Below, piece after piece: positions 1 to 64,000 of a DNA stretch of 64,000 bases. The notes below the pieces were generated by a model. It did not search any database. It was not told the DNA's origin and saw nothing but the letters and a program-made list of their open reading frames with translations. The number at the start of each line of letters is the position of its first letter. The first letter of the stretch is position 1. A program made the position numbers and the translations under genes. Source of the DNA: Labyrinthula sp. Ha (taxonomy: Eukaryota > Sar > Bigyra > Labyrinthulida > Labyrinthulaceae); the NCBI GenBank assembly GCA_015227615.1, contig JAALGZ010000057.1:62001-126000 (forward strand), in the 5' to 3' direction.

Positions 1-633
1 CTATTTGAGTTTTGTTCTGGCCGTATAAAGTAATCTAGCCTTGCGATTGGATTGGTCTTCCTGCTGAATTTCATAGAGTTTCTCCAAAATAGACTCTCTG
101 TCATTGGTATCTATACCTTCCTGGAGTTTTAAGTCTGCTAGGACTTCAATGCTTATACATCGCTGTAGATATGCCTCAGGTTTGTTTATTCTTTCCCTCA
201 CTAATTCTTCATAGATTTGAAAGGGCAATAAGAATTTAGAAACAGCTGCTGGATTCAAACTCTCGAGGACTGGATACCCTTTCAACTTCAGTTCCGGTTC
301 CAGAAGACGTCCAGGTTCCCTTGAACCCACTGGAGGAATCTTTTCTGTTATTGATCCTCCCTCCGCCGAGCGCACTTGGCCTTGAGATCCTCCTTGAGCC
401 ACTGCTGGAGTCAAAACTTCCTGAATCTGGTCACGCATCCTCTGCATTAGTTGTTCTCCCATCTCTGCCAAGCCGTCGGTCATCTGAGTCCCTAACCTTT
501 GGATCTCCTCTTGCATCTCGCTTCTCACTTCTTGTCTAATTCTTCTATAGCTCCTTTCAATCGATTGACGAACACTAGGAGATATCCCCGGTGCTTCTTG
601 TTCGCCCATATCACTATGATCTTGTGCGCTCAT
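1..633 (-). CDS. gag-like frame of LTR retrotransposon (partial, fossil)
   Basis: The frame begins at ATG 633 (MSAQDHSDMGEQ...) directly after the LTR and primer-site gap and is open to the window edge (about 210 residues). The N-terminal 90 residues are charged, with heptad-like spacing (RSYRRIRQEVRSEMQEEIQR) typical of a coiled coil. A Gln/Gly-rich linker follows, then an alpha-helical region (LLPFQIYEELVRERINKPEAY) that resembles capsid-type gag helices. No zinc knuckle has been reached by the window edge. The gag call rests on position behind the LTR plus composition, not on a diagnostic motif, and the superfamily is undetermined. Confidence 0.55.
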   Translation of the reverse strand: MSAQDHSDMGEQEAPGISPSVRQSIERSYRRIRQEVRSEMQEEIQRLGTQMTDGLAEMGEQLMQRMRDQIQEVLTPAVAQGGSQGQVRSAEGGSITEKIPPVGSREPGRLLEPELKLKGYPVLESLNPAAVSKFLLPFQIYEELVRERINKPEAYLQRCISIEVLADLKLQEGIDTNDRESILEKLYEIQQEDQSNRKARLLYTARTKLK

Positions 634-651
634 GTTTCTTATTGCCAACAA

Positions 652-1043
652 TGTGGCACCCTAGGAAATATGTACTGCTAGGGGCTTAATAACGTTGAAC
701 CGATTCCGCTCAAGATCTATTGCTTTAAAGCCTTTTCGTTAATATTATTTTCTTGAATTAGTTATTCTTCAAGGCTTAAAACCCGTTCTTACTATATTCT
801 TCTCTACCTATTCCTGAAAATACATTTACTTTAATTTCCTACAATACCACGTCCCTCATTCATCCAACCCGTCCCTAACTTTGTCTTACTTTTTTAGGAC
901 TTTCTAGTTCTTCCTTTTCCGAGTGTTCTTCTAATAACATTTTCAACCGCCCAGCAACCCGCCCAGCAGTTTCAGGTTCAACGGATATCTCATGGTCTAG
1001 TTCAACAGGACTTCCTTTAAGCTGTCGTGGCACCTATGCCACA
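652..1043 (-). repeat. 5' LTR of the left-edge retroelement
   Basis: Bounded by TGTGGCA at 652-658 and TGCCACA at 1037-1043, a perfect short inverted repeat with the TG...CA ends of LTRs. Its inner side lies 18 bp from the gag start codon, which leaves just room for a primer-binding site. Called from structure alone; the partner LTR is outside the window. Confidence 0.65.
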
Positions 1044-4000
1044 ATATCCTAGAGGTATTCGAATTGCTTTGATTCAATATGCGAAACTTAATTTTTTATA
1101 TGAATCAGGAATAAATGGTTTTTGATAGAATTAGTTTGAGTCAAGTAATTCAGTTTTCTACTTTGTTGTTCGAAGGGTATATTCAATTAAGAAACATTCA
1201 GCTCTACAAGTTCGCCTTACGTGGCGAAACAAACTGCGCATTGTATCTTAATGACGTTGTAGTTTTCCAAGTGAGCAAAACTTCTAACTCATATCATGTT
1301 ATTAGCTACGAAAGCAAAGAATCTAACTTTTTTTTACCAATACGGATTGAATGTTTGAACCAAAAGCTGAAAAATATTTACCTGTATTGGCTTAAGAATG
1401 GGACGTTTGCCCCAGTTGATCCTAACTTTCTTTATTTCTCTAAAAGCACGAAAAATACAGACATAACATCTTATTCAATTGTTCCATCTAATAAATCTCT
1501 TGTTTACCCGATGCAGACTGGAGTTGTTGCTGGTGAGTACTACAATATTAACATCATACCACGAGACCAGTTCCTAAACAACTTGGATCTTGGTTACTTT
1601 TATTAGTTTCTTAAAACCTGGTGCTCGAGGCATGGCTTTGCTCTCTCGATACGAAGTGTGGATTATTAATAAGAAAACAACTAAGCAGTATCTTGCTATT
1701 TAAGAAATATCTGGAGACTTGTCGTCAAATAAGCTGAGATTACTCGGGTACTTTAGACCAACTATATCTGGAAATTATGAAGTCTTAGTATATTTTGATG
1801 GCGAATTTCTGTCAGGGTTTTCTTTTCAATGTAGTGCTGCTTCGGAATATATGCAGCATACACTAGTGACTTCTTTGTACTCATCACTACCCAAGATTGT
1901 AGGTCGAAGTTATAGGTTTCACATGGTCTTGCGAGATCAATATAATAATACTATCCATAGGAACTCAATACTTGATCTTTCTATGCAATTCTTTGGAAGA
2001 AGAGGTAGAAATGACCACACTTTTTATGGATTTAACAGCACAAGTTGGATCTATTCTGCTTATTATGTACAAACACAAGTTGGAAACTGGAGTCTTCAGA
2101 TTTACAAAAGTTGTGATCAGGATCCTATGTGTATACTGCTATACAAGAATGACATTTTTTTTATTCATGCCATTTCTGCTTTACCATATTCTTATACTAA
2201 TTCTTCAAAATCGGATATTGTCCAAGTAGGGTCGAGGTATTCATTTGCTATATACCTTCATAATGATTTTGGAAACCCTGTATGGGAACCTGATCGAGGG
2301 CTTAATTTCTCGATTGTCTTTGATAAGAAGGCTGTATTACCTGGATCAGAATGTGGCTACCATTCAAGTAACATTCTTACATGCAGCTTTATACCTATTA
2401 TTGTTGGAAATGAGAGGCTACGGTTTAAAATTATTCCGTCAAATGTGAGCGCTGTGAATTTTGAAAAGGTTTCGCTTGACTACATGATCAACAGGACTGT
2501 TTACGAAATAGGATTAGTTGATTCTGCAAGAAGTATGAACGAGAGTCATGTCAAATACTATCCTCTCAACACAACAGCTGGTGAAAAAGGCAACTTGACT
2601 TTTGTTTCTAGAGATATGTTTGGTAACCTAAATGTACATCATAAGTCTACAACTACCCCGTTCAACGTTTGGGTTGCTCATGTTAAAACTCTAGAGAGAA
2701 CAGAATATTCATCTATCTTTAATACAAACTCAGGTTTGCACAAGATTGAGTTTGTCTTGAATATTACTGGGATGTATACAATAGATGCTGGCTTTGCTGA
2801 AGGGAGCTTTACTAAGGAGATATTTCTTTCTCGATTTGCTCCATCTATGTCGCAATTGCTCCCACATAACACTGCATTCACAGCATATGAGAGTTATGAG
2901 GTCAAAGCTCGCTTAAAAATAACTTTAGTAACAACTTAACTTAAACAAATGAAAAATAATTCAATGTAAATTTACTCGAGGAAGTACTGAATTAAATATC
3001 AAAGTAACTTATTTTCCAGGAATTGCGACATTCAATACTTTGATCAATGAAAGTATCAATTGGGGTGATTATTGAAGTTTTCAATTGTCAATGTTCTGCC
3101 TAGAAAAATCACTGAAGCTAGGTACATAAATCAAGAGGAGATGCTAATTAGAACATTTTCGTTTTACTTTGGAAAGAATCCTTGCTTTCAGAACCAAGAA
3201 TGGATAATCTTCTCAATAGAGTATGAGATTTACTCAAATGATGAACTGGATTAGTTAGTATACAAGGCAGAAGATGCTTCATTTTCTTTTTTCTGTGATA
3301 TAAATAAAGTATTTTTTAACTATATTTCTAACACAGATCCAGTTGTTTATCTAAGAAAAGGGAGGATACCTCTTACAAATACTTCTTTTAGCAGACATAG
3401 TGTTATGATCAATGGAACTGTGTTAAGCCCAAGTTGCTCTCTTATCTTCAAATAAATTCAAGTATCCGTATTGTAGACCTAAAGAAACTCTTTGAACCAC
3501 TTGCAGTAGTTTATCCTTCTGTTAATCAAGCTTAAACTTCAGGATAAAAACTGAATTGATATTCCCTATCCAACACCACAATCATTAACGCAAGTATTAT
3601 GCTATTCATTAAGATAGAACCCAAAGATGAGTTTGGCAATTCAGAACTTGACTCATATAATTCTTTTCTAGTTCAAATTCAGGCGATTAAAATTTATTCT
3701 GAGAATTGTATAGCTAAATATATACCTATCTTTGATGAAACGACTGAGATTGTGATCATCTCACCAAAAACAAATCATATAATAGATTTTGTTGTGGAAA
3801 TTATGATTGAAACTACACCGTGTTCATTTGCGAATTTTTAAGGTTCCTATATAGCACTAGTAGGGCAAATAATTTATATTGATATTTAGTTTTCTATAAC
3901 TGTTATTATTCTATTACAAGCAATTTGGAACAGTTTGAAGATTCCTTTTTAATTACTGATGATGATGGAACCGCAGTATCAGAAGAAAATATAAAGGTTT

Positions 4001-5182
4001 TGTACAATGTAAACCAATCCAACCAGATTTTTGTTGCTAAAAGTAAAGTTAGGTAATTTGCAATTAGATATCTCCTACGAAACTGTGGCGAATAAATATA
4101 TATATATATATATATATATTCCATTAAATGGACGTGTATTATTTGAGAAAATAACTTGTTCTGAAGTTAATATCAGTAAGCTTTGTAATTGACCACATCC
4201 AGAGAGCTATTTACTTCTTTATGCAAATTCTCCTTGCAAAATAATGATGAAAGGTAAGATTGTTCTCCTTGGCAATGGTTCTGGTCCTGAGATTTACCAA
4301 AATGATCAATTTAAAAAACCTATAGAAATCCTCGGTAAAATCTACTTTAAGCCCTTTATACTGATTATTTTTCTCTCATGCGAAGGAATGTTGAGTTGTA
4401 GCCAAAGTTGGCCTCTTCTGTTGATAGAACTGTAAATCGATTTGTATTCAACATTACTACAGCGCATAAAGTTATTCTTGGGAGACCTTTAGTGGTAATT
4501 TAGAAATATCAAACAACATTCAATAAATTTCAGGAACTCTGTAATGATTTGAATAGTTCTAAGTTGTATCTCTTGGAGGATAATAAAGTCCAAAAGAGAC
4601 TCTTAAATGAAAAGAATCTGCTCAGAAACTCTAAAAAATCTCCTATTGAAAGTACAGCTGTTTATGTTGCTGTGAAGATGATGTAAAACGTTTTGGAACT
4701 TATAAATTTTACTCCAGTTGCACAAAAGTTACCTTTTCAAACTTTATCCATAATGCAAAGTGGATTTTTACCATGAAAAACTGGGAATTATAGCATTGAG
4801 GTTCGAGTAGAAAAACACCAGATTTTGTTGTAAGATTTGATCATCATTGTTCGGTGTCACTTAAACTCGGAGAATTTTACTTATTAAATGAAAACTTATG
4901 AAGAGTTTCAAAATTAGATTAATTGAAACTTATTTGGTGCAAAACGTAATGGAAAAGATTTTATTGAGTTTTCAGTGCAAAGAAAAATACCATCTGGTTA
5001 AGTTGTCCATAAACAGAGTTTCAATATATCTTAGACCTAAAGAAAAGGTTCTTAATTTCTGGATTGGAACAGAAAGAATTACTTCATATAAATCAATTCT
5101 AGTAAACAAGGATAGTAAACAGTTTGTTGATCTAGGAGAAAAAGTTAAAGTTGGATATGAGATTGTTTATATAGGAAACTAA
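1044..5182 (+). pseudogene. Decayed PA14 + filamin-type repeat surface protein gene
   Basis: The first stretch (1050-1105) reads like the tail of a PA14 domain (IRIALIQYAKLNF). A second, better PA14 domain follows at 1115-1440, with LYKFALRGETNCALYLND and LPIRIECLNQ. Then come filamin/Ig-like repeats with the D-x-F/Y-G/N-N signature: IIPRDQFLNN, VLRDQYNN, YLHNDFGN, FVSRDMFGN, EPKDEFGN (about 1520, 1920, 2255, 2605 and 3620). Repeat ends read Y-x-P-x-x-x-G-N-Y-x-V (1750-1790 and about 4770). The longest open part is 1719-2939 (about 406 codons); it has no ATG at its start. A stop and frame change lie near 1600-1700, and several more breaks fall between 2940 and 5182. Such architectures belong to large extracellular or cell-surface proteins of protists. 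The LTR element ends at 1043, so the gene is also truncated 5'. A few stops could lie in unseen micro-introns, but their number argues for a pseudogene. Confidence 0.7.
4095..4119. repeat. (AT)n microsatellite
   Basis: About twelve AT units inside the decayed PA14/filamin gene; it has no evident function. Confidence 0.9.
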
Positions 5183-5605
5183 AAAATATTATGTCAACAT
5201 AACTTTATTCAGATAATAAGTTGGTGGAAAGGCAGATAATATTTCAATACATCAGAGATAAGAATTGAATTCTAAAATGCTCTACGTTCAGGAATAACAA
5301 ATGAGTGGGTCACCATTTGTGATATAACCTAAACTGAACAAGTAGCAAAACCACTTCGATATATTAAGAGAGTTTAACATGGAGAATATTTTTTCTTTTT
5401 TTCAGGGCATTAATAAACTTAATTGTTAATCTTTTCTGATACTAGATTAACATATGAATAAATGCTACATAGCTTCAGTCAAGTTTTTTTATTTGAAAAG
5501 CTCACACTAAAAGAAGGTTAAAAAATATACATATTGCATCAATGATACGTTTCTTTGCAGCTGATGAGATCTTATTCATAAAATTAAGGAAAACCCTTTC
5601 AAAGG
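5183..5605. other. AT-rich non-coding stretch
   Basis: No frame, domain or RNA signature recognised. It lies between the decayed PA14/filamin gene and the left edge of segmental duplication copy A. Confidence 0.6.
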
Positions 5606-6479
5606 AAATAACTCTGTTAAACTTTAATCCTTCAGTTTCGCGTACCGGCTGTTATAATGGAACATCCCGGTATAATAGTTCCAAATACTAGTTCCCCATA
5701 ATTTTCAGGTAGAAAAGAATGCAATTCGAATTTCTTGTCGCATTAAATATATCGATAGTTAACGGTAATTTTCCAAGAACTCTCCTTACCGTTAATATCA
5801 CAAGGCATCATATAGGACTTAACGTTAAGTGGTAGTACCGTGAAAGTACCGGAATTTTTGGTAAGAAAGATAAGTGACGGTACGTACTGGTATATTTTGG
5901 GAAATCCAACAAACACAAAAATTTATCTTCCTGCTAAAAGTCAAAACCAAACAAGTAAAAAAATCCATGTATGAACATAAAAGATGATATCAACATAAAT
6001 AGATTTGACTTTCATACCTGAACAAAGAATAATTTGTTCGCTGAATGTTCAAAACTAGTTGTCTTTTACTTGGAGATTTTATGTAACTGAGCTATCTAAG
6101 ATACTTTTTGTTTGTTAGCATAATTACTAAGGTTAGGCCAAAGAAAAGAAAACTTGAAATATGCAATAAAATGACATTAGAAGAATGGTTCTTAAATATA
6201 ATTCTACATCTTTCCATGTTAAACTTTCTATACTGAGTGTAATTATTCTTAGTTTTGACTGGAAAACAAGTAAAAATTATGAAAAAATAACTTTCAATGG
6301 CTAAAAAAGGAAAAAAAATGGGCTAAAAGAATAAAAATTCTTAAGAACCCGAGATTAAACGATTTTTGTATTGTCATAAACTCCCTCACGTTCATTCTCA
6401 TCATAAAAGTTTGATTCGTCATAATTTCCTTACGTCAAAGTTCAAATCGACCGAGAAGAATACTCTTTCTACTATGAGG

Positions 6480-7215
6480 CTGATTTTTTGAATAGCTAAG
6501 AGTTTTCTAGCGACGCTTTCAAGAGTTGGAGATATCGGTTTCATATTCTTCACTCTGCAAGAATGTCGGTATTTCCTGCAAAGGCGCCAAGATCCAAATA
6601 GCGCAATAACTCTCCACGGTTTGCCTTGAAATTAATAGCTCCTATTAAGCTATTTGTACCTTTAAACAGTAACCTAATCTCCAATTTCCTTTTCTTCAAT
6701 ACATTAGTCACTATAGTATCATCTTCTAAACGACTGAAACTATCCATTTCTAGCGCCACTTTTTCAATAACATAATTCAACTCATCACTCTCTTGGCAAT
6801 TGCAAATTTCTCACCACTAGTCAAAGAGGGAAGATATCTTGAAAATTCATGCCTATTCAATTACTGACCAGAATTTGGAAAGGATATTTTCTACCACGTT
6901 GACAACTCCAGTGTTTACTTTGAGCATGAAGTCCGAATATTGTTGCCCATGCTCATCCATGCCTTCAGATTTCGCAATTTCTCGACAAAATATTACAGAA
7001 TATTCTCTATATTTTAAATATTTTCCTTCCTGTTATTTATCACCAACAATCAACCAGATATAGGTACACAAATCTTCGAAGAACATAGTTTTGTCAGCCA
7101 TGGCAAGTCATCAAGCATTGATACGATCAGTCTATATCGAACAAAGACATTGTTTTCAATGTAACTGCTTTATAGTCTTCAGCAAAACGTTGGTAGATGT
7201 ATTTAATGTCAAATG
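6480..7215 (-). pseudogene. Unrecognised gene relic, copy A
   Basis: Minus-strand frames follow one another with protein-like composition. One starts near 7100 (MADKTMFFEDLCTYIW) and runs through KSEGMDEHGQQYSDFML with one in-frame TAA. After a frame change the 76-codon stretch 6780-6550 (VALEMDSFSRLEDDT, LLRYLDLGAFAGNTDI) follows, and possibly more below 6550. At least three breaks are visible. I do not recognise the family; no catalytic or repeat motif stands out. Copy B carries the same relic with the same breaks, so decay preceded the duplication or was homogenised. Confidence 0.4.
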
Positions 7216-10200
7216 TAGTTAGATATTTATCACTTTCTAATAAATTGATGTAAATATGTTCAAAGGATCTTTCCCGTTGAATAAAACATATGAACATATA
7301 TTATTGTGAGTCACACCGAGTCTCACCAGCTAAAGGAAAAGGAGTGACGACCCTCTTCAGAATATTGTTAAGACATTAGTGATTTTTGGTTTTATTGGGT
7401 TCAGGAAAATGTAATATCGAGGATACAGGAATTAAAAAAAGTCAAAATAAAACATAAGAACATTTTCACCACTCTCACGTCATTATTTCCAAAAGAAAAT
7501 AAAGAACAACACATACTTCTCTTTAAAATGATACTAATTACGTATAATGAATCAAAGTTGAACATACTTAACTTTCCCAAAAAAATCAGTTTCAGCCTAA
7601 AATACATCAAATAAATAGCCATAACACAGCTTTTTCAAGATTAAACGTACATTTTTTGTTCAATTAAGAAGCATCCTGTTTCTGCAATTTATGTATTTTT
7701 TTAACACTTTATCAAGTGTAGAAATAGGAAAAGCATTTATTTATATATGAAAATAATCAATAATATAACAAAGTTTGTATAATTAAGACTATGAAAAGCC
7801 CTAGACTTAACCCTTTTCTTTTCTAAAACCGTGGAAATTTTTCTTATATAAAGGTAGTATCCACATTTCTTAGTTGATTCGTTGAAATCTGAGTTTTGAA
7901 TGTTCTGTAGTTGATTCTGAAACCAAGTTATATTAAGCCAAATAACTGTGTCTGAGATTAATAGGGGCGCTTTTTAATTTTTCTGGAACTAAGCTCAGAG
8001 AATTAAAAAATTCTATATATCTTTAGGTGAAAACTATCATTAAGAGGGTTTCGTTACTAGATATCATCTATTTTAAAAAAATTGAAATTTAAGGTTAACC
8101 TTTTTCAGAGTTTCTAAGATCTAGGAAATGGGATACATTGCTAGAAACTCCATACAGAATACTCTGATTTTGAAGATTTTTTTTCTAAACCTAAATTTAC
8201 CTGTTTTTTTAGCTGCTCAAATCTGCTTAATCTCTAGACAATTATTTCTTGAAGTATTTCACGGATTTAAGTTTCAAAAAATAACATTTTCTCCGAATAT
8301 TTACTTTTCTTAGAAAATACATTAAAAATTTCCTAATAAATAGTATTAAATATTACAAATCTTGTTTTTTCGAAGTTATGGGTAGCCTAGTTTCCAAAAT
8401 CTAGGGGATTCTAGCAAAACTGAATGATTTCGTATTTTCAGATGTGCAGATTTTCAACATTTGACTTTTTGAGTTAAGCTTAGCTCAATTATAGTTAACC
8501 AAAAAAAGAAGAACCTTGTGAAATAATTTGAAAAGTAAACAATGATTAACTCATATAGATTAGGAGAGAAGATACCATCTATAGAGCTGTTCTTCGTGAT
8601 GTTGCGCTTGAATGTATAATTTTATAGAGATTTGTAAACTTAGTGAAAAGAACCTTTAAAATTAGCCTTTCTTAGGATTTGAAGTGGATATTCTTATCAA
8701 ATACATTGACAAAGCATATAGTTATTTTTTTCTATGTGAAACACATTGTGGGTGCTAATATTGTATTTGAGGAAAATTTCTTGACAAGAACTAAGAAATA
8801 ATAAATGTGCTATTTCCAATAAACATAGTTTTTAAAACATAATATATATTAAACCCGTAAATTCATATGTGAGAGAGAATTAAGTTTAGTTTTTAATATG
8901 TTTTGAGCTTTGTAGAAGAACTGAAAAGTTATTATTGATTATATGGCCAATATATTGCATTTTGGAAAAACGTTGATAGAACTTTCACTACCCCATAATA
9001 ACAAAGCCATGAAGTAACATTACTTGCTATAGGTAATAATTTTAATATACCAACTGTATCTGAAAGTTCAAAGAGATGATGTATCCTTTTTTACTGGTTT
9101 CATGTCGTGATAGAATGAATGAGCTACATTTGGTTGTACTTTGTACCCTACTTAAAATTAACTTTACCAAGCTCTATATTGTCTGTTATAGAATGGAGGC
9201 TTAGAAGAGCTCTAATAAAATAATTTTTGTCTTAATCACTTTAAAATTATCTGAAAATAATCCTTACAGTTACTTGAGGTTACACCCAAAATACAGATTA
9301 ACCACAAGAGAATAGAATAGAAATGTATCTTTCAGTGCTCAATTGAAAAGAAACTAGATTCAGATATTATGTAAAATACATGGAATAATCCTCATAGGCT
9401 AGAAAAACAATTTAAAGCAGAGTTTAGTGAGATATAATGGAAACAAGAACCTCACTTGAAAATAACAGACGCTCATAAATAGATAGGTACCAACTTTAGC
9501 CCTAGCATCAGTTACTAAAACTAAAGATAGGAACTGAAATATGTTAGAAAATATTGATTAGAGTACGTTTTCTATTATTTTTTAAAACAAGAAAAAGTAG
9601 TTGGTGATAAGAACACCTCACTGAATTTAATGTTTATATACCTTATTTTCTTTACGTTTTGTATTATAAGTATGTAGATCCAAAGTTTAACGTTAACAAT
9701 CTTATATTCTATACGGTGAAAAACAAAAATTTTAAATACCTTCCAAGTAATATGTGGTAGGATTTTTCAAGAAAAGTCTCGGCCGAGATAGATACCCTTT
9801 TATATTTTGTTTATGTAATATTATTGCGCTTGTGAGTAAATATTTGTTGTTTTAAAAAATTAAATTCTAGATTAAGTCATTCATATGATTTTTATTTAGG
9901 AGTTTTTGGAGAGAAACTTTTAAATATAGGTTAAGCTCTAAAATAAGTGAGTTTGGGGTCGATTCAGCTGCATTTCATTATCAGCATTAGCCACCAGTTC
10001 CACTGTTATAAAGTATTTATTGCTGTTAACGGTTTCAAATAAGATAAATGTGATAGAAATGTACTCTGAGAAAAAAATGGTTTCCAATGAGGCTATAAAA
10101 ATATTTTAAATAATACTGTTTAGTTGTCTAGACTGTTTGAATCAACGATCTGTAGTTTCAGTAATATGATTAACCCTAATGAACATATTATTTGGTGTAC

Positions 10201-11230
10201 ATTATCTATCTCGGGCAATGTAAAGCAGGAGGGTGATGTGAATGTTTGAAGGCCACTAGAAGCCTGGAAAGATAGAAAGAGTTAAAGTGGCACGAACCAG
10301 AATGAGCAAAGGGGAGTCTTCTCGGGAGGTGAATCTATATCGCGGCTCTTTATTTACACTGGACAAAAAACAAATCATTACCAAACTTAAAATTCACCTA
10401 CATCAATGACTAAATACTCAATATTAAAGAACTTTCGTCTCATTGAGGATATTCTAACAGAGACTATATACTTAAAGCAATATCAATGTTTGTGTAGTTT
10501 AACTTGACTAAAACTAAACAGAAAATATGGCTAGATATTACGGGTTTTATGTCTTGATAAGATTGAACTACTCTTCGTGGATAGAAAAGCAAAAGCTTCA
10601 ATTCATAGAATACAAACCTTAATATATGGTGTTTAATTTTTTTCCTTTCTTTTTCTTCTATTGCTTGACGGATATACCAAAAGCAAAACTATTATCAGGC
10701 AGGTATCCAAGATTCTGTAAGACTTAACCCTGTCGTTATACCATTTATAGTTCCAAAGTGAAATATTCAATTTTAGAATTATTCCAGTAGAAAAGCCGAG
10801 ACAATATAAAGTTCTTGATAGATTTACCGACCGTAATAAATAATTTATCCAATAAAATAATAAACTGAATACAAAGATATCCAAATAAGAATTCTTTTTT
10901 TTTCATTTATCATAAGACTCTTAATATTATTAAACATAACTAAACTCATTTTTCAAGACACTTTAAATATTATTCTAAGATGAAATATTTCAATCTTAAT
11001 AATCAAATAAAATAGAGCCTTACAAAATAAGAACAAAGTTTTATAAACTGTTTCTAAAATTCATGAATTCAAGTTGCAAAATATCAAAATTCATTAATAT
11101 TCTTACACTTTCAGATGAAGATATTATTATTCTAGTAGGCTTAAAAACATAGCATAAATTCTTTTAGTTAAGACCCTATAATAAAGCAAAATTAAAGATT
11201 GTTCTTAGATTCTTAGCTAGTTTTCAAATT
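7216..11230. other. Non-coding core of duplication copy A
   Basis: About 4 kb of AT-rich DNA with only short frames (60-83 codons) of low complexity. These recur at identical positions in copy B simply because the DNA is about 99% identical. A somewhat GC-richer stretch at 10200-10360 was considered as an RNA gene, but no fold or box could be assigned. Confidence 0.6.
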
Positions 11231-11289
11231 GAAACTAAAAGGTCACAGAAAATACAAAATCATATATATTTAAAAACTGATACTGATGA

Positions 11290-11560
11290 ACTTAAAGTTT
11301 TGAAGCTGAGAGACTTATGTCTGCTGTATGTAAAGTTGACAAGTAATAAATTCTTTAAAACACAACTTTTGTCTCATGGAGAAAAAATTATTTAACTTTT
11401 CTGTTGAGTAGAGGCAAAAATAAAACTAAAGTTATTAATTATTATCATATTGGTGATGCAGTTCGAGTTAAAGATTTTATTTATTTTATTGGACGCTTCT
11501 GTAAGGAAAAGAATGTAAAACACATAAAGAAAAACTATTAAGCATATATCTTTATCTTAT
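11290..11560 (+). pseudogene. Unrecognised gene relic, copy A
   Basis: Reads LKVLKLRDLCLLYVKL, then SHGEK, then GRFCKEKNVKHIKK with breaks between. The copy-B counterpart (32150-32431) is open over 86 codons. The start (L-x-x-L-x-L) is faintly LRR-like, but no second repeat was found, so the family is unknown. Confidence 0.3.
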
Positions 11561-11971
11561 TGAAACAACTTCGAAACAAAGAAAAAACGACAGCGGCTTT
11601 TGAAGATTTAGAAAAGAAGGAAGAAGGTTATTTTTTTTTGCGTGAGTTGATATGTAAATGAGTGAAATTCTGGGCACTTAAAAATAAATACATATAGTTA
11701 AGAAGTATTAATAAAACTGAAATCAAGGTTAGAATATTTTGGCTTAGTTGAACTAAGATAAATTCCAGTGGAAGAAGCAGAAAAAGTTATGCAGAAATAT
11801 TTATAGGAAGAACATCCTGTGATTAAATAGGGTATTGGATTAGTAAATTCCAATTAAGCTCTTACAGAACTTAAACTAACTTATCAAAAAGGTATTCTAA
11901 AAAATTTGAAACCAACTCTTAAGAACTATATACTTAATTCCAAACAGAAATAAATGTATTCAGATGAACAA

Positions 11972-11975
<4 letters not shown>

Positions 11976-12014
<39 letters not shown>
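11976..12014. repeat. (TA)n microsatellite, copy A only
   Basis: About 19 TA units. The matching place in copy B (about 32850) has only a short run, so the array expanded after duplication, or contracted in B. Confidence 0.9.
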
Positions 12015-12017
<3 letters not shown>

Positions 12018-12507
12018 TGTTTATCAAATAATTGGAAAAGTCTCCTCTTACAAAGTAACAAAAAGGTTTTGTATTTATATTAGTTTGATATCAAAATACG
12101 GATATCCAATTCTTGGCAGTAATTTGTATACAGTAGATAATAATTTATACACAGTGATTATGAATTATAAACCACTTTTTTTCAAAAGAAAAAGTTGTTA
12201 AAAAAATTTAATTTAGTATTTAAAGAACAGTGATATTAATCATAGTATGTATTTAAGGATGTTAAAAAATATCTAAAAGAATGAGAAAGTTGAGATATAT
12301 TTGGAAGGTGGAGCTGTAATGAATAAAATATGGTCAATAGAAACACTAAGTGTGTATTTTGAAATTTGCAACAACTGTTTTTATTTATAAAGGTATATTA
12401 GATTTGTTGCAGATTTATATGGTGACAAAATGAATATGAATATTCCAATAAAGTTTTTTAATATGTGGTGTAACTTAGATATAGTTAAAAAAGATAGTAG
12501 TTCTTAC

Positions 12508-12686
12508 TGTTGAATCATTCCACCAGACTTACTACAAGTCAGACTTGTTTTATTTCATATTACTAAAAATATATAACATATATGAAATAATTGAACTAGC
12601 TAAATATCTTATAGCTCTTAGAATACCATATTTAATATAAAAATCAATATAAGGTCTTAATATAAAAGAAATAATAGAATTCAATA
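12508..12686 (+). repeat. 5' LTR of copia element 1
   Basis: Starts TGTTGAA, ends TTCAATA; about 179 bp, alignable along its length with 16737-16912. The short inverted ends TGTTGAA/TTCAA(T/C)A are LTR-like. Confidence 0.88.
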
Positions 12687-12689
12687 TGT

Positions 12690-13600
12690 TAAGAGCCGAA
12701 ACAAAAATGAAAATGAAGAATATGATCAACCTTCTCCAAGGGGAGGAATGCCATGAAATTTGGAAGTGGAGGATTGAATCACTTCTGCATGAAAAGGAAA
12801 AGATGGTCGACCTTGAGTCACAAATATCTAAGCTTAAAGACAACAAGGACCCACTCGTAAGGGTTTCAACTGCAAATAAAAACACAGTTCTAGTGTCACT
12901 CATAATTAATAGAATCAGTGACAAGGTACTGATGCGACTGAAAGGTGTCAAATCTGCTGCTGCAGAAATTTGGACCAAACTTGCCAAAATGTTTTCTCTT
13001 ACCGACAGAGCTCAAAAACAAATAGCCAAGGATAAGTTCAAGAAGCAAGCAGGAAATAATCTGAGTGAGGAGTTACAGGATTTCAAGATAAACATCACAG
13101 CACATAAACGTGCGGGAGCTATGATTGACAACAAATAGATCATAGAAGGAGCAATCAAAATAATAGACACAGAAGAAAACGCGTTACTTCAAATTGCAGT
13201 GGACGCACGGCCAGATTTTTATCCAATTGAAAAGGTTCTTTATCATTTACATATTTTGGTAAATAAATTTGAGAGATCAAAGGGTGCCCAAAATAAGAAG
13301 GGTTCGCATCATAACAAAAAAAAGAACGGGCCCAAATCGGAAAATAGAAAAGGCAAAGCTTTACAATGGCATCACTCTAAACGTTATGGGCATGTTAGGT
13401 CCCAATGTAGAGAGCTCAAATGCAATAACTGTAATGGTTTCGGACACTCTACAAAAGAATGCAGAGTCAAAAGAGAACCCAAGGCAAACTATATAAACAA
13501 ACAGAAAGACGAAGAAGATGACATATTAAACGTAAACAAGGGACAAAGTCAGATCACTTCATCAACGAAGACAAACAGCAACTTGAAAGAATTATAAGAA
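12690..13600 (+). CDS. copia element 1: gag part (fossil)
   Basis: A long helical region (NLLQGEECHEIWKWRIESLL) is followed by an RNA-binding zinc-knuckle region with CNNCNGFGHSTKEC near 13420-13470. The helical part matches the copia gag (UBN2-like) style, in which the frame begins almost at the LTR edge. The Lys-rich tail precedes the protease part. Broken. Confidence 0.75.
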
Positions 13601-13689
13601 TATGTTTCAAACATAAATATAAATAAATCGGAAAAAGAAAAAAAAACTAAACAAAAATTAGAAAAGGAAAAGAAAAAACAAAAAAGGAA

Positions 13690-15000
13690 TTTATGATATC
13701 GTATTTGATAGCGGACCAGCGAGCATATCTCGCCCATAGAACTCGAAAAATATGTGTCGGATGTCAATGAAATAAAGGATACAAAGGTAAAGGACATACA
13801 CAGCTCGTCAGAAACCAGAAAAATGGGATCCCTAAAAATAAAAATACACAACATGGAACTGCAATTGAAGAAAGTGTATCTGATAGATTCAACGAACAAA
13901 CCAATACTATTATCTTTAGGGAAACTTGTCACCAAAGGGTTCAACTTTGAGATGAATGATAAGAAACCCACCATTCAAAGTGGCAATGGTAACACCCTAA
14001 ATATTGAAAAGAAAAGAACAACCTATATAAAGTAGAAGGAGACGTCAAACACTGCCAAAACTACCGGCACAGATTTTCTTTTTTGCACCCAAGTGAACAG
14101 ATCCTAAACAGAACAATCCTACATTATAACAAATCCAAACAACAACCACGCAAACATCACAATTTCTGAACCTGTAACGTGTGCAAAGATGCGAGACTAT
14201 CGAACAAGTCAAAGAGATAAGATCCAGCAACGAGATCAAATGAATGAATATACGGTGATACAGTCAAAACAGGGTACAAATCAAAAAAGGTAAAGTCGGA
14301 TTTGTAATTCTTACAGACAGCCTTCCAAAAATAAGGTTTCTTCGAACGTACAAAAAAGCGTCAGAGGTTCCACAACACGTCATAGACATACTAAATGAAA
14401 TAAAGAGTAAAATTGGAGCATACTCAAAAGAACTGTGTTGCGACCAAGTTACGAAACTCAGAAATGCAAAACTCAAGACCTTTTTGCAACAACATGGGAT
14501 CGGCTGCAGGTTTAGTGTCAAATATACACCGTAACAAAGTGGTGTCGCAGAAAGATCCAACCGCAGTGTATTGGAGAAGATCAAAATACTCTTGAATGAT
14601 TCCAAGATATTAGTACTGTACTGAAACTTTGCAGCAACCTACGCAATCTCAACTCTAAATCTCATCTGGAATAATACAGCACAAGGAGTACCATATCACC
14701 TCTTCTACAATAAAACACCAGAATTGAACAAATATTTTAGATTTGGAGAGCCAGTATCTTAGAGAAAGGGGACAAAATAACAAAAAGTACTACCTAAGAA
14801 TGAAAAAAGAATATACCTCGGACCTTCAAGCATATCATCCGAGTCTGCGATACTGAATAACCACACAAGAAATGTTTTCTATACCAGAAACTATAGAAAT
14901 AAATATAGACAATATGGTATATCGCAACGAGCTCCAAAGGAAAAAACCTCGATACAAAATTTAACAAATGAAGATCCATACAAACCTTTCCTTGAAATAA
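13690..15000 (+). CDS. copia element 1: protease and integrase parts (fossil)
   Basis: An aspartic-protease-like stretch around 13700-13990 contains a D-S-G-type active-site region and the later ILLSLGKLVTKGFNFEM, as in copia proteases. Integrase-like remnants lie between about 14050 and 15000 but are strongly decayed, so their limits are approximate. Confidence 0.55.
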
Positions 15001-15419
15001 GGAACAAGCCTAATACTGAAAGCACTGAACATTGGGTCAGGAGAAGCCCTATAATAGAGCAAAGGAAAAAGAAAGATACCCATCCAATAACAGCAAACTA
15101 CATCCTCGCTCACAAATTGAAGAAACATTTCGTTTTCAACTTTGATATATACAACGCTACAAAAGTAAAGGAAAAGACGTTGCCCAAAAGTTTCAGAGCA
15201 GCTATGAGGTCCAGCAAGAGAGAGTTCTGGTTTCAAACATATCGGAAGGAGCTAGAAAAATTTATCAAAGTCGCAAAATGTAAGCTGGAACATAGGGAAC
15301 AGCTGCCTCAAGGAACCCAAATATACCACTTGCTGGAACTTTTTACAAAAAAAAAATACGACAACGTGAACAAAAAGAACATATGTTAAGTCCGTTTCGC
15401 AGTTAATGGCAAGAACATC

Positions 15420-15940
15420 TCTCCAATGGAACCTGTTTATTCTCCAGTCAGCAATAAAAAAGCAATTAGGGTCTTCCTGGCACAGGCTACTGCTTACAAC
15501 AACAAGATCTATCAGGTCGATATATCGAACGCATACTTAAACGCCTCTCTGGGCACAAAAAAGTATTACTATCTCCCTCAGACCTTCACCAAAAAGCGGG
15601 CAAATACGTCTGGAGCTCGTCCAAAGCTATCTACGGCCTAACAGAATCAGGAAGAAACTGGTATCTGCACATATCGACGACACTTCTATCCATTGGATTT
15701 ACCAACTCCTTGATCAAGATTACTCTATTCAAGTGCCGCAATGCTCACGGCCAATTTGACTTTATCCTTATTCATGTTGATAACATTCTGATCTCTTCAA
15801 AGGACAGTAACAACGCGATCAAGCTTCTGAAAGAATTGCAAACAGTTTATGACATCAAAAGTACTGATCATGCCCAAAATTTTATCGGTTTCAAAATAAC
15901 CGACACGGAAACCGGGAAATTTGTAAACTTACAAGGGTAG
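15420..15940 (+). CDS. copia element 1: reverse transcriptase part (fossil)
   Basis: PVYSPVSNKKAIRVFLA and QVDISNAYLNASL match the copia RT core (the D-I-x-x-A-Y-L block). FILIHVDNILISSKD corresponds to the Y-V-D-D block. Strongly decayed. Confidence 0.8.
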
Positions 15941-15982
15941 ATTACTCGAACCGCACACCTATTTGATATTGAACGAACGAAA

Positions 15983-16576
15983 ATGACTGACACTCCGCAT
16001 CAACCTGGAATGTATATCTTACAAGCAGACAACAAAATAGAACCAACTTTATACCAAAGGATCATAGGTATCTTACATTTCATTTGTGAAATGGCAAGAC
16101 CTTACGTATCCTTCATAGTAAATCGTCTACCTACCTTTACAAAGAAACCCGCGATCAAACATCTACGAGCTGCCAAAAAAGTCCTAAAGTACCTGTTGTG
16201 CACAAGAACATACGGAATTTGGTACAGAAAGAACATCAATAACTGGACCATGAACGTAAATAGTGACGCATCCTGGAAAAACGTCACCAGCGATGATTGG
16301 AGCCTGAATGGATACTTAATCACACTGAATGGAGGTGTGGTGTCGTGGAAAAGCAAGAAGCAAAATAACATTAGTAAATCGTCAACGGAAACCGCACTCG
16401 TAGCACTGACAAGGGCCCTTTCTACAGCGGAGTGGATAAAAAACGTATTTAACTTCATGGAGGAAAAGAAGTTGAACGTAAACGTTTTTGCCGATAGTTT
16501 ATCTAAGGTGAAACTAATACAGGGACAGGCATTATCTGAGAATCAAGACACATGGGTGTCAAACATTTTTTCATAA
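15983..16576 (+). CDS. copia element 1: RNase H part (fossil)
   Basis: LYQRIIGILHFI, a copia-specific connector, is followed by VNSDASWK, NGYLITLNGGVVSWKSKKQ and SSTETALVAL, the hallmark D-A-D/S-W, S-G-Y, W-x-S-K-K-Q and S-x-x-E-A blocks of copia RNase H. This stretch is open over about 197 codons. Confidence 0.85.
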   Translation: MTDTPHQPGMYILQADNKIEPTLYQRIIGILHFICEMARPYVSFIVNRLPTFTKKPAIKHLRAAKKVLKYLLCTRTYGIWYRKNINNWTMNVNSDASWKNVTSDDWSLNGYLITLNGGVVSWKSKKQNNISKSSTETALVALTRALSTAEWIKNVFNFMEEKKLNVNVFADSLSKVKLIQGQALSENQDTWVSNIFS

Positions 16577-16736
16577 GAAAAATAATTAAAGTGAATATTT
16601 GGAACCTGAAACACATAAGCGGAATCCAGAATCCAGCAGACTTATTTACAAAACCAGTTTCAAAGGCGGCCTACATTAAGTTAAGAAAGCAGTTGGTAAA
16701 GGAGAAGGAGAGCTAGGAAGAAAAGAAAGGGGATAG

Positions 16737-16912
16737 TGTAGAAGTGTTCCAGCACACTTCCTACAAGTCAGACTTGTTATATTCCGTATGACTAAATACA
16801 TGTAACATATATGAAATAATTCAACTAGCTAAATATCGTATAGCTCTTAGAATATCATATAGAATAAAGAACATCATAAGGTTTAAATATAAAGAAAGAA
16901 TAGAATTCAACA
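16737..16912 (+). repeat. 3' LTR of copia element 1
   Basis: Starts TGTAGAAG, ends TTCAACA, 176 bp; preceded by the polypurine tract and followed by the target-site duplication CTTAC. Confidence 0.9.
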
Positions 16913-16917
16913 CTTAC

Positions 16918-17401
16918 AATAATATTTTGTTTGGAATTATTTCTTGATAATTGTTTCTTTATCATAAAGTAATACTTTGCCTTCTCATAAACAAAACACT
17001 TAAATATTAAATAAATTTGAACGTGAACACTTAGTTTTGTTCATTGAATCAAAATTTCTGTCCAGTTACAAAATCACATTATTTTAAGAAAGTATATTTT
17101 TTGTGTCAACAGAGCAGTAGGTTATTTGGGAAAGATTTTTTTGTATTGAATAACTTGAATAGTTTTCGTACTTTCATTGAAACTATGGGTTAAACCAATA
17201 ACATATTTGTTTTAAAATAGACATAGTTCAACAAATCTATTTTATCTGAATAAAATACAAAAAACTTTCCAGAATAAAGTTATATAATTCCAACACTTTA
17301 TTTAATCAAGTAGATGGAAAACATAAGTTAAAATAAATAAACAACATTTTTTCCAATACAAAACTAGATAGGCTCTCAAAAGATTTTTTTTGCAATAAGA
17401 A
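16918..17401. other. Intergenic, 3' flank of LRR-Roc-COR copy A
   Basis: AT-rich; homologous to 33610-34084 of copy B. No gene seen. Confidence 0.6.
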
Positions 17402-20055
17402 CTAATGAAACTTATTAAATAAACTTTTAAAGAAGTTATTTCTCTTTTTAGTAGGTTTAAGAATAACTTCTCTGTTTGTATCAAGAATTTCGAAATCCTC
17501 GACAGTTCTGTTTCTAAACTTTGGTATTATAATTTCAAGTAAGTTATTCAAATATTCTTTATGATTACTTTGAACTAAAGTGAAAGCTATAGATTTATCA
17601 CTTGATATAAAAATATCAAAAACATATTCTGTTCCAAAAATCATACGTGCAAAACCTTTATACACAAAACTTTGAGTAATTTCTTCTTGTGATTTAAACA
17701 AGTCTACAAGAATAACAAAAGTAGATAAAAGAAGAAACCTTCCAAAAATAAGTTGAATATCAGTTCTGAAAGAAGGTTTTATTTTTCCTCTCTTTAGTTC
17801 AGGAAGTAATTCAGGAAGAATAAAAACATCATTTTCTATTTCTACAGGTATCAAAACCAAATTTTTCAAAGCCAAACTTAAAATATATTTCTTTTCTTTA
17901 TCAGAATATTCTTTTAGTAAAATATTAAAAAGTTCTTTATTTAATTTTCCTTTGTCAACATAAATTCTATATAAAGAAAATTTATTACTTGGAATCCGAA
18001 AAGCAAGTTCATGAAAGTTTGGATCTCTTATAAACTTACCTAAAGCTTGAGCAAGATAAGAAGGTGCAAAAAATATAAAGTTTGCATCTACTTCCAAATC
18101 TAAATTAGGAAAATAACAAATTAAACCAGCTTTTGAATATATTTCAAGCATATCTTGAACTTCCGAAACTTCAAAACCACAAGAATAAGATTTATCTTCA
18201 AATTCCTTCAAAGTCATAATATTTGTTTGTTCTCGACAATTATCAAGGAAAAGAATTTTTGCAGTTTCTATTCTAAAGTTAAGAAAATTTTCTTTATTTA
18301 TTCCAGCTGCTCCAGAAACAAGACTTTTTATTTTATCTTTTATATTTTTTTTCTCTTGAGAATCTAGCTTTGAGTTTTCGATAGGAAAAAATATATTCAT
18401 ATCATTTTTCATTATATTTAACTCAGAAGAAAGACTTTTAACAAAGTCCTGAAGTTTTTTTTGTAGTTTTTCTAGATTTGTATCTTCAACATTCTTTTTT
18501 TTATATCTTTTTAAATATGTACCAATAAAAATAACTGGTGCTTTTTCTGTATTTTTTAAAATACTTTCACACCAAAATTTTAACCTAAATAAATCATTTT
18601 GAGATATTTTTGTCATATTAAAAACTAGAAAATAAAGAGAATTTGAATTCATAAAAATATGATGAATAGAAGAAAATATTTCTTGTCCACCAAAATCATA
18701 AATACGAAAATAAACGTCAATTGTAGCAAAACCATAAATATGTGTTTTCATACTTTCGATAAACTTTTCATCAGACACTGTTCTTGAAAGAAGTTCTTTT
18801 TCAAAATCAAGTTTATATTTTGTTTGAACTTCTGGATTTGGATCAAAATAAGAATAAACAATAGTAGGAAGACTATTTTTAACTCTCTGAACACTTAGTT
18901 CATATTTAGATATTGAATTCCAATTATAATTATTTGGCTTTATTGAAAATATATCAATATCATTCAAAACTAAAGTTGAGTTATTATCAAGTAAAAAACT
19001 CCTGTCAAATAAACTTCTTATGGTAGAAGTTTTTCCAACTCTTCCATCACCCATAAAAAGAACTTGACATTCATTTAAAAGAGTTAGTCTATCGTATTTA
19101 TCCTTTAGATTTATTGAAACATAATGTTTAAGCCTTTCTTTTAAATTTTTTATATTGAAAATATTCTTTCCAAGTTCAAATAATAAAAGAAAAGAATGAT
19201 TATCAAGTAAATCTTGAACTTCATCTTTGTTTTCTTCAATATTTATTTCACCAACTCGCAAACTAAGAGTCAAAGAAAAAGAAAATAAACATAAAATTCA
19301 GCAAAGAAGGCAAGTTTTCCAAACAGCTTTTTGTTAAAGTGGTAATTTCAGTGTTATCAATCCTCAAGATATCTTCTTGAATACTAGAAATAAAGAAAAG
19401 AAAAGAAAATACAAAACACTTATCAATGTATTCATTTTTGAAACTTCCTTCAATACTTTAACAAGTGTTTCTTCTTTCATATTATTTTCATCAAGTCTAA
19501 GATTTGAATAAATAAAAAGTTTACTTTATTGACTTTATTTTTTGTCCTTTTAAAAACTGAGAAAGAGAATTATCTTTTGGAATATTGCAATAACGAAAAC
19601 TAAAACATAAAAACAACAAAAAATATACTTTAGTGACTGAATATTTAGTTTTTGTTTTATTTTTTCCATTCCAATAAAATTCAAGGTGTTTAAATGACAA
19701 TATATAAACCTAAAATAAATACAAAAGAAGAAAATACTTAAGTTCTTCAACCTTTGGAAACTTTTCAAACCAAATAGAAAGGTTTTTTCCAATAAAATCT
19801 AAAGGACAACTGTCAAAACTAAAGAATAAAACAAGATATATGAATACCTCAAATATTGAATCTCTTCGTGCACGTTCACTTCTTTAACAAACTTTTTTGC
19901 TTCTTTTCCAAACCTTTCATCTTCAATTGGGTTCACATTCTCATCATATGACCTATGAATTAGAAGGGGAAATACATAAACCATTGAATGATAAACATAT
20001 TGCTTTGATTTCTGTTCTCAAACTGTTGTTTAATTGATGGGGTTTTAAATGACAT
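17402..20055 (-). CDS. LRR-Roc-COR GTPase (Roco family), copy A
   Basis: Start ATG at 20055 (MSFKTPSIKQQF), because copies B and C share this beginning and exon 1 (20055-19982) splices in frame through a 29-nt intron (19981-19953). Eight exons give about 811 residues; exon 2 is 19952-19848 and exon 8 is 19262-17402. Exons 3-7 each encode one leucine-rich repeat and most meet at phase-2 junctions. Exon 8 holds a Roc GTPase domain with P-loop GDGRVGKTS and switch-2 DFGGQ; the base-recognition site reads GTYLKR rather than NKxD, as often in Roc. A COR-like domain follows (FAPSYLAQALGKFI ... ILPELLPEL). No kinase domain follows, and the last 30 residues are Lys/Phe-rich. Roco proteins are dimeric GTPase switches; here the LRRs would sense the partner. 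No break was seen. The C-terminus matches copy B but not copy C. Confidence 0.82.
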
Positions 20056-20606
20056 TTTTTTACGTTTGTTTTTTTAATTTAGTTTTTTTATTTGAAATTC
20101 GAGAAATATATTTTTCTCGGGAATTAATGAGAATCCCGTTTGAAAAATATTTTTATTCAAATTTTGATTTCGGATTTGATAAAATTTATCAATAATTATT
20201 TGATAATTATTTTGATTATTATCAAATTATTCTGATTATTTTTTTTTAATTATTAAATTAAATTAATAATAAAAATATTTTTGAATTCTTTTATAAATAA
20301 ATTCTTAATAAATCAAATAAAAAATTTATTTACATTATATCTTTTCAAGTATCGATACGAACGAACCCGATCTCGATATACAAAGTTTTCGTATCGAGTA
20401 TGTCTTTTTCCGATCATAATATTTATCGAATTCTTACATTAAAATGAGAAATAATCGGGAGCCGGTTTTTTGACTCCGGAGTCAAATTCTCCTCGCGATC
20501 TCATTGGTCAGAACGATTTTTCAAAAAATTATTTCACCATACTTAGACAAAAAAGAAAGGGGACTGGGAATAAAGTGAAATGCACTAGAAGATAACAAAT
20601 ATATAT
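20056..20606. other. Upstream region of LRR-Roc-COR copy A
   Basis: Very AT-rich (20090-20340) and homologous to 55880-56348 of copy C inverted. It contains the palindrome at 20469-20486. No gene seen. Confidence 0.6.
20469..20486. promoter_or_regulatory. 18-bp perfect palindrome, copy A
   Basis: TTTGACTCCGGAGTCAAA reads the same on both strands and lies 414 bp upstream of the copy-A start codon. The identical palindrome is at 55915-55932 before copy C. A protein-binding site is inferred from symmetry and retention only. Confidence 0.45.
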
Positions 20607-20727
20607 TGTTTGTGTACTTTAAGTAGTTTTGTGCGTCTCCTTGGTATTCTACTTTGTATGATACCAAGGCAGACTAAAATAAGGGTTAAATATTTTTAAT
20701 CAAAAAACAGAAATTTCTTTTCTCTCA
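20607..20727 (+). repeat. 5' LTR of copia element 2
   Basis: Starts TGTTTGT. It contains the inverted repeat CCTTGGTAT / ATACCAAGG with a short spacer, also present in the 3' LTR. Confidence 0.85.
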
Positions 20728-20804
20728 ACAGGTTAACAGCTGAAACGCAACTATACAATTAAAAAAAATATTTACTTACATTAGGAACTCAACAAGATGC
20801 CAAG

Positions 20805-21640
20805 ATGAAGGAAAATCCAGGAATTATTTTACGCAACAAGAAGAATTACCTTGAATGGAAAGAATATGTTACCATTCTTTTGGAGTCCAAAGGACTAGAA
20901 TCTACTATAAATAACCAAGAAAATTTTAATGACACTCCTCATACGTTTGGATTTATTCAATCCAACGAAAAAGAAAAAAAAGGCAAAAGCAATTACCATT
21001 TTGAGACGTCATATTGATATTTCACTCCATTACTTAGTTCGTGGGGTTAAATCTCCAGCTACAGCTTTGTAAATCGTGGAAGAATACTGCATTGGCAACA
21101 AGGATCATCATCTCTTAACTCTTGAAGATAAATTGAACAATCTTTTTGGACGTTTTTTCCTAGAAAAATTAAAAAACTTTAACAAAAATTACCGTGATTT
21201 TATTATGTTAGGTGGAGTTATGCAAGAAGCAAAGATCATTCATAAACTTTTTCTATTTGCTCCAACATCGATGGCTGTTTCCTTACTTCAACAGGAAATA
21301 CTTTTTAACGATCGATTAACACCTGAAAATAAAACTGGATACAAAGAGATTTACGGGAAACTTCTAGTTATTGCCGAGAAACAGCAAGAGGATTACGTAG
21401 AGAGATCCAATGCACAGAACAGGTCTGCGCTTGTATGTTTTTGTTGTAATCAACCAGGTCATTTTAAGTCAGAATGCAAGAATCCGTGGTATTGCACCAT
21501 TTGCCAACGCCAAGGACATAGTGCTTATAAGTGCAGGTTCAATAATAAGATGAAAAACAACTATAAAAACGATAATGATAAAAATAATAACAGCTTTGCA
21601 AATGCTTTTATTGGTATTTTTCATGGAGATTTTAGAATTT
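20805..21640 (+). CDS. copia element 2: gag part (fossil)
   Basis: Begins near 20805 (MKENPGIILRNKKNYLEWK), the usual copia gag opening in which a W-K/E-Y-x-x-x-L block follows the N-terminus. A helical region follows, and two zinc knuckles at 21430-21540: CFCCNQPGHFKSEC and CTICQRQGHSAYKC. A polar Asn/Lys-rich spacer leads into the protease. Broken. Confidence 0.82.
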
Positions 21641-22950
21641 TAAAAATTGAAGAAGAAAATTCAAATGATGTTTTAATCTTAGATTCAGATGCAAGCTATC
21701 ATGTTTGTGGTAGCAAGCACGCTCATCTACTTTGTGATTTTGAAAATTTAAACATTCCAAAGTTAGTAGAAGCAGCTGGAGGCATGATTTACAAAAGCAC
21801 TTGCAACGGAAAGTTTAAAAGTCAGCTAGACAATGGATTACCTATTGTCTTACAAGATGTTTACATTTTTGAAAAACTCAATATGTTTTTAGTTTCAATG
21901 GCAGTTTTATTATCAAAATGACTTTCTATGACAGCAAAAAAGGATACTATTTTTATTTTCAAAAATAATAATTTAGTATATATATATATATATATCTCAA
22001 AAGAACATTGCGAACTTATTCTTACTAAAATATATAAAAAATACAGACAATATTGAGAAAACTGTTTCCGGACCATTAATTGCAAATACAGTTGCCAAAG
22101 AGCACAAACTTAGCCATTTGCATAGCTTGTTTGGGCACCAAGGAATTGAAAATTTCAGGATTACTTTACAATATTACGGGTATCAATGTACACCAAGTCA
22201 ACTTTCGAACTTTAAATGTAAAACATGTGAACTGAACAATATTGAACATGCTATTATTAAAAGGAAAAATGCAGTAGGTTTCCCGGGAATAACAGAGAAT
22301 TTTTTGTTATGGACTCTGTTGAAGCACTTACTACCAATAGAGCTGGTAATGTGGGATTTGTTTTAGTTACCGACATTAATTCTAGGTACAGATTCATCTA
22401 CTGTTACCGTAAAAAAATTTATATTGTTTACGAAACAATTAATTTTTTCAAATGATTTCAACTGAAAACTGGGATTAGAATTAAAGGGTGCATTTAGATC
22501 AAGGTACGGAGTTATACAAACAACATTCAATCAACTTTTGTAACGATCAGGATATTGAATTTACAGTTTCTGCTCCAGGAATACCTGAGCATAATGGTAT
22601 AGCAGAAAGAAGTAATCAGTTTATTTTGCAATAAAATCAGAAAGTTCATAAATGCTACAGATTTAAATGTTTCTCTATATTCGGATTTTGCAGTATATTA
22701 TGCTGTATATATTACAAACCGTGTCACTGAAGGTACAAGATTAATTTCTGGTTACGAAAAAATCTTTAAATTAAAACCAGAATTAAAAAAAGTAGTAATA
22801 CTCGGTGTAAATGTTGTAGTCCTTAAAATTTTCAGTAACAAAGTTGAACAAAGAGGTGAATTTGGACTGTTTCTAGGTTACAACCATAAGACAGGAGAAG
22901 CTTTAATTTTCACCAAGGAAAAACGGGAATTAATAAAAACTCGATACTTC
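21640..22950 (+). CDS. copia element 2: protease and integrase parts (fossil)
   Basis: VLILDSDASYHVCGS at about 21680 is the copia protease active-site block, followed by LPIVLQDVYIFEKLNMFLVS. The integrase starts with a zinc-binding H-H-C-C region at 22110-22250 (HSLFGHQG ... CKTCEL). Remnants of the catalytic core run to about 22950. Confidence 0.78.
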
Positions 22951-23179
22951 AAGGTGTCACAAATTAGTGACAAGCCTTTATATGAATCAGTTGAACCGAA
23001 TAATAATTTTGTGCCACCAGTTTTAATCAATGAGAACTCATCAGGTACTGAATCACATCAAACTGAGAACCAGTCAGAACACTCGTTTGAAAATTCAGTA
23101 CAAAATTCACCTGAGGTTAAAATTACAGATTCAGAAAAAGATAATAATAAATAACATAATAACAACAATATTGTAGATA

Positions 23180-24860
23180 TTTGATTTCCAGAAAAACAGT
23201 TTTTAAGAAGATCTACTAGAGTTACCAAACCACCTCAGCGTTTAACCTATGCTGACATGATCAATGGTGACACAATCTTTTTGTTTGAAGATATAAACTT
23301 CCTGTTTGAGCAGCCAAACATAATTGAATTTGCTGCTGCGGCAGTTAAAAAAGACAACTCAATACCGAGAAATTATTTTTAAATTTACTCTAAACCATCT
23401 TCAGAATATTGGTTTAGAGCTTACGAAAAGGAATTAACTCAGTTAATTGACGTTGGAAAGATGGTTTTAGTATCAAGAACTGAAGGTTCTGGGAAAAAAT
23501 CATTCCAATCATGGAACTTTTTTCGAAAAAATATGACAATGTTACTAAAAACAAAATTTTAAATGTAGATTTGGCGCAAGAGGCAACTTACAGGAAGAAT
23601 ATTTGAAGTTGTACTCACCTTCGGCTCGTTTAGAGCTAAGTAGGATGTTTATTTTTATAATTGCGAGTAAAAATATGGTTTTATACAAATTAACATTACA
23701 AACGCGTTTTTAAACGCAAACTTATATAAATTCTACTACTACTATTTACCAATGAAGTTAAAGAAGTTGCTTCCAAACAAGATCTGGAAGTCCTCTCAAG
23801 CCAATTACCACCTAAAAGAAGCTCCACTTTACTGATGTAACGAAATTACAAAAAAAAACTTGAAAAACTAAACTTCAAAATAAATTTGAAAGAAATAACA
23901 CTCTTCTACCATGAAAAGAGAAATAGTTTAGCTTTACTCTATGTTGACGATATTCTGTTTGGAGCAAAATAACAACATAACCTTGACTAGGTCTTAAACG
24001 AACTAAAACGACAATATGAAGTAAAGAATACTTTGGATATTGATAGCTACGTCGGTTTTGAGATTGAACAGAATGAAAAATACATATTTCTAACTGCTAC
24101 CGGATATATTGAAAAAATAGCTAAAAGTTTTGAAGTACTTGAAGACCAGAATATACAAACGCCTCACATTGTCAACCAATATATTGATCAAGAAATGGAA
24201 AGTAAACAGTTGGAACTGAAAAGAAAATATCAAAGTCTGGTTAGATTCCTGGCTTACATTAACATGGTTTTCAGACCAGATGTTTCTTTTCAGACTAATA
24301 TGTTGGTCCAAAAAATTTCAAAACCTTTAGTTTCTCATTTAAACGCTCGGAAAAAATGCATAAAGTATCTCCTAAACACTAAATTTTTGGGACTAAAATA
24401 CCCGAAAACGGCCGAGAAATATGAAGTAGAGGCTTTTTCTGACGCCTCTTATGCGACTCTTGTTGAAAGACATAGTGTATCGGGTTATATTGTAAAAATA
24501 AATAAGACTGTAACATTATTCAAGACAAAAAAGCAAAAACTAGTAAGCACCAGTTCAACAGAAACAGAAATTTTGGGCTGCAGTTTAATGATCAAAGAGC
24601 TAAAATGGGTGAAGATTAACTTAGAGTTCTTGAACATCAAGTTGAGTAAAGTTACGTTATTCACAGACAAAAAAGTGCTGCAAGCAAGTTTTCTTTCAAA
24701 GAATACTTATCCAACATCAAGCAATCGGAAATTTAATATTTTTTGTAAGAAAATATTGGAAAACAAGAAGTGGACACTGAGGTACATTAAAAGAAAAAAG
24801 AATGAAACAGATACATGTTCAAGCCAGTTGACAGAAACTGGTTTTTATCCACCAGAAAGC
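23180..24860 (+). CDS. copia element 2: reverse transcriptase and RNase H parts (fossil)
   Basis: RT remnants lie at 23180-24000, including a LLYVDDILFGAK-like block near 23940. The long frame 24033-24860 carries the copia connector KYQSLVRFLAYINMV, then AFSDASYATL, HSVSGYIVKIN and STSSTETEILG, the RNase H blocks. Confidence 0.82.
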
Positions 24861-24929
24861 TGTGGGTGGAGAATATGAAGATGGTGGAAGAAGGAAAAGA
24901 TAAAAATAAATATTAGAAAACAGTAATTA

Positions 24930-25050
24930 TGTTTGTATAGCCAAAGTAGTTTTGTGCGTCTCCTTGGTATTCTACTTTATATGATACCAAGGCAGACTAA
25001 AATAAGGGTTAAATATTTTCATCCAAAAAACAGAAACTTCTTTTCTGTCA
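24930..25050 (+). repeat. 3' LTR of copia element 2
   Basis: 121 bp, about 91% identical to the 5' LTR and with the same CCTTGGTAT / ATACCAAGG hairpin arms. Confidence 0.87.
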
Positions 25051-25687
25051 ATAAATATTAATAGTTAAGAAATATTAAAATGTGAAGTTGCCTGGCTCTA
25101 GTGTAGCCGAGAGCCTTTCATGCTCCCTGCGTCTTTAAAAATATCCCCATCACTCGGCCCTCCCTCCCCACTCGGCCCTTGATAAAGATGAGGATCGATT
25201 TGAATCTTTTTCCATAGCTTGAATACAGAAACTTGAAAATATGGGTAGAAGTTAAAAAGTAAATATATGAAGTGACGTGATTAAAAGTTTAGGACAAATA
25301 ATTTTCAAAACTGAAATTCAGAAGATTTAGATTTTTTGTTAAAATTAAAATTTAAAAATTAAGTGGATTCGTCATCCAATCTAGGTGCAGTTTTTTATCC
25401 AAAATAGCTTTCTTTTTTCTTGAAATATACATCTTTGAGCCTCATCTCTTTCTTCCCAATAATCCTGAATCTTGACTTTTACCTTGGATAAATCCTCCAT
25501 TTTCAACCTTCTGAGCAGCACTAAATCTTGTAAATTCTTGTTTAATCTTATAAAATCTTGTAAATTTTTGTGTTTTCAAGGTACTAACTATGTCCTGTTT
25601 AATGTTTTATCATGTAACTGTCATTATTTGTAATTTTTAATCTTCATTTTGTTGGTTTAATTTTTTCAAAAAAATGGGCAATTAGAA

Positions 25688-25729
25688 ATTGGGCCAATGA
25701 AATTTAGGAGTATTTGACTCAGGAGTAAA
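25688..25729. promoter_or_regulatory. Inverted CCAAT pair and near-palindrome before thiolase fragment
   Basis: ATTGGGCCAAT (25688-25698) is a symmetric double CCAAT box. TTTGACTCAGGAGTAAA (25713-25729) resembles the palindrome at 20469. Both are conserved in copy C (55157-55167 and 55126-55142) just upstream of the thiolase start. CCAAT boxes are known promoter elements; a role here is inferred. Confidence 0.4.
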
Positions 25730-25763
25730 AAAACATAAACCGAAATAATCAAAAAATAAAAAT

Positions 25764-25920
25764 ATAAACAAAGTAAAAATTCTTGCACTTAAAAGAACTC
25801 CAATGGCATCATTTGGATCTATTTATTCTCATTTATCAGCTATTCAATTTAGAATTCATTCAACAAATTCTCTTTTTTCTTCACTTACAAATGTTTTGCC
25901 ACAAGATGTAGATGATGCTT
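25764..25920 (+). pseudogene. Thiolase 5' fragment
   Basis: Translates as NKVKILALKRTPMASFGS and continues to DVDDA, matching the first 50 or so residues of the thiolase relic at 53.8-55.1 kb. The start codon is ATA instead of ATG. Homology stops abruptly near 25920, which marks the edge of the A/C duplication. It is a truncated passenger of the duplication rather than a separate gene. Confidence 0.75.
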
Positions 25921-26464
25921 ATTGTTGTGGATTTTGTTTTGTTTAGTTTGGTTTTCAGCTGTTTTTTGGTGGGTTTTGTGAAATATTGTAGTCTTGTTTT
26001 TCTAATATGGCATGATATTCTTGATACTTGATGTAAATTATTCTGGGATTTCAATGTGGGAAATATTACATTAACGTGATATTTTGAGATAATGATTACA
26101 CGAATTTATGATACCGACTTTTGGATAATTGGTGAGATATGAAGTAATATTTGAGATAACAGGCGAGTTTTCTACCTACCAAACAGGGTGGTTGCTAGTT
26201 ATATTGGGTTTTGGATATTTTTGGTATTGAAAGGCGGATATTATTCCAATATTTTGAGAAAAAGTGAAATAATTTTTTTAATCGTTCAGTGAGTTAGTTA
26301 AGAAGAAGTTTAAAGTTCTTTATAAATTTGAAAAAAAGAAGTTCTATTGATTTTTATACCTATTGACACCTGATTTGAAGTGAACTTGAAATTTTACGAA
26401 ATTCCTTTGTGGTATTTAGTAGTTTTTTCTTTCCGGGACGTCTTAAAGGTAATTACAGGAAGAC
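25921..26464. other. Unique AT-rich spacer between copy A and copy B
   Basis: Lies between the end of A/C homology and the start of copy B. No coding or repeat signature recognised. Confidence 0.55.
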
Positions 26465-27339
26465 GATAAACGCAATAACTCTAATCCTTGAGTTTCGTTC
26501 ATAGGCTTTTATAGTCAAACATCACGGTACTTCACTTCCAAATACTAATTCCCATAATTTTCAGGGAGAAAAGCATACAATTTGAATTTCTTGTCGCATT
26601 AAAAATATCGATAGTTAACTGTAGATTTCTAACAACTCTCCTTACCGTTAATATCACAAGGCACCATATAGGACTTAACGTTTAGCGACATATCCGTAAA
26701 AATGCCGAAGTTTTCGGTAAGCATAATAAGTAAAGGTACGTACTGTTTTTTTGGGGAAATTCAACAAAAACCAAAATTTCTCTTCCTGCTAAAGGTCAAA
26801 ACCAAACAAGTAAAAAAAATCCTTATATGAACATAAAAGGTGATACCGATAGAAATAGAATTGACTTTCATGAGTGAACAAAGAATAATTTGTTCGCTGA
26901 ATGTTTAAAACTAGTTGTCTTCTACTTGATGGAGATTTTACGTGGCTGAGCTGTCTAAGATACGTTTTGTTTGTTAGCAGAAGCACTTAAGTTAGGCCAA
27001 AGAAAAGAAAACTTGTCATGTGCAATAAAGTGGTATTAGAGTAATGGTTATTAAACATAATTTTAGATTTTTCCATGTTAAACTTTCTATACGGAGTACA
27101 ATTATTATTAGTTTTCACTTGAGAACAAGTAAGAAATATGAAAAAAATAATTTTCAATGGCTAAAAAAGGAAAAAAATGGGCTAAAAGAATAAAAATTCT
27201 TAAGAACCCGAGATTAAACGATTTTTGTATTGTCATAAACTCCCTCACGTTCATTCTCGTCATAAAAGTTTGATCCGTCATATTTTCCTTGCCGCGAAAT
27301 TCAAATCGACCGGGAAGAATACTTCTCCCAATATGAGGC

Positions 27340-28075
27340 TGATTTTTTGAATAGCTAAGAGTTTTCTAGCGACGCTTTCAAGAGTTGGAAATATCGGTTC
27401 TATATTCTTCACTCTGCAAGAATGTCGGTATTTCCTGCAAAGGCGCCAAGATCCAAATAGCGCAATAACTCTCCACGGTTTGGCTTAAAATTAATAGCTC
27501 CTATTAAGCTATTTGTACCTTTAAACAGTAAGCTAATCTCCAATTTCCTTTTCTTCAATACATTAGTCACTATAGTATCATCTTCTAAACGACTGAAACT
27601 ATCCATTTCTAGCGCCACTTTTTCAATAACATAATTCAACTCATCACTCTCTTGGCAATTGCAAATTTCTCACCACTAGTCAAAGAGGGAAGATATCTTG
27701 AAAATTCATGCCTATTCAATTACTGACCAGGATTTGGAAAGGATATTTTCTACCACGTTGACAACTTCAGTGTTTACTTTGAGCATGAAGTCCGAATATT
27801 GTTGCCCATGCTCATCCATGCCTTCAGATTTCGCAATTTCTCGACAAAATATTACAGAATATTCTCTATATTTTAATTATTTTCCCTCCTGTTATTTATC
27901 ATCAACACTCAACCAGATATAGGTAAACAAATCTTCGAAGAACATAGTTTTGTCAGCCATGGCAAGTCATCAAGCATTGATACGATCAGTCTATATCGAA
28001 CAAAGACATTGTTTTCAATGTAACTGCTTTATAGTCTTCAGCAAAACGTTGGTAGATGTATTTAATGTCAAATGT
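27340..28075 (-). pseudogene. Unrecognised gene relic, copy B
   Basis: Counterpart of 6480-7215. The 76-codon stretch 27639-27409 differs from copy A at only two residues (R to S, A to P). The same breaks are present, so it is a shared fossil of an unidentified gene. Confidence 0.4.
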
Positions 28076-31000
28076 AGTTAGATATTTATCAATTTTTGTT
28101 AGATTGATCCTAATCCGTATAAAGGGTCTTTCTCATTAAATAAAACATATGAACATATATTGTTATGAGTCAAACCGAGTCTCACCAGATAAAGGGAAAA
28201 GAGTGACGACCCTCTTCAGAATATTGTTAAGACATTAGTGATTTTTGGTTTTATTGGGTTCAGGAAAATGTAATATCGAGGATACAGGAATTAAAAAAAG
28301 TCAAAATAAAACATAAGAACATTTTCACCACTCTCACGTCATTATTTCCAAAAGAAAATAAAGAACAACACATACTTCTCTTTAAAATGATACTAATTAC
28401 GTATAATGAATCAAAGTTGAACATACTTAACTTTCCCAAAAAAATCAGTTTCAGCCTAAAATACATCAAATAAATAGCCATAACACAGCTTTTTCAAGAT
28501 TAAACGTACATTTTTTGTTCAATTAAGAAGCATCCTGTTTCTGCAATTTATGTATTTTTTTAACACTTTATCAAGTGTAGAAATAGGAAAAGCATTTATT
28601 TATATATGAAAATAATCAATAATATAACAAAGTTTGTATAATTAAGACTATGAAAAGCCCTAGACTTAACCCTTTTCTTTTCTAAAATCCTGGAAATTTT
28701 TCTTATATAAAGGTAGTATCCACATTTCTTAGTTGATTCGTTGAAATCTGAGTTTTAAATGTTCTGTAGTTGATTCTGAAACCAAGTCATATTCAACCGA
28801 ATAACTATTTCTGAGTTTAACAGGGAGGTTCTTTGATTTTTCTGGAACTAAGCTCAGAGAATTAAAAAATTCTATATATCTTTAGGTGAAAACTATCATT
28901 AAGAGGGTTTCGTTACTAGATATCATCTATTTTAAAAAAATTGAAATTTAAGGTTAACCTTTTTCAGAGTTTCTAAGATCTAGGAAATGGGATACATTGC
29001 TAGAAACTCCATACAGAATACTCTGATTTTGAAGATTTTTTTTCTAAACCTAAATTTACCTGTTTTTTTAGTTGCTCAAATCTGCTTAATCTCTAGACAA
29101 TTATTTATTGAAGTATTGCACGAATTTAAGTTTCAAAAAATAACATTTTCTCCGAATATTTACTTTTCTTAGAAAATACATTAAAAATTTCCTAAAAAAT
29201 AGTATTAAATATTACAAATCTTGTTTTTTCGAAGTTATGGGTAGCCTAGTTTCCAAAATCTAGGGGATTCTAGCAAAACTGAATGATTTCGTATTTTCAG
29301 ATGTGCAGATTTTCAACATTTGACTTTTTTAGTTAAGCTTAGCTCAATTATAGTTAACCAAAAAAAGAAGAACCTTGTGAAATAATTTGAAAAGTAAACA
29401 ATGATTAACTCATATAGATTGGGAGAGAAGAGACCATCTATAGAGCTGTTCTTCGTGATGTTGCGCTTGAATGTATAATTTTATAGAGATTTGTAAACTT
29501 AGTGAAAAGAACCTTTAAAATTAGCCTTTCTTAGGATTTGAAGTGGATATTCTTATCAAATACATTGACAAAGCATATAGTTATTTTTTTCTATGTGAAA
29601 CACATTGTGGGTGCTAATATTGTATTTGAGGAAAATTTCTTGACAAGAACTAAGAAATAATAAATGTGCTATTTCCAATAAACATAGTTTTTAAAACATA
29701 ATATATATTAAACCCGTAAATTTATATGCGAGAGAGAATTAAGTTTAGTTTTTAATATGTTTTGAGCTTTGTAGAAGAACTGAAAAGTTATTATTGATTA
29801 TATGGCCAATATATTGCATTTTGGAAAAACGTTGATAGAACTTTCACTACCCCATAACAACAAAGCCATGAAGTAACATTACTTGCTATAGGTAATAATT
29901 TTAATATACCAACTGTATCTGAAAGTTCAAAGAGATGATGTATCCTTTTTTACTGGTTTCATGTCGTGATAGAATGAATGAGCTACATTTGGTTGTACTT
30001 TGTACCCTACTTAAAATTAACTTTACCAAGCTCTATATTGTCTGTTATAGAATGGAGGCTTAGAAGAGCTCTAATAAAATAATTTTTGTCTTAATCACTT
30101 TAAAATTATCTGAAAATAATCCTTACAGTTACTTGAGGTTACACCCAAAATACAGATTAACCACAAGAGAATAGAATAGAAATGTATCTTTCAGTGCTCA
30201 ATTGAAAAGAAACTAGATTCAGCTATTATGTAAAATACATGGAATAATCCTCATAGGCTAGAAAAACAATTTAAAGCAGAGTTTAGTGAGATATAATGGA
30301 AACAAGAACCTCACTTGAAAATAACAGACGCTCATAAATAGATAGGTACCAACTTTAGCCCTAGCATCAGTTACTAAAACTAAAGATAGGAACTGAAATA
30401 TGTTAGAAAATATTGATTAGAGTACGTTTTCTATTATTTTTTAAAACAAGAAAAAGTAGTTGGTGATAAGAACACCTCACTGAATTTAATGTTTATATAC
30501 CTTATTTTCTTTACGTTTTGTATTATAAGTATGTAGACCCAAAGTTTAACGTTAACAATCTTATATTCTATACGGTGAAAAACAAAAATTTTAAATACCT
30601 TCCAAGTAATATGTGGTAGGATTTTTCAAGAAAAGTCTAGGCCGAGATAGATACCCTTTTATATTTTGTTTATGTAATATTATTGCGCTTGTGAGTAAAT
30701 ATTTGTTGTTTTAAAAAATTAAATTCTAGATTAAGTCATTCATATGATTTTTATTTAGGAGTTTTTGGAGAGAAACTTTTAAATATAGGTTAAGCTCTAA
30801 AATAAGTGAGTTTGGGGTCGATTCAACTGCATTTCATTATCAGCATTAGCCACCAGTTCCACTGTTATAAAGTATTTATTGCTCTTAACGGTTTCAAATA
30901 AGATAAATGTGATAGAAATGTACTCTGAGAAAAAAATAGTTTCCAATGAGGCTATAAAAATATTTTAAATAATACTGTTTAGTTGTCTAGACTGTTTGAA

Positions 31001-32080
31001 TCAATGATCTGTAGTTTCAGTAATATGATTAACCCTCATGAACATATTATTTGGTGTACATTATCTATCTCGGGCAATGTAAAGCAGGAGGGTGATGTGA
31101 ATGTTTGAAGGCCACTAGAAGCCTGGAAAGATAGAAAGAGTTAAAGTGGCACGAACCAGAATGAGCAAAGGGGAGTCTTCTCGGGAGGTGAATCTATATC
31201 GCGGCTCTTTATTTACACTGGACAAAAAACAAATCATTACCAAACTTAAAACTCACCTACATCAATGACTAAATACTCAATATTAAAGAACTTTCGTCTC
31301 ATTGAGGATATTCTAACAGAGACTATATACTTAAAGCAATATCAATGTTTGTGTAGTTTAACTTGACTAAAACTAAACAGAACATATGGCTAGATATTAC
31401 GGGTTTTATGTCTTGATAAGATTGAACTACTCTTCGTGGATAGAAAAGCAAAAGCTTCAATTCATAGAATACAAACCTTAATATATGGTGTTTAATTTTT
31501 TTCCTTTCTTTTTCTTCTATTGCTTGACGGATATACCAAAAGCAAAACTATTCTCAGGCAGGTATCCAAGATTCTGTAAGACTTAACCCTGTCGTTATAC
31601 CATTTATAGTTCCAAAGTGAAATATTCAATTTTAGAATTATTCCAGTAGAAAAGCCGAGACAATATAAAGTTCTTGATAGATTTACCGACCGTAATAAAT
31701 AATTTATCCAATAAAATAATAAACTGAATACAAAGATATCCAAATAAGAATTCTTTTTTTTTCATTTATCATAAGACTCTTAATATTATTAAACATAACT
31801 AAACTCATTTTTCAAGACACTTTAAATATTATTCTAAGATGAAATATTTCAATCTTAATAATCAAATAAAATATAGCCTTACAAAATAAGAACAAAGTTT
31901 TATAAACTGTTTCTAATTCATGAATTCAAGTTGCAAAATATCAAAATTCATTAATATTCTTACACTTTCAGATGAAGATATTATTATTCTAGTAGGCTTA
32001 AAAACATAGCATAAATTCTTTTAGTTAAGACCCTATAATAAAGCAAAATTAAAGATTGTTCTTAGATTCTTAGCTATTTT
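28076..32080. other. Non-coding core of duplication copy B
   Basis: Counterpart of 7216-11230; AT-rich, no gene supported. Confidence 0.6.
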
Positions 32081-32149
32081 CACGCTATTATTTTTCAAAT
32101 TGAAGCTAGACGGTCACAGAAAATACGAACTCATTAATATTTTAAAACT

Positions 32150-32431
32150 GGTGCTGATGAACTTTAAATTTTGAAGCTGAAAGACTTATGTCTGCTGTAT
32201 GTAAAATTTAGAGGTAATAAATATTTTAAAACACAAATTTTGTCTCATGGAGAAGAAAATTATTTAACTTTTCTGTTGAGTAGAGGCAAAAATAAAACTA
32301 AAGTTATTCATTTTTATTATATTGGTGATTCAGTTCGAGTTAAAGATTTTATTTATTCTATTGGACGCTTCTGCAAGGAAAAGAATGTAAAACACATAAA
32401 GAAAACTATTAAGCATATATCTTTATCTTAA
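32150..32431 (+). pseudogene. Unrecognised gene relic, copy B
   Basis: Open for 86 codons (LKDLCLLYVKFRGNKYF ... IGRFCKEKNVKHIKKTI). Copy A has breaks in the same stretch. The better preservation here and protein-like codons suggest a real ancestral gene, but no domain is recognisable. Downstream to about 33400 the relic dissolves into AT-rich DNA. Confidence 0.35.
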
Positions 32432-34084
32432 TGAAGCAACTTTGAAACACAGAAAAATCACAGTACATTTTGAAAATATAGAAAAAAAATCTATAAAATT
32501 GTTTTATGTTTCTTTAGTTAATATATAAATGGGCAGAATCCTGAGCACTTAAGAATAAACACATATCGTCAAGAAGTATAACTGAAACGGAAATCATGGT
32601 TAGAATATTTTGGCTTAGTTGAATTAAGATAAATTCCAGTGAAAGAAGCACAAAAACTTATGCAGATAATTATAGCAAGAACATTCTGTGATTAAATAGG
32701 GTATTGGATCAGTTAACTCCAATTAAGCTTTTGCAGAAGTTTAATTAACTTATGAACAAAGATATTCTAAAAATTTAGAAACCAACTCTTAAGAAATATA
32801 TTAGTAATTCCAAGCAAAAATAAATGGATTCAGAAGAACAAAACAAGGTATATAAATTCTTTATCAAATAAATAGAAAAGGTTCTTTTTACAAATTAACA
32901 AAAAGCGTTTTGTATTTCTATTGGATTGATATAAAAAAGCACATATCCAATTCTTGCTAGTAATTTTTATCCAGTGGATAATAATTAATATACAGTGATT
33001 AGGAATTATAAACCAGTTTCTTCAAAGGACTCTTAATGACTATTGTGATATGTTTCCAAATAAAATTGAACGTCTTGATAATATTCTTCGATAGCAGCTA
33101 AGAAAAATATCTATGATTGCTGTGTTCTAAGGGCCAGTTGGTCGAATAAATTGTCTTGGACTTTTCTTTTTGGTTGGTTATTCTATGAATGACTTAAGAC
33201 TTAGTAATGCACCATTATACTATGTAACGGTGCTTAACGTTAATAAGTGTTTTGCACTTATATCACACTATTTTATTTTGTATTTGAAAAGCAGTAATAA
33301 TAATCATAATATGTATTCAAAGATAATTATAGAATATCAACAAAAATAAGAAAGTTGAGATTTATCTTGGAGGTGGAGCAGTATAGAATAAAAATATGGT
33401 CAATAAAAACAAACAATATTTTTTTCTGAGAGTCATAAAAAGAAGAAACACAAAGTGTTTATTTTGAAGTTTGCAGCAACTGTTTGTATTTATTAAAGTT
33501 TATTGGGTTTATTTCAGATTTATATGGTGACAAATGGATCAGAATAATCCAAGACAGATTTTTTTTTAACTATATGTTTAATAAAGATAAAGTTAAAAAA
33601 GATAGTAGATCATACAATATATTTTGTTTGGAATTGCTTCTTTAACATAAAGTAATACTTTGCCTTGTCATAAACAAAACACTTAAATATTGAATAAATT
33701 TGAACATGAATACTTAGTTTTTGTTCATTGAATCAGATTTTCTATCAAGCTTTTAAATCACATTATCTTCAGGAAATATATGTTTTTTGTGTAAATATAC
33801 CAACAGATTATTTAGGAAAGATTTTTTGCTATGAATAACTTGAATAGTTTTCTTACTTTCATTGGTACTATGAGTTAAACCAAGAACATATTTGTTTTAC
33901 AATAGATATAGTTGAACTATTCTTTTTTATTCTCTGAATAAAATAAACTTTCCGGAATAAAGTTATATAATTTCAGCGCTTTCTTTATTTAAAAATATGG
34001 AAAACATAAGTTAAAATTAATAAGCAACATTTTTCCCAATACAAAACTAGATAGGCCTTCAAAAGATTTTTTTTGCAATAAGAA
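32432..34084. other. Diverged arm of copy B
   Basis: Homologous to 11560-12507 plus 16913-17401 with several indels. It contains the empty copia target site at about 33605-33625 and some sequence (about 33030-33260) not seen in copy A. No gene recognised. Confidence 0.55.
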
Positions 34085-36732
34085 CTAATGAAACTTATTA
34101 AATAAACTTTCAAAGAAGTTATTTCTCTTTTTAGTAGGTTTAAGAATAACTTCTCTGTTTGTATCAAGAATTTCGAAATCCTCGACAGTTCTGTTTCTAA
34201 ACTTTGGTATTATAATTTCAAGTAAGTTATTCAAATATTCTTTATGATTACTTTGAACTAAAGTGAAAGCTATAGATTTATCACTTGATATAAAAATATC
34301 AAAAACATATTCTGTTCCAAAAATCATACGTGCAAAACCTTTATACACAAAACTTTGAGTAATTCCTTCTTGTGATTTAAACAAGTTTACAAGAATAACA
34401 AAAGTAGATAAAAGAAGAAACCTTCCAAAAATAAGTTCTGAAAGAAGGTTTTATTTTTGATTTATTTAGTTCAGGAAGTAATTCAGGAAGAATAAAAACA
34501 TCATTTTCTATTTCTACAGGTATCAAAACCAAATTTTTCAAAGCCAAACTTAAAATATATTTCTTTTCTTTATCAGAATATTCTTTTAATAAAATATTAA
34601 AAAGTTCTTTATTTAATTTTCCTTTGTCAACATAAATTCTATATAAAGAAAATTTATTACTTGGAATCCGAAAAGCAAGTTCATGAAAATTTGGATCTCT
34701 TATAAACTTACCTAAAGCTTGAGCAAGATAAGAAGGTGCAAAAAATATAAAGTTTTCATCTGCTTCCAAATCTAAATCAGGAAAATAACAAATTAAACCA
34801 GCTTTTCAATATATTTCAAGCATATCTTGAACTTCCGAAACTTCAAAACCACAAGAATAAGATTTATCTTCAAATTCCTTCAAAGTCATAATATTTGTTT
34901 GTTCTCGACAATTATCAAGGAAAATAATTTTTGCAGTTTCTATTCTAAAGTTAAGAAAATTTTCTTTATTTATTCCAGCTGCTCCAGAAACAAGACTTTT
35001 TATTTTATCTTTTATATCCTTTTTCTCTTGAGAATCTAATTTTGCATTCTCAATAGGAAAAAATATATTCATATCATTTTTCAATATATTTAACTCAGAA
35101 GAAAGACTTTTAACAAAGTTTTGAAGTTCTTTTTGTATTCTTTCTAGATTTGTATCTTTAATATTTTTTCTGTTATATCTTCTTAAATATGTACCAATAA
35201 AAATAACTGGTGCTTTTTCTGTATTTTTTAAAATACTTTCACACCAAAATTTTAACCTAAATAAATCATTTTGAGATATTTTTGTCATATTAAAAACTAG
35301 AAAATAAAGAGAATTTGAATTCATAAAAATATGATGAATAGAAGAAAATATTTCTTGTCCACCAAAATCATAAATACGAAAATAAACATCTTCTGAATTA
35401 AATACTGCGGAAGCATCTTTAAATCCAGTTACAAAACTTTCATCCAAAACAGTTTTAGAAACAAGTTCTTCTTCAAAATCAAGTTTGTATTTAGATTTTG
35501 GAATATCTTCTAAATTAAACTCTTCAAAAGAAGTATATGGAATGTAGTCCTTAATTCGCTGTATACTCAACTCATATTTTGATATTGGGTTCCAGTCGTA
35601 ACTATTTGGATTTATACTAAAAACATCAATATCATTTAATAAAAGAGTTGACTCAAAATTTAAAATAAATTTCCTATTGAACAAACTTCTTATTGTAGAA
35701 GTTTTTCCTGTTCTTCCATCTCCAATAAAAAACACAGAAACTTCGTTTAGAATAGTTGGATATTCATACTTATCTCTTAGCTGTGCTTGAACATTTTTTC
35801 AATTTATTTTGAAGTTTTTTTAAATCAAAAACAAATCCTGATACTTCATATACAATTAGATTAAAGTGTGAATTAATTAAACCTTGTACATCTCTTTCTT
35901 CATCTTTGGAAAACTTCATTGGTTTAATACGTAAGCTAATAATAAAAATAGAAATATGAATACATAAAATTCAATAAAAAATGCTGAGTTCTTAATAATC
36001 TTTTTACAAGGGAAAGTATTTTTTTGGAGTTCATAGAAATACTTTTTTCTTGTACGCTAGAAAACTAAGGCAAATATAAGAAAAATACTATAAGGTTCTC
36101 AAAATATTCCTTTTTGAAATAAATTCTAAAATATTGGATAAAATTTTTGTTTCTAAATTATTATTTTCCAATCTATTATTAGTTAGTAGAAAAAAAAAGT
36201 ACCTTAAAGAATGAATATTTTGTTCTCTTAGAAAGTTTGTAAAGCTTTTCCCTTTTGGAAGAACACAACCAATATATCTAAAGTAAAGAAATAAAAAAAT
36301 GTACGAAGTATAACTTATATTCCACTTATTCTTCAAAGGCAATACATCTGAAAAATTTTCCTTACTAAAACTGCAATAGAAGAATCTAAATTTAATAATA
36401 TAGGAAATATACATTAGCTGATTTACTTTTGGGAATTTTTTTCTAAAGAAATATAAAGCTTTTCTTACTGCATAAAAAGGGCAATAAACAAATCTGAAAA
36501 TTTATATTTAATCAAAGTTCTTACTTAAGTATTGTTATTTCTTCTGCTGTCTCAAATTGTTCGTGAAAAGCTTTAACTTCTAGTTCAAACCGATCTTCCT
36601 CTGCAATATTATGTTCCTCATCATAAGACCTAAACTTTATATGAATAATAACCGATACCATTGAAGGGTAAACATATAATTAAGTTCTCTGGTTGAGAAC
36701 TGTTGTTTTATTAATGGGGCTCTAAAAGACAT
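34085..36732 (-). pseudogene. LRR-Roc-COR GTPase pseudogene, copy B
   Basis: Start ATG 36732 (MSFRAPLIKQQF), with the same short introns and LRR exons as copies A and C (for example a 5' splice site GTAAGA after the first LRR segment). The Roc domain is present at 35735-35300 (GDGRTGKTS, DFGGQ). It is broken at least three times: a frame change near 35795, a TCA-to-TGA stop near 34804 (after LEIY), and an 11-nt deletion near 34435. From about 35387 down to the 3' end it is almost identical to copy A, whereas the 5' half (LRRs and start of Roc) is much more diverged. That abrupt change is the mark of gene conversion or unequal exchange. Residual function of an N-terminal fragment cannot be excluded. 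Confidence 0.82.
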
Positions 36733-37126
36733 TTCACTTTGGATTTCGATTTATTTGGAATTCTAGTCTATAGTAATGCAAGATTGTGATTCTATATTTG
36801 TTATAGATTGAAACATTCAACGGTTCTCTTTGATAAACACATACTATTACATTACAAGATAACATTACTGTAAATATCATCTGAAAATTGATCTAGAAAT
36901 AAAATAATCAAACTTTAAAATTATTCATTTACTCGTTTCCCAGCAATTACTGCGAATTAGAAGATAATACTTATTCCAATTTAAAGATTTCAACATAATC
37001 TTTAAACTTCTCCGCTTTGCTTACAAATTACATGTCTCTACATTTTCAATGCACATTTCCTTTTCTTATTGAAGTAATTTCAAAGATGAATCCATTTTAT
37101 TTCTCTACTTAGTTGTAATATGTGTA
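36733..37126. other. AT-rich intergenic
   Basis: 5' flank of copy B; no match to the copy A/C promoter region was seen and no gene is supported. Confidence 0.5.
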
Positions 37127-37211
37127 ATGGGAAAATATATTATTTTAGGGTTTTTTGGTAAGTTAATAAACACTTTTTGGTTCTTGGCTTTCATTGCAGC
37201 TTTATTTCGTG
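37127..37211 (+). other. Possible short spliced exon pair cut by the Ty3/gypsy insertion
   Basis: ATG at 37127 opens MGKYIILGFF. GTAAGT at 37158 and CAG at 37199 bound a 42-nt candidate intron, and the frame continues ALFRELWSMK across the pre-insertion junction into 47039-47070. Good splice sites, but only about 26 codons, so this may be chance. Confidence 0.25.
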
Positions 37212-37501
37212 TGGATCAAAATCTAGGTATTAATCTTCTAGGTTTTGTGTCTAGCGCTATAAGGGTTATGTTCTTAATCTTAAAGTTCAAGCCGAATGTA
37301 TAGCTATTATCTTCTGGTGCTGTCAAGAGTCTCTAGATATCCCCTTGTTCGTATTCGTTATTCCTTTTTATTATTCTGTTGGTTTTTTCGATTAATTCTT
37401 ACTTTGGCCAATCCTGGCACTTATTTTATCCAATAATATGCTATATATCTAACCAATCATATTAATATATATAAATGAAATACAAACCTCATAACAATAC
37501 A
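37212..37501 (-). repeat. 3' LTR of Ty3/gypsy element
   Basis: TG...CA ends. On the minus strand it is preceded by a purine tract (GGGAAGAGGGGGA, 37502-37515) suited to plus-strand priming. AT-rich, unlike the internal region. Confidence 0.92.
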
Positions 37502-37992
37502 TCCCCCTCTTCCCATAAATGCGTGACTCCACTTTGTCTGAGCACTAACTGTATTTCATAACTTCTTCCAAATCTACTCGGGTTGACCTGTTCCCCCAAC
37601 TGGAGCCAACCTTTTCGCAACCCGCTCAAATGCGCAAAAACCTCCATGAGTACCGCGCCTTCTCCAAATGCGCGCCTAATCCATTCCAGTACTACCGGCG
37701 GCTTTATTCCTTCACGAATTCTATCAGCAAAGATCATTCTTCGTTCCTGGATAGCCGCCTTATCTATATCTCCTAGCGCCTCGCGTTCTTTGAAAAAGTA
37801 CAATACTTCGTGGGATCGCTGGAATAGCCGTCCAAGCGATCCTCTTATTTTTCCCCGTGGAGTCATCTTTATCCATGTCCAGGTATGGAATACTTCATAC
37901 CCCATGTTTTCCATAAATTGAAGGACGCGCCCTAAGTTCCTGGCGCGGTATTCATACCGCCACAAATCGCGGCCGTAGGTTTGCGATTCCAA
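37489..37992 (-). CDS. Ty3/gypsy element: MT-A70-like adenine methyltransferase frame (fossil part)
   Basis: 167 codons. MENMGYEVFHTWTWIKMT matches the W/M-G-[YF]-x-x-x-x-x-x-W-[VI]-K block of the METTL3/METTL14/METTL4 family. LGRLFQRSHEVLYFFKER fits the following G-x-x-x-R-x-x-x-H/S-H-E-x-x-L block. KPPVVLEWIRRAFGEGAVLMEVFA and GWLQLGEQVNP fit the conserved KP-x-x-x-x-x-I-x-x-x-x-P-x-x-x-x-L-E-x-F-A and G-W-x-x-x-G-N-x-x C-terminus. MT-A70 enzymes methylate N6 of adenine in RNA or DNA. Activity is not asserted here. The frame ends at the edge of the 3' LTR, so it is part of the element, not a neighbour gene. Host genes in this window are far more AT-rich, again tying it to the element. Confidence 0.8.
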   Translation of the reverse strand: MESQTYGRDLWRYEYRARNLGRVLQFMENMGYEVFHTWTWIKMTPRGKIRGSLGRLFQRSHEVLYFFKEREALGDIDKAAIQERRMIFADRIREGIKPPVVLEWIRRAFGEGAVLMEVFAHLSGLRKGWLQLGEQVNPSRFGRSYEIQLVLRQSGVTHLWEEGDVLL

Positions 37993-39040
37993 AGTCCCTG
38001 AATTCCTCGTCGCTTGCTGACTTTGGTACTTCTCGGTGTCCGCTTCTCGACAGGTCAGCCAATAGCAAGTCTACCGTAGCTAAACCTTGCGCTTCGTGGC
38101 GCCACTCAAGGCTGTGGGGGTTTATATTATACCACATCTTTTCTGGTGGCAGTATGCAGCACCTCATTGCTATTCCATCTTTTTCGAAATCTATATCAAA
38201 TATACGCCCTGTCCTTTGAATCATAGTGAACTGTACTTCTCCATCAAAAGACACCAGGTAGCGCCATTTTGCGCTCTGCTCAATTTCTTGCGCGTAATTT
38301 GTCAGAGACACAGGCGTCTGCGCATGTTCCGCGTGGCGTTCATACCTTACTCGGAACCCACCGACTCCCCATTCTGATACCTTCTCTTCTTCAAATGCCA
38401 ACACCATAGTCCTTATTAACTCAGGGTATTGTTTAAATTTCTCACATATCCGCGCCGCCTTTCTTACGTAGTCCGCCGCCTTCTTTCTATGTCTCCGTAA
38501 ATCCTCCGCGTATTCTGGCATAAATTCTTTTGCCACTTCCTCATTAGCGAGCGCCAATGCTTGCTCACAATCCGCAAAGCGCCTAGTACATCGAAAATCG
38601 GCGCGGCTAATCCGTTCGCTAGATTTCCGCGCCTTTTCGATGTCCCAATATTCTCCTCCTATTTCTTCAAGATCCAGCCGACCCAGTCGTTGCTGGATAT
38701 AATACTGTGTCATCGCTTTGGTTTTGTGTGGCAAGTACAATTGATATTTATCGTACCTACCTACCCCAAACTTCAAGACCAACTTCCTTAATTCCTGCTT
38801 TTCCTCTTTTGTCCAACCCTTCGCCGACGCGACTTGTCTGCGCTCGGTAAATGGTTGCTCCTTGACTTTGTCTAAATGCCTCCGCCAGGCGCCAAGTCCA
38901 GGAACACGTCTTATTACTCTGTCCGTTGCGTGGTCCGTAGTAACCAGCGCCTGCTTGGCTCTTTTGCGCATTTTATTTTGACTTAGCCTACGCGTCTCTT
39001 TACCCAAGTGTTCAAGTAATGCATTTGCGAACATCCTCAT
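37952..39040 (-). CDS. Ty3/gypsy element: frame with SANT/Myb-like domain (fossil part)
   Basis: 362 codons overlapping its neighbours at both ends. Residues about 72-122 (KGWTKEEKQELRKLVLKFG ... LPHKTKAMTQYYIQQRLGR) fit a SANT/Myb DNA-binding fold: W-T-x-E-E, then L-x-x-L-x-x-x-F-G, then L-P-x-K-T and Q-x-x-x-Q-x-R-L. Helical, basic sequence surrounds it. The last 60 residues (ATVDLLLADL, then SASDEEFRDFGIANL) look like the beginning of an MT-A70-type fold, the rest of which lies in the next frame. A DNA-binding targeting role is inferred. Myb-type DNA-binding subunits are known partners of ciliate MT-A70 adenine methyltransferases. Confidence 0.65.
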   Translation of the reverse strand: MRMFANALLEHLGKETRRLSQNKMRKRAKQALVTTDHATDRVIRRVPGLGAWRRHLDKVKEQPFTERRQVASAKGWTKEEKQELRKLVLKFGVGRYDKYQLYLPHKTKAMTQYYIQQRLGRLDLEEIGGEYWDIEKARKSSERISRADFRCTRRFADCEQALALANEEVAKEFMPEYAEDLRRHRKKAADYVRKAARICEKFKQYPELIRTMVLAFEEEKVSEWGVGGFRVRYERHAEHAQTPVSLTNYAQEIEQSAKWRYLVSFDGEVQFTMIQRTGRIFDIDFEKDGIAMRCCILPPEKMWYNINPHSLEWRHEAQGLATVDLLLADLSRSGHREVPKSASDEEFRDFGIANLRPRFVAV

Positions 39041-39455
39041 ACATAACTTGAACAGGTTCCCAAGTATTATCCTCAGAACGGAAATCTCTCCATCTTACCT
39101 CTATTACATATTCCGCTAAGTGTGGGTCATACTTGACATCCCCAAACTTTGCGACTTCAAGATGCTTAAAGTTTTCAACGTAAATTTTTCTGAGCGCCTC
39201 CGACGGGACAAAGCCGCTTGGTTCATAGAAGTATAGGCGGCTTCCATGAACTTCTGTTGCCTTGCCATCTAGCGCCTTAATTTTATATACATTCTTCGAT
39301 ATTGTTTCCACTATTTGCACCGGGCCCGACCACTCAAGCGCCAATTTATCGCGCTCCCTGAGGGTTCCCTTAGAGGACAGCAGACACCAGTCTCCTACGT
39401 TATATTGAAGAAGCGCTGGGTCTACTGCGGCCTTCTTCCTCCTATTGTTCAACAC
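39012..39455 (-). CDS. Ty3/gypsy element: chromodomain part (fossil)
   Basis: Begins with the integrase C-terminal GPY-like module (LEWSGPVQIVETISKNVYKI, followed by the H-x-x-R-L-x-x-Y block). It ends with a chromodomain, YVIEVRWRDFRSEDNTWEP, including the aromatic residues that bind methylated histone tails. In chromoviruses this domain steers integration to particular chromatin. Confidence 0.88.
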   Translation of the reverse strand: MLNNRRKKAAVDPALLQYNVGDWCLLSSKGTLRERDKLALEWSGPVQIVETISKNVYKIKALDGKATEVHGSRLYFYEPSGFVPSEALRKIYVENFKHLEVAKFGDVKYDPHLAEYVIEVRWRDFRSEDNTWEPVQVMYEDVRKCIT

Positions 39456-39458
39456 TTT

Positions 39459-41621
39459 CTAAAATTCTACATACTTCGCAACCTTCCCCTCGTAGTCGTC
39501 CAAGCGCTTCCTAAAAGCGGAACTTAATTTGTATAGCACATCGTCATCAATACCGACCAACATTCTGGCGCCGCCTCGGATTCTTTCCACTATTGGCGGA
39601 AGTCCCGCTGGTTCAATATACTGGCGCTCTGGATTCACATATAAGAACAGTTCGTACACCGTCGGCGCATTTTTTCGACCAGGTATCTTTCGTGAAGGCA
39701 CCGGCAATTCGTTCATTGCGCCTTGTATCTTATTTAATATCTTTGGCCACTCATCTTCATTGAGCCTGTATTCACTGACCAGACTCTTTAGAAAATTCAG
39801 TACCTTCTTATTCACTACTTCCACTTCTCCGTTCGTCCAGCTCGCGTAAGATACTGCGAAGCTTTGCGAAAATCGAAGTTCCTTCCTTAGCGCCGTCATT
39901 AAAGAATTCGCGAAATGAGTTCCGCGATCTGTAACAAGCGTAAAGTCCTTTTCCAACTTATAATTCGCCGCAAATCTCTCAAGCGCTTCTATAACCGCCT
40001 GCGTATCCGGCGTTTTCGTATGCGTTAGCTGCGTAAATCTGCTGAAGACATCCGTCAATACTAGGATATGCCCCATTCGGTTTACGCATAAAAAGTCTGC
40101 TACCAGAGTTTCCCGCGGGCGCCTAGCTCTTGTAACTAGGCTATATGTTGTTTTTATTGCTCTAGGGAGTCTGCGACAATGTATACAGTTGTCCCTAAAC
40201 GCTCGTATCAATTCCACCATCTTTTTCCATGGGGTGTCTCCCCTCAGTGTGCGCTCCATAGCGGCGGGAATTCTCCACTCAAATATAGCCGCTTCCGCTA
40301 TGTTAGCTTCGAGAGAGCCATGCTTGTTCGCTAGATGCATGCGAACAAGTTGGCGCTCCAAAAGCGAAGCCGTTAAGATGATTTTTCCCGACAACTTCTT
40401 AATCCTAGAGGTTCTAGTAATCATCTCCTTTTTCTGCGCCTCGATAACTTCCGCTTCTGTTAGCGGCGCCCAATCACCTTCAAAATATGGGTTAAATACG
40501 GACACCCTATATTTATCCAGTGTCTTTAGCGACGCATAAATCTTCTTTTCCATCTGCTTCTTAGGCCTAAAGTGGTTGACCCTTACCGTTACATTTCTTA
40601 TTTTTGCCGTCATGTTATCCTCTTCTTCCGTCGTTGAATAAGTATCCGTCTCGATGTAATGCGCCACTCTCGTGTCGCTAACATCCGATGGAACTTCACT
40701 CGGCCACGTCGCGAAATCTTCCGTCAACTTTTCCCATTCTTCTTTTGAGTATTCCTTCTGAATCTGGCGCTCTACTTCTCTCATCAGATCTGTCCTATCC
40801 CTTGGCGGCGCCGGCTTTCTGAGGATTCTTCTAATTATACGTTTCTGCTGCGCCAAAGATGGCTGCACGAAGTATCTTGCGCCTATATCCCTTTCTAGTC
40901 CTTGCACCCATTGCGCCTTTTTAGGCTGCAAGAGGTCAGGCGTCCATCCTTCGAAATCCCTCTTAATTCTGAAGTACAGGTCCTCTTCGCCTAGGAGTGA
41001 GCCGTCCCTTGCCGTGTATATTGACAGGGCGTCGACCACCGCCTCCTTGAGCCATTTCCTTATTTTGGCTTCAGTTTCCTCCTGGAGCATCTTGGAAATC
41101 TTCCTTAGACGCTTTTCTGCACGCGCCAGAACAGGTACTTCCGTTTCTGCGTTCTGCGCATGCATTTTCACTATGCGAACGGCCGCCACGCTACTTACTT
41201 CCGTTGGCGCCGCCCATCTCGTAAGCATGTCCGCGAATATATTACTATCTCCGTCAACGTGGTGAATGTCCACCAGCACATGTTGAAGAATTACCATCCA
41301 GCGTTGCAGGCGGTTAAGATGTCCATGGTTGATCTTCGACCCACCTTGTAATATCGCCTTCAGGTTGAGGTGATCTGTGTATACTTGCACCGCCGTTGGA
41401 TGGAACGGCAACAAGTATGAGAGTTTATTAAATGTTCGGATTATAGGGTATAGTTCCTTATGACATATACCCCATACCAACTGACTTGCATCAAATTTTC
41501 CGCTAAAAAATATCATTAGATAAACTATCTTTTTTAGAAAATTCTTTCCGCGCTCTTCTTGGCGCGCTTGGAATAGGATGGCGCTGTGGTATTTATCTGA
41601 CGCATCGGTCACCAAAATCAA
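39459..41621 (-). CDS. Ty3/gypsy element: RNase H and integrase part (fossil)
   Basis: The RNase H-like start (ILVTDASDKYHSAILFQ, then VYTDHLNLKAIL) matches gypsy RNase H. The integrase has the H-x-x-x-H...C-x-x-C zinc region (HLANKHG ... CIHCRRL), then the core with Asp in VADFLCVNRMGH, Asp in LVTDRGTHFANS and Glu in NGEVEVVNKKVL. Between RNase H and integrase lies an unusually long linker of about 250 residues with no recognised fold. Confidence 0.9.
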   Translation of the reverse strand: MILVTDASDKYHSAILFQARQEERGKNFLKKIVYLMIFFSGKFDASQLVWGICHKELYPIIRTFNKLSYLLPFHPTAVQVYTDHLNLKAILQGGSKINHGHLNRLQRWMVILQHVLVDIHHVDGDSNIFADMLTRWAAPTEVSSVAAVRIVKMHAQNAETEVPVLARAEKRLRKISKMLQEETEAKIRKWLKEAVVDALSIYTARDGSLLGEEDLYFRIKRDFEGWTPDLLQPKKAQWVQGLERDIGARYFVQPSLAQQKRIIRRILRKPAPPRDRTDLMREVERQIQKEYSKEEWEKLTEDFATWPSEVPSDVSDTRVAHYIETDTYSTTEEEDNMTAKIRNVTVRVNHFRPKKQMEKKIYASLKTLDKYRVSVFNPYFEGDWAPLTEAEVIEAQKKEMITRTSRIKKLSGKIILTASLLERQLVRMHLANKHGSLEANIAEAAIFEWRIPAAMERTLRGDTPWKKMVELIRAFRDNCIHCRRLPRAIKTTYSLVTRARRPRETLVADFLCVNRMGHILVLTDVFSRFTQLTHTKTPDTQAVIEALERFAANYKLEKDFTLVTDRGTHFANSLMTALRKELRFSQSFAVSYASWTNGEVEVVNKKVLNFLKSLVSEYRLNEDEWPKILNKIQGAMNELPVPSRKIPGRKNAPTVYELFLYVNPERQYIEPAGLPPIVERIRGGARMLVGIDDDVLYKLSSAFRKRLDDYEGKVAKYVEF

Positions 41622-41701
41622 GTCTATGTTCCGATAGTAATGTTGTAATCGCGCCTTTGCGGCATTCGCTAACCTCTGCTTGAAGCGCTTAAATGCCGCC
41701 T

Positions 41702-43249
41702 CTAACTCTTCATTCCACAGAATGCGTTTTTCTCTTTTAGAAGCTTTTTCTTCTTTCCCTTCATCTCAGGGTAGAACAACATAATTTTATCTCGAAGTTC
41801 CGCCATTTCGGGAACCGCCGATGTCAACCATTGTGCTAAGTGCAAGAGTTTCGCTAGCTCATATACATACTCAGGCTTTGGGACAAGTAAAATTTTTTCA
41901 TAATATTTCTTCGAAAAATTCCATCCGCCATTCTGCAGAACCCTTCCGCAATACTCAATACTTGTTGCGAATAATATTGATTTTGTCGGGCTTATTCTGA
42001 CCTTCCACTTCCGCAAATTGCGCAAAACATCCTCCAATATTTTGATGTAGCGCCTAAAATCCTTCGCATGTATTAACGTATCGTCAATCCATTGCACGAT
42101 TCCGTTGCCCTCCTTATTGTAATTTCCTGCCGCGATATGATCCACCATGCGCTGGTGAAAGAATACCGGCGTCGAATGATATCCCATCGGCGCAAACTGC
42201 AGTTGAAATACACCATAGGTAGTCATAAGATTGAAGTACTTCTTAGCGCGGTCGGTAATCGCCAACTGATCGAATCCGCTCACTACGTCTAAACACCCGT
42301 AGAAACGCGCCGGCGCTGTGTTGCCTAGCTGCGTCTCTAGTATGGGAAGTATATTCGCATCTCTGTGCAGTACCTTATTTACCGCAACCAAGTCCAACAT
42401 CATGCGCCAAGTATTATTCTTCTTAGGGACTGCAAAGACAACTGACCCATAAATCGCTTGTCGGATCTTCTTTGCCATGCCCTTCTCAACCATTCCGTTT
42501 AACTTTTCCTTCATAAACTCCGCCTTTCCAGGCCCAAGCGGCCGTGGCGCCGGCATTTTGAATTCTGCGCCTTCTATTGGCACCACATCCATAGGCGGTA
42601 AAAGGCTAATTCCTATTTGTGACGCGCTTGTCGCGAAAACATCTTCATACTTGAGGCATAAATTCATGAGCTGGTTGCGCTGGTCTTCGTTAGCGTCGCC
42701 AGCAGCTCCCACCATCTTTGTTATTGCTTCGCGTATTTCCGCCTTTTCCGCCTCCGGCCAGTAGAGCGCATTCCCTTCGGGAAGCATTAACTGCTCCAGA
42801 TTATCTTCATCCACAACGTCCTTATTCTGCTTCAAGTGTATGGTTTCACCAAACGGAATCCCTTCCGCATTTCCATCGCGCAGGCGTCTACTAAAGTCGA
42901 TTGACGCCGCCCTGATGGCCGTGATATCCTTAAGTACCTCCATTTTTCCTCCCCCTAGCTGCCTTATCATTGCCGCTAGGCGCAGTCTAGGTAATCTCAA
43001 ACCCGTGAGAAACTGCACGTCGTTTGATTTCTGGCGCCGCAGTTTCCTTAGGTCCAGGTTCCTCGTAAAAACAAAGTATGAATTTATAACTAAGTCTCCG
43101 TCGGCGCCTTCGTCTAACACCCTCACCGTTTCAGCTAAAGTATATCCATATTTCGCGAAGTTAGAAATTGAAGTAAGTATTAATCTTAATTCCACTTCGA
43201 CTACGACGATATCATATACTCTAAAAAGCTGTTCAAGTTCCCTCGACAT
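41702..43249 (-). CDS. Ty3/gypsy element: reverse transcriptase part (fossil)
   Basis: VFAVPKKNNTWRMMLDLVAVN (RT block 2), FYGCLDVVSGFDQLAI (catalytic Asp block), FQLQFAPMGYHSTPVFF and QWIDDTLIHAKD (Y-x-D-D equivalent) are in order. They are followed by HFAxNxR-like thumb sequence IEYCGRVLQNGGW. The N-terminal 170 residues hold no recognised domain. Confidence 0.92.
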   Translation of the reverse strand: MSRELEQLFRVYDIVVVEVELRLILTSISNFAKYGYTLAETVRVLDEGADGDLVINSYFVFTRNLDLRKLRRQKSNDVQFLTGLRLPRLRLAAMIRQLGGGKMEVLKDITAIRAASIDFSRRLRDGNAEGIPFGETIHLKQNKDVVDEDNLEQLMLPEGNALYWPEAEKAEIREAITKMVGAAGDANEDQRNQLMNLCLKYEDVFATSASQIGISLLPPMDVVPIEGAEFKMPAPRPLGPGKAEFMKEKLNGMVEKGMAKKIRQAIYGSVVFAVPKKNNTWRMMLDLVAVNKVLHRDANILPILETQLGNTAPARFYGCLDVVSGFDQLAITDRAKKYFNLMTTYGVFQLQFAPMGYHSTPVFFHQRMVDHIAAGNYNKEGNGIVQWIDDTLIHAKDFRRYIKILEDVLRNLRKWKVRISPTKSILFATSIEYCGRVLQNGGWNFSKKYYEKILLVPKPEYVYELAKLLHLAQWLTSAVPEMAELRDKIMLFYPEMKGKKKKLLKEKNAFCGMKS

Positions 43250-43339
43250 CAGCGCATCTACAACCTTGGCGCTATCAGCAAAACAACTTGAACAAACCTT
43301 CAGGCACGCGGGACCGCTTTCCGCTCCGCTGCCGACTTC

Positions 43340-43765
43340 CTAGGCGTTCTGGTGCGGCATCAGTCCCGCCTCCTCTAGCGCGGGCGCACCTACAAGTATT
43401 TCCTTCCACTTCTCATCATCCACCAGGAATACTTTAACTCTGCGAAAATCGCGCTTCCAGATTCCGCCTACGCGCATCTCAAGATCGGCGTAACCTACTT
43501 CAGTCACGCGGAGATCCGTCGTGCCATCGGCTAAAGTAATCTTCTCCTTAACGTCCTTTATGGAGTCCATCATCCATGCATGCCTATACAACGAAGCTAC
43601 GCTCTCATCCGCGCCACTGTCAAGGATCGCGTTTGGAATGCGATCGCCTGACGCAGTGTGATGGATGGTAACTCCATTTCTTGCTGTTCTTCTTACCGAC
43701 ACATTCAGGCGCCTCGTAAATCCGCGTTCCTTCTTTCTCTTGCGGTCGTCTCCCGGCGCCGGCAA
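43340..43765 (-). CDS. Ty3/gypsy element: aspartic protease part (fossil)
   Basis: AILDSGADESVASLYRH is the retropepsin D-S-G-A active-site block, followed by ITLADGTTDLRVTEVGYADL and ILVGAPALEEAGL, matching the flap and the I-L-G-x-x-x-L block. It is preceded by Arg/Ser-rich basic sequence (43770-44020) that may serve nucleic-acid binding. Confidence 0.88.
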   Translation of the reverse strand: MPAPGDDRKRKKERGFTRRLNVSVRRTARNGVTIHHTASGDRIPNAILDSGADESVASLYRHAWMMDSIKDVKEKITLADGTTDLRVTEVGYADLEMRVGGIWKRDFRRVKVFLVDDEKWKEILVGAPALEEAGLMPHQNA

Positions 43766-44026
43766 TGCTAAAAAGGACCTGCGACCTTCGTGTTCGGCCC
43801 CTTCATTCCTTCTAAATGATCTGTTCTCAAATGGGGAGCGTCTGTTGTATCCTCGCGCCCTGTTGTGTCCGCGGTTCGCCTGTCTTCCTCTATATGGGCT
43901 ACGTGACCGCGATTTTCGCCTCGGGTACTTCCTACTTCTTTTAACCGATTCCTCCGAAGAAGTTGAATACCTTCTATTTTTCTTCTTTCTTTCTCCTTTT
44001 GACTTTGGCGCAGCTCTCCTTACATC

Positions 44027-46717
44027 TCAAGTCCTCGGTACATCATCCGCCACACTTGGCGGCGCAATCATGACTTCGCCTTCCATATTAAGCCTGGCGT
44101 CATAGATGGCTTGGATAAGCTTCTTACATTCCTGAAGCGAATCCGCCAACTTAGATCCTGGCGCCTCCAGCTTTGCCTTAATACGGTCATCTTTTAGCCT
44201 CAGCTGGAGTGGGAGGCGCTTGTTTAGCGTCCTCAAGATCTCGAACCTCTGGCTATTTTCCGTGAGCTGGTTCCATTTAATACACCCAGTCGCGCCGTTC
44301 ATATAGTTATTAAGGCGCTCTAAGAATGCGCCTTCGCTGAGCCAGATAACCTTCTCTACGATTGTGCGGAGGGTGTCTTCTCCCTCGTAAGCTTCATGCT
44401 CCCTCATATACTTCTTGAGGTAGGCTACCAGGTTATCCTTTGTTACCCCGCCGCGCGAAAGGCTTTGCTTCAATTCCGGGTCTACGTGAATCCAGAGGTT
44501 TGGCTCTCTCTCATTCTCGTAGACCTCCAGGTATGCCTCGCGCATATCCAGCATCGCCCTGATGTCCTTGACCTTTAGTGAAGTGAGGGTCTTAAACTTT
44601 CCGCCCGTATTTTTCCATTGGCGGTCGCGCCTGGCGCTCTCATCACGGCGCGCTTTAAGTTCCTCGAACCTGTGTGACTCTTCCGAGCCGCGCGCGTTCC
44701 TTTCTAAACTTCGGACGCTTGCTTCCGTCAACTTTTCCAATAGCGTTGCCATACTATTAAGTTTTGTTTTTAAAGTATGGACGCTACCTTGCGTCGGCGC
44801 CGCAACAGACCCTTCTTCAGTGAACTCAGCGATCGTTCCTTGCTGCGTCAACTGCGACCCAGGGTTGGAACAGCGGCGCTGCGCCTTTTCGATGGCGCTG
44901 TCTCTATCGAAGACTTCCTGCTGTAGGCCTTGGTTCTTCAATTTCTCTGCCTGATACAGGCCCTTTAAATTCTTTATTTCATCTAGGAGCCTCTTCATTT
45001 CCTCACTGTGTTGCTTCCTAGCCTCCTGAACTGCTATTTTCATTAACTTAGTGTTTTTGTCGCGCAGTACGTTTTCTGCTGCATGCGCCTGCGCCCGCAA
45101 TCTCTCATTCTTATCGGTTAGACTGTCGATTCGGGACTGAAGGGTCTTTTCCTTATCGGTGAGCATATGTTCTGATCTCCTAACCTTCCGCTTTGGCGCT
45201 ATCAGCGATTTTTCTATATGAGGGTCGGCTTTAACTAACCACCGGAAAAGCTTCACGCGCCTCGGCCTAGTCGGGTCATCCCTTATGGCGACGTTAGGTC
45301 TTGGCATGTTTCCGTTGATCACCGCCAGCCCTCTATCCGCCATGTACTGGATATTGGGCGCAATAACAACACCGCTTGAATGAAAATACCATGTTGGCAT
45401 ATTTGTCGCAAGTAGCCTAATAGGCGCCTTTTTCCTCATACTGACTACCTGACCGAACGAAACTTCCTTACTCTCGCGGAAGTTTGGGACGGCCGCCAAC
45501 ATGTGCGCGGCTCTTTCCGTCAGCGGAACATCATCAGCTTCCGCTTCCGCCAGCGCTATCATCAGTATGAGGGGAAAGTTCGAGGACTTGTGAATACCCT
45601 TTTTCTCAATTAAGTTAACCGCCCTCTTCCCGTCCATCTTCTTTTGCGCCTCGCGCAAATCGTCTTCGCATACAACATATTTCTTTGGCGTGAAGTATCG
45701 CGGAACCTTCGTATAGAATTCACAGTCCCTTTTCGCCACATTTTTCTTGCGCTTCTTCTTTTGCGCCTTTTTGCCGCCACTCACCGGCGCGTCGCCCGTT
45801 AGATCTATTTCGCCCCCCCCTTTGCTCGAAGGTGTCCTTTCCTTAGGGGACGCAGCGGATGGCGCCGTTTTCTTCGCGGGCGCCTTTCCTTTTGGCGTGG
45901 AAGGGGGAAAGGTGAATTCTTGCGCCGCTTCCGTTATTTCCGACCTTTTTGGGGAAGGCGCGAACTTTTTCAGTAGCGGTCCCTTTTTCGCCGCTCCACT
46001 ATGAGGCGCAGATTCGCTAATCGGAGTAGATACGAGGTTTACCCCTATAGGTCTGATGGACTCAACCCAAGTCGTAGCTCCGCCGCCGCTCACCGAAGGC
46101 GCGCTCGCTACTTCTTCATCTTCACGCGCAACTACGCTCGCCAGACCGGCCGAGCTCTTGTCATCATCTGCGCCACTGTCTTCGGCGCCACTTCCTTCAT
46201 GTAGTAACGGCTCTTCGGTGGATATGTGCGGCTCTCCGGCGCCTCCTCGTCGATCAGGGCTACCCGTACCCGTCACTACCAAGTTGAGGTGGAGCGCCTC
46301 ATCAGCCGCGCGTTTCTCTCCCGCCGGAGTTACTACGTCTTCCTCTTCATCGCTGGCGGGAGCTTCTTCCGCCTCGGCGCTAGCGGCATCCTCAGCGCCT
46401 AATTCTTCCGCCTGAGCGGGCGCTTCCTCATCCGCCGCGCCTTGCGCCTCTTCGTCTCGATCGGCGCTCCCGTCTCGATCGGCTATTTCCCGATCGCTCT
46501 CGTCTTGACCGATCTCCTCTTGAACATTCTCGTCTTGATTGATCTCGTCTCGATTGGTCTTGTCTTGACCTTCTTCCTCCGAGGAAGAGGAACCAAAATA
46601 TTCTGCCTCTTCCCTCTTTTTCAGGCTCTCTTCTTCCTCTCTTTTTCTCCTATCTTCTTCTTTCTTTCTTTTCATCTCGTCTCTCCTCTGGATCTTTTTT
46701 TCTCTTGATATCGGCAT
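44027..46717 (-). CDS. Ty3/gypsy element: gag-like part (fossil)
   Basis: 896 codons from ATG 46717, 32 bp inside the 5' LTR. The N-terminal 220 residues are extremely acidic low-complexity sequence (EEEGQDKTNRDEINQDE and similar). A Pro/Ser/Lys-rich stretch and a basic KKAQKKKRKKNVAKR cluster (possible nuclear localisation signal, about residue 310-325) follow. A coiled coil lies at about 520-610, and a helical capsid-like region at about 700-880. It is much longer than usual gypsy gags (300-500 residues), and no zinc knuckle was seen. Confidence 0.75.
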   Translation of the reverse strand: MPISREKKIQRRDEMKRKKEEDRRKREEEESLKKREEAEYFGSSSSEEEGQDKTNRDEINQDENVQEEIGQDESDREIADRDGSADRDEEAQGAADEEAPAQAEELGAEDAASAEAEEAPASDEEEDVVTPAGEKRAADEALHLNLVVTGTGSPDRRGGAGEPHISTEEPLLHEGSGAEDSGADDDKSSAGLASVVAREDEEVASAPSVSGGGATTWVESIRPIGVNLVSTPISESAPHSGAAKKGPLLKKFAPSPKRSEITEAAQEFTFPPSTPKGKAPAKKTAPSAASPKERTPSSKGGGEIDLTGDAPVSGGKKAQKKKRKKNVAKRDCEFYTKVPRYFTPKKYVVCEDDLREAQKKMDGKRAVNLIEKKGIHKSSNFPLILMIALAEAEADDVPLTERAAHMLAAVPNFRESKEVSFGQVVSMRKKAPIRLLATNMPTWYFHSSGVVIAPNIQYMADRGLAVINGNMPRPNVAIRDDPTRPRRVKLFRWLVKADPHIEKSLIAPKRKVRRSEHMLTDKEKTLQSRIDSLTDKNERLRAQAHAAENVLRDKNTKLMKIAVQEARKQHSEEMKRLLDEIKNLKGLYQAEKLKNQGLQQEVFDRDSAIEKAQRRCSNPGSQLTQQGTIAEFTEEGSVAAPTQGSVHTLKTKLNSMATLLEKLTEASVRSLERNARGSEESHRFEELKARRDESARRDRQWKNTGGKFKTLTSLKVKDIRAMLDMREAYLEVYENEREPNLWIHVDPELKQSLSRGGVTKDNLVAYLKKYMREHEAYEGEDTLRTIVEKVIWLSEGAFLERLNNYMNGATGCIKWNQLTENSQRFEILRTLNKRLPLQLRLKDDRIKAKLEAPGSKLADSLQECKKLIQAIYDARLNMEGEVMIAPPSVADDVPRT

Positions 46718-46748
46718 CCCTCCTACGACTTTACCTTTGAATATTCAA

Positions 46749-47038
46749 TGGATCAAAATCTAGGTATTAATCTTCTAGGTTTTGTGTCTAGCGCTATAAG
46801 GGTTATGTTCTTAATCTTAAAGTTCAAGCCGAATGTATAGCTATTATCTTCTGGTGCTGTCAAGAGTCTCTAGATATCCCCTTGTTCGTATTCGTTATTC
46901 CTTTTTATTATTCTGTTGGTTTTTTCGATTAATTCTTACTTTGGCCAATCCTGGCACTTATTTTATCCAATAATATGCCATATATCTAACCAATCATATT
47001 AATATATATAAATGAAATACAAACCTCATAACAATACA
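46749..47038 (-). repeat. 5' LTR of Ty3/gypsy element
   Basis: 290 bp, about one difference from the 3' LTR. The sequence just inside (minus strand TTGAATATTCAA) is itself self-complementary, unlike a standard tRNA-complementary primer site. Confidence 0.92.
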
Positions 47039-49316
47039 CGTGAGCTTTGGAGTATGAAATGTTACACTTTAAAAAAATAATCAAAAGCTATAACAGTGAA
47101 ACTGCTATCAATACTATCTATGTTCAATTTATTCTAATTGCATATTGCGAAAGTAAAAGGAAACGCGACGAGAAATCCTCGATAAACATCAGGGTTTAAC
47201 GTTTACCAACATATTTATATAGTTTTATATTCTATTCTTGGCATATTGTGTTGATATCAGCTGTATGTAAACAAAATTTAAAAGTTTAGTATTTTTTTAA
47301 ACTTATTTCATGTAACTTATTGTAAATGAAAGAATAATTATCTTTCTCCAAGCTTCGATAAATTCTATGGTAGGATGTATATTATTATAGATGAGCAAAT
47401 AAATATGACATGGATTGCTCAAGATGATGATCTGTTTCTGTGTTAACCAAAACGTGGTTAATGATAAGTAATGGAATTTGTTGTTGGATTTTTCTATATT
47501 TCAAGTACCTCAATTTCAGGAACGGTTTTCTTTGATCCAGATATATGAAAGCAAGATAATGTCATAGTGTAATTTGTCGGTATTAATGGTGACGTGCTAT
47601 GATGTATTATTTTAGTATACAAAATTCCCAGCCAATTAAGCTTCAGTGAGAATTCAAGAAGTGGTTTGGGAATGTTGCTCTAAGTTTTCCGGTGATTGAG
47701 TGAATATTGTACTCATGGGGTAGCAAATTCTTCTTGTATATTCTCTGATGCGGTAGTGTTACTTTCTAAAACCGACATATCTTTTTTTTGTATTTGAACT
47801 TTCTTCTTTGGGTATACCTATATTACAATATTTTCTTGAAGTAATTTATATTTGTGCATATAAGAAACAAACATATTTTATATCAGCAATAAATCAAACT
47901 AGTTTTCTGAAAGTGAGTAGTTGAACAAGAAATCAAGTAAATTATAAGAAGTTTTATAAAATTAAGATAAAACTAGAGCTTCAAAAAGTTTGAGTTGTTT
48001 AGGTAGCTTTAAATTCTAAATTCACTTTCTCTGTGTTTGAACCTAGAAGAAACCGTATGTGGACTACAAATGGAGCATCTTTTAATAAAGTACCTCTTTT
48101 CAGTATCCATTCTTATTAAACTTTAACAACTTCTTTCCTACACATTAAGTTTGAATATATTTTATTTCTTATTCTTTTTGGAAGATGGGTTTTTGTTTTT
48201 GCTAATCTATGATTTAACACACATATGGAGAACAAAGTTCGAAGTTTGAACTTGTATTAATAAAAAGTTTACAGTTATCATACTGAATATCATTCTAAGA
48301 AATTTCATTCATTATTATAAAAAAATAGAATTATAGTTTTTTGTTTTAATTCTTAACTTTTTTATATTGGTTGTATAATTATAAATCTGCGAATTCTGAT
48401 TTCAACTGATGTATTAAGAAAACCTGTGTTTCAAGATGGTAAAACATTTTGCAAAGTAAGAGTTTAAACTTACCTAAATGAAAGAAAAAGATAATATTTA
48501 AACTAATAAGAAAAAATAAAAAAATTTATGGAATTTATGTAGAAGAACTTTTCTTAAAGACATGAGTGGGTTTAATGAAACTTAAGAGGGTAATAAAATA
48601 AAAGTTATAGGTTATTCAATGCTGTGTGATGAAAAAAAACAATAAATATATAATAAAATTCCTTCTCTAATTGAATATACCAATGAAACCTGAAGAACTT
48701 TTTAAAGTAATTTTACAATATGAGCTTAATGACACCCTACAGCTGAAAAGCTTATTTTAAATGAAAACTGGTTTTTTATTTTCTTATATAGACTCAGAAT
48801 TTCTTTTAAAACGCACTGCAATAGTTCAACCAAATGTAGGATTATCAAATTGTTCACATAATATAAACTAAAATGTAGTTGATCTCCTCGAGTCTTAAGA
48901 AATAAGATACCTTCCACTAAAAGTAGGTTTAAGTCTTACCTTCCTTAATTCCTCTTAAGATGGCTTTTTATTGTACTGCAGGATTTGATAACATTTCTCT
49001 TTTTCTAAATATTCACAGTCAGAGACTTTTACTCAGCTTATGAAAAAAATAAAAATCAATTATTAAGTAATAATGACAAGTTTTTATGAAAAAAATTGGT
49101 ATTCAACACAATTCTTTGCTATCTATCCCCTTATAAATAAATAAAGAAGCTATTTAATTAAAATATGTATCTCCACAAACATCGCAAAGTGGAGAAAATC
49201 TTCCTATCAACCAATAAATAGGTATTGTATATATTATTGCAGCTTTAAACTCCAAATCGTGCAATAAAAGCTAATCTCAGTCCCTTATCTACCTATCATA
49301 CCTATTCAGTACAAAT
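47039..49316. other. AT-rich intergenic region
   Basis: About 2.3 kb. Apart from the possible continuation of the small spliced frame at 47039-47070, no gene, repeat family or RNA gene was recognised. The largest frame (minus, 48917-48726) has low-complexity composition. Confidence 0.55.
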
Positions 49317-50488
49317 CTATAAATACTTTTTAAAAACTATTCTTGCTCTATGCAGCAACAACTTCTTGTTCGCTAACATCAGTCCAAGAACTCCTAACCA
49401 GGCATAATTTGCTGCAAAAATAGCAGTTTTCTTTGCTATTTCCTGAAACTTTGTAGGCTTCATAAAATCAATAGATGTTTGTAACGCATTATTTGCACTA
49501 TGAATAAAACATACCAACAAAATATACATTAACAACCGTTCTTCAACAGTACACGCTGCTATAAAACTACTTCTTACATCTCTGGCTAAACCTAATGAAG
49601 GAGTAGGATTAATCAACCCAATCACCCACATGGCTCTTGCTCTAGAAATAAACATATCGATTAAATATACCCTGGTTGAGAAACTGATGGCATAGGACCT
49701 AAATCCTGTGCTATTCTACTTAAAACACTCATAAATCCAGTTGATGCAACTCCAATACCACCACTAGAAGCTAAACCTTTCCATTCATCAACCATTGGTT
49801 CTAAATCTTCGCAAAGAGTAGCATAATCAGATATTTCAACGTCAGAAACTTCAACGAACCTGTTTTCTTCTTCATTAAATATATAATCCCGATTTGGATC
49901 TACAAAAGAAACAGAGCATATCAAATATTCTTGTTGAAGAAAATAATCATTAATTCTGAATATTTGAACACCAACAACTTCTAAATAATATCTTCCTCCT
50001 GGAAGAGGTTCACACTCTACAATCTCTACTTTTGTTCCATACAACGGCTGACGTTGAAGAAATCCACCAGCAGGACATAACCCAAATTTACGAGATCCTT
50101 GAAGTGCTCGTTGAACTACCATTCTATATCTTGGTTCATAGATATGAAGATCAAGTACTTGCCCAGGGAGTATAGGACAAATTACCATAATTGGAAGTTG
50201 ATCAGCATCCTCAATAGATCCACGAGTATCATAAATTGGAGCAATTTCATTTCTTCGAACTTCATATTCTTTTGGAAATACATCTTGTAAAAGTTTATCA
50301 AAATCTGTTGAAACTCGAAGTCCTGCAGGATCGCTAAATAAGACAGATCTGCACACGGGACATTTTGGCTTATGTCGAAGAGAAGCAGTTAGACAAGGTT
50401 TACAGAAACTATGACCACATGATGTTGTTGTAGGTTTGCATAACATTTTTAAACATAAAGAGCATAAACAATTTTCAGGAGATATCAT
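49317..50488 (-). CDS. RING-finger and LON-domain protein (LONRF-like ubiquitin ligase)
   Basis: Two exons: 50488-49671 and 49641-49317, joined by a 29-nt GT-AG intron (49670-49642) that restores the frame through a split Gly codon; about 380 residues. Residues 8-47 are a C3HC4 RING finger (CSLCLKMLC ... CGHSFCKPC ... CPVCRSVL), the E2-binding module of E3 ligases. Residues about 98-320 are a LON substrate-binding domain (LPIMVICPILPGQVLDLHIYEPRYR; after the splice GLINPTPSLGLARDVRSSF). Animal LONRF and plant relatives have the same RING-LON order, usually with extra TPRs that are absent here. The C-terminal 80 residues contain hydrophobic stretches (YILLVCFI, AANYAWLGVLGLML) that could be a membrane anchor, which is unusual. 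No break seen; likely functional. Confidence 0.88.
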
Positions 50489-51340
50489 TTTTTTTCTTCT
50501 TTTGGATTTAGTTAAACGGATAAGTTAGCAACTTAAAAAATGGAATTCTTCTTTATGGATGTTCGATTTGGTCATTCATTTACATATTCGACGGACAAAT
50601 TTTTAGAACATATTATTCAGATCGGATTGAAGAAGAAAACAAAAATTGTTTATTTTGGGATTCTTATAGAAATCATATAAAGTTTAAACATACTTTTTAA
50701 TAAATGATATAATAATTTCTAATTATAGAAAAGAATAAAACTTTTTCAAAATCATGCTCTAGAATGTTTTGTATGCCTTGGTAAATGCTATTCAACCTCC
50801 AAGAGATCTCTGATCTAAATAAATAAGTTATGATTTCAAGTTAAAGAGTTGAATATATATAGCTGGAATTTACGTTAAGTGGAAATTACGTCTCCATGAA
50901 ATTTTCATTACCTAGATGAATATTGAGCTTGACATAACAAGTGAGTGCGAATAGAAATAAGTGTAAATTTAGAAGGCTTAACATCTTTTAACCCTGGAAA
51001 CTTCCAATACGGGTTTGAGAGTTACCGGTTCTGTTGGTGAGGCCATACATCTTGTAACACTCATTTCATAATTTCCAACAGTGAGGATAAGGAATAAGAG
51101 CTATTCGCAAAAGGATAAAAGCAGGGGCTTAAAAACCATATCACTTTATATTGAATGTTTCATCAAAAGCAGTAAATTAAGTCTACTGTTTGTATTCCAC
51201 TAGAAAATTTTATTAAGTGTTGTTTCTTAAAGATACTTTAGGTGTTTTCAATGGTTTATTCTGTTAAAATAAAAAAGAAGTTGAGAGGCTTCAATCAGGA
51301 TTTAGGTCTATGAATTGCAATAAAAAATATCTGTATTTGT
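50489..51340. other. AT-rich intergenic, 5' flank of RING-LON gene
   Basis: A pyrimidine-rich run immediately precedes the start codon on the minus strand. No gene seen. Confidence 0.5.
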
Positions 51341-52180
51341 TTGCAACTTTATGAGAGGGTAGAAATGGCAATATTGGTCAAGAAGCCTCATCCTACAAAC
51401 AATATACAAATTAAGTACATATCAAACTTGAATAAAATGATTTTTTTTCACGGGCTATCTACCCAATGGACGTTATTTCTTACATCATTGAATGTCGCTT
51501 CGGGAATCACTGTCCGCAAGTTTGGAGGTTTGTTAATACAGTACTTTGTTCCTCTAAGGTAAGCTTTCAAAGCTTAGTAACATATTCTTTAACCTGAGAT
51601 AATTCCGTATTAATTGGTGGATTGAATTTTGTCAACGTATTTACTTTGAAAGATTTTAATTTTCTTCAAGAGCATTTTTTTAGTAGCTTCTACTATTATG
51701 GTCCTAAGAGGTATCACTTTGTAACTATGACTGATTATTCACATGCTTTGAAATTTGGATCCAAGTTATTAGTTATTCCGAGGCACATGATCATTTCTTC
51801 TTGGTCATTAATTAGTTATCGTGTGTTATCAATAGTTATACGTGCAAATAGTTCCTTTTTTTCTTGATTAGTGTTAGCGTCTAACACTCAATAGTAGTCT
51901 AGTATTATAGGCACTTGTGTCAGATTCCACTACAAAGTTTGAGGACAAAAACCAACTTTAGGGCTCAGTATCTGAGGGAACTGTTCCTGGGGTTACCAAA
52001 CTAGGCAAAATAACGTCTATTTTTTCATATTTTACATGATACATCATTATTAATAAAGAAACAACAGTACTAAATTTCTTCCATTTACATAATATTCTCT
52101 TAGGTTGCAATGGCATCGTTTTGTAGATATGAGTAACGCAACTAGTTTTATGCCATATGTTCAACTTTTTAACTACCAAC
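51341..52180 (+). mobile_element. Faint Ty1/copia remnant (fossil)
   Basis: Reading 51341-51562 has a gag-like helical pattern (GLSTQWTLFLTSLN). Reading 51622-51867 contains GPKRYHFVTMTDYSHALKF and VIRANSSFFS, which resemble the copia integrase blocks around its first two catalytic Asp residues. No LTRs were found. It is an old fragment with several breaks and uncertain limits. Confidence 0.4.
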
Positions 52181-53166
52181 ACAGTAAAAACTAAAGAAAA
52201 ATCCTGATGCAGGGAAATTTTATTTAAACAGGAATTAATTTAATATATTTCAAAGTATATAGACAACCTTAAAGGTTGTAAACAGGTTGAAAACTTGCTA
52301 CGAGCAGAAATACATATAACTTTGGAAAAGAAAAGAGAGAAAATATATAAATCGAGTAAATTTGACGTAACTATGAATATCTGTTCTTGAATCGACCTGT
52401 ATCAAACTCCGTTTATTTAAGTGCTCGAGATGGACTGCCGAACAGTCAGATACTCAAAAATGAGGCAGATACTAACAAAAAACGTAGTCTTATGAACTCA
52501 GTTAAATCAGACTTTTCTTAGAGGTGATTACATCAACATAGGGTCTATGCTCGTAATTGGCTTTCATGCTGAGCCAAGAAGAAGCTCCTCTTACTTAGAA
52601 AAAACCTTTGTATACTTAAGTTGCTATTACTAAGTCGTTATACTCGTATGAGTCTTTATTCTTATATGCTTTATCGCTTATTGTTAGCTTTTCTCTATTT
52701 GTTATTATTTTGATTAAAGTTTTGTTGCCAGATTTCTTCTGCCCTGGTTTCTCAACATATTTCCCTTGTAATTTTAATCTATTAACTAATAGTAACTTGA
52801 TAACTAATTACATATACACGAGTGGGAAGTTCGTCAACTCTTCAAGAAGAAACACTATATGGTCCACCATGGTTAGATTTATTTCATTCATTAAGCACAA
52901 AAGAATGGAATAACACTGGAAATTCTGAGACCTTACAAATAACTGTTCAACAGAAAAGGGTCACTTTTTAAGTAAGTTTTATTTTGGTCATCTCCATTAC
53001 TTCTTAGAATTCCTAGAATTTTCAATACAGGATCAACAAGGGGTTTATACACTTCAACATTTTGAATCAATATCAGGAGTTATAAATTAAAAATTTCCAT
53101 TAAGTTTATCGATAAATATGCTCGAAATCCAGAATACATATTTATCAAAATCTGACGTAGAAAAAA
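52181..53166. other. AT-rich intergenic
   Basis: No supported gene. One 67-codon frame (52710-52913) has no recognisable domain. Confidence 0.5.
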
Positions 53167-53811
53167 ATGAATAAGACAAAACTTGCAGAATACACTCAAA
53201 AACATATGTGAAAAACTTACCAGATATTTTTACAATTGAAACAACAAATGTCTTTCTAAAAGAAACTCAATTATCTCAAAATACTCTTCTTTTTCAAACA
53301 AAACTAGTTCATACTCTTACAACAGATACTGTCTTTCCAGATTTATTTCCAAAAAAGAAACAAGCTGAAGATCATGCATGTAAATTAATGTTGGAAAAAT
53401 TAACACATATAAACACAAATAATGTTTCTTTTTTTAATGATACAAATTTAAAATATTACACACACTTAGCATCGACAATTTATTCAACACTCTTAAGTCT
53501 ATTGTTTAATCAAATAGTTCCAGAAAATAAAAAAACAACCGAAAGGTTACATATATTTTTAACTGCACAAAAATAGCAAAAGCAAATAAAAAAATTAACA
53601 TTAAATCTTGGTTTAGGAGATCCAAGTTCACCAGGTATAAAACATACAAACTTAATCTTCTTTAACTTTATTTGGTCAACTTATGTAAATTCAGAAAGTG
53701 ATATTTATAAAACTAATGATTATTTTAAATAGAATTTTTATTCCAATGTTAAATGAATTATCAAAAGAATTAAATATTCCAATAATAATAAAAAAGAAAA
53801 GTGTTGAATAA
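53167..53811 (+). pseudogene. dsRNA-binding-motif protein pseudogene
   Basis: ATG at 53167 reads NKTKLAEYTQKHM, the classical first helix of a dsRBM. After a one-base frame change the motif continues NLPDIFTIET, LFQTKLVHT, and ends with the diagnostic KKKQAEDHACKLMLEKL helix (compare K-K-x-A-x-x-x-A-A-x-x-x-L-x-x-L). Further down, NLGLGDPSSPG and IFIPMLNELSKELNIP follow after an in-frame TAG (about 53574) and a second frame change (about 53730). At least three breaks make this a pseudogene. The C-terminal part is not recognised. Its last stop codon (53809-53811) abuts the stop of the opposing thiolase relic. Confidence 0.65.
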
Positions 53812-55089
53812 TTATAATTTACTTATTACGTTTTCTATAATTACACAACTTGAACCTCCTCCTCCATTGAAAATAACTGCACAATCTAATCTTCCACCTT
53901 CTTGTTTTAAAACACTAATTAAACTTCCTACTATTCTAACTCCACTCATTCCAAGTGGATGTCCTAAAGCACAAGCTCCTCCATAAATATTTACTTTTTC
54001 TTTTTTTATACCTAATTTTTACAAAGTAAAATAGGAAATAAAGCAAAAGCTTCATTTACGTCCCAATAATCAATATCTTTAATAGTTAATCCATTTTGTT
54101 TCAAAGCTTTTTCAATTGCAAGAATAGGTGATGTTGTAAATCTTTCAGGAATTTGAGCAGATTGAGTATAAATAATAATATTAGCTAAAGGTGTAAGTTT
54201 TTTTGTTAACAGAAGTTACTACTTGTAACTAGCATAGAAATTGTTTCATTTGTCATAGTTGAACTATTTCCTGCTGTTACACTTTGAGAAAAATTTTGAT
54301 CTTCTTTTTTTTAAATTAAATTTTCTTTTTCTATTGGTATTTTAAAAGCAAATGGTAATGAAGATATTTTTTCTTTGTCATATTTTCTCCTCTTAAAAGG
54401 GATTCTTCGTCAATTTGTAAACCAATTCCAGGAATACTAACTATTTCATTAGAAAATTTTCCTTCTTTATGAGCTTTAAATGCTCTTTCATAACTATTAA
54501 GTGCCCATTCATCTTGTTCTTCTCTTATTATTTTATTCTCTACTGCTGCAAGTATTCCGAATTGACCCATTTGTTCTCTTGTAAAAGAACCTTCAAGTCC
54601 ATCTTTTGCTAATCCATCAATAATTTCAACACTAGTTTTATCTAAATTATCAATTTGATTAATTTTCATATCTCCATATTTTTTATTTCCTTTTGAAAAT
54701 CTAGTATTTGTTTAATATCTTGGAACTGGTGACATAGATTCAAAACCACCTGTTAGTATTAAATATGATAAACCAAGTTGAATTTGCATAGAAGATATTT
54801 CAAGAGCTTTAAGAAAAAAAGAACAAACTTTATTTATTGTTGTACATGGAACAGATGGAGGAATTCCAGCTCCTAAAGAAACTTGTTTAGTAGGGGCTTG
54901 ACCTAAATTACTTGAAAGCACGTTTCCTAAATCAACATCATCCACATCTTTTGGAAAAACATTTGTAAAAGAAGAAAAAAGAGTTTTTGTTGAATGAATT
55001 CCAAATTGAATACCTAATAAATGAGAATAAATTGATCCAAATGATGCCATTGGAGTTCTTTTAAGTGCAAGAGTTTTTACTTTGTTCAT
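53812..55089 (-). pseudogene. Thiolase (acetyl-CoA acetyltransferase-like) pseudogene
   Basis: Start ATG 55089. RTPMASFGS opens the thiolase fold. LGNVLSSNLGQAPTKQVSLG and CTTINKVCS (nucleophile Cys region, but SFF follows where SSG is usual) lie within the first 125 codons. KDGLEGSFTREQMGQFG follows (54669-54600), and VTAGNSSTMTNE corresponds to the VTAGNSS block. DVNEAFA, then GGACALGHPLGMSG and FNGGGGSSCVII are the C-terminal catalytic signatures (His and Cys regions). Frames are interrupted several times (near 54712, 54330, 54210 and 54025), more than short introns explain. Thiolases condense or cleave acetoacetyl-CoA in the sterol or fatty-acid pathways. It is divergent to LRR-Roc-COR copy C and was part of the A/C duplication. 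Confidence 0.8.
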
Positions 55090-55125
55090 ATTTTTATTTT
55101 GATTATTTCGGTTTGTGTTGTTTTT

Positions 55126-55167
55126 TTTGCTCCTGAGTCAAATACTCCTAGATTTTATTGGCCCAAT
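55126..55167. promoter_or_regulatory. Near-palindrome and inverted CCAAT pair before thiolase start
   Basis: TTTGCTCCTGAGTCAAA (55126-55142) lies 37 bp from the thiolase ATG, and ATTGGCCCAAT (55157-55167) follows. Both are conserved in the copy-A fragment at 25688-25729. Confidence 0.45.
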
Positions 55168-55914
55168 TTTTAATAGTTTATTTTTTTTGAAAAAGCAAAC
55201 CAACAAAATGAAGTTTAAAAATTACAAATCATGACAGTTGCATGATAAAACATCAAACAGGACAAAGTTATTACCCTGAAAACACAAAAATTTACAAGAT
55301 TTTGTAAGATTTTACAAGATTAAACAAGAATTTACAAGATTTAGTGCTGCTCAGAGGGTTGAAAATGGAGGATTTATCCAAGGTAAAAGTCAAGGTTCAG
55401 GATTATTTGAAAAATAAATGCTAAGGTTCAAGGATGAACGTTTCAAAAAAAAAAAGAAAACCAGTTTGGACAAAAAAAAACTTGTACCTAGATTTGATTA
55501 CGAATCCACTTAAGTTTTAAATTCTAATTCTAACGCAAATCTACATCTTCTCAATTTCACTATTCAAAATTATTTGTCTCAAGCTTTTAATTATGTCAGT
55601 TCACAAATATATTTGTAAACGTTCCGATATTTTTTCATGTTTCTGTATTCAACCTATGGAAGACGATTTAGATCCATCTTCATTTTCATCGAGGGCCGAG
55701 TCATGGGGCCATTTCTAAAGACACGGGGAGCATGAAAGGCTCTCAGCTACGCTAGGGTCAGAAAAGTTCACATTTTATTGTTCCTTAGCTATTAATATTT
55801 ATTTGGTATTTTCTAGTACACTTCACTTTGTCCCCAGCCCCCTCTCGTTTTTGTCTAAGTATGGTGAAATAATTTTTTGAGAAATCGTTCTGACCAATGA
55901 GATCGCGAGGAGAA

Positions 55915-55932
55915 TTTGACTCCGGAGTCAAA
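55915..55932. promoter_or_regulatory. 18-bp perfect palindrome, copy C
   Basis: TTTGACTCCGGAGTCAAA, 416 bp upstream of the LRR-Roc-COR start, identical to 20469-20486. Flanks (AGAATTTGAC, ACCGGCTCCCGA) are also retained while nearby AT-rich DNA has changed. Confidence 0.45.
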
Positions 55933-56348
55933 AAACCGGCTCCCGATTATTTCTCATTTTAATGTAAGAATGCGATAAATATTATGATCGGAAAAAGACA
56001 TACTCGATACGAAAACTTTGTATATCGAGATCGGGTTTGTTCGTATCGTTATTTTGAAAAGATATAATGTAAATAAATTTTTTATTTGATTTATTAATAA
56101 TTTATTTATAAAAGATTTAAAAAATATTTTTATTATTAATTTAATTTAATAATTAAAAAAAAATAATCAGAATAATTTGATAATAATCAAAATAATTATC
56201 AAATAATTATTAATAAATTTTATCAAATCCGAAATCAAAATTTGAATAAAAATATTTTTCAAACGGGATTCTCATTAATTCCCGATAAAAAATACATTTC
56301 TCGAATTTTCAACAAAAAAAACTAAATTAAAAAAACAAACGTAAAAAA

Positions 56349-58901
56349 ATGTCATTTAAAACCCCATCAATTAAACAACAGTTTGAGAACAGAAATCAAA
56401 GCAATCAATTCATCCTTCAATGGTTTATTTATTTCCCCTTCTAATTCATAGGTCATATGATGAGAACTACAACCCAACTGAAAGGGAAAGGTTTAGAAAA
56501 GAAGCAGAAGAGTTTGTTCAAGAAGTGAATGTGCACGAAGAGATTACGACATTGACGTATTCATATATCTTGTTTTTTTCTATAGATTTAATTTCTGTCC
56601 TTTAGGTTTTCTTGGAAAAAACCTTTCTATTTGGTTTGAAAAGTTTCCAAAGATTAAAACGCTTCAGTATTTTCTTGTTTTGTTTTTATTTTAGGTTTTT
56701 ATATTGTCATTTAAACACCCTGAATTTTATTGGAATGGAAAGTATAAAACAAAAGCTTAATATTCAGTCACTCGAGTATATTTTTTGTTGTTTTTATGTT
56801 TTAGTTTTACTTATTGCAATATTCCAAAAGATAATTCTCTTTCTCAGTTTTTAAAAGGACAAAAAATAAAGTCAATAAAGTAAATTTTTTATTTATATTA
56901 ATAATAGTTTCGATAAAAATAACATCAAAGAAAAAACACTTGTTAAAGTATTGAAGGAAGTTTCAAGAATGACTACTTTGATAAGTGTTTTGTATTCTCT
57001 TCTCTTTTCTTTATTTCTAGTATTCAAGAAGATAACTTGAGGATTGATAACCCAGAAATTACCGCTTTAGCAAGACATTGTTTGACAAATTTGCCTTCTT
57101 TATTGAAGTTTATGTTTATTTTTGTTTTGTTTTGACTTTTAGCTTGCGAGTTGGTGAAATAAATATTGAAGAAAACAAAAATGAAGTTCAAGATCCACTT
57201 AATAAGCATTCTTCTCTTTTATTATTTGAACTTGGAAAGAATAACTTCAATACAAAAAATTTAGAAGAAAGACTTAAACATTATGTTTCAACAGTGCTAA
57301 AGGATAAATACGATAGACTAACTCTTTTAAATGAATGTCAAGTTCTTTTTATGGGTGATGGAAGAGTTGGAAAAACTTCTACCATAAGAAGTTTATTTGA
57401 CAAAAGTTTTTTACTCGATAATAATTCAACTTTAGTTTTGAATGATATTGATATATTTTCAATAAATCCAAATAATTATATCTGGAATTCAATATCAAAA
57501 TATGAACTAAGTGTTCAACGAGTAAAAAATAGTCTTCCTGGTGTTGTCTATGCTAATTTTGATCCAAACCAAGTAATTGAAACAAAATATAAACTTGATT
57601 TTGAAAAAGAACTTCTTTCAAGAACAGTTTCTGATGAAAAGTTTATTGAAGATATGAAAACAAGTAGTTATGGTTTTGCTACAGATGATATTTATTTTCG
57701 TGTTTATGATTTTGGTGGACAAGAAATATTTTCTTCTGTTCATCATATTTTTATGAACACAAATTCTCTTTATTTTCTAGTTTTTAATATGACAAAAATA
57801 TCTCCAAATGAATTATTTAGATTAAAATTTTGGTGTGAAAGTATTTTAAAAAATACAGAAAAAGCACCAGTTATTTTTATTGGTACTTATTTAAAAAGAT
57901 ATAAAAGAAAGAATATTAAAGATACAAATCTAGAAATAATACAAAATAAGCTTCAAGACTTTGTCAAAAATCTTTCTTCTGAGTTAAATATATTGAAAAA
58001 TGATATGAATGTTTTCTTTCCTATTGAGAATTCAAAATTAGAATCTCAAGAGAAAAAAGATATAAAAGATAAAATAAAACGTCTTGTTTCTGGAGCAGCT
58101 GGAATAAATAAAGAAAACTTTCTTAACTTTGAAATAGGAACTGCTTGGCTTCTTTTCCTGGATAATTGTCGAGAACAAACAAATATTATGACTTTGAAAG
58201 AATTTGAAGATAAATCTTATTCTTGTGGTTTTGAAGATTGGGAAGTTGAACAAATGCTTGAAATATATTCAAAAGTTGGTTTAATTTGTTATTTTCCTTA
58301 TTTAGCTTTGGAGGCAGATGAAAACTTTATATTTTTTGCACCTTCTTATCTTGCTCAAGCTTTAGGTAAGTTTATCAGAGATCCAAATTTTCATGAACTT
58401 GCTTTTAGAATTCCAAGTAATAAATTTTCTTTATATAGAATTTATGTTGATAAAGGAAAACTAAATAAAGAACTTTTTAATATTTTATTAAAAGAATATT
58501 CTGATAAAGAAAAGAAATATATTTTAAATTTGGCTTTGAAAAGTTTGGTTTTGATACCTGTAGAAAAAGAAAATGATGTTTTTATTCTTCCTGAATTACT
58601 TCCTGAACTAAAGAGAGCAAAAATAAAACCTTCTTTTAAGAGTGATATTAAAATTGTTTTCAAAAGTCTTCTTCGTTTGACTGTTTTTGTAAAAGTTGTC
58701 TTTTTATTTCTAAAAGATGAAGATATTCATGAATCATTTTTATTCAAAGGATTTGCAAGAATTATTTTCAATAATAAAAGAATTGTTGATATTTTTTTAA
58801 ACACTGAAACTGAAATTTCTTTTACTCTTGTTCAAGGAAATAATTTAGAATGGTTAAAACAAAATGTTGAGCTGATTTATGAAGAACTACGAAGACTTTG
58901 A
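56349..58901 (+). CDS. LRR-Roc-COR GTPase (Roco family), copy C
   Basis: Eight exons: 56349-56422, 56452-56556, 56586-56666, 56695-56775, 56805-56879, 56908-56984, 57032-57113 and 57143-58901. Introns are 28-29 nt except one of 47 nt. The spliced product is about 777 residues, in frame throughout, ending TGA 58899. Residues about 60-215 are LRRs (FCPLGFLGKNLSIWFEKFP; KDNSLSQFLKGQKIKSI), roughly one per exon. The Roc P-loop GDGRVGKTS is at 263-271, switch-2 DFGGQ at 381-385, and a COR-like domain at about 510-680 (FAPSYLAQALGKF, ILPELLPEL). Roc-COR is the GTPase-dimerisation unit of Roco proteins (LRRK2 relatives); a kinase is missing. The last 90 residues (SLLRLTVFVKVVFLFLKDED) differ strongly from copies A and B. 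Intron 6 has a CAAGAAG tandem acceptor, and intron 7 has two in-frame donors 6 nt apart (57108 and 57114). Confidence 0.87.
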
Positions 58902-60095
58902 GAATGATGTTGTTTCAGAGTGAAGTTAATACCAAAATATATAACCTTGCTTTCTTCCTAAATTAAATTGCATAGAAGGTAAGTTAATTTTACTTAATAG
59001 TTTAAGTTTTTTAGACAATATGTTTTCTCTTTACTTGATAAAAGATGCTAAAATAACAACAGAGTAAACATAAACCAGAAAATACTGTGAATAAAATAGT
59101 TTCACTGTATCAATCATTAATACATAAAATAAAAAAGAAAGAAAGAATATCATTATTCAAAAGTTAAAAAACTGCTTAGATAAAAGCCTGTTCTTCAGAT
59201 AGAAACTAATCTCAAAATAGTTAAACTTCTTCAAACTCAAGAATATTCACTAGTACAAGATATGGTTCATACTAAGAATAGGCTTCATTAAGGAAGAAGG
59301 AGTCTGGGAGAGCATCCTTCATAATAGCGATAAGCAATAAATGTTCTCTGGAAATAACTGAAGACCACAAAAAAGGAAATAACACGACAGTGTGAGTCCT
59401 CTCTTATATGTTTGATGTAGAAAACTAGTTTATGTAATATAGCCGTTGAAATATAGATAATCTTGTTATAACCGTTAACGCAATACATTTGTACAAAAGA
59501 GAAACAGTTCTACTCTACTGGAAGAACGATCAACAGCAAGAACTATTTTGTATAAAAACATTTCTAAGAAGGTTATTGAAGCCATCTGGGACTTAGTAGA
59601 TCAATACATCTACTGCAGGGGAGATTAATACACTGTATTCTGTGGATAACGAGTCAGAGAGAGAAAGATAGAATTAGAAGATACTTTTACAGCGTTCCAG
59701 GATCTAACCAATCTGAAAGAAATAGTTTTAATGTAAATCAGCTAAGATCCATAAAATTGTGTTGTTAAGTAAATGAATCGGGTAGAATTACACTAATCCA
59801 CATAATAATAATACGTCCACTGGTATTGTTGTAATTGAGCAAGTTTATGTCTTTGGTCAAGGTTTAATTTATACGCATGTTGCGAATAATGTGGCAGAAT
59901 AGTAGATATAAATAAACTGAGTTGATGTAAAATCGTCTTATTTCTTGACTTACCAAAACCTGACAAATATCCAGTAATGAAACTGGCAGTTTAAAAGGAT
60001 TAAATACTTTAAATATCTCTTTGTTAATATTCATTTACTTGATTAGTTGAAAGTATGGTAATGTCTTAAGGTTAAATATTTGTTTGAGTAATAAC
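58902..60095. other. AT-rich intergenic
   Basis: No supported gene. A 66-codon minus frame at 59488-59288 and a short plus frame near 59545-59630 have no recognisable domain. Confidence 0.5.
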
Positions 60096-60097
60096 TA

Positions 60098-61111
60098 GGG
60101 GTGCCGTTTGATATTATTATGATATATTAACAGGTTTTGAGGATTTTGATTTTATTTTGAGTAAGTTTGAGTTGTTGACCATTTAGCCCACTTTTTTTTA
60201 GTTCTTCGATATTAGAATTTTGAGTATTTTTCAGGTTTTTCACTTTCAACAATACTATGTTACTACCATAACAGTCTTCCCTGATCATTAGAATCGATCA
60301 TATGACCAATGCTTCCTCTGTCGCATCCTCCGTAACTGCGCTAGGAGGAGATTATCCGGAAAGCAAGTACCCAAGGACAATTCTCTTAAAATTTTGATAG
60401 AAGCAAAGGAAGAAAACTTTTTTTGGAAACGGCTTTGAAGACGAAATAAGTTAGTATTTAGTAAATAAACGGAATTTAGAGGGATTCTTTACCCACAGAG
60501 TTTTCTTCTCCGATATTTAGCTTTAACGGATTGGGTTTTAGCTTTGAGTAGTTTAGCTAGTTTGAGTTGAGTGTTTTTGTATTGATATAAATATTGATGT
60601 TCTGGTAAAAGTAACAATTTTATTGGATTTCATGGTGAAAAAACAAAGTACCTGTACTCTATCAAGAAATTGAGCTTAAACTTGTAGCTAGTTCTTCATC
60701 AAATTAGCTGTAGAGGTCAAAAAAAAATGTACAAACTAACCTTTAAAACTAAAACTTGGTCCAATAGTGCTTCTTCCTGCTCCAGTTCAATCTTGCACAT
60801 TTATTTCTTAGATAGTTAATCCATAAGGGGGAATAGAATGCGGCCACAGGAATGAAGATTCCGGCTAAATAAATAAAATTCTCATCTATTGGTTTTGTCC
60901 AGTTTCTTTCTTTCTTTTCTCCAAGACGTGAATTTTGTGACTCAAAAGATTTAAAACTTGAAAACTCAAATAATTTTTGGTAAATAAGTCCTTGATCATA
61001 TGGCTCAAATATCATTTAAGGAAACTCAAAACGCCAAAAAAAAAATATCAACACTCAAAAATTTTGATAATATTATTTTAGTTTTGATAGGTTTTCCTCA
61101 AACGGCACCCT
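60098..61111. mobile_element. Small TIR element with TA flanks (Tc1/mariner-like size class or MITE)
   Basis: GGGGTGCCGTTTGA at 60098-60111 is mirrored by TCAAACGGCACCCT at 61098-61111 (one terminal mismatch). Both sides are flanked by TA (60096-60097 and 61112-61113), the target duplication of Tc1/mariner/pogo elements. About 1.0 kb inside contains an 88-codon minus frame (61015-60749; ENFIYLAGIFIPVAAFYSPL, one hydrophobic segment) and a 32-codon plus frame at 60302 (MTNASSVASSVTALGGDYPE). Neither is a transposase, so the element would be non-autonomous. Whether the frames matter is unknown. Confidence 0.5.
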
Positions 61112-61113
61112 TA

Positions 61114-62037
61114 CTTGCTATATAAACTAAACTAAACAAAACCAGTTATACGTGAAGAAAATATAAATGTAGAAAAGAATAGGACAGATCACCTAGAGTT
61201 TGTTATGATCTCAGTATTCTACGATAAATAAGCTTTTCTATAGATATGGTTTACAAAAAAACTTTTTTAAATTATTTTCAAGAATAAAGGAACTAAACTT
61301 ATAGACAGATTAGTAGGATTGATGACTAAAGATAAGATACAGATTAGCAGTATATTAGTATCTTTTGTACAATAGCATTGTAGAAGAACTTTTTAATGGA
61401 AACGATGAATTAGAAGAAAATTATTGAAATAAAATATATTTGGAAAATAATGAGTTAATTCAATGAAACAAGTTGGAGTTTATGAACTTGTAGATTGGCT
61501 TTCCTTTGATGAAAATTTGGGTTTACTTGGAAGAGGAAATACATATAGGTAGAACTACTTACCAGTAGGATTTGAAGTCAACCCTATTAAGAGGATTAAC
61601 TTGCCAAGATTTCATTTCAATAAACATTGAATCTGATAGAGATATTAGCCGTAAAGAAGGAATTCATATATAAAAACTTTCTGGAACACATAATGTATTC
61701 AAAAACCCGAAGTTAATTAACTGCTTTCAATTCAAAACTTTCTTTGAAAAGAAAATAAGTCAAGTAAGTTTATTCTAACAAAACTTGATTCAGCTTGATT
61801 GAATAGTTTAAACTCAAATAATTTCGTACAAAAAGTAAATGCACCACAGTTGAATAACTAAAACAAAGGAGAAAAACCAGAAAAAATGAAGTGGTTTAAA
61901 AACTTGTCAATATCACCTAAAAGGAAACACCAATTATAGAAACTGGTTTGATAAATTTTGAATATATCAAATGATAACTTATATTAAAACTGTAAATATT
62001 AAGATTTACTTTTTTATTCCAAAAAAATGAATAAAAA
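61114..62037. other. AT-rich intergenic with a weak coding remnant
   Basis: At 61463-61628 the plus strand reads MKQVGVYELVDWLSFDENLG, stops, then YLPVGFEVNPIKRINLPRF. The second part faintly recalls an FYRN-type YPVGF block. Too short and broken to call a gene. Confidence 0.35.
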
Positions 62038-63434
62038 CTACATCATTGGTTTTCCTTCTATTTTACTTATAACATATGTTGCACAATAATCCATAACTTG
62101 TCTTATATTATTTTCTTCTTGAAGAGCTGTTGTTAAAAATGGTTTAATATGTCCTCTTCTATTTGGTGGAACACAATCCATAAAAATATCTCTAAACCAA
62201 ATTTGTGCTTTTGTACATTCATAAGGATCTTCTGGATCTTCATCTTCAACTTTTGGTGGTGTTCTCAAAACACCTCTAATATTTCCAATTGGAACTTTTT
62301 GATCAAGATACTTTTCAACAAACAAATCAAACTTATTCAAAAATAGAACAAAAAAAGTATCTTCAAATTCTGGTTTTCTTAAAGTTTGTTGAAAAACACT
62401 CAATGTTTCTTCTAATCTATTCACACTTGAATCTTCATATAAACTTTCATCATAATCTGCCATTGAACCAACAAAAATAACAGAATCAATTCCCATAAAA
62501 TATTTCATAGCTTTTCTTCTTTCTGATCTTTGTCCACCTACATCTATCATAGAAAATAGTACTCCATCTATTTGAAAAGAAACTGTATTCATTCCTGTTG
62601 TTTTTACTCTAGAATGTAATAAATCTTTTTCTGAAGGAATCCAACCTCCTCTTTCATTTCCATATCTATCTATTTTTCCTTGTTTTCCCCAACTTTTGTC
62701 TTTTGATTTCTTAACAAAATATTCCCAATTAGAAAATAAAGAAAATTCTCTTCCTCTTATCATAACTTTTTTAAAATTTTCACTATTATCATATAAATGT
62801 AATATTGCTTCACGAGCGTCTAATCCTTCAAATAAAAACCTTGTAAAAGTAACATCCCTTTTTTCTATTCTTTATAAAATATTAAAAATAATACCATTTC
62901 TAAAATAATTTTCTATATATAATATATCTTGAGCTGCTTTTACAAGTTCTTCATCTAAAAAAAAATAAAACGACAGACAAAGAGTTACTCTCAAGTTCTA
63001 ACCCATATTTCATCTGCATAGCATCCAAAACTATACAAATATAAAAAACATAAAATAAAATATACTTATTTTTGCACCCTCAAGAAGGTTATAACGAATC
63101 TTTCCCCTATAATCTTGTCTTTGGTGCTCAATCTCTTCTCTAAGAAAATAACCAATAAAAACCAATCAAATACTTGTTTCCTTCTAAAAGAAGCATTCTT
63201 CTTAAGATAGTTGTTTTCCCACATTCTCCAGCTAAAAAATTACTTTGAATACTTACATTTACGTCCATAAAGAAGCATTTTGAACATTTTCCCGAACACA
63301 ATGGAGTTCTGGTTTTGTGTATCAAAATCGGGTTCGACATCTCGATCTTGACCAAAACTCCTAAATATAAACGAAAAAAAAATAAAATACGCAAGTCTTT
63401 CAAATGTTTTAGGTTTTCCTAATTTTCCTCCCAT
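62038..63434 (-). CDS. Heterotrimeric G-protein alpha subunit
   Basis: Seven exons: 63434-63391, 63360-63263, 63231-63174, 63139-63066, 63030-62989, 62954-62895 and 62864-62038; introns 30-35 nt, all GT-AG. Product about 400 residues. MGGKLGKPK gives an N-terminal Gly for possible myristoylation. The P-loop GPGECGKTT (47-55, usually GAGESGKST) is formed only by splicing at the GTAAAT donor. A helical domain follows. Switch I RVKTTG is at 211-216, its Arg being the catalytic 'arginine finger'. Switch II DVGGQRSE (233-240) holds the catalytic Gln. NKFD is at 302-305, and TTALQ (370-374) stands where TCATD is typical. It binds GTP/GDP and relays receptor signals at the inner plasma membrane; no receptor or beta-gamma gene is nearby. 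The intron 62894-62865 is 30 nt with an in-frame TAA, so retention would truncate the protein. Confidence 0.92.
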
Positions 63435-64000
63435 TTTTTCGTACTTTGTTTGAGTAAAACAATATTTTAATTTCTTTTTTTTTTTTTGATTCGTCAATTA
63501 GACAAAATTTTCACAATTAACTTTTGTACTATTCTAAAAAATATTTTCCAGTAATAGTATTTTAACTGACTCGATTACATATATTTAATACAACCCTTTT
63601 TGTTAATTATCATATAAAAAAGGAATACTTTTAAATATTTCTTCTTTTGATAACCAACAAGGTTATCATTCTTATCAACAAAATATTACCAGTATAAAAT
63701 ATACTGGAATTATATAAATCATATATCTTAGGTTATTCTTATTTATTAATTTACTGGTAATCAACTGGTAAGTTTGATATGAATAGTATTTTGGGCATAA
63801 GACAATGTCTCATTCAGTCATGTCTTATTAGAATAATTGGAAGAAAAACACTAAACTAGACAAATCTGATTAGAAGAGTTCTTCTAATGGGCATTTTTCA
63901 CAGACTTTTACTATAATGAAGATGATACATTTTTTTAATGAAAACCCTTTTTAAAAAAAGTACCAAGGATGATATTTAAAATAAATAGTTTATGAAACAT
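63435..64000. other. AT-rich upstream region of the G-alpha gene
   Basis: Poly-T/poly-A tracts near 63470-63490. No other gene seen to the window edge. Confidence 0.5.

Follow-up and report, generated by a model that had tools for sequence, protein, structure and literature searches.

A chromodomain-bearing lineage of Ty3/Gypsy retrotransposons in Labyrinthula sp. Ha carries, fused C-terminal to the integrase and chromodomain, a Myb block resembling subunit p1 of the ciliate MTA1c complex, followed by an MT-A70 methyltransferase domain of the AMT1/MTA1 type. Elements bearing this module may themselves write or read a chromatin mark. One of them lies in the window, by which we mean the whole 64,000-nucleotide stretch of contig JAALGZ010000057.1 analyzed here; its features are listed in Table 1.

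The Element in the Window

The window element is a young Ty3/Gypsy LTR retrotransposon with a recent insertion. Its pol domains follow the order reverse transcriptase (RT), RNase H and integrase (PF00078, PF17917, PF00665), with a chromodomain 3' of the integrase. The chromodomain match (PF00385) is below the cut-off here and in the relative L016, and above it in the relatives L011 and L013. No cytosine-methyltransferase family appeared among the Pfam matches of the scanned frames of the window element and its relatives. Neither a tyrosine recombinase nor a Dam domain was found in the frames of the window element, which hold an rve integrase and MT-A70 instead.

The element interior (37212-47038) differs in composition from the rest of the window, both in G+C content (0.487 vs. 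0.295) and in the observed/expected ratio of CpG (1.21 vs. 0.62); locus L041, of another lineage, has a G+C content of just 0.309. Outside the element, the window holds two pairs of direct repeats, apparently local duplications (5695-12429 with 26551-33534, spaced about 20.9 kb; 16940-18055 with 33623-34727, spaced about 16.7 kb), and a minus-strand frame at 34806-35735 encoding a GTPase domain of the Roc/Ras type (PF08477, E = 9.3e-16).

Table 1. Features of the Ty3/Gypsy element, in positions of the window.
Feature	Position	Strand	Evidence
Whole element	37212-47038	-	Ty3/Gypsy LTR retrotransposon
3' LTR	37212-37501	-	Direct repeat of 46749-47038; 290 bp, 1 mismatch, TG...CA
5' LTR	46749-47038	-	Partner of the 37212-37501 repeat
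Target-site duplication CGTG, left	37208-37211		Sequence
Target-site duplication CGTG, right	47039-47042		Sequence
Gag-like frame, 896 aa	44027-46717	-	Open reading frame; gag-like by position alone
Aspartic-protease-like frame	43340-43765	-	LDSGADESVAS read by eye; without Pfam match
Reverse transcriptase	41702-43249	-	PF00078, E = 4.4e-16
RNase H and integrase core	39459-41621	-	PF17917, E = 5.8e-17; PF00665, E = 2.4e-9
Integrase C-terminal (SH3-like) part and chromodomain	39012-39455	-	PF24626, E = 1.7e-4; PF00385, E = 5.9e-4; both below Pfam cut-off
p1-like Myb block, linker and first MT-A70 strand, 362 aa	37952-39040	-	Open reading frame, profile comparison
Myb/SANT block, residues 76-109 of the 362-aa frame	38714-38815	-	PF00249, E = 0.0019, below cut-off
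DLSR replacing the MT-A70 motif DPPW	38045-38056	-	Alignment with relatives
Remaining MT-A70 in other frame, 167 aa	37489-37992	-	PF05063, E = 1.1e-9, residues 25-135
Polypurine tract GGGAAGAGGGGGA adjoining the 3' LTR, encoding part of WEEGD	37502-37514	-	Sequence

One MT-A70 Domain in Two Frames

A preliminary description of this DNA placed two frames downstream of the chromodomain. Both are present on the minus strand, and the four peptides quoted from them were all found. They are, however, not separate units: the 362-aa and 167-aa frames make up a single MT-A70 domain divided by a frame change, with the first strand (VDLLLADLSR) closing the former and the remainder lying in the latter. 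There the PF05063 match reaches 38.9 bits against a curated cut-off of 23.9, which bears out the proposal that an LTR element carries an MT-A70 module of the adenine type. The proposed SANT/Myb-like block does match PF00249, but below the Pfam cut-off. The frames were also said to end at the edge of the 3' LTR; they end near it, but the stop codon of the 167-aa frame (37489-37491) lies inside the LTR, past the polypurine tract. The final codons of the window copy, WEEGD, lie over that tract, and many copies have a comparable ending, LWE(E/K)G.

Most MT-A70 rows read D-P-P-W where the window copy reads DLSR. In the relatives L004, L005, L009 and L011-L014 the MT-A70 domain runs unbroken in a single frame, and in L002 and L003 the frame is broken at a place other than in the window copy. 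These comparisons favor decay over a programmed shift as the source of the frame change.

Copies, Families and Linkage with Gypsy pol

The genome searched comprises 50.84 Mb in 153 contigs and gave 107 matches to the 362-aa frame, including many that are partial or contain stops. Nineteen of the 20 matches fetched cover residues 5-361 or more of the 362, and the twentieth (L010) covers 5-277; eight have stops or breaks of the open frame inside the match or shortly past it. Two families are distinguished here by identity to the 362-aa frame, the window family (L002-L008, 74-94%) and a sister family (L009 and L011-L020, 53-58%). In L011, L013 and L016 the integrase core, chromodomain and MT-A70 domain share one open frame of 985-1010 aa, truncated by the edge of the locus. 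For the Myb block, L011 has a match at E = 0.0086 and L013 one at 0.022, with no match listed in L016. LTR pairs (243-700 bp, 94.1-100% identity) flank all ten further elements whose flanks were read, of which two belong to the sister family and one runs up to a contig end. Target duplications of four bases are legible by eye in five of the ten (C83, C62, C1, C88, and C57).

A genome search with PF05063 gave at least 150 matches above the family cut-off (150 of 354 candidates scored; best E = 4.9e-37). In 89 of the 150 listed matches a same-strand PF17917 or PF00665 match lies upstream at a distance of up to 6 kb, compared with 4 downstream and 1 on the opposite strand in controls for the same set. 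RT within 6.5 kb upstream adds nine, bringing to at least 98 of the 150 listed the matches with RT, RNase H or integrase upstream. Conversely, an MT-A70 or window-family match (52 of the 107 were used) lies within 6.5 kb downstream of 110 of the 150 listed Gypsy RNase H matches and 79 of the 150 listed integrase matches. The RNase H, integrase and RT lists hold 150 matches each, and absence of pol means absence among the matches listed. Since 40 RNase H and 71 integrase matches (150 listed each) have no module downstream, Gypsy copies lacking it may exist. The top PF00078 RT matches in the genome lie at places other than the module-bearing copies, and other retroelement classes therefore probably share the genome.

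The element thus exists in many copies, and the two contrary outcomes named in advance, lack of a profile match and a one-off capture, both failed to appear. The window copy taken alone, being frame-broken, would suit host DNA captured once or an accident of chance or assembly. Such an origin has a negligible probability given the coverage of the fetched matches, the pol domains upstream, the LTR pairs in all ten elements tested and dN/dS values well under 1 (see below); capture of host DNA as a single event is ruled out by these together with the copy counts.

No relative was found in viral contigs. Public protein searches (6 matches and 2 matches) returned EukProt models alone, apparently from the same organism; their length limit would miss long polyproteins elsewhere. 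In the models P0001 and P0004 (AED 1.00) predicted introns seem to cut out a broken or stop-bearing stretch near the catalytic motif, and both look like annotation artefacts. A protease-like domain is seen between p1 and MT-A70 in other lineages (P0008, with DSGS; L021:1-2016; L036:1468-3489). PF13975 matches L021 at E = 0.0076 and L036 at 0.01, in each case below cut-off. The protease thus seems to have two positions, before RT in the window family and between p1 and MT-A70 elsewhere. A structure prediction for P0008, folded alone, had a pLDDT of 33 and was discarded.

Kinship with p1 and AMT1

The identities first given to the two parts of the module can be sharpened. In the better-preserved lineages the Myb-type block is a homologue of the p1 subunit of ciliate MTA1c. 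A 674-aa piece of L041 matches p1 at 1.5e-16 over residues 113-252, reaching past the Myb block, and Tetrahymena MTA1 at 1e-30 over residues 483-663; the segment following the Myb block is common to the element and the host p1 in alignment. The p1 match of the window family is weaker and indirect: it comes from a profile-profile comparison (probability 97.3, E = 1.7e-11) whose columns include the chromodomain side, and P0003 alone matches p1 at E = 0.14. A genome search with the p1 region (150 of 330 candidates scored) found MT-A70 within 3 kb downstream of 97 of the 150 matches listed, with controls of 1 upstream and 0 antisense; the remaining matches comprise 9 inside window-family matches and 44 that are neither.

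The MT-A70 part is nearer to AMT1/MTA1 than to METTL3 or METTL14 in L044 (MTA1 9e-39, METTL3 4e-20), in L090 (MTA1 1.3e-32, METTL3 2e-10, METTL14 6e-6, METTL4 4e-4) and in the window-family profile (MTA1 3.2e-12, METTL3 0.0086), whereas in L041 MTA1 is level with METTL3 (3e-30). A model comparison did not tell MTA1 and METTL3 apart. An origin from METTL3/14 is not favored by L044, L090, the window-family profile or the tree described below, though L041 ties. The tie in L041 would also suit a METTL3-like RNA m6A writer acting on the element's own transcript, as would the RNA stage through which the element passes and the place of METTL3 among the MT-A70 enzymes. We consider this role very unlikely: the AMT1-like character of L044 and L090 is clear, the p1 to which the domain is fused belongs to a DNA enzyme, and the activity of MTA1c on RNA and single-stranded DNA is described as absent or weak (PMC9174199).

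The host has an AMT1 of its own in a separate gene (L028/P0009, E = 3.7e-73 to TthMTA1), and its p1 is a frame at L127 (E = 6.3e-34), at a place separate from host AMT1. A first tree of 58 rows combined 46 elements of less than 80% identity with 12 references, and in it METTL4, on a very long branch, fell among the elements. A reduced tree of 55 rows omits METTL4, METTL14 and L097; the reference AMT1_Rhizopus was mis-cut and is excluded from both trees. In the reduced tree 45 elements lie on one side of a branch and nine cellular AMT1s with METTL3 on the other (support 95/93), and this single branch fits one origin followed by a long radiation. For 40 representatives that came from the PF05063 search, the listed pol matches place a domain upstream of 24. 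The best tree places host AMT1 with the other cellular AMT1s, but a topology uniting the elements and host AMT1 in one clade passes the AU test (p-AU 0.148), so that the host's own AMT1 is one possible donor of the module. In the 58-row tree host AMT1 joins Blastocystis and two thraustochytrids (96/87); this group is not starred in the reduced tree and is a hint only.

Catalytic Residues

Alanine at D182, D209 or N360 of TthMTA1 is reported to abolish activity (PMC9174199). We scored these and further residues in 90 element-type rows, made up of 10 of the 20 window-type loci, picked for an in-frame domain, and 80 domain pieces of element type, which remained from 89 once nine with stops had been excluded; one further piece, L028, is the host gene and does not count among the 89. 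Pol lies upstream, among the matches listed, in 59 of the 80 pieces, and the other 21 are elements by kinship alone. D209 is kept in 87 rows, K334 in 89, F355 in 90, R357 in 80 and N360 in 71, with D182 in 61 (N in 18) and N370 in only 18. The motif at D209-W212 is DPPW in 51 rows, DPAW in 12 and DPPY in 12.

Both the DPPW and the N360 of catalytic MT-A70 are missing from the window copy, which, because the former has become DLSR and the counterpart of the latter is lost, is most likely a pseudoenzyme. The motif reads DLSR, DLSG, DLTG, DLAG, DPSV or DPPG in the window family. DPPW is kept in 8 of the 11 sister copies, the other three having HPPW, NPTW and DSPW. Glycine occupies N360 in L004, L005, L007 and the scored sister rows, and, read by eye, in the window copy. 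The nearest outgroup of the two families, L110 (99/99 in the 58-row tree), keeps DPPW, R357 and N360. With these residues kept in the outgroup, the sister family keeping mostly DPPW but having G at N360, and both altered in the window family, the catalytic residues seem to have been lost stepwise in this sub-lineage. A non-catalytic role, which the preliminary description held equally possible, is therefore a favored rather than an equal alternative in the window copy and its family, where the frame change adds to the altered residues.

It is conceivable that the module is a pseudoenzyme throughout, like MTA9 or METTL14, its domain just dimerizing with and recruiting the host AMT1. The residues of the window family fit such a role, and host AMT1 is intact. 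Across the elements at large, however, D209, P210 and N360 are all kept in 63 of the 90 rows, and we think this extension quite improbable.

Selection

Pairwise dN/dS values (NG86, medians) are 0.17 for the window family (21 pairs) and 0.15 for the sister family (34 pairs), with 0.29 (3 pairs) and 0.17 (15 pairs), respectively, for the C part of MT-A70. Twelve further sets gave medians of 0.05-0.15 in the nine with usable pairs; three were saturated. The module is thus under purifying selection where measurable. At the end of the N part, over the 60 codons where MT-A70 starts, the values are 0.30 for the window family, with one pair as high as 1.19, and 0.27 for the sister family, against 0.14 and 0.13 for the p1/linker part. 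Constraint on the degenerate MT-A70 domain thus persists but is weaker.

The stronger constraint on the p1/Myb part would suit a module that targets rather than writes, reading host 6mA-rich linker DNA near promoters or tethering the integrase to it, with catalysis secondary or absent. The region behind the integrase and chromodomain, where the module is placed, is the usual seat of targeting domains, and a catalytically degenerate family is nonetheless under purifying selection. Targeting would not need the retention of D209, K334, F355 and N360 at the counts given above, and we regard it as unlikely to be the main role.

Possible Function of the Module

The best explanation overall, of which we are about half convinced, is that the catalytic families write 6mA on new element DNA and that the degenerate families are partners of the MTA9/METTL14 kind. 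In the catalytic families the integrase-linked module would act on double-stranded DNA. The pre-integration complex or the chromodomain would position it, the chromodomain and p1 part would hold the enzyme at the insertion site, and N6-methyladenine would be written on the new element DNA and on that site. In AMT1-bearing eukaryotes 6mA is described as marking transcriptionally permissive, H3K4me3-marked chromatin (PMC12695648), and such writing would for this reason favor the expression of new copies. Degenerate families, that of the window included, would contribute DNA binding and a dimer partner for the catalytic subunit of another element or of the host; an MTA9-like role or simple DNA binding is our best guess for the window family. 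Counting against self-writing by the module, the Tetrahymena enzyme is reported to need p2 and MTA9 (PMC9174199). The Rhizopus complex is described as Mta1, Mta9, and P1 (PMC13297926). The proposal in the preliminary description that the element marks its own DNA, and that it escapes silencing by doing so, is in both parts hypothetical.

A more far-reaching version, possible but rather doubtful, is that this Gypsy clade has a portable single-chain p1-AMT1 module for DNA N6-adenine methylation, by which its newly made copies receive a permissive mark, with catalytically dead families such as that of the window supplying or exploiting a non-catalytic partner in trans and so re-creating the division of labor between MTA1 and MTA9.

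Comparison with Known Systems and Significance

Retrotransposons carrying DNA methyltransferases, one of them a Gypsy element, have been described as KnitGypsy-Dnmt3, SymbioLINE-Dnmt and SymbioDIRS-Dnmt3 (PMC5890265). According to that account, the methyltransferase lies inside pol in KnitGypsy and SymbioDIRS and in an upstream frame in SymbioLINE, and KnitGypsy is under purifying selection. These enzymes are cytosine DNMTs of an unrelated family, whereas in the elements described here an MT-A70 domain is fused to a DNA-binding part resembling p1. Adenine methyltransferases in a retroelement are provided by the Dam-like methylases of DIRS (PMC5890265; PMC6338049), but they are of the Dam family and with a tyrosine recombinase in place of the rve integrase and LTRs. 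Both kinds of retroelement methyltransferase, the DNMTs of LINE, DIRS and Gypsy elements and the Dam-like enzymes of DIRS, are already published (PMC5890265; PMC6338049). Among the open-licence papers listed, judged by titles, abstract starts and passages, we found no report of MT-A70 in a retrotransposon or of MT-A70 with its own p1-like partner.

Ciliate MTA1c, described as MTA1/AMT1, MTA9, p1 and p2 (PMC9174199), has the homologous MTA1 domain and p1 subunit, but as separate cellular proteins, whereas in the elements these parts are fused in pol. An enzyme of the MTA1c type would be expected to methylate ApT in double-stranded DNA. The bdelloid N4CMT likewise joins a chromodomain to an amino-methyltransferase, but is described as a host gene of bacterial origin that makes 4mC and does not belong to an element (PMC8885841). 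The Sola1-1 ParB-methyltransferase of Ectocarpus places an amino-methyltransferase domain in a transposon, but outside any Gypsy pol; the enzyme, combined with ParB, is of a prokaryote-like N4/N6 kind and is not called MT-A70 in that account (PMC12477816).

A recent survey describes the MT-A70 families as relatively static since the last eukaryotic common ancestor (PMC12695648). In contrast to that picture, one MT-A70 branch has radiated here into dozens of lineages inside mobile elements. The genome offers a natural series in which the catalytic residues pass from intact to lost as selection continues, and it makes testable the question of whether a transposon writes 6mA on itself, and with benefit.
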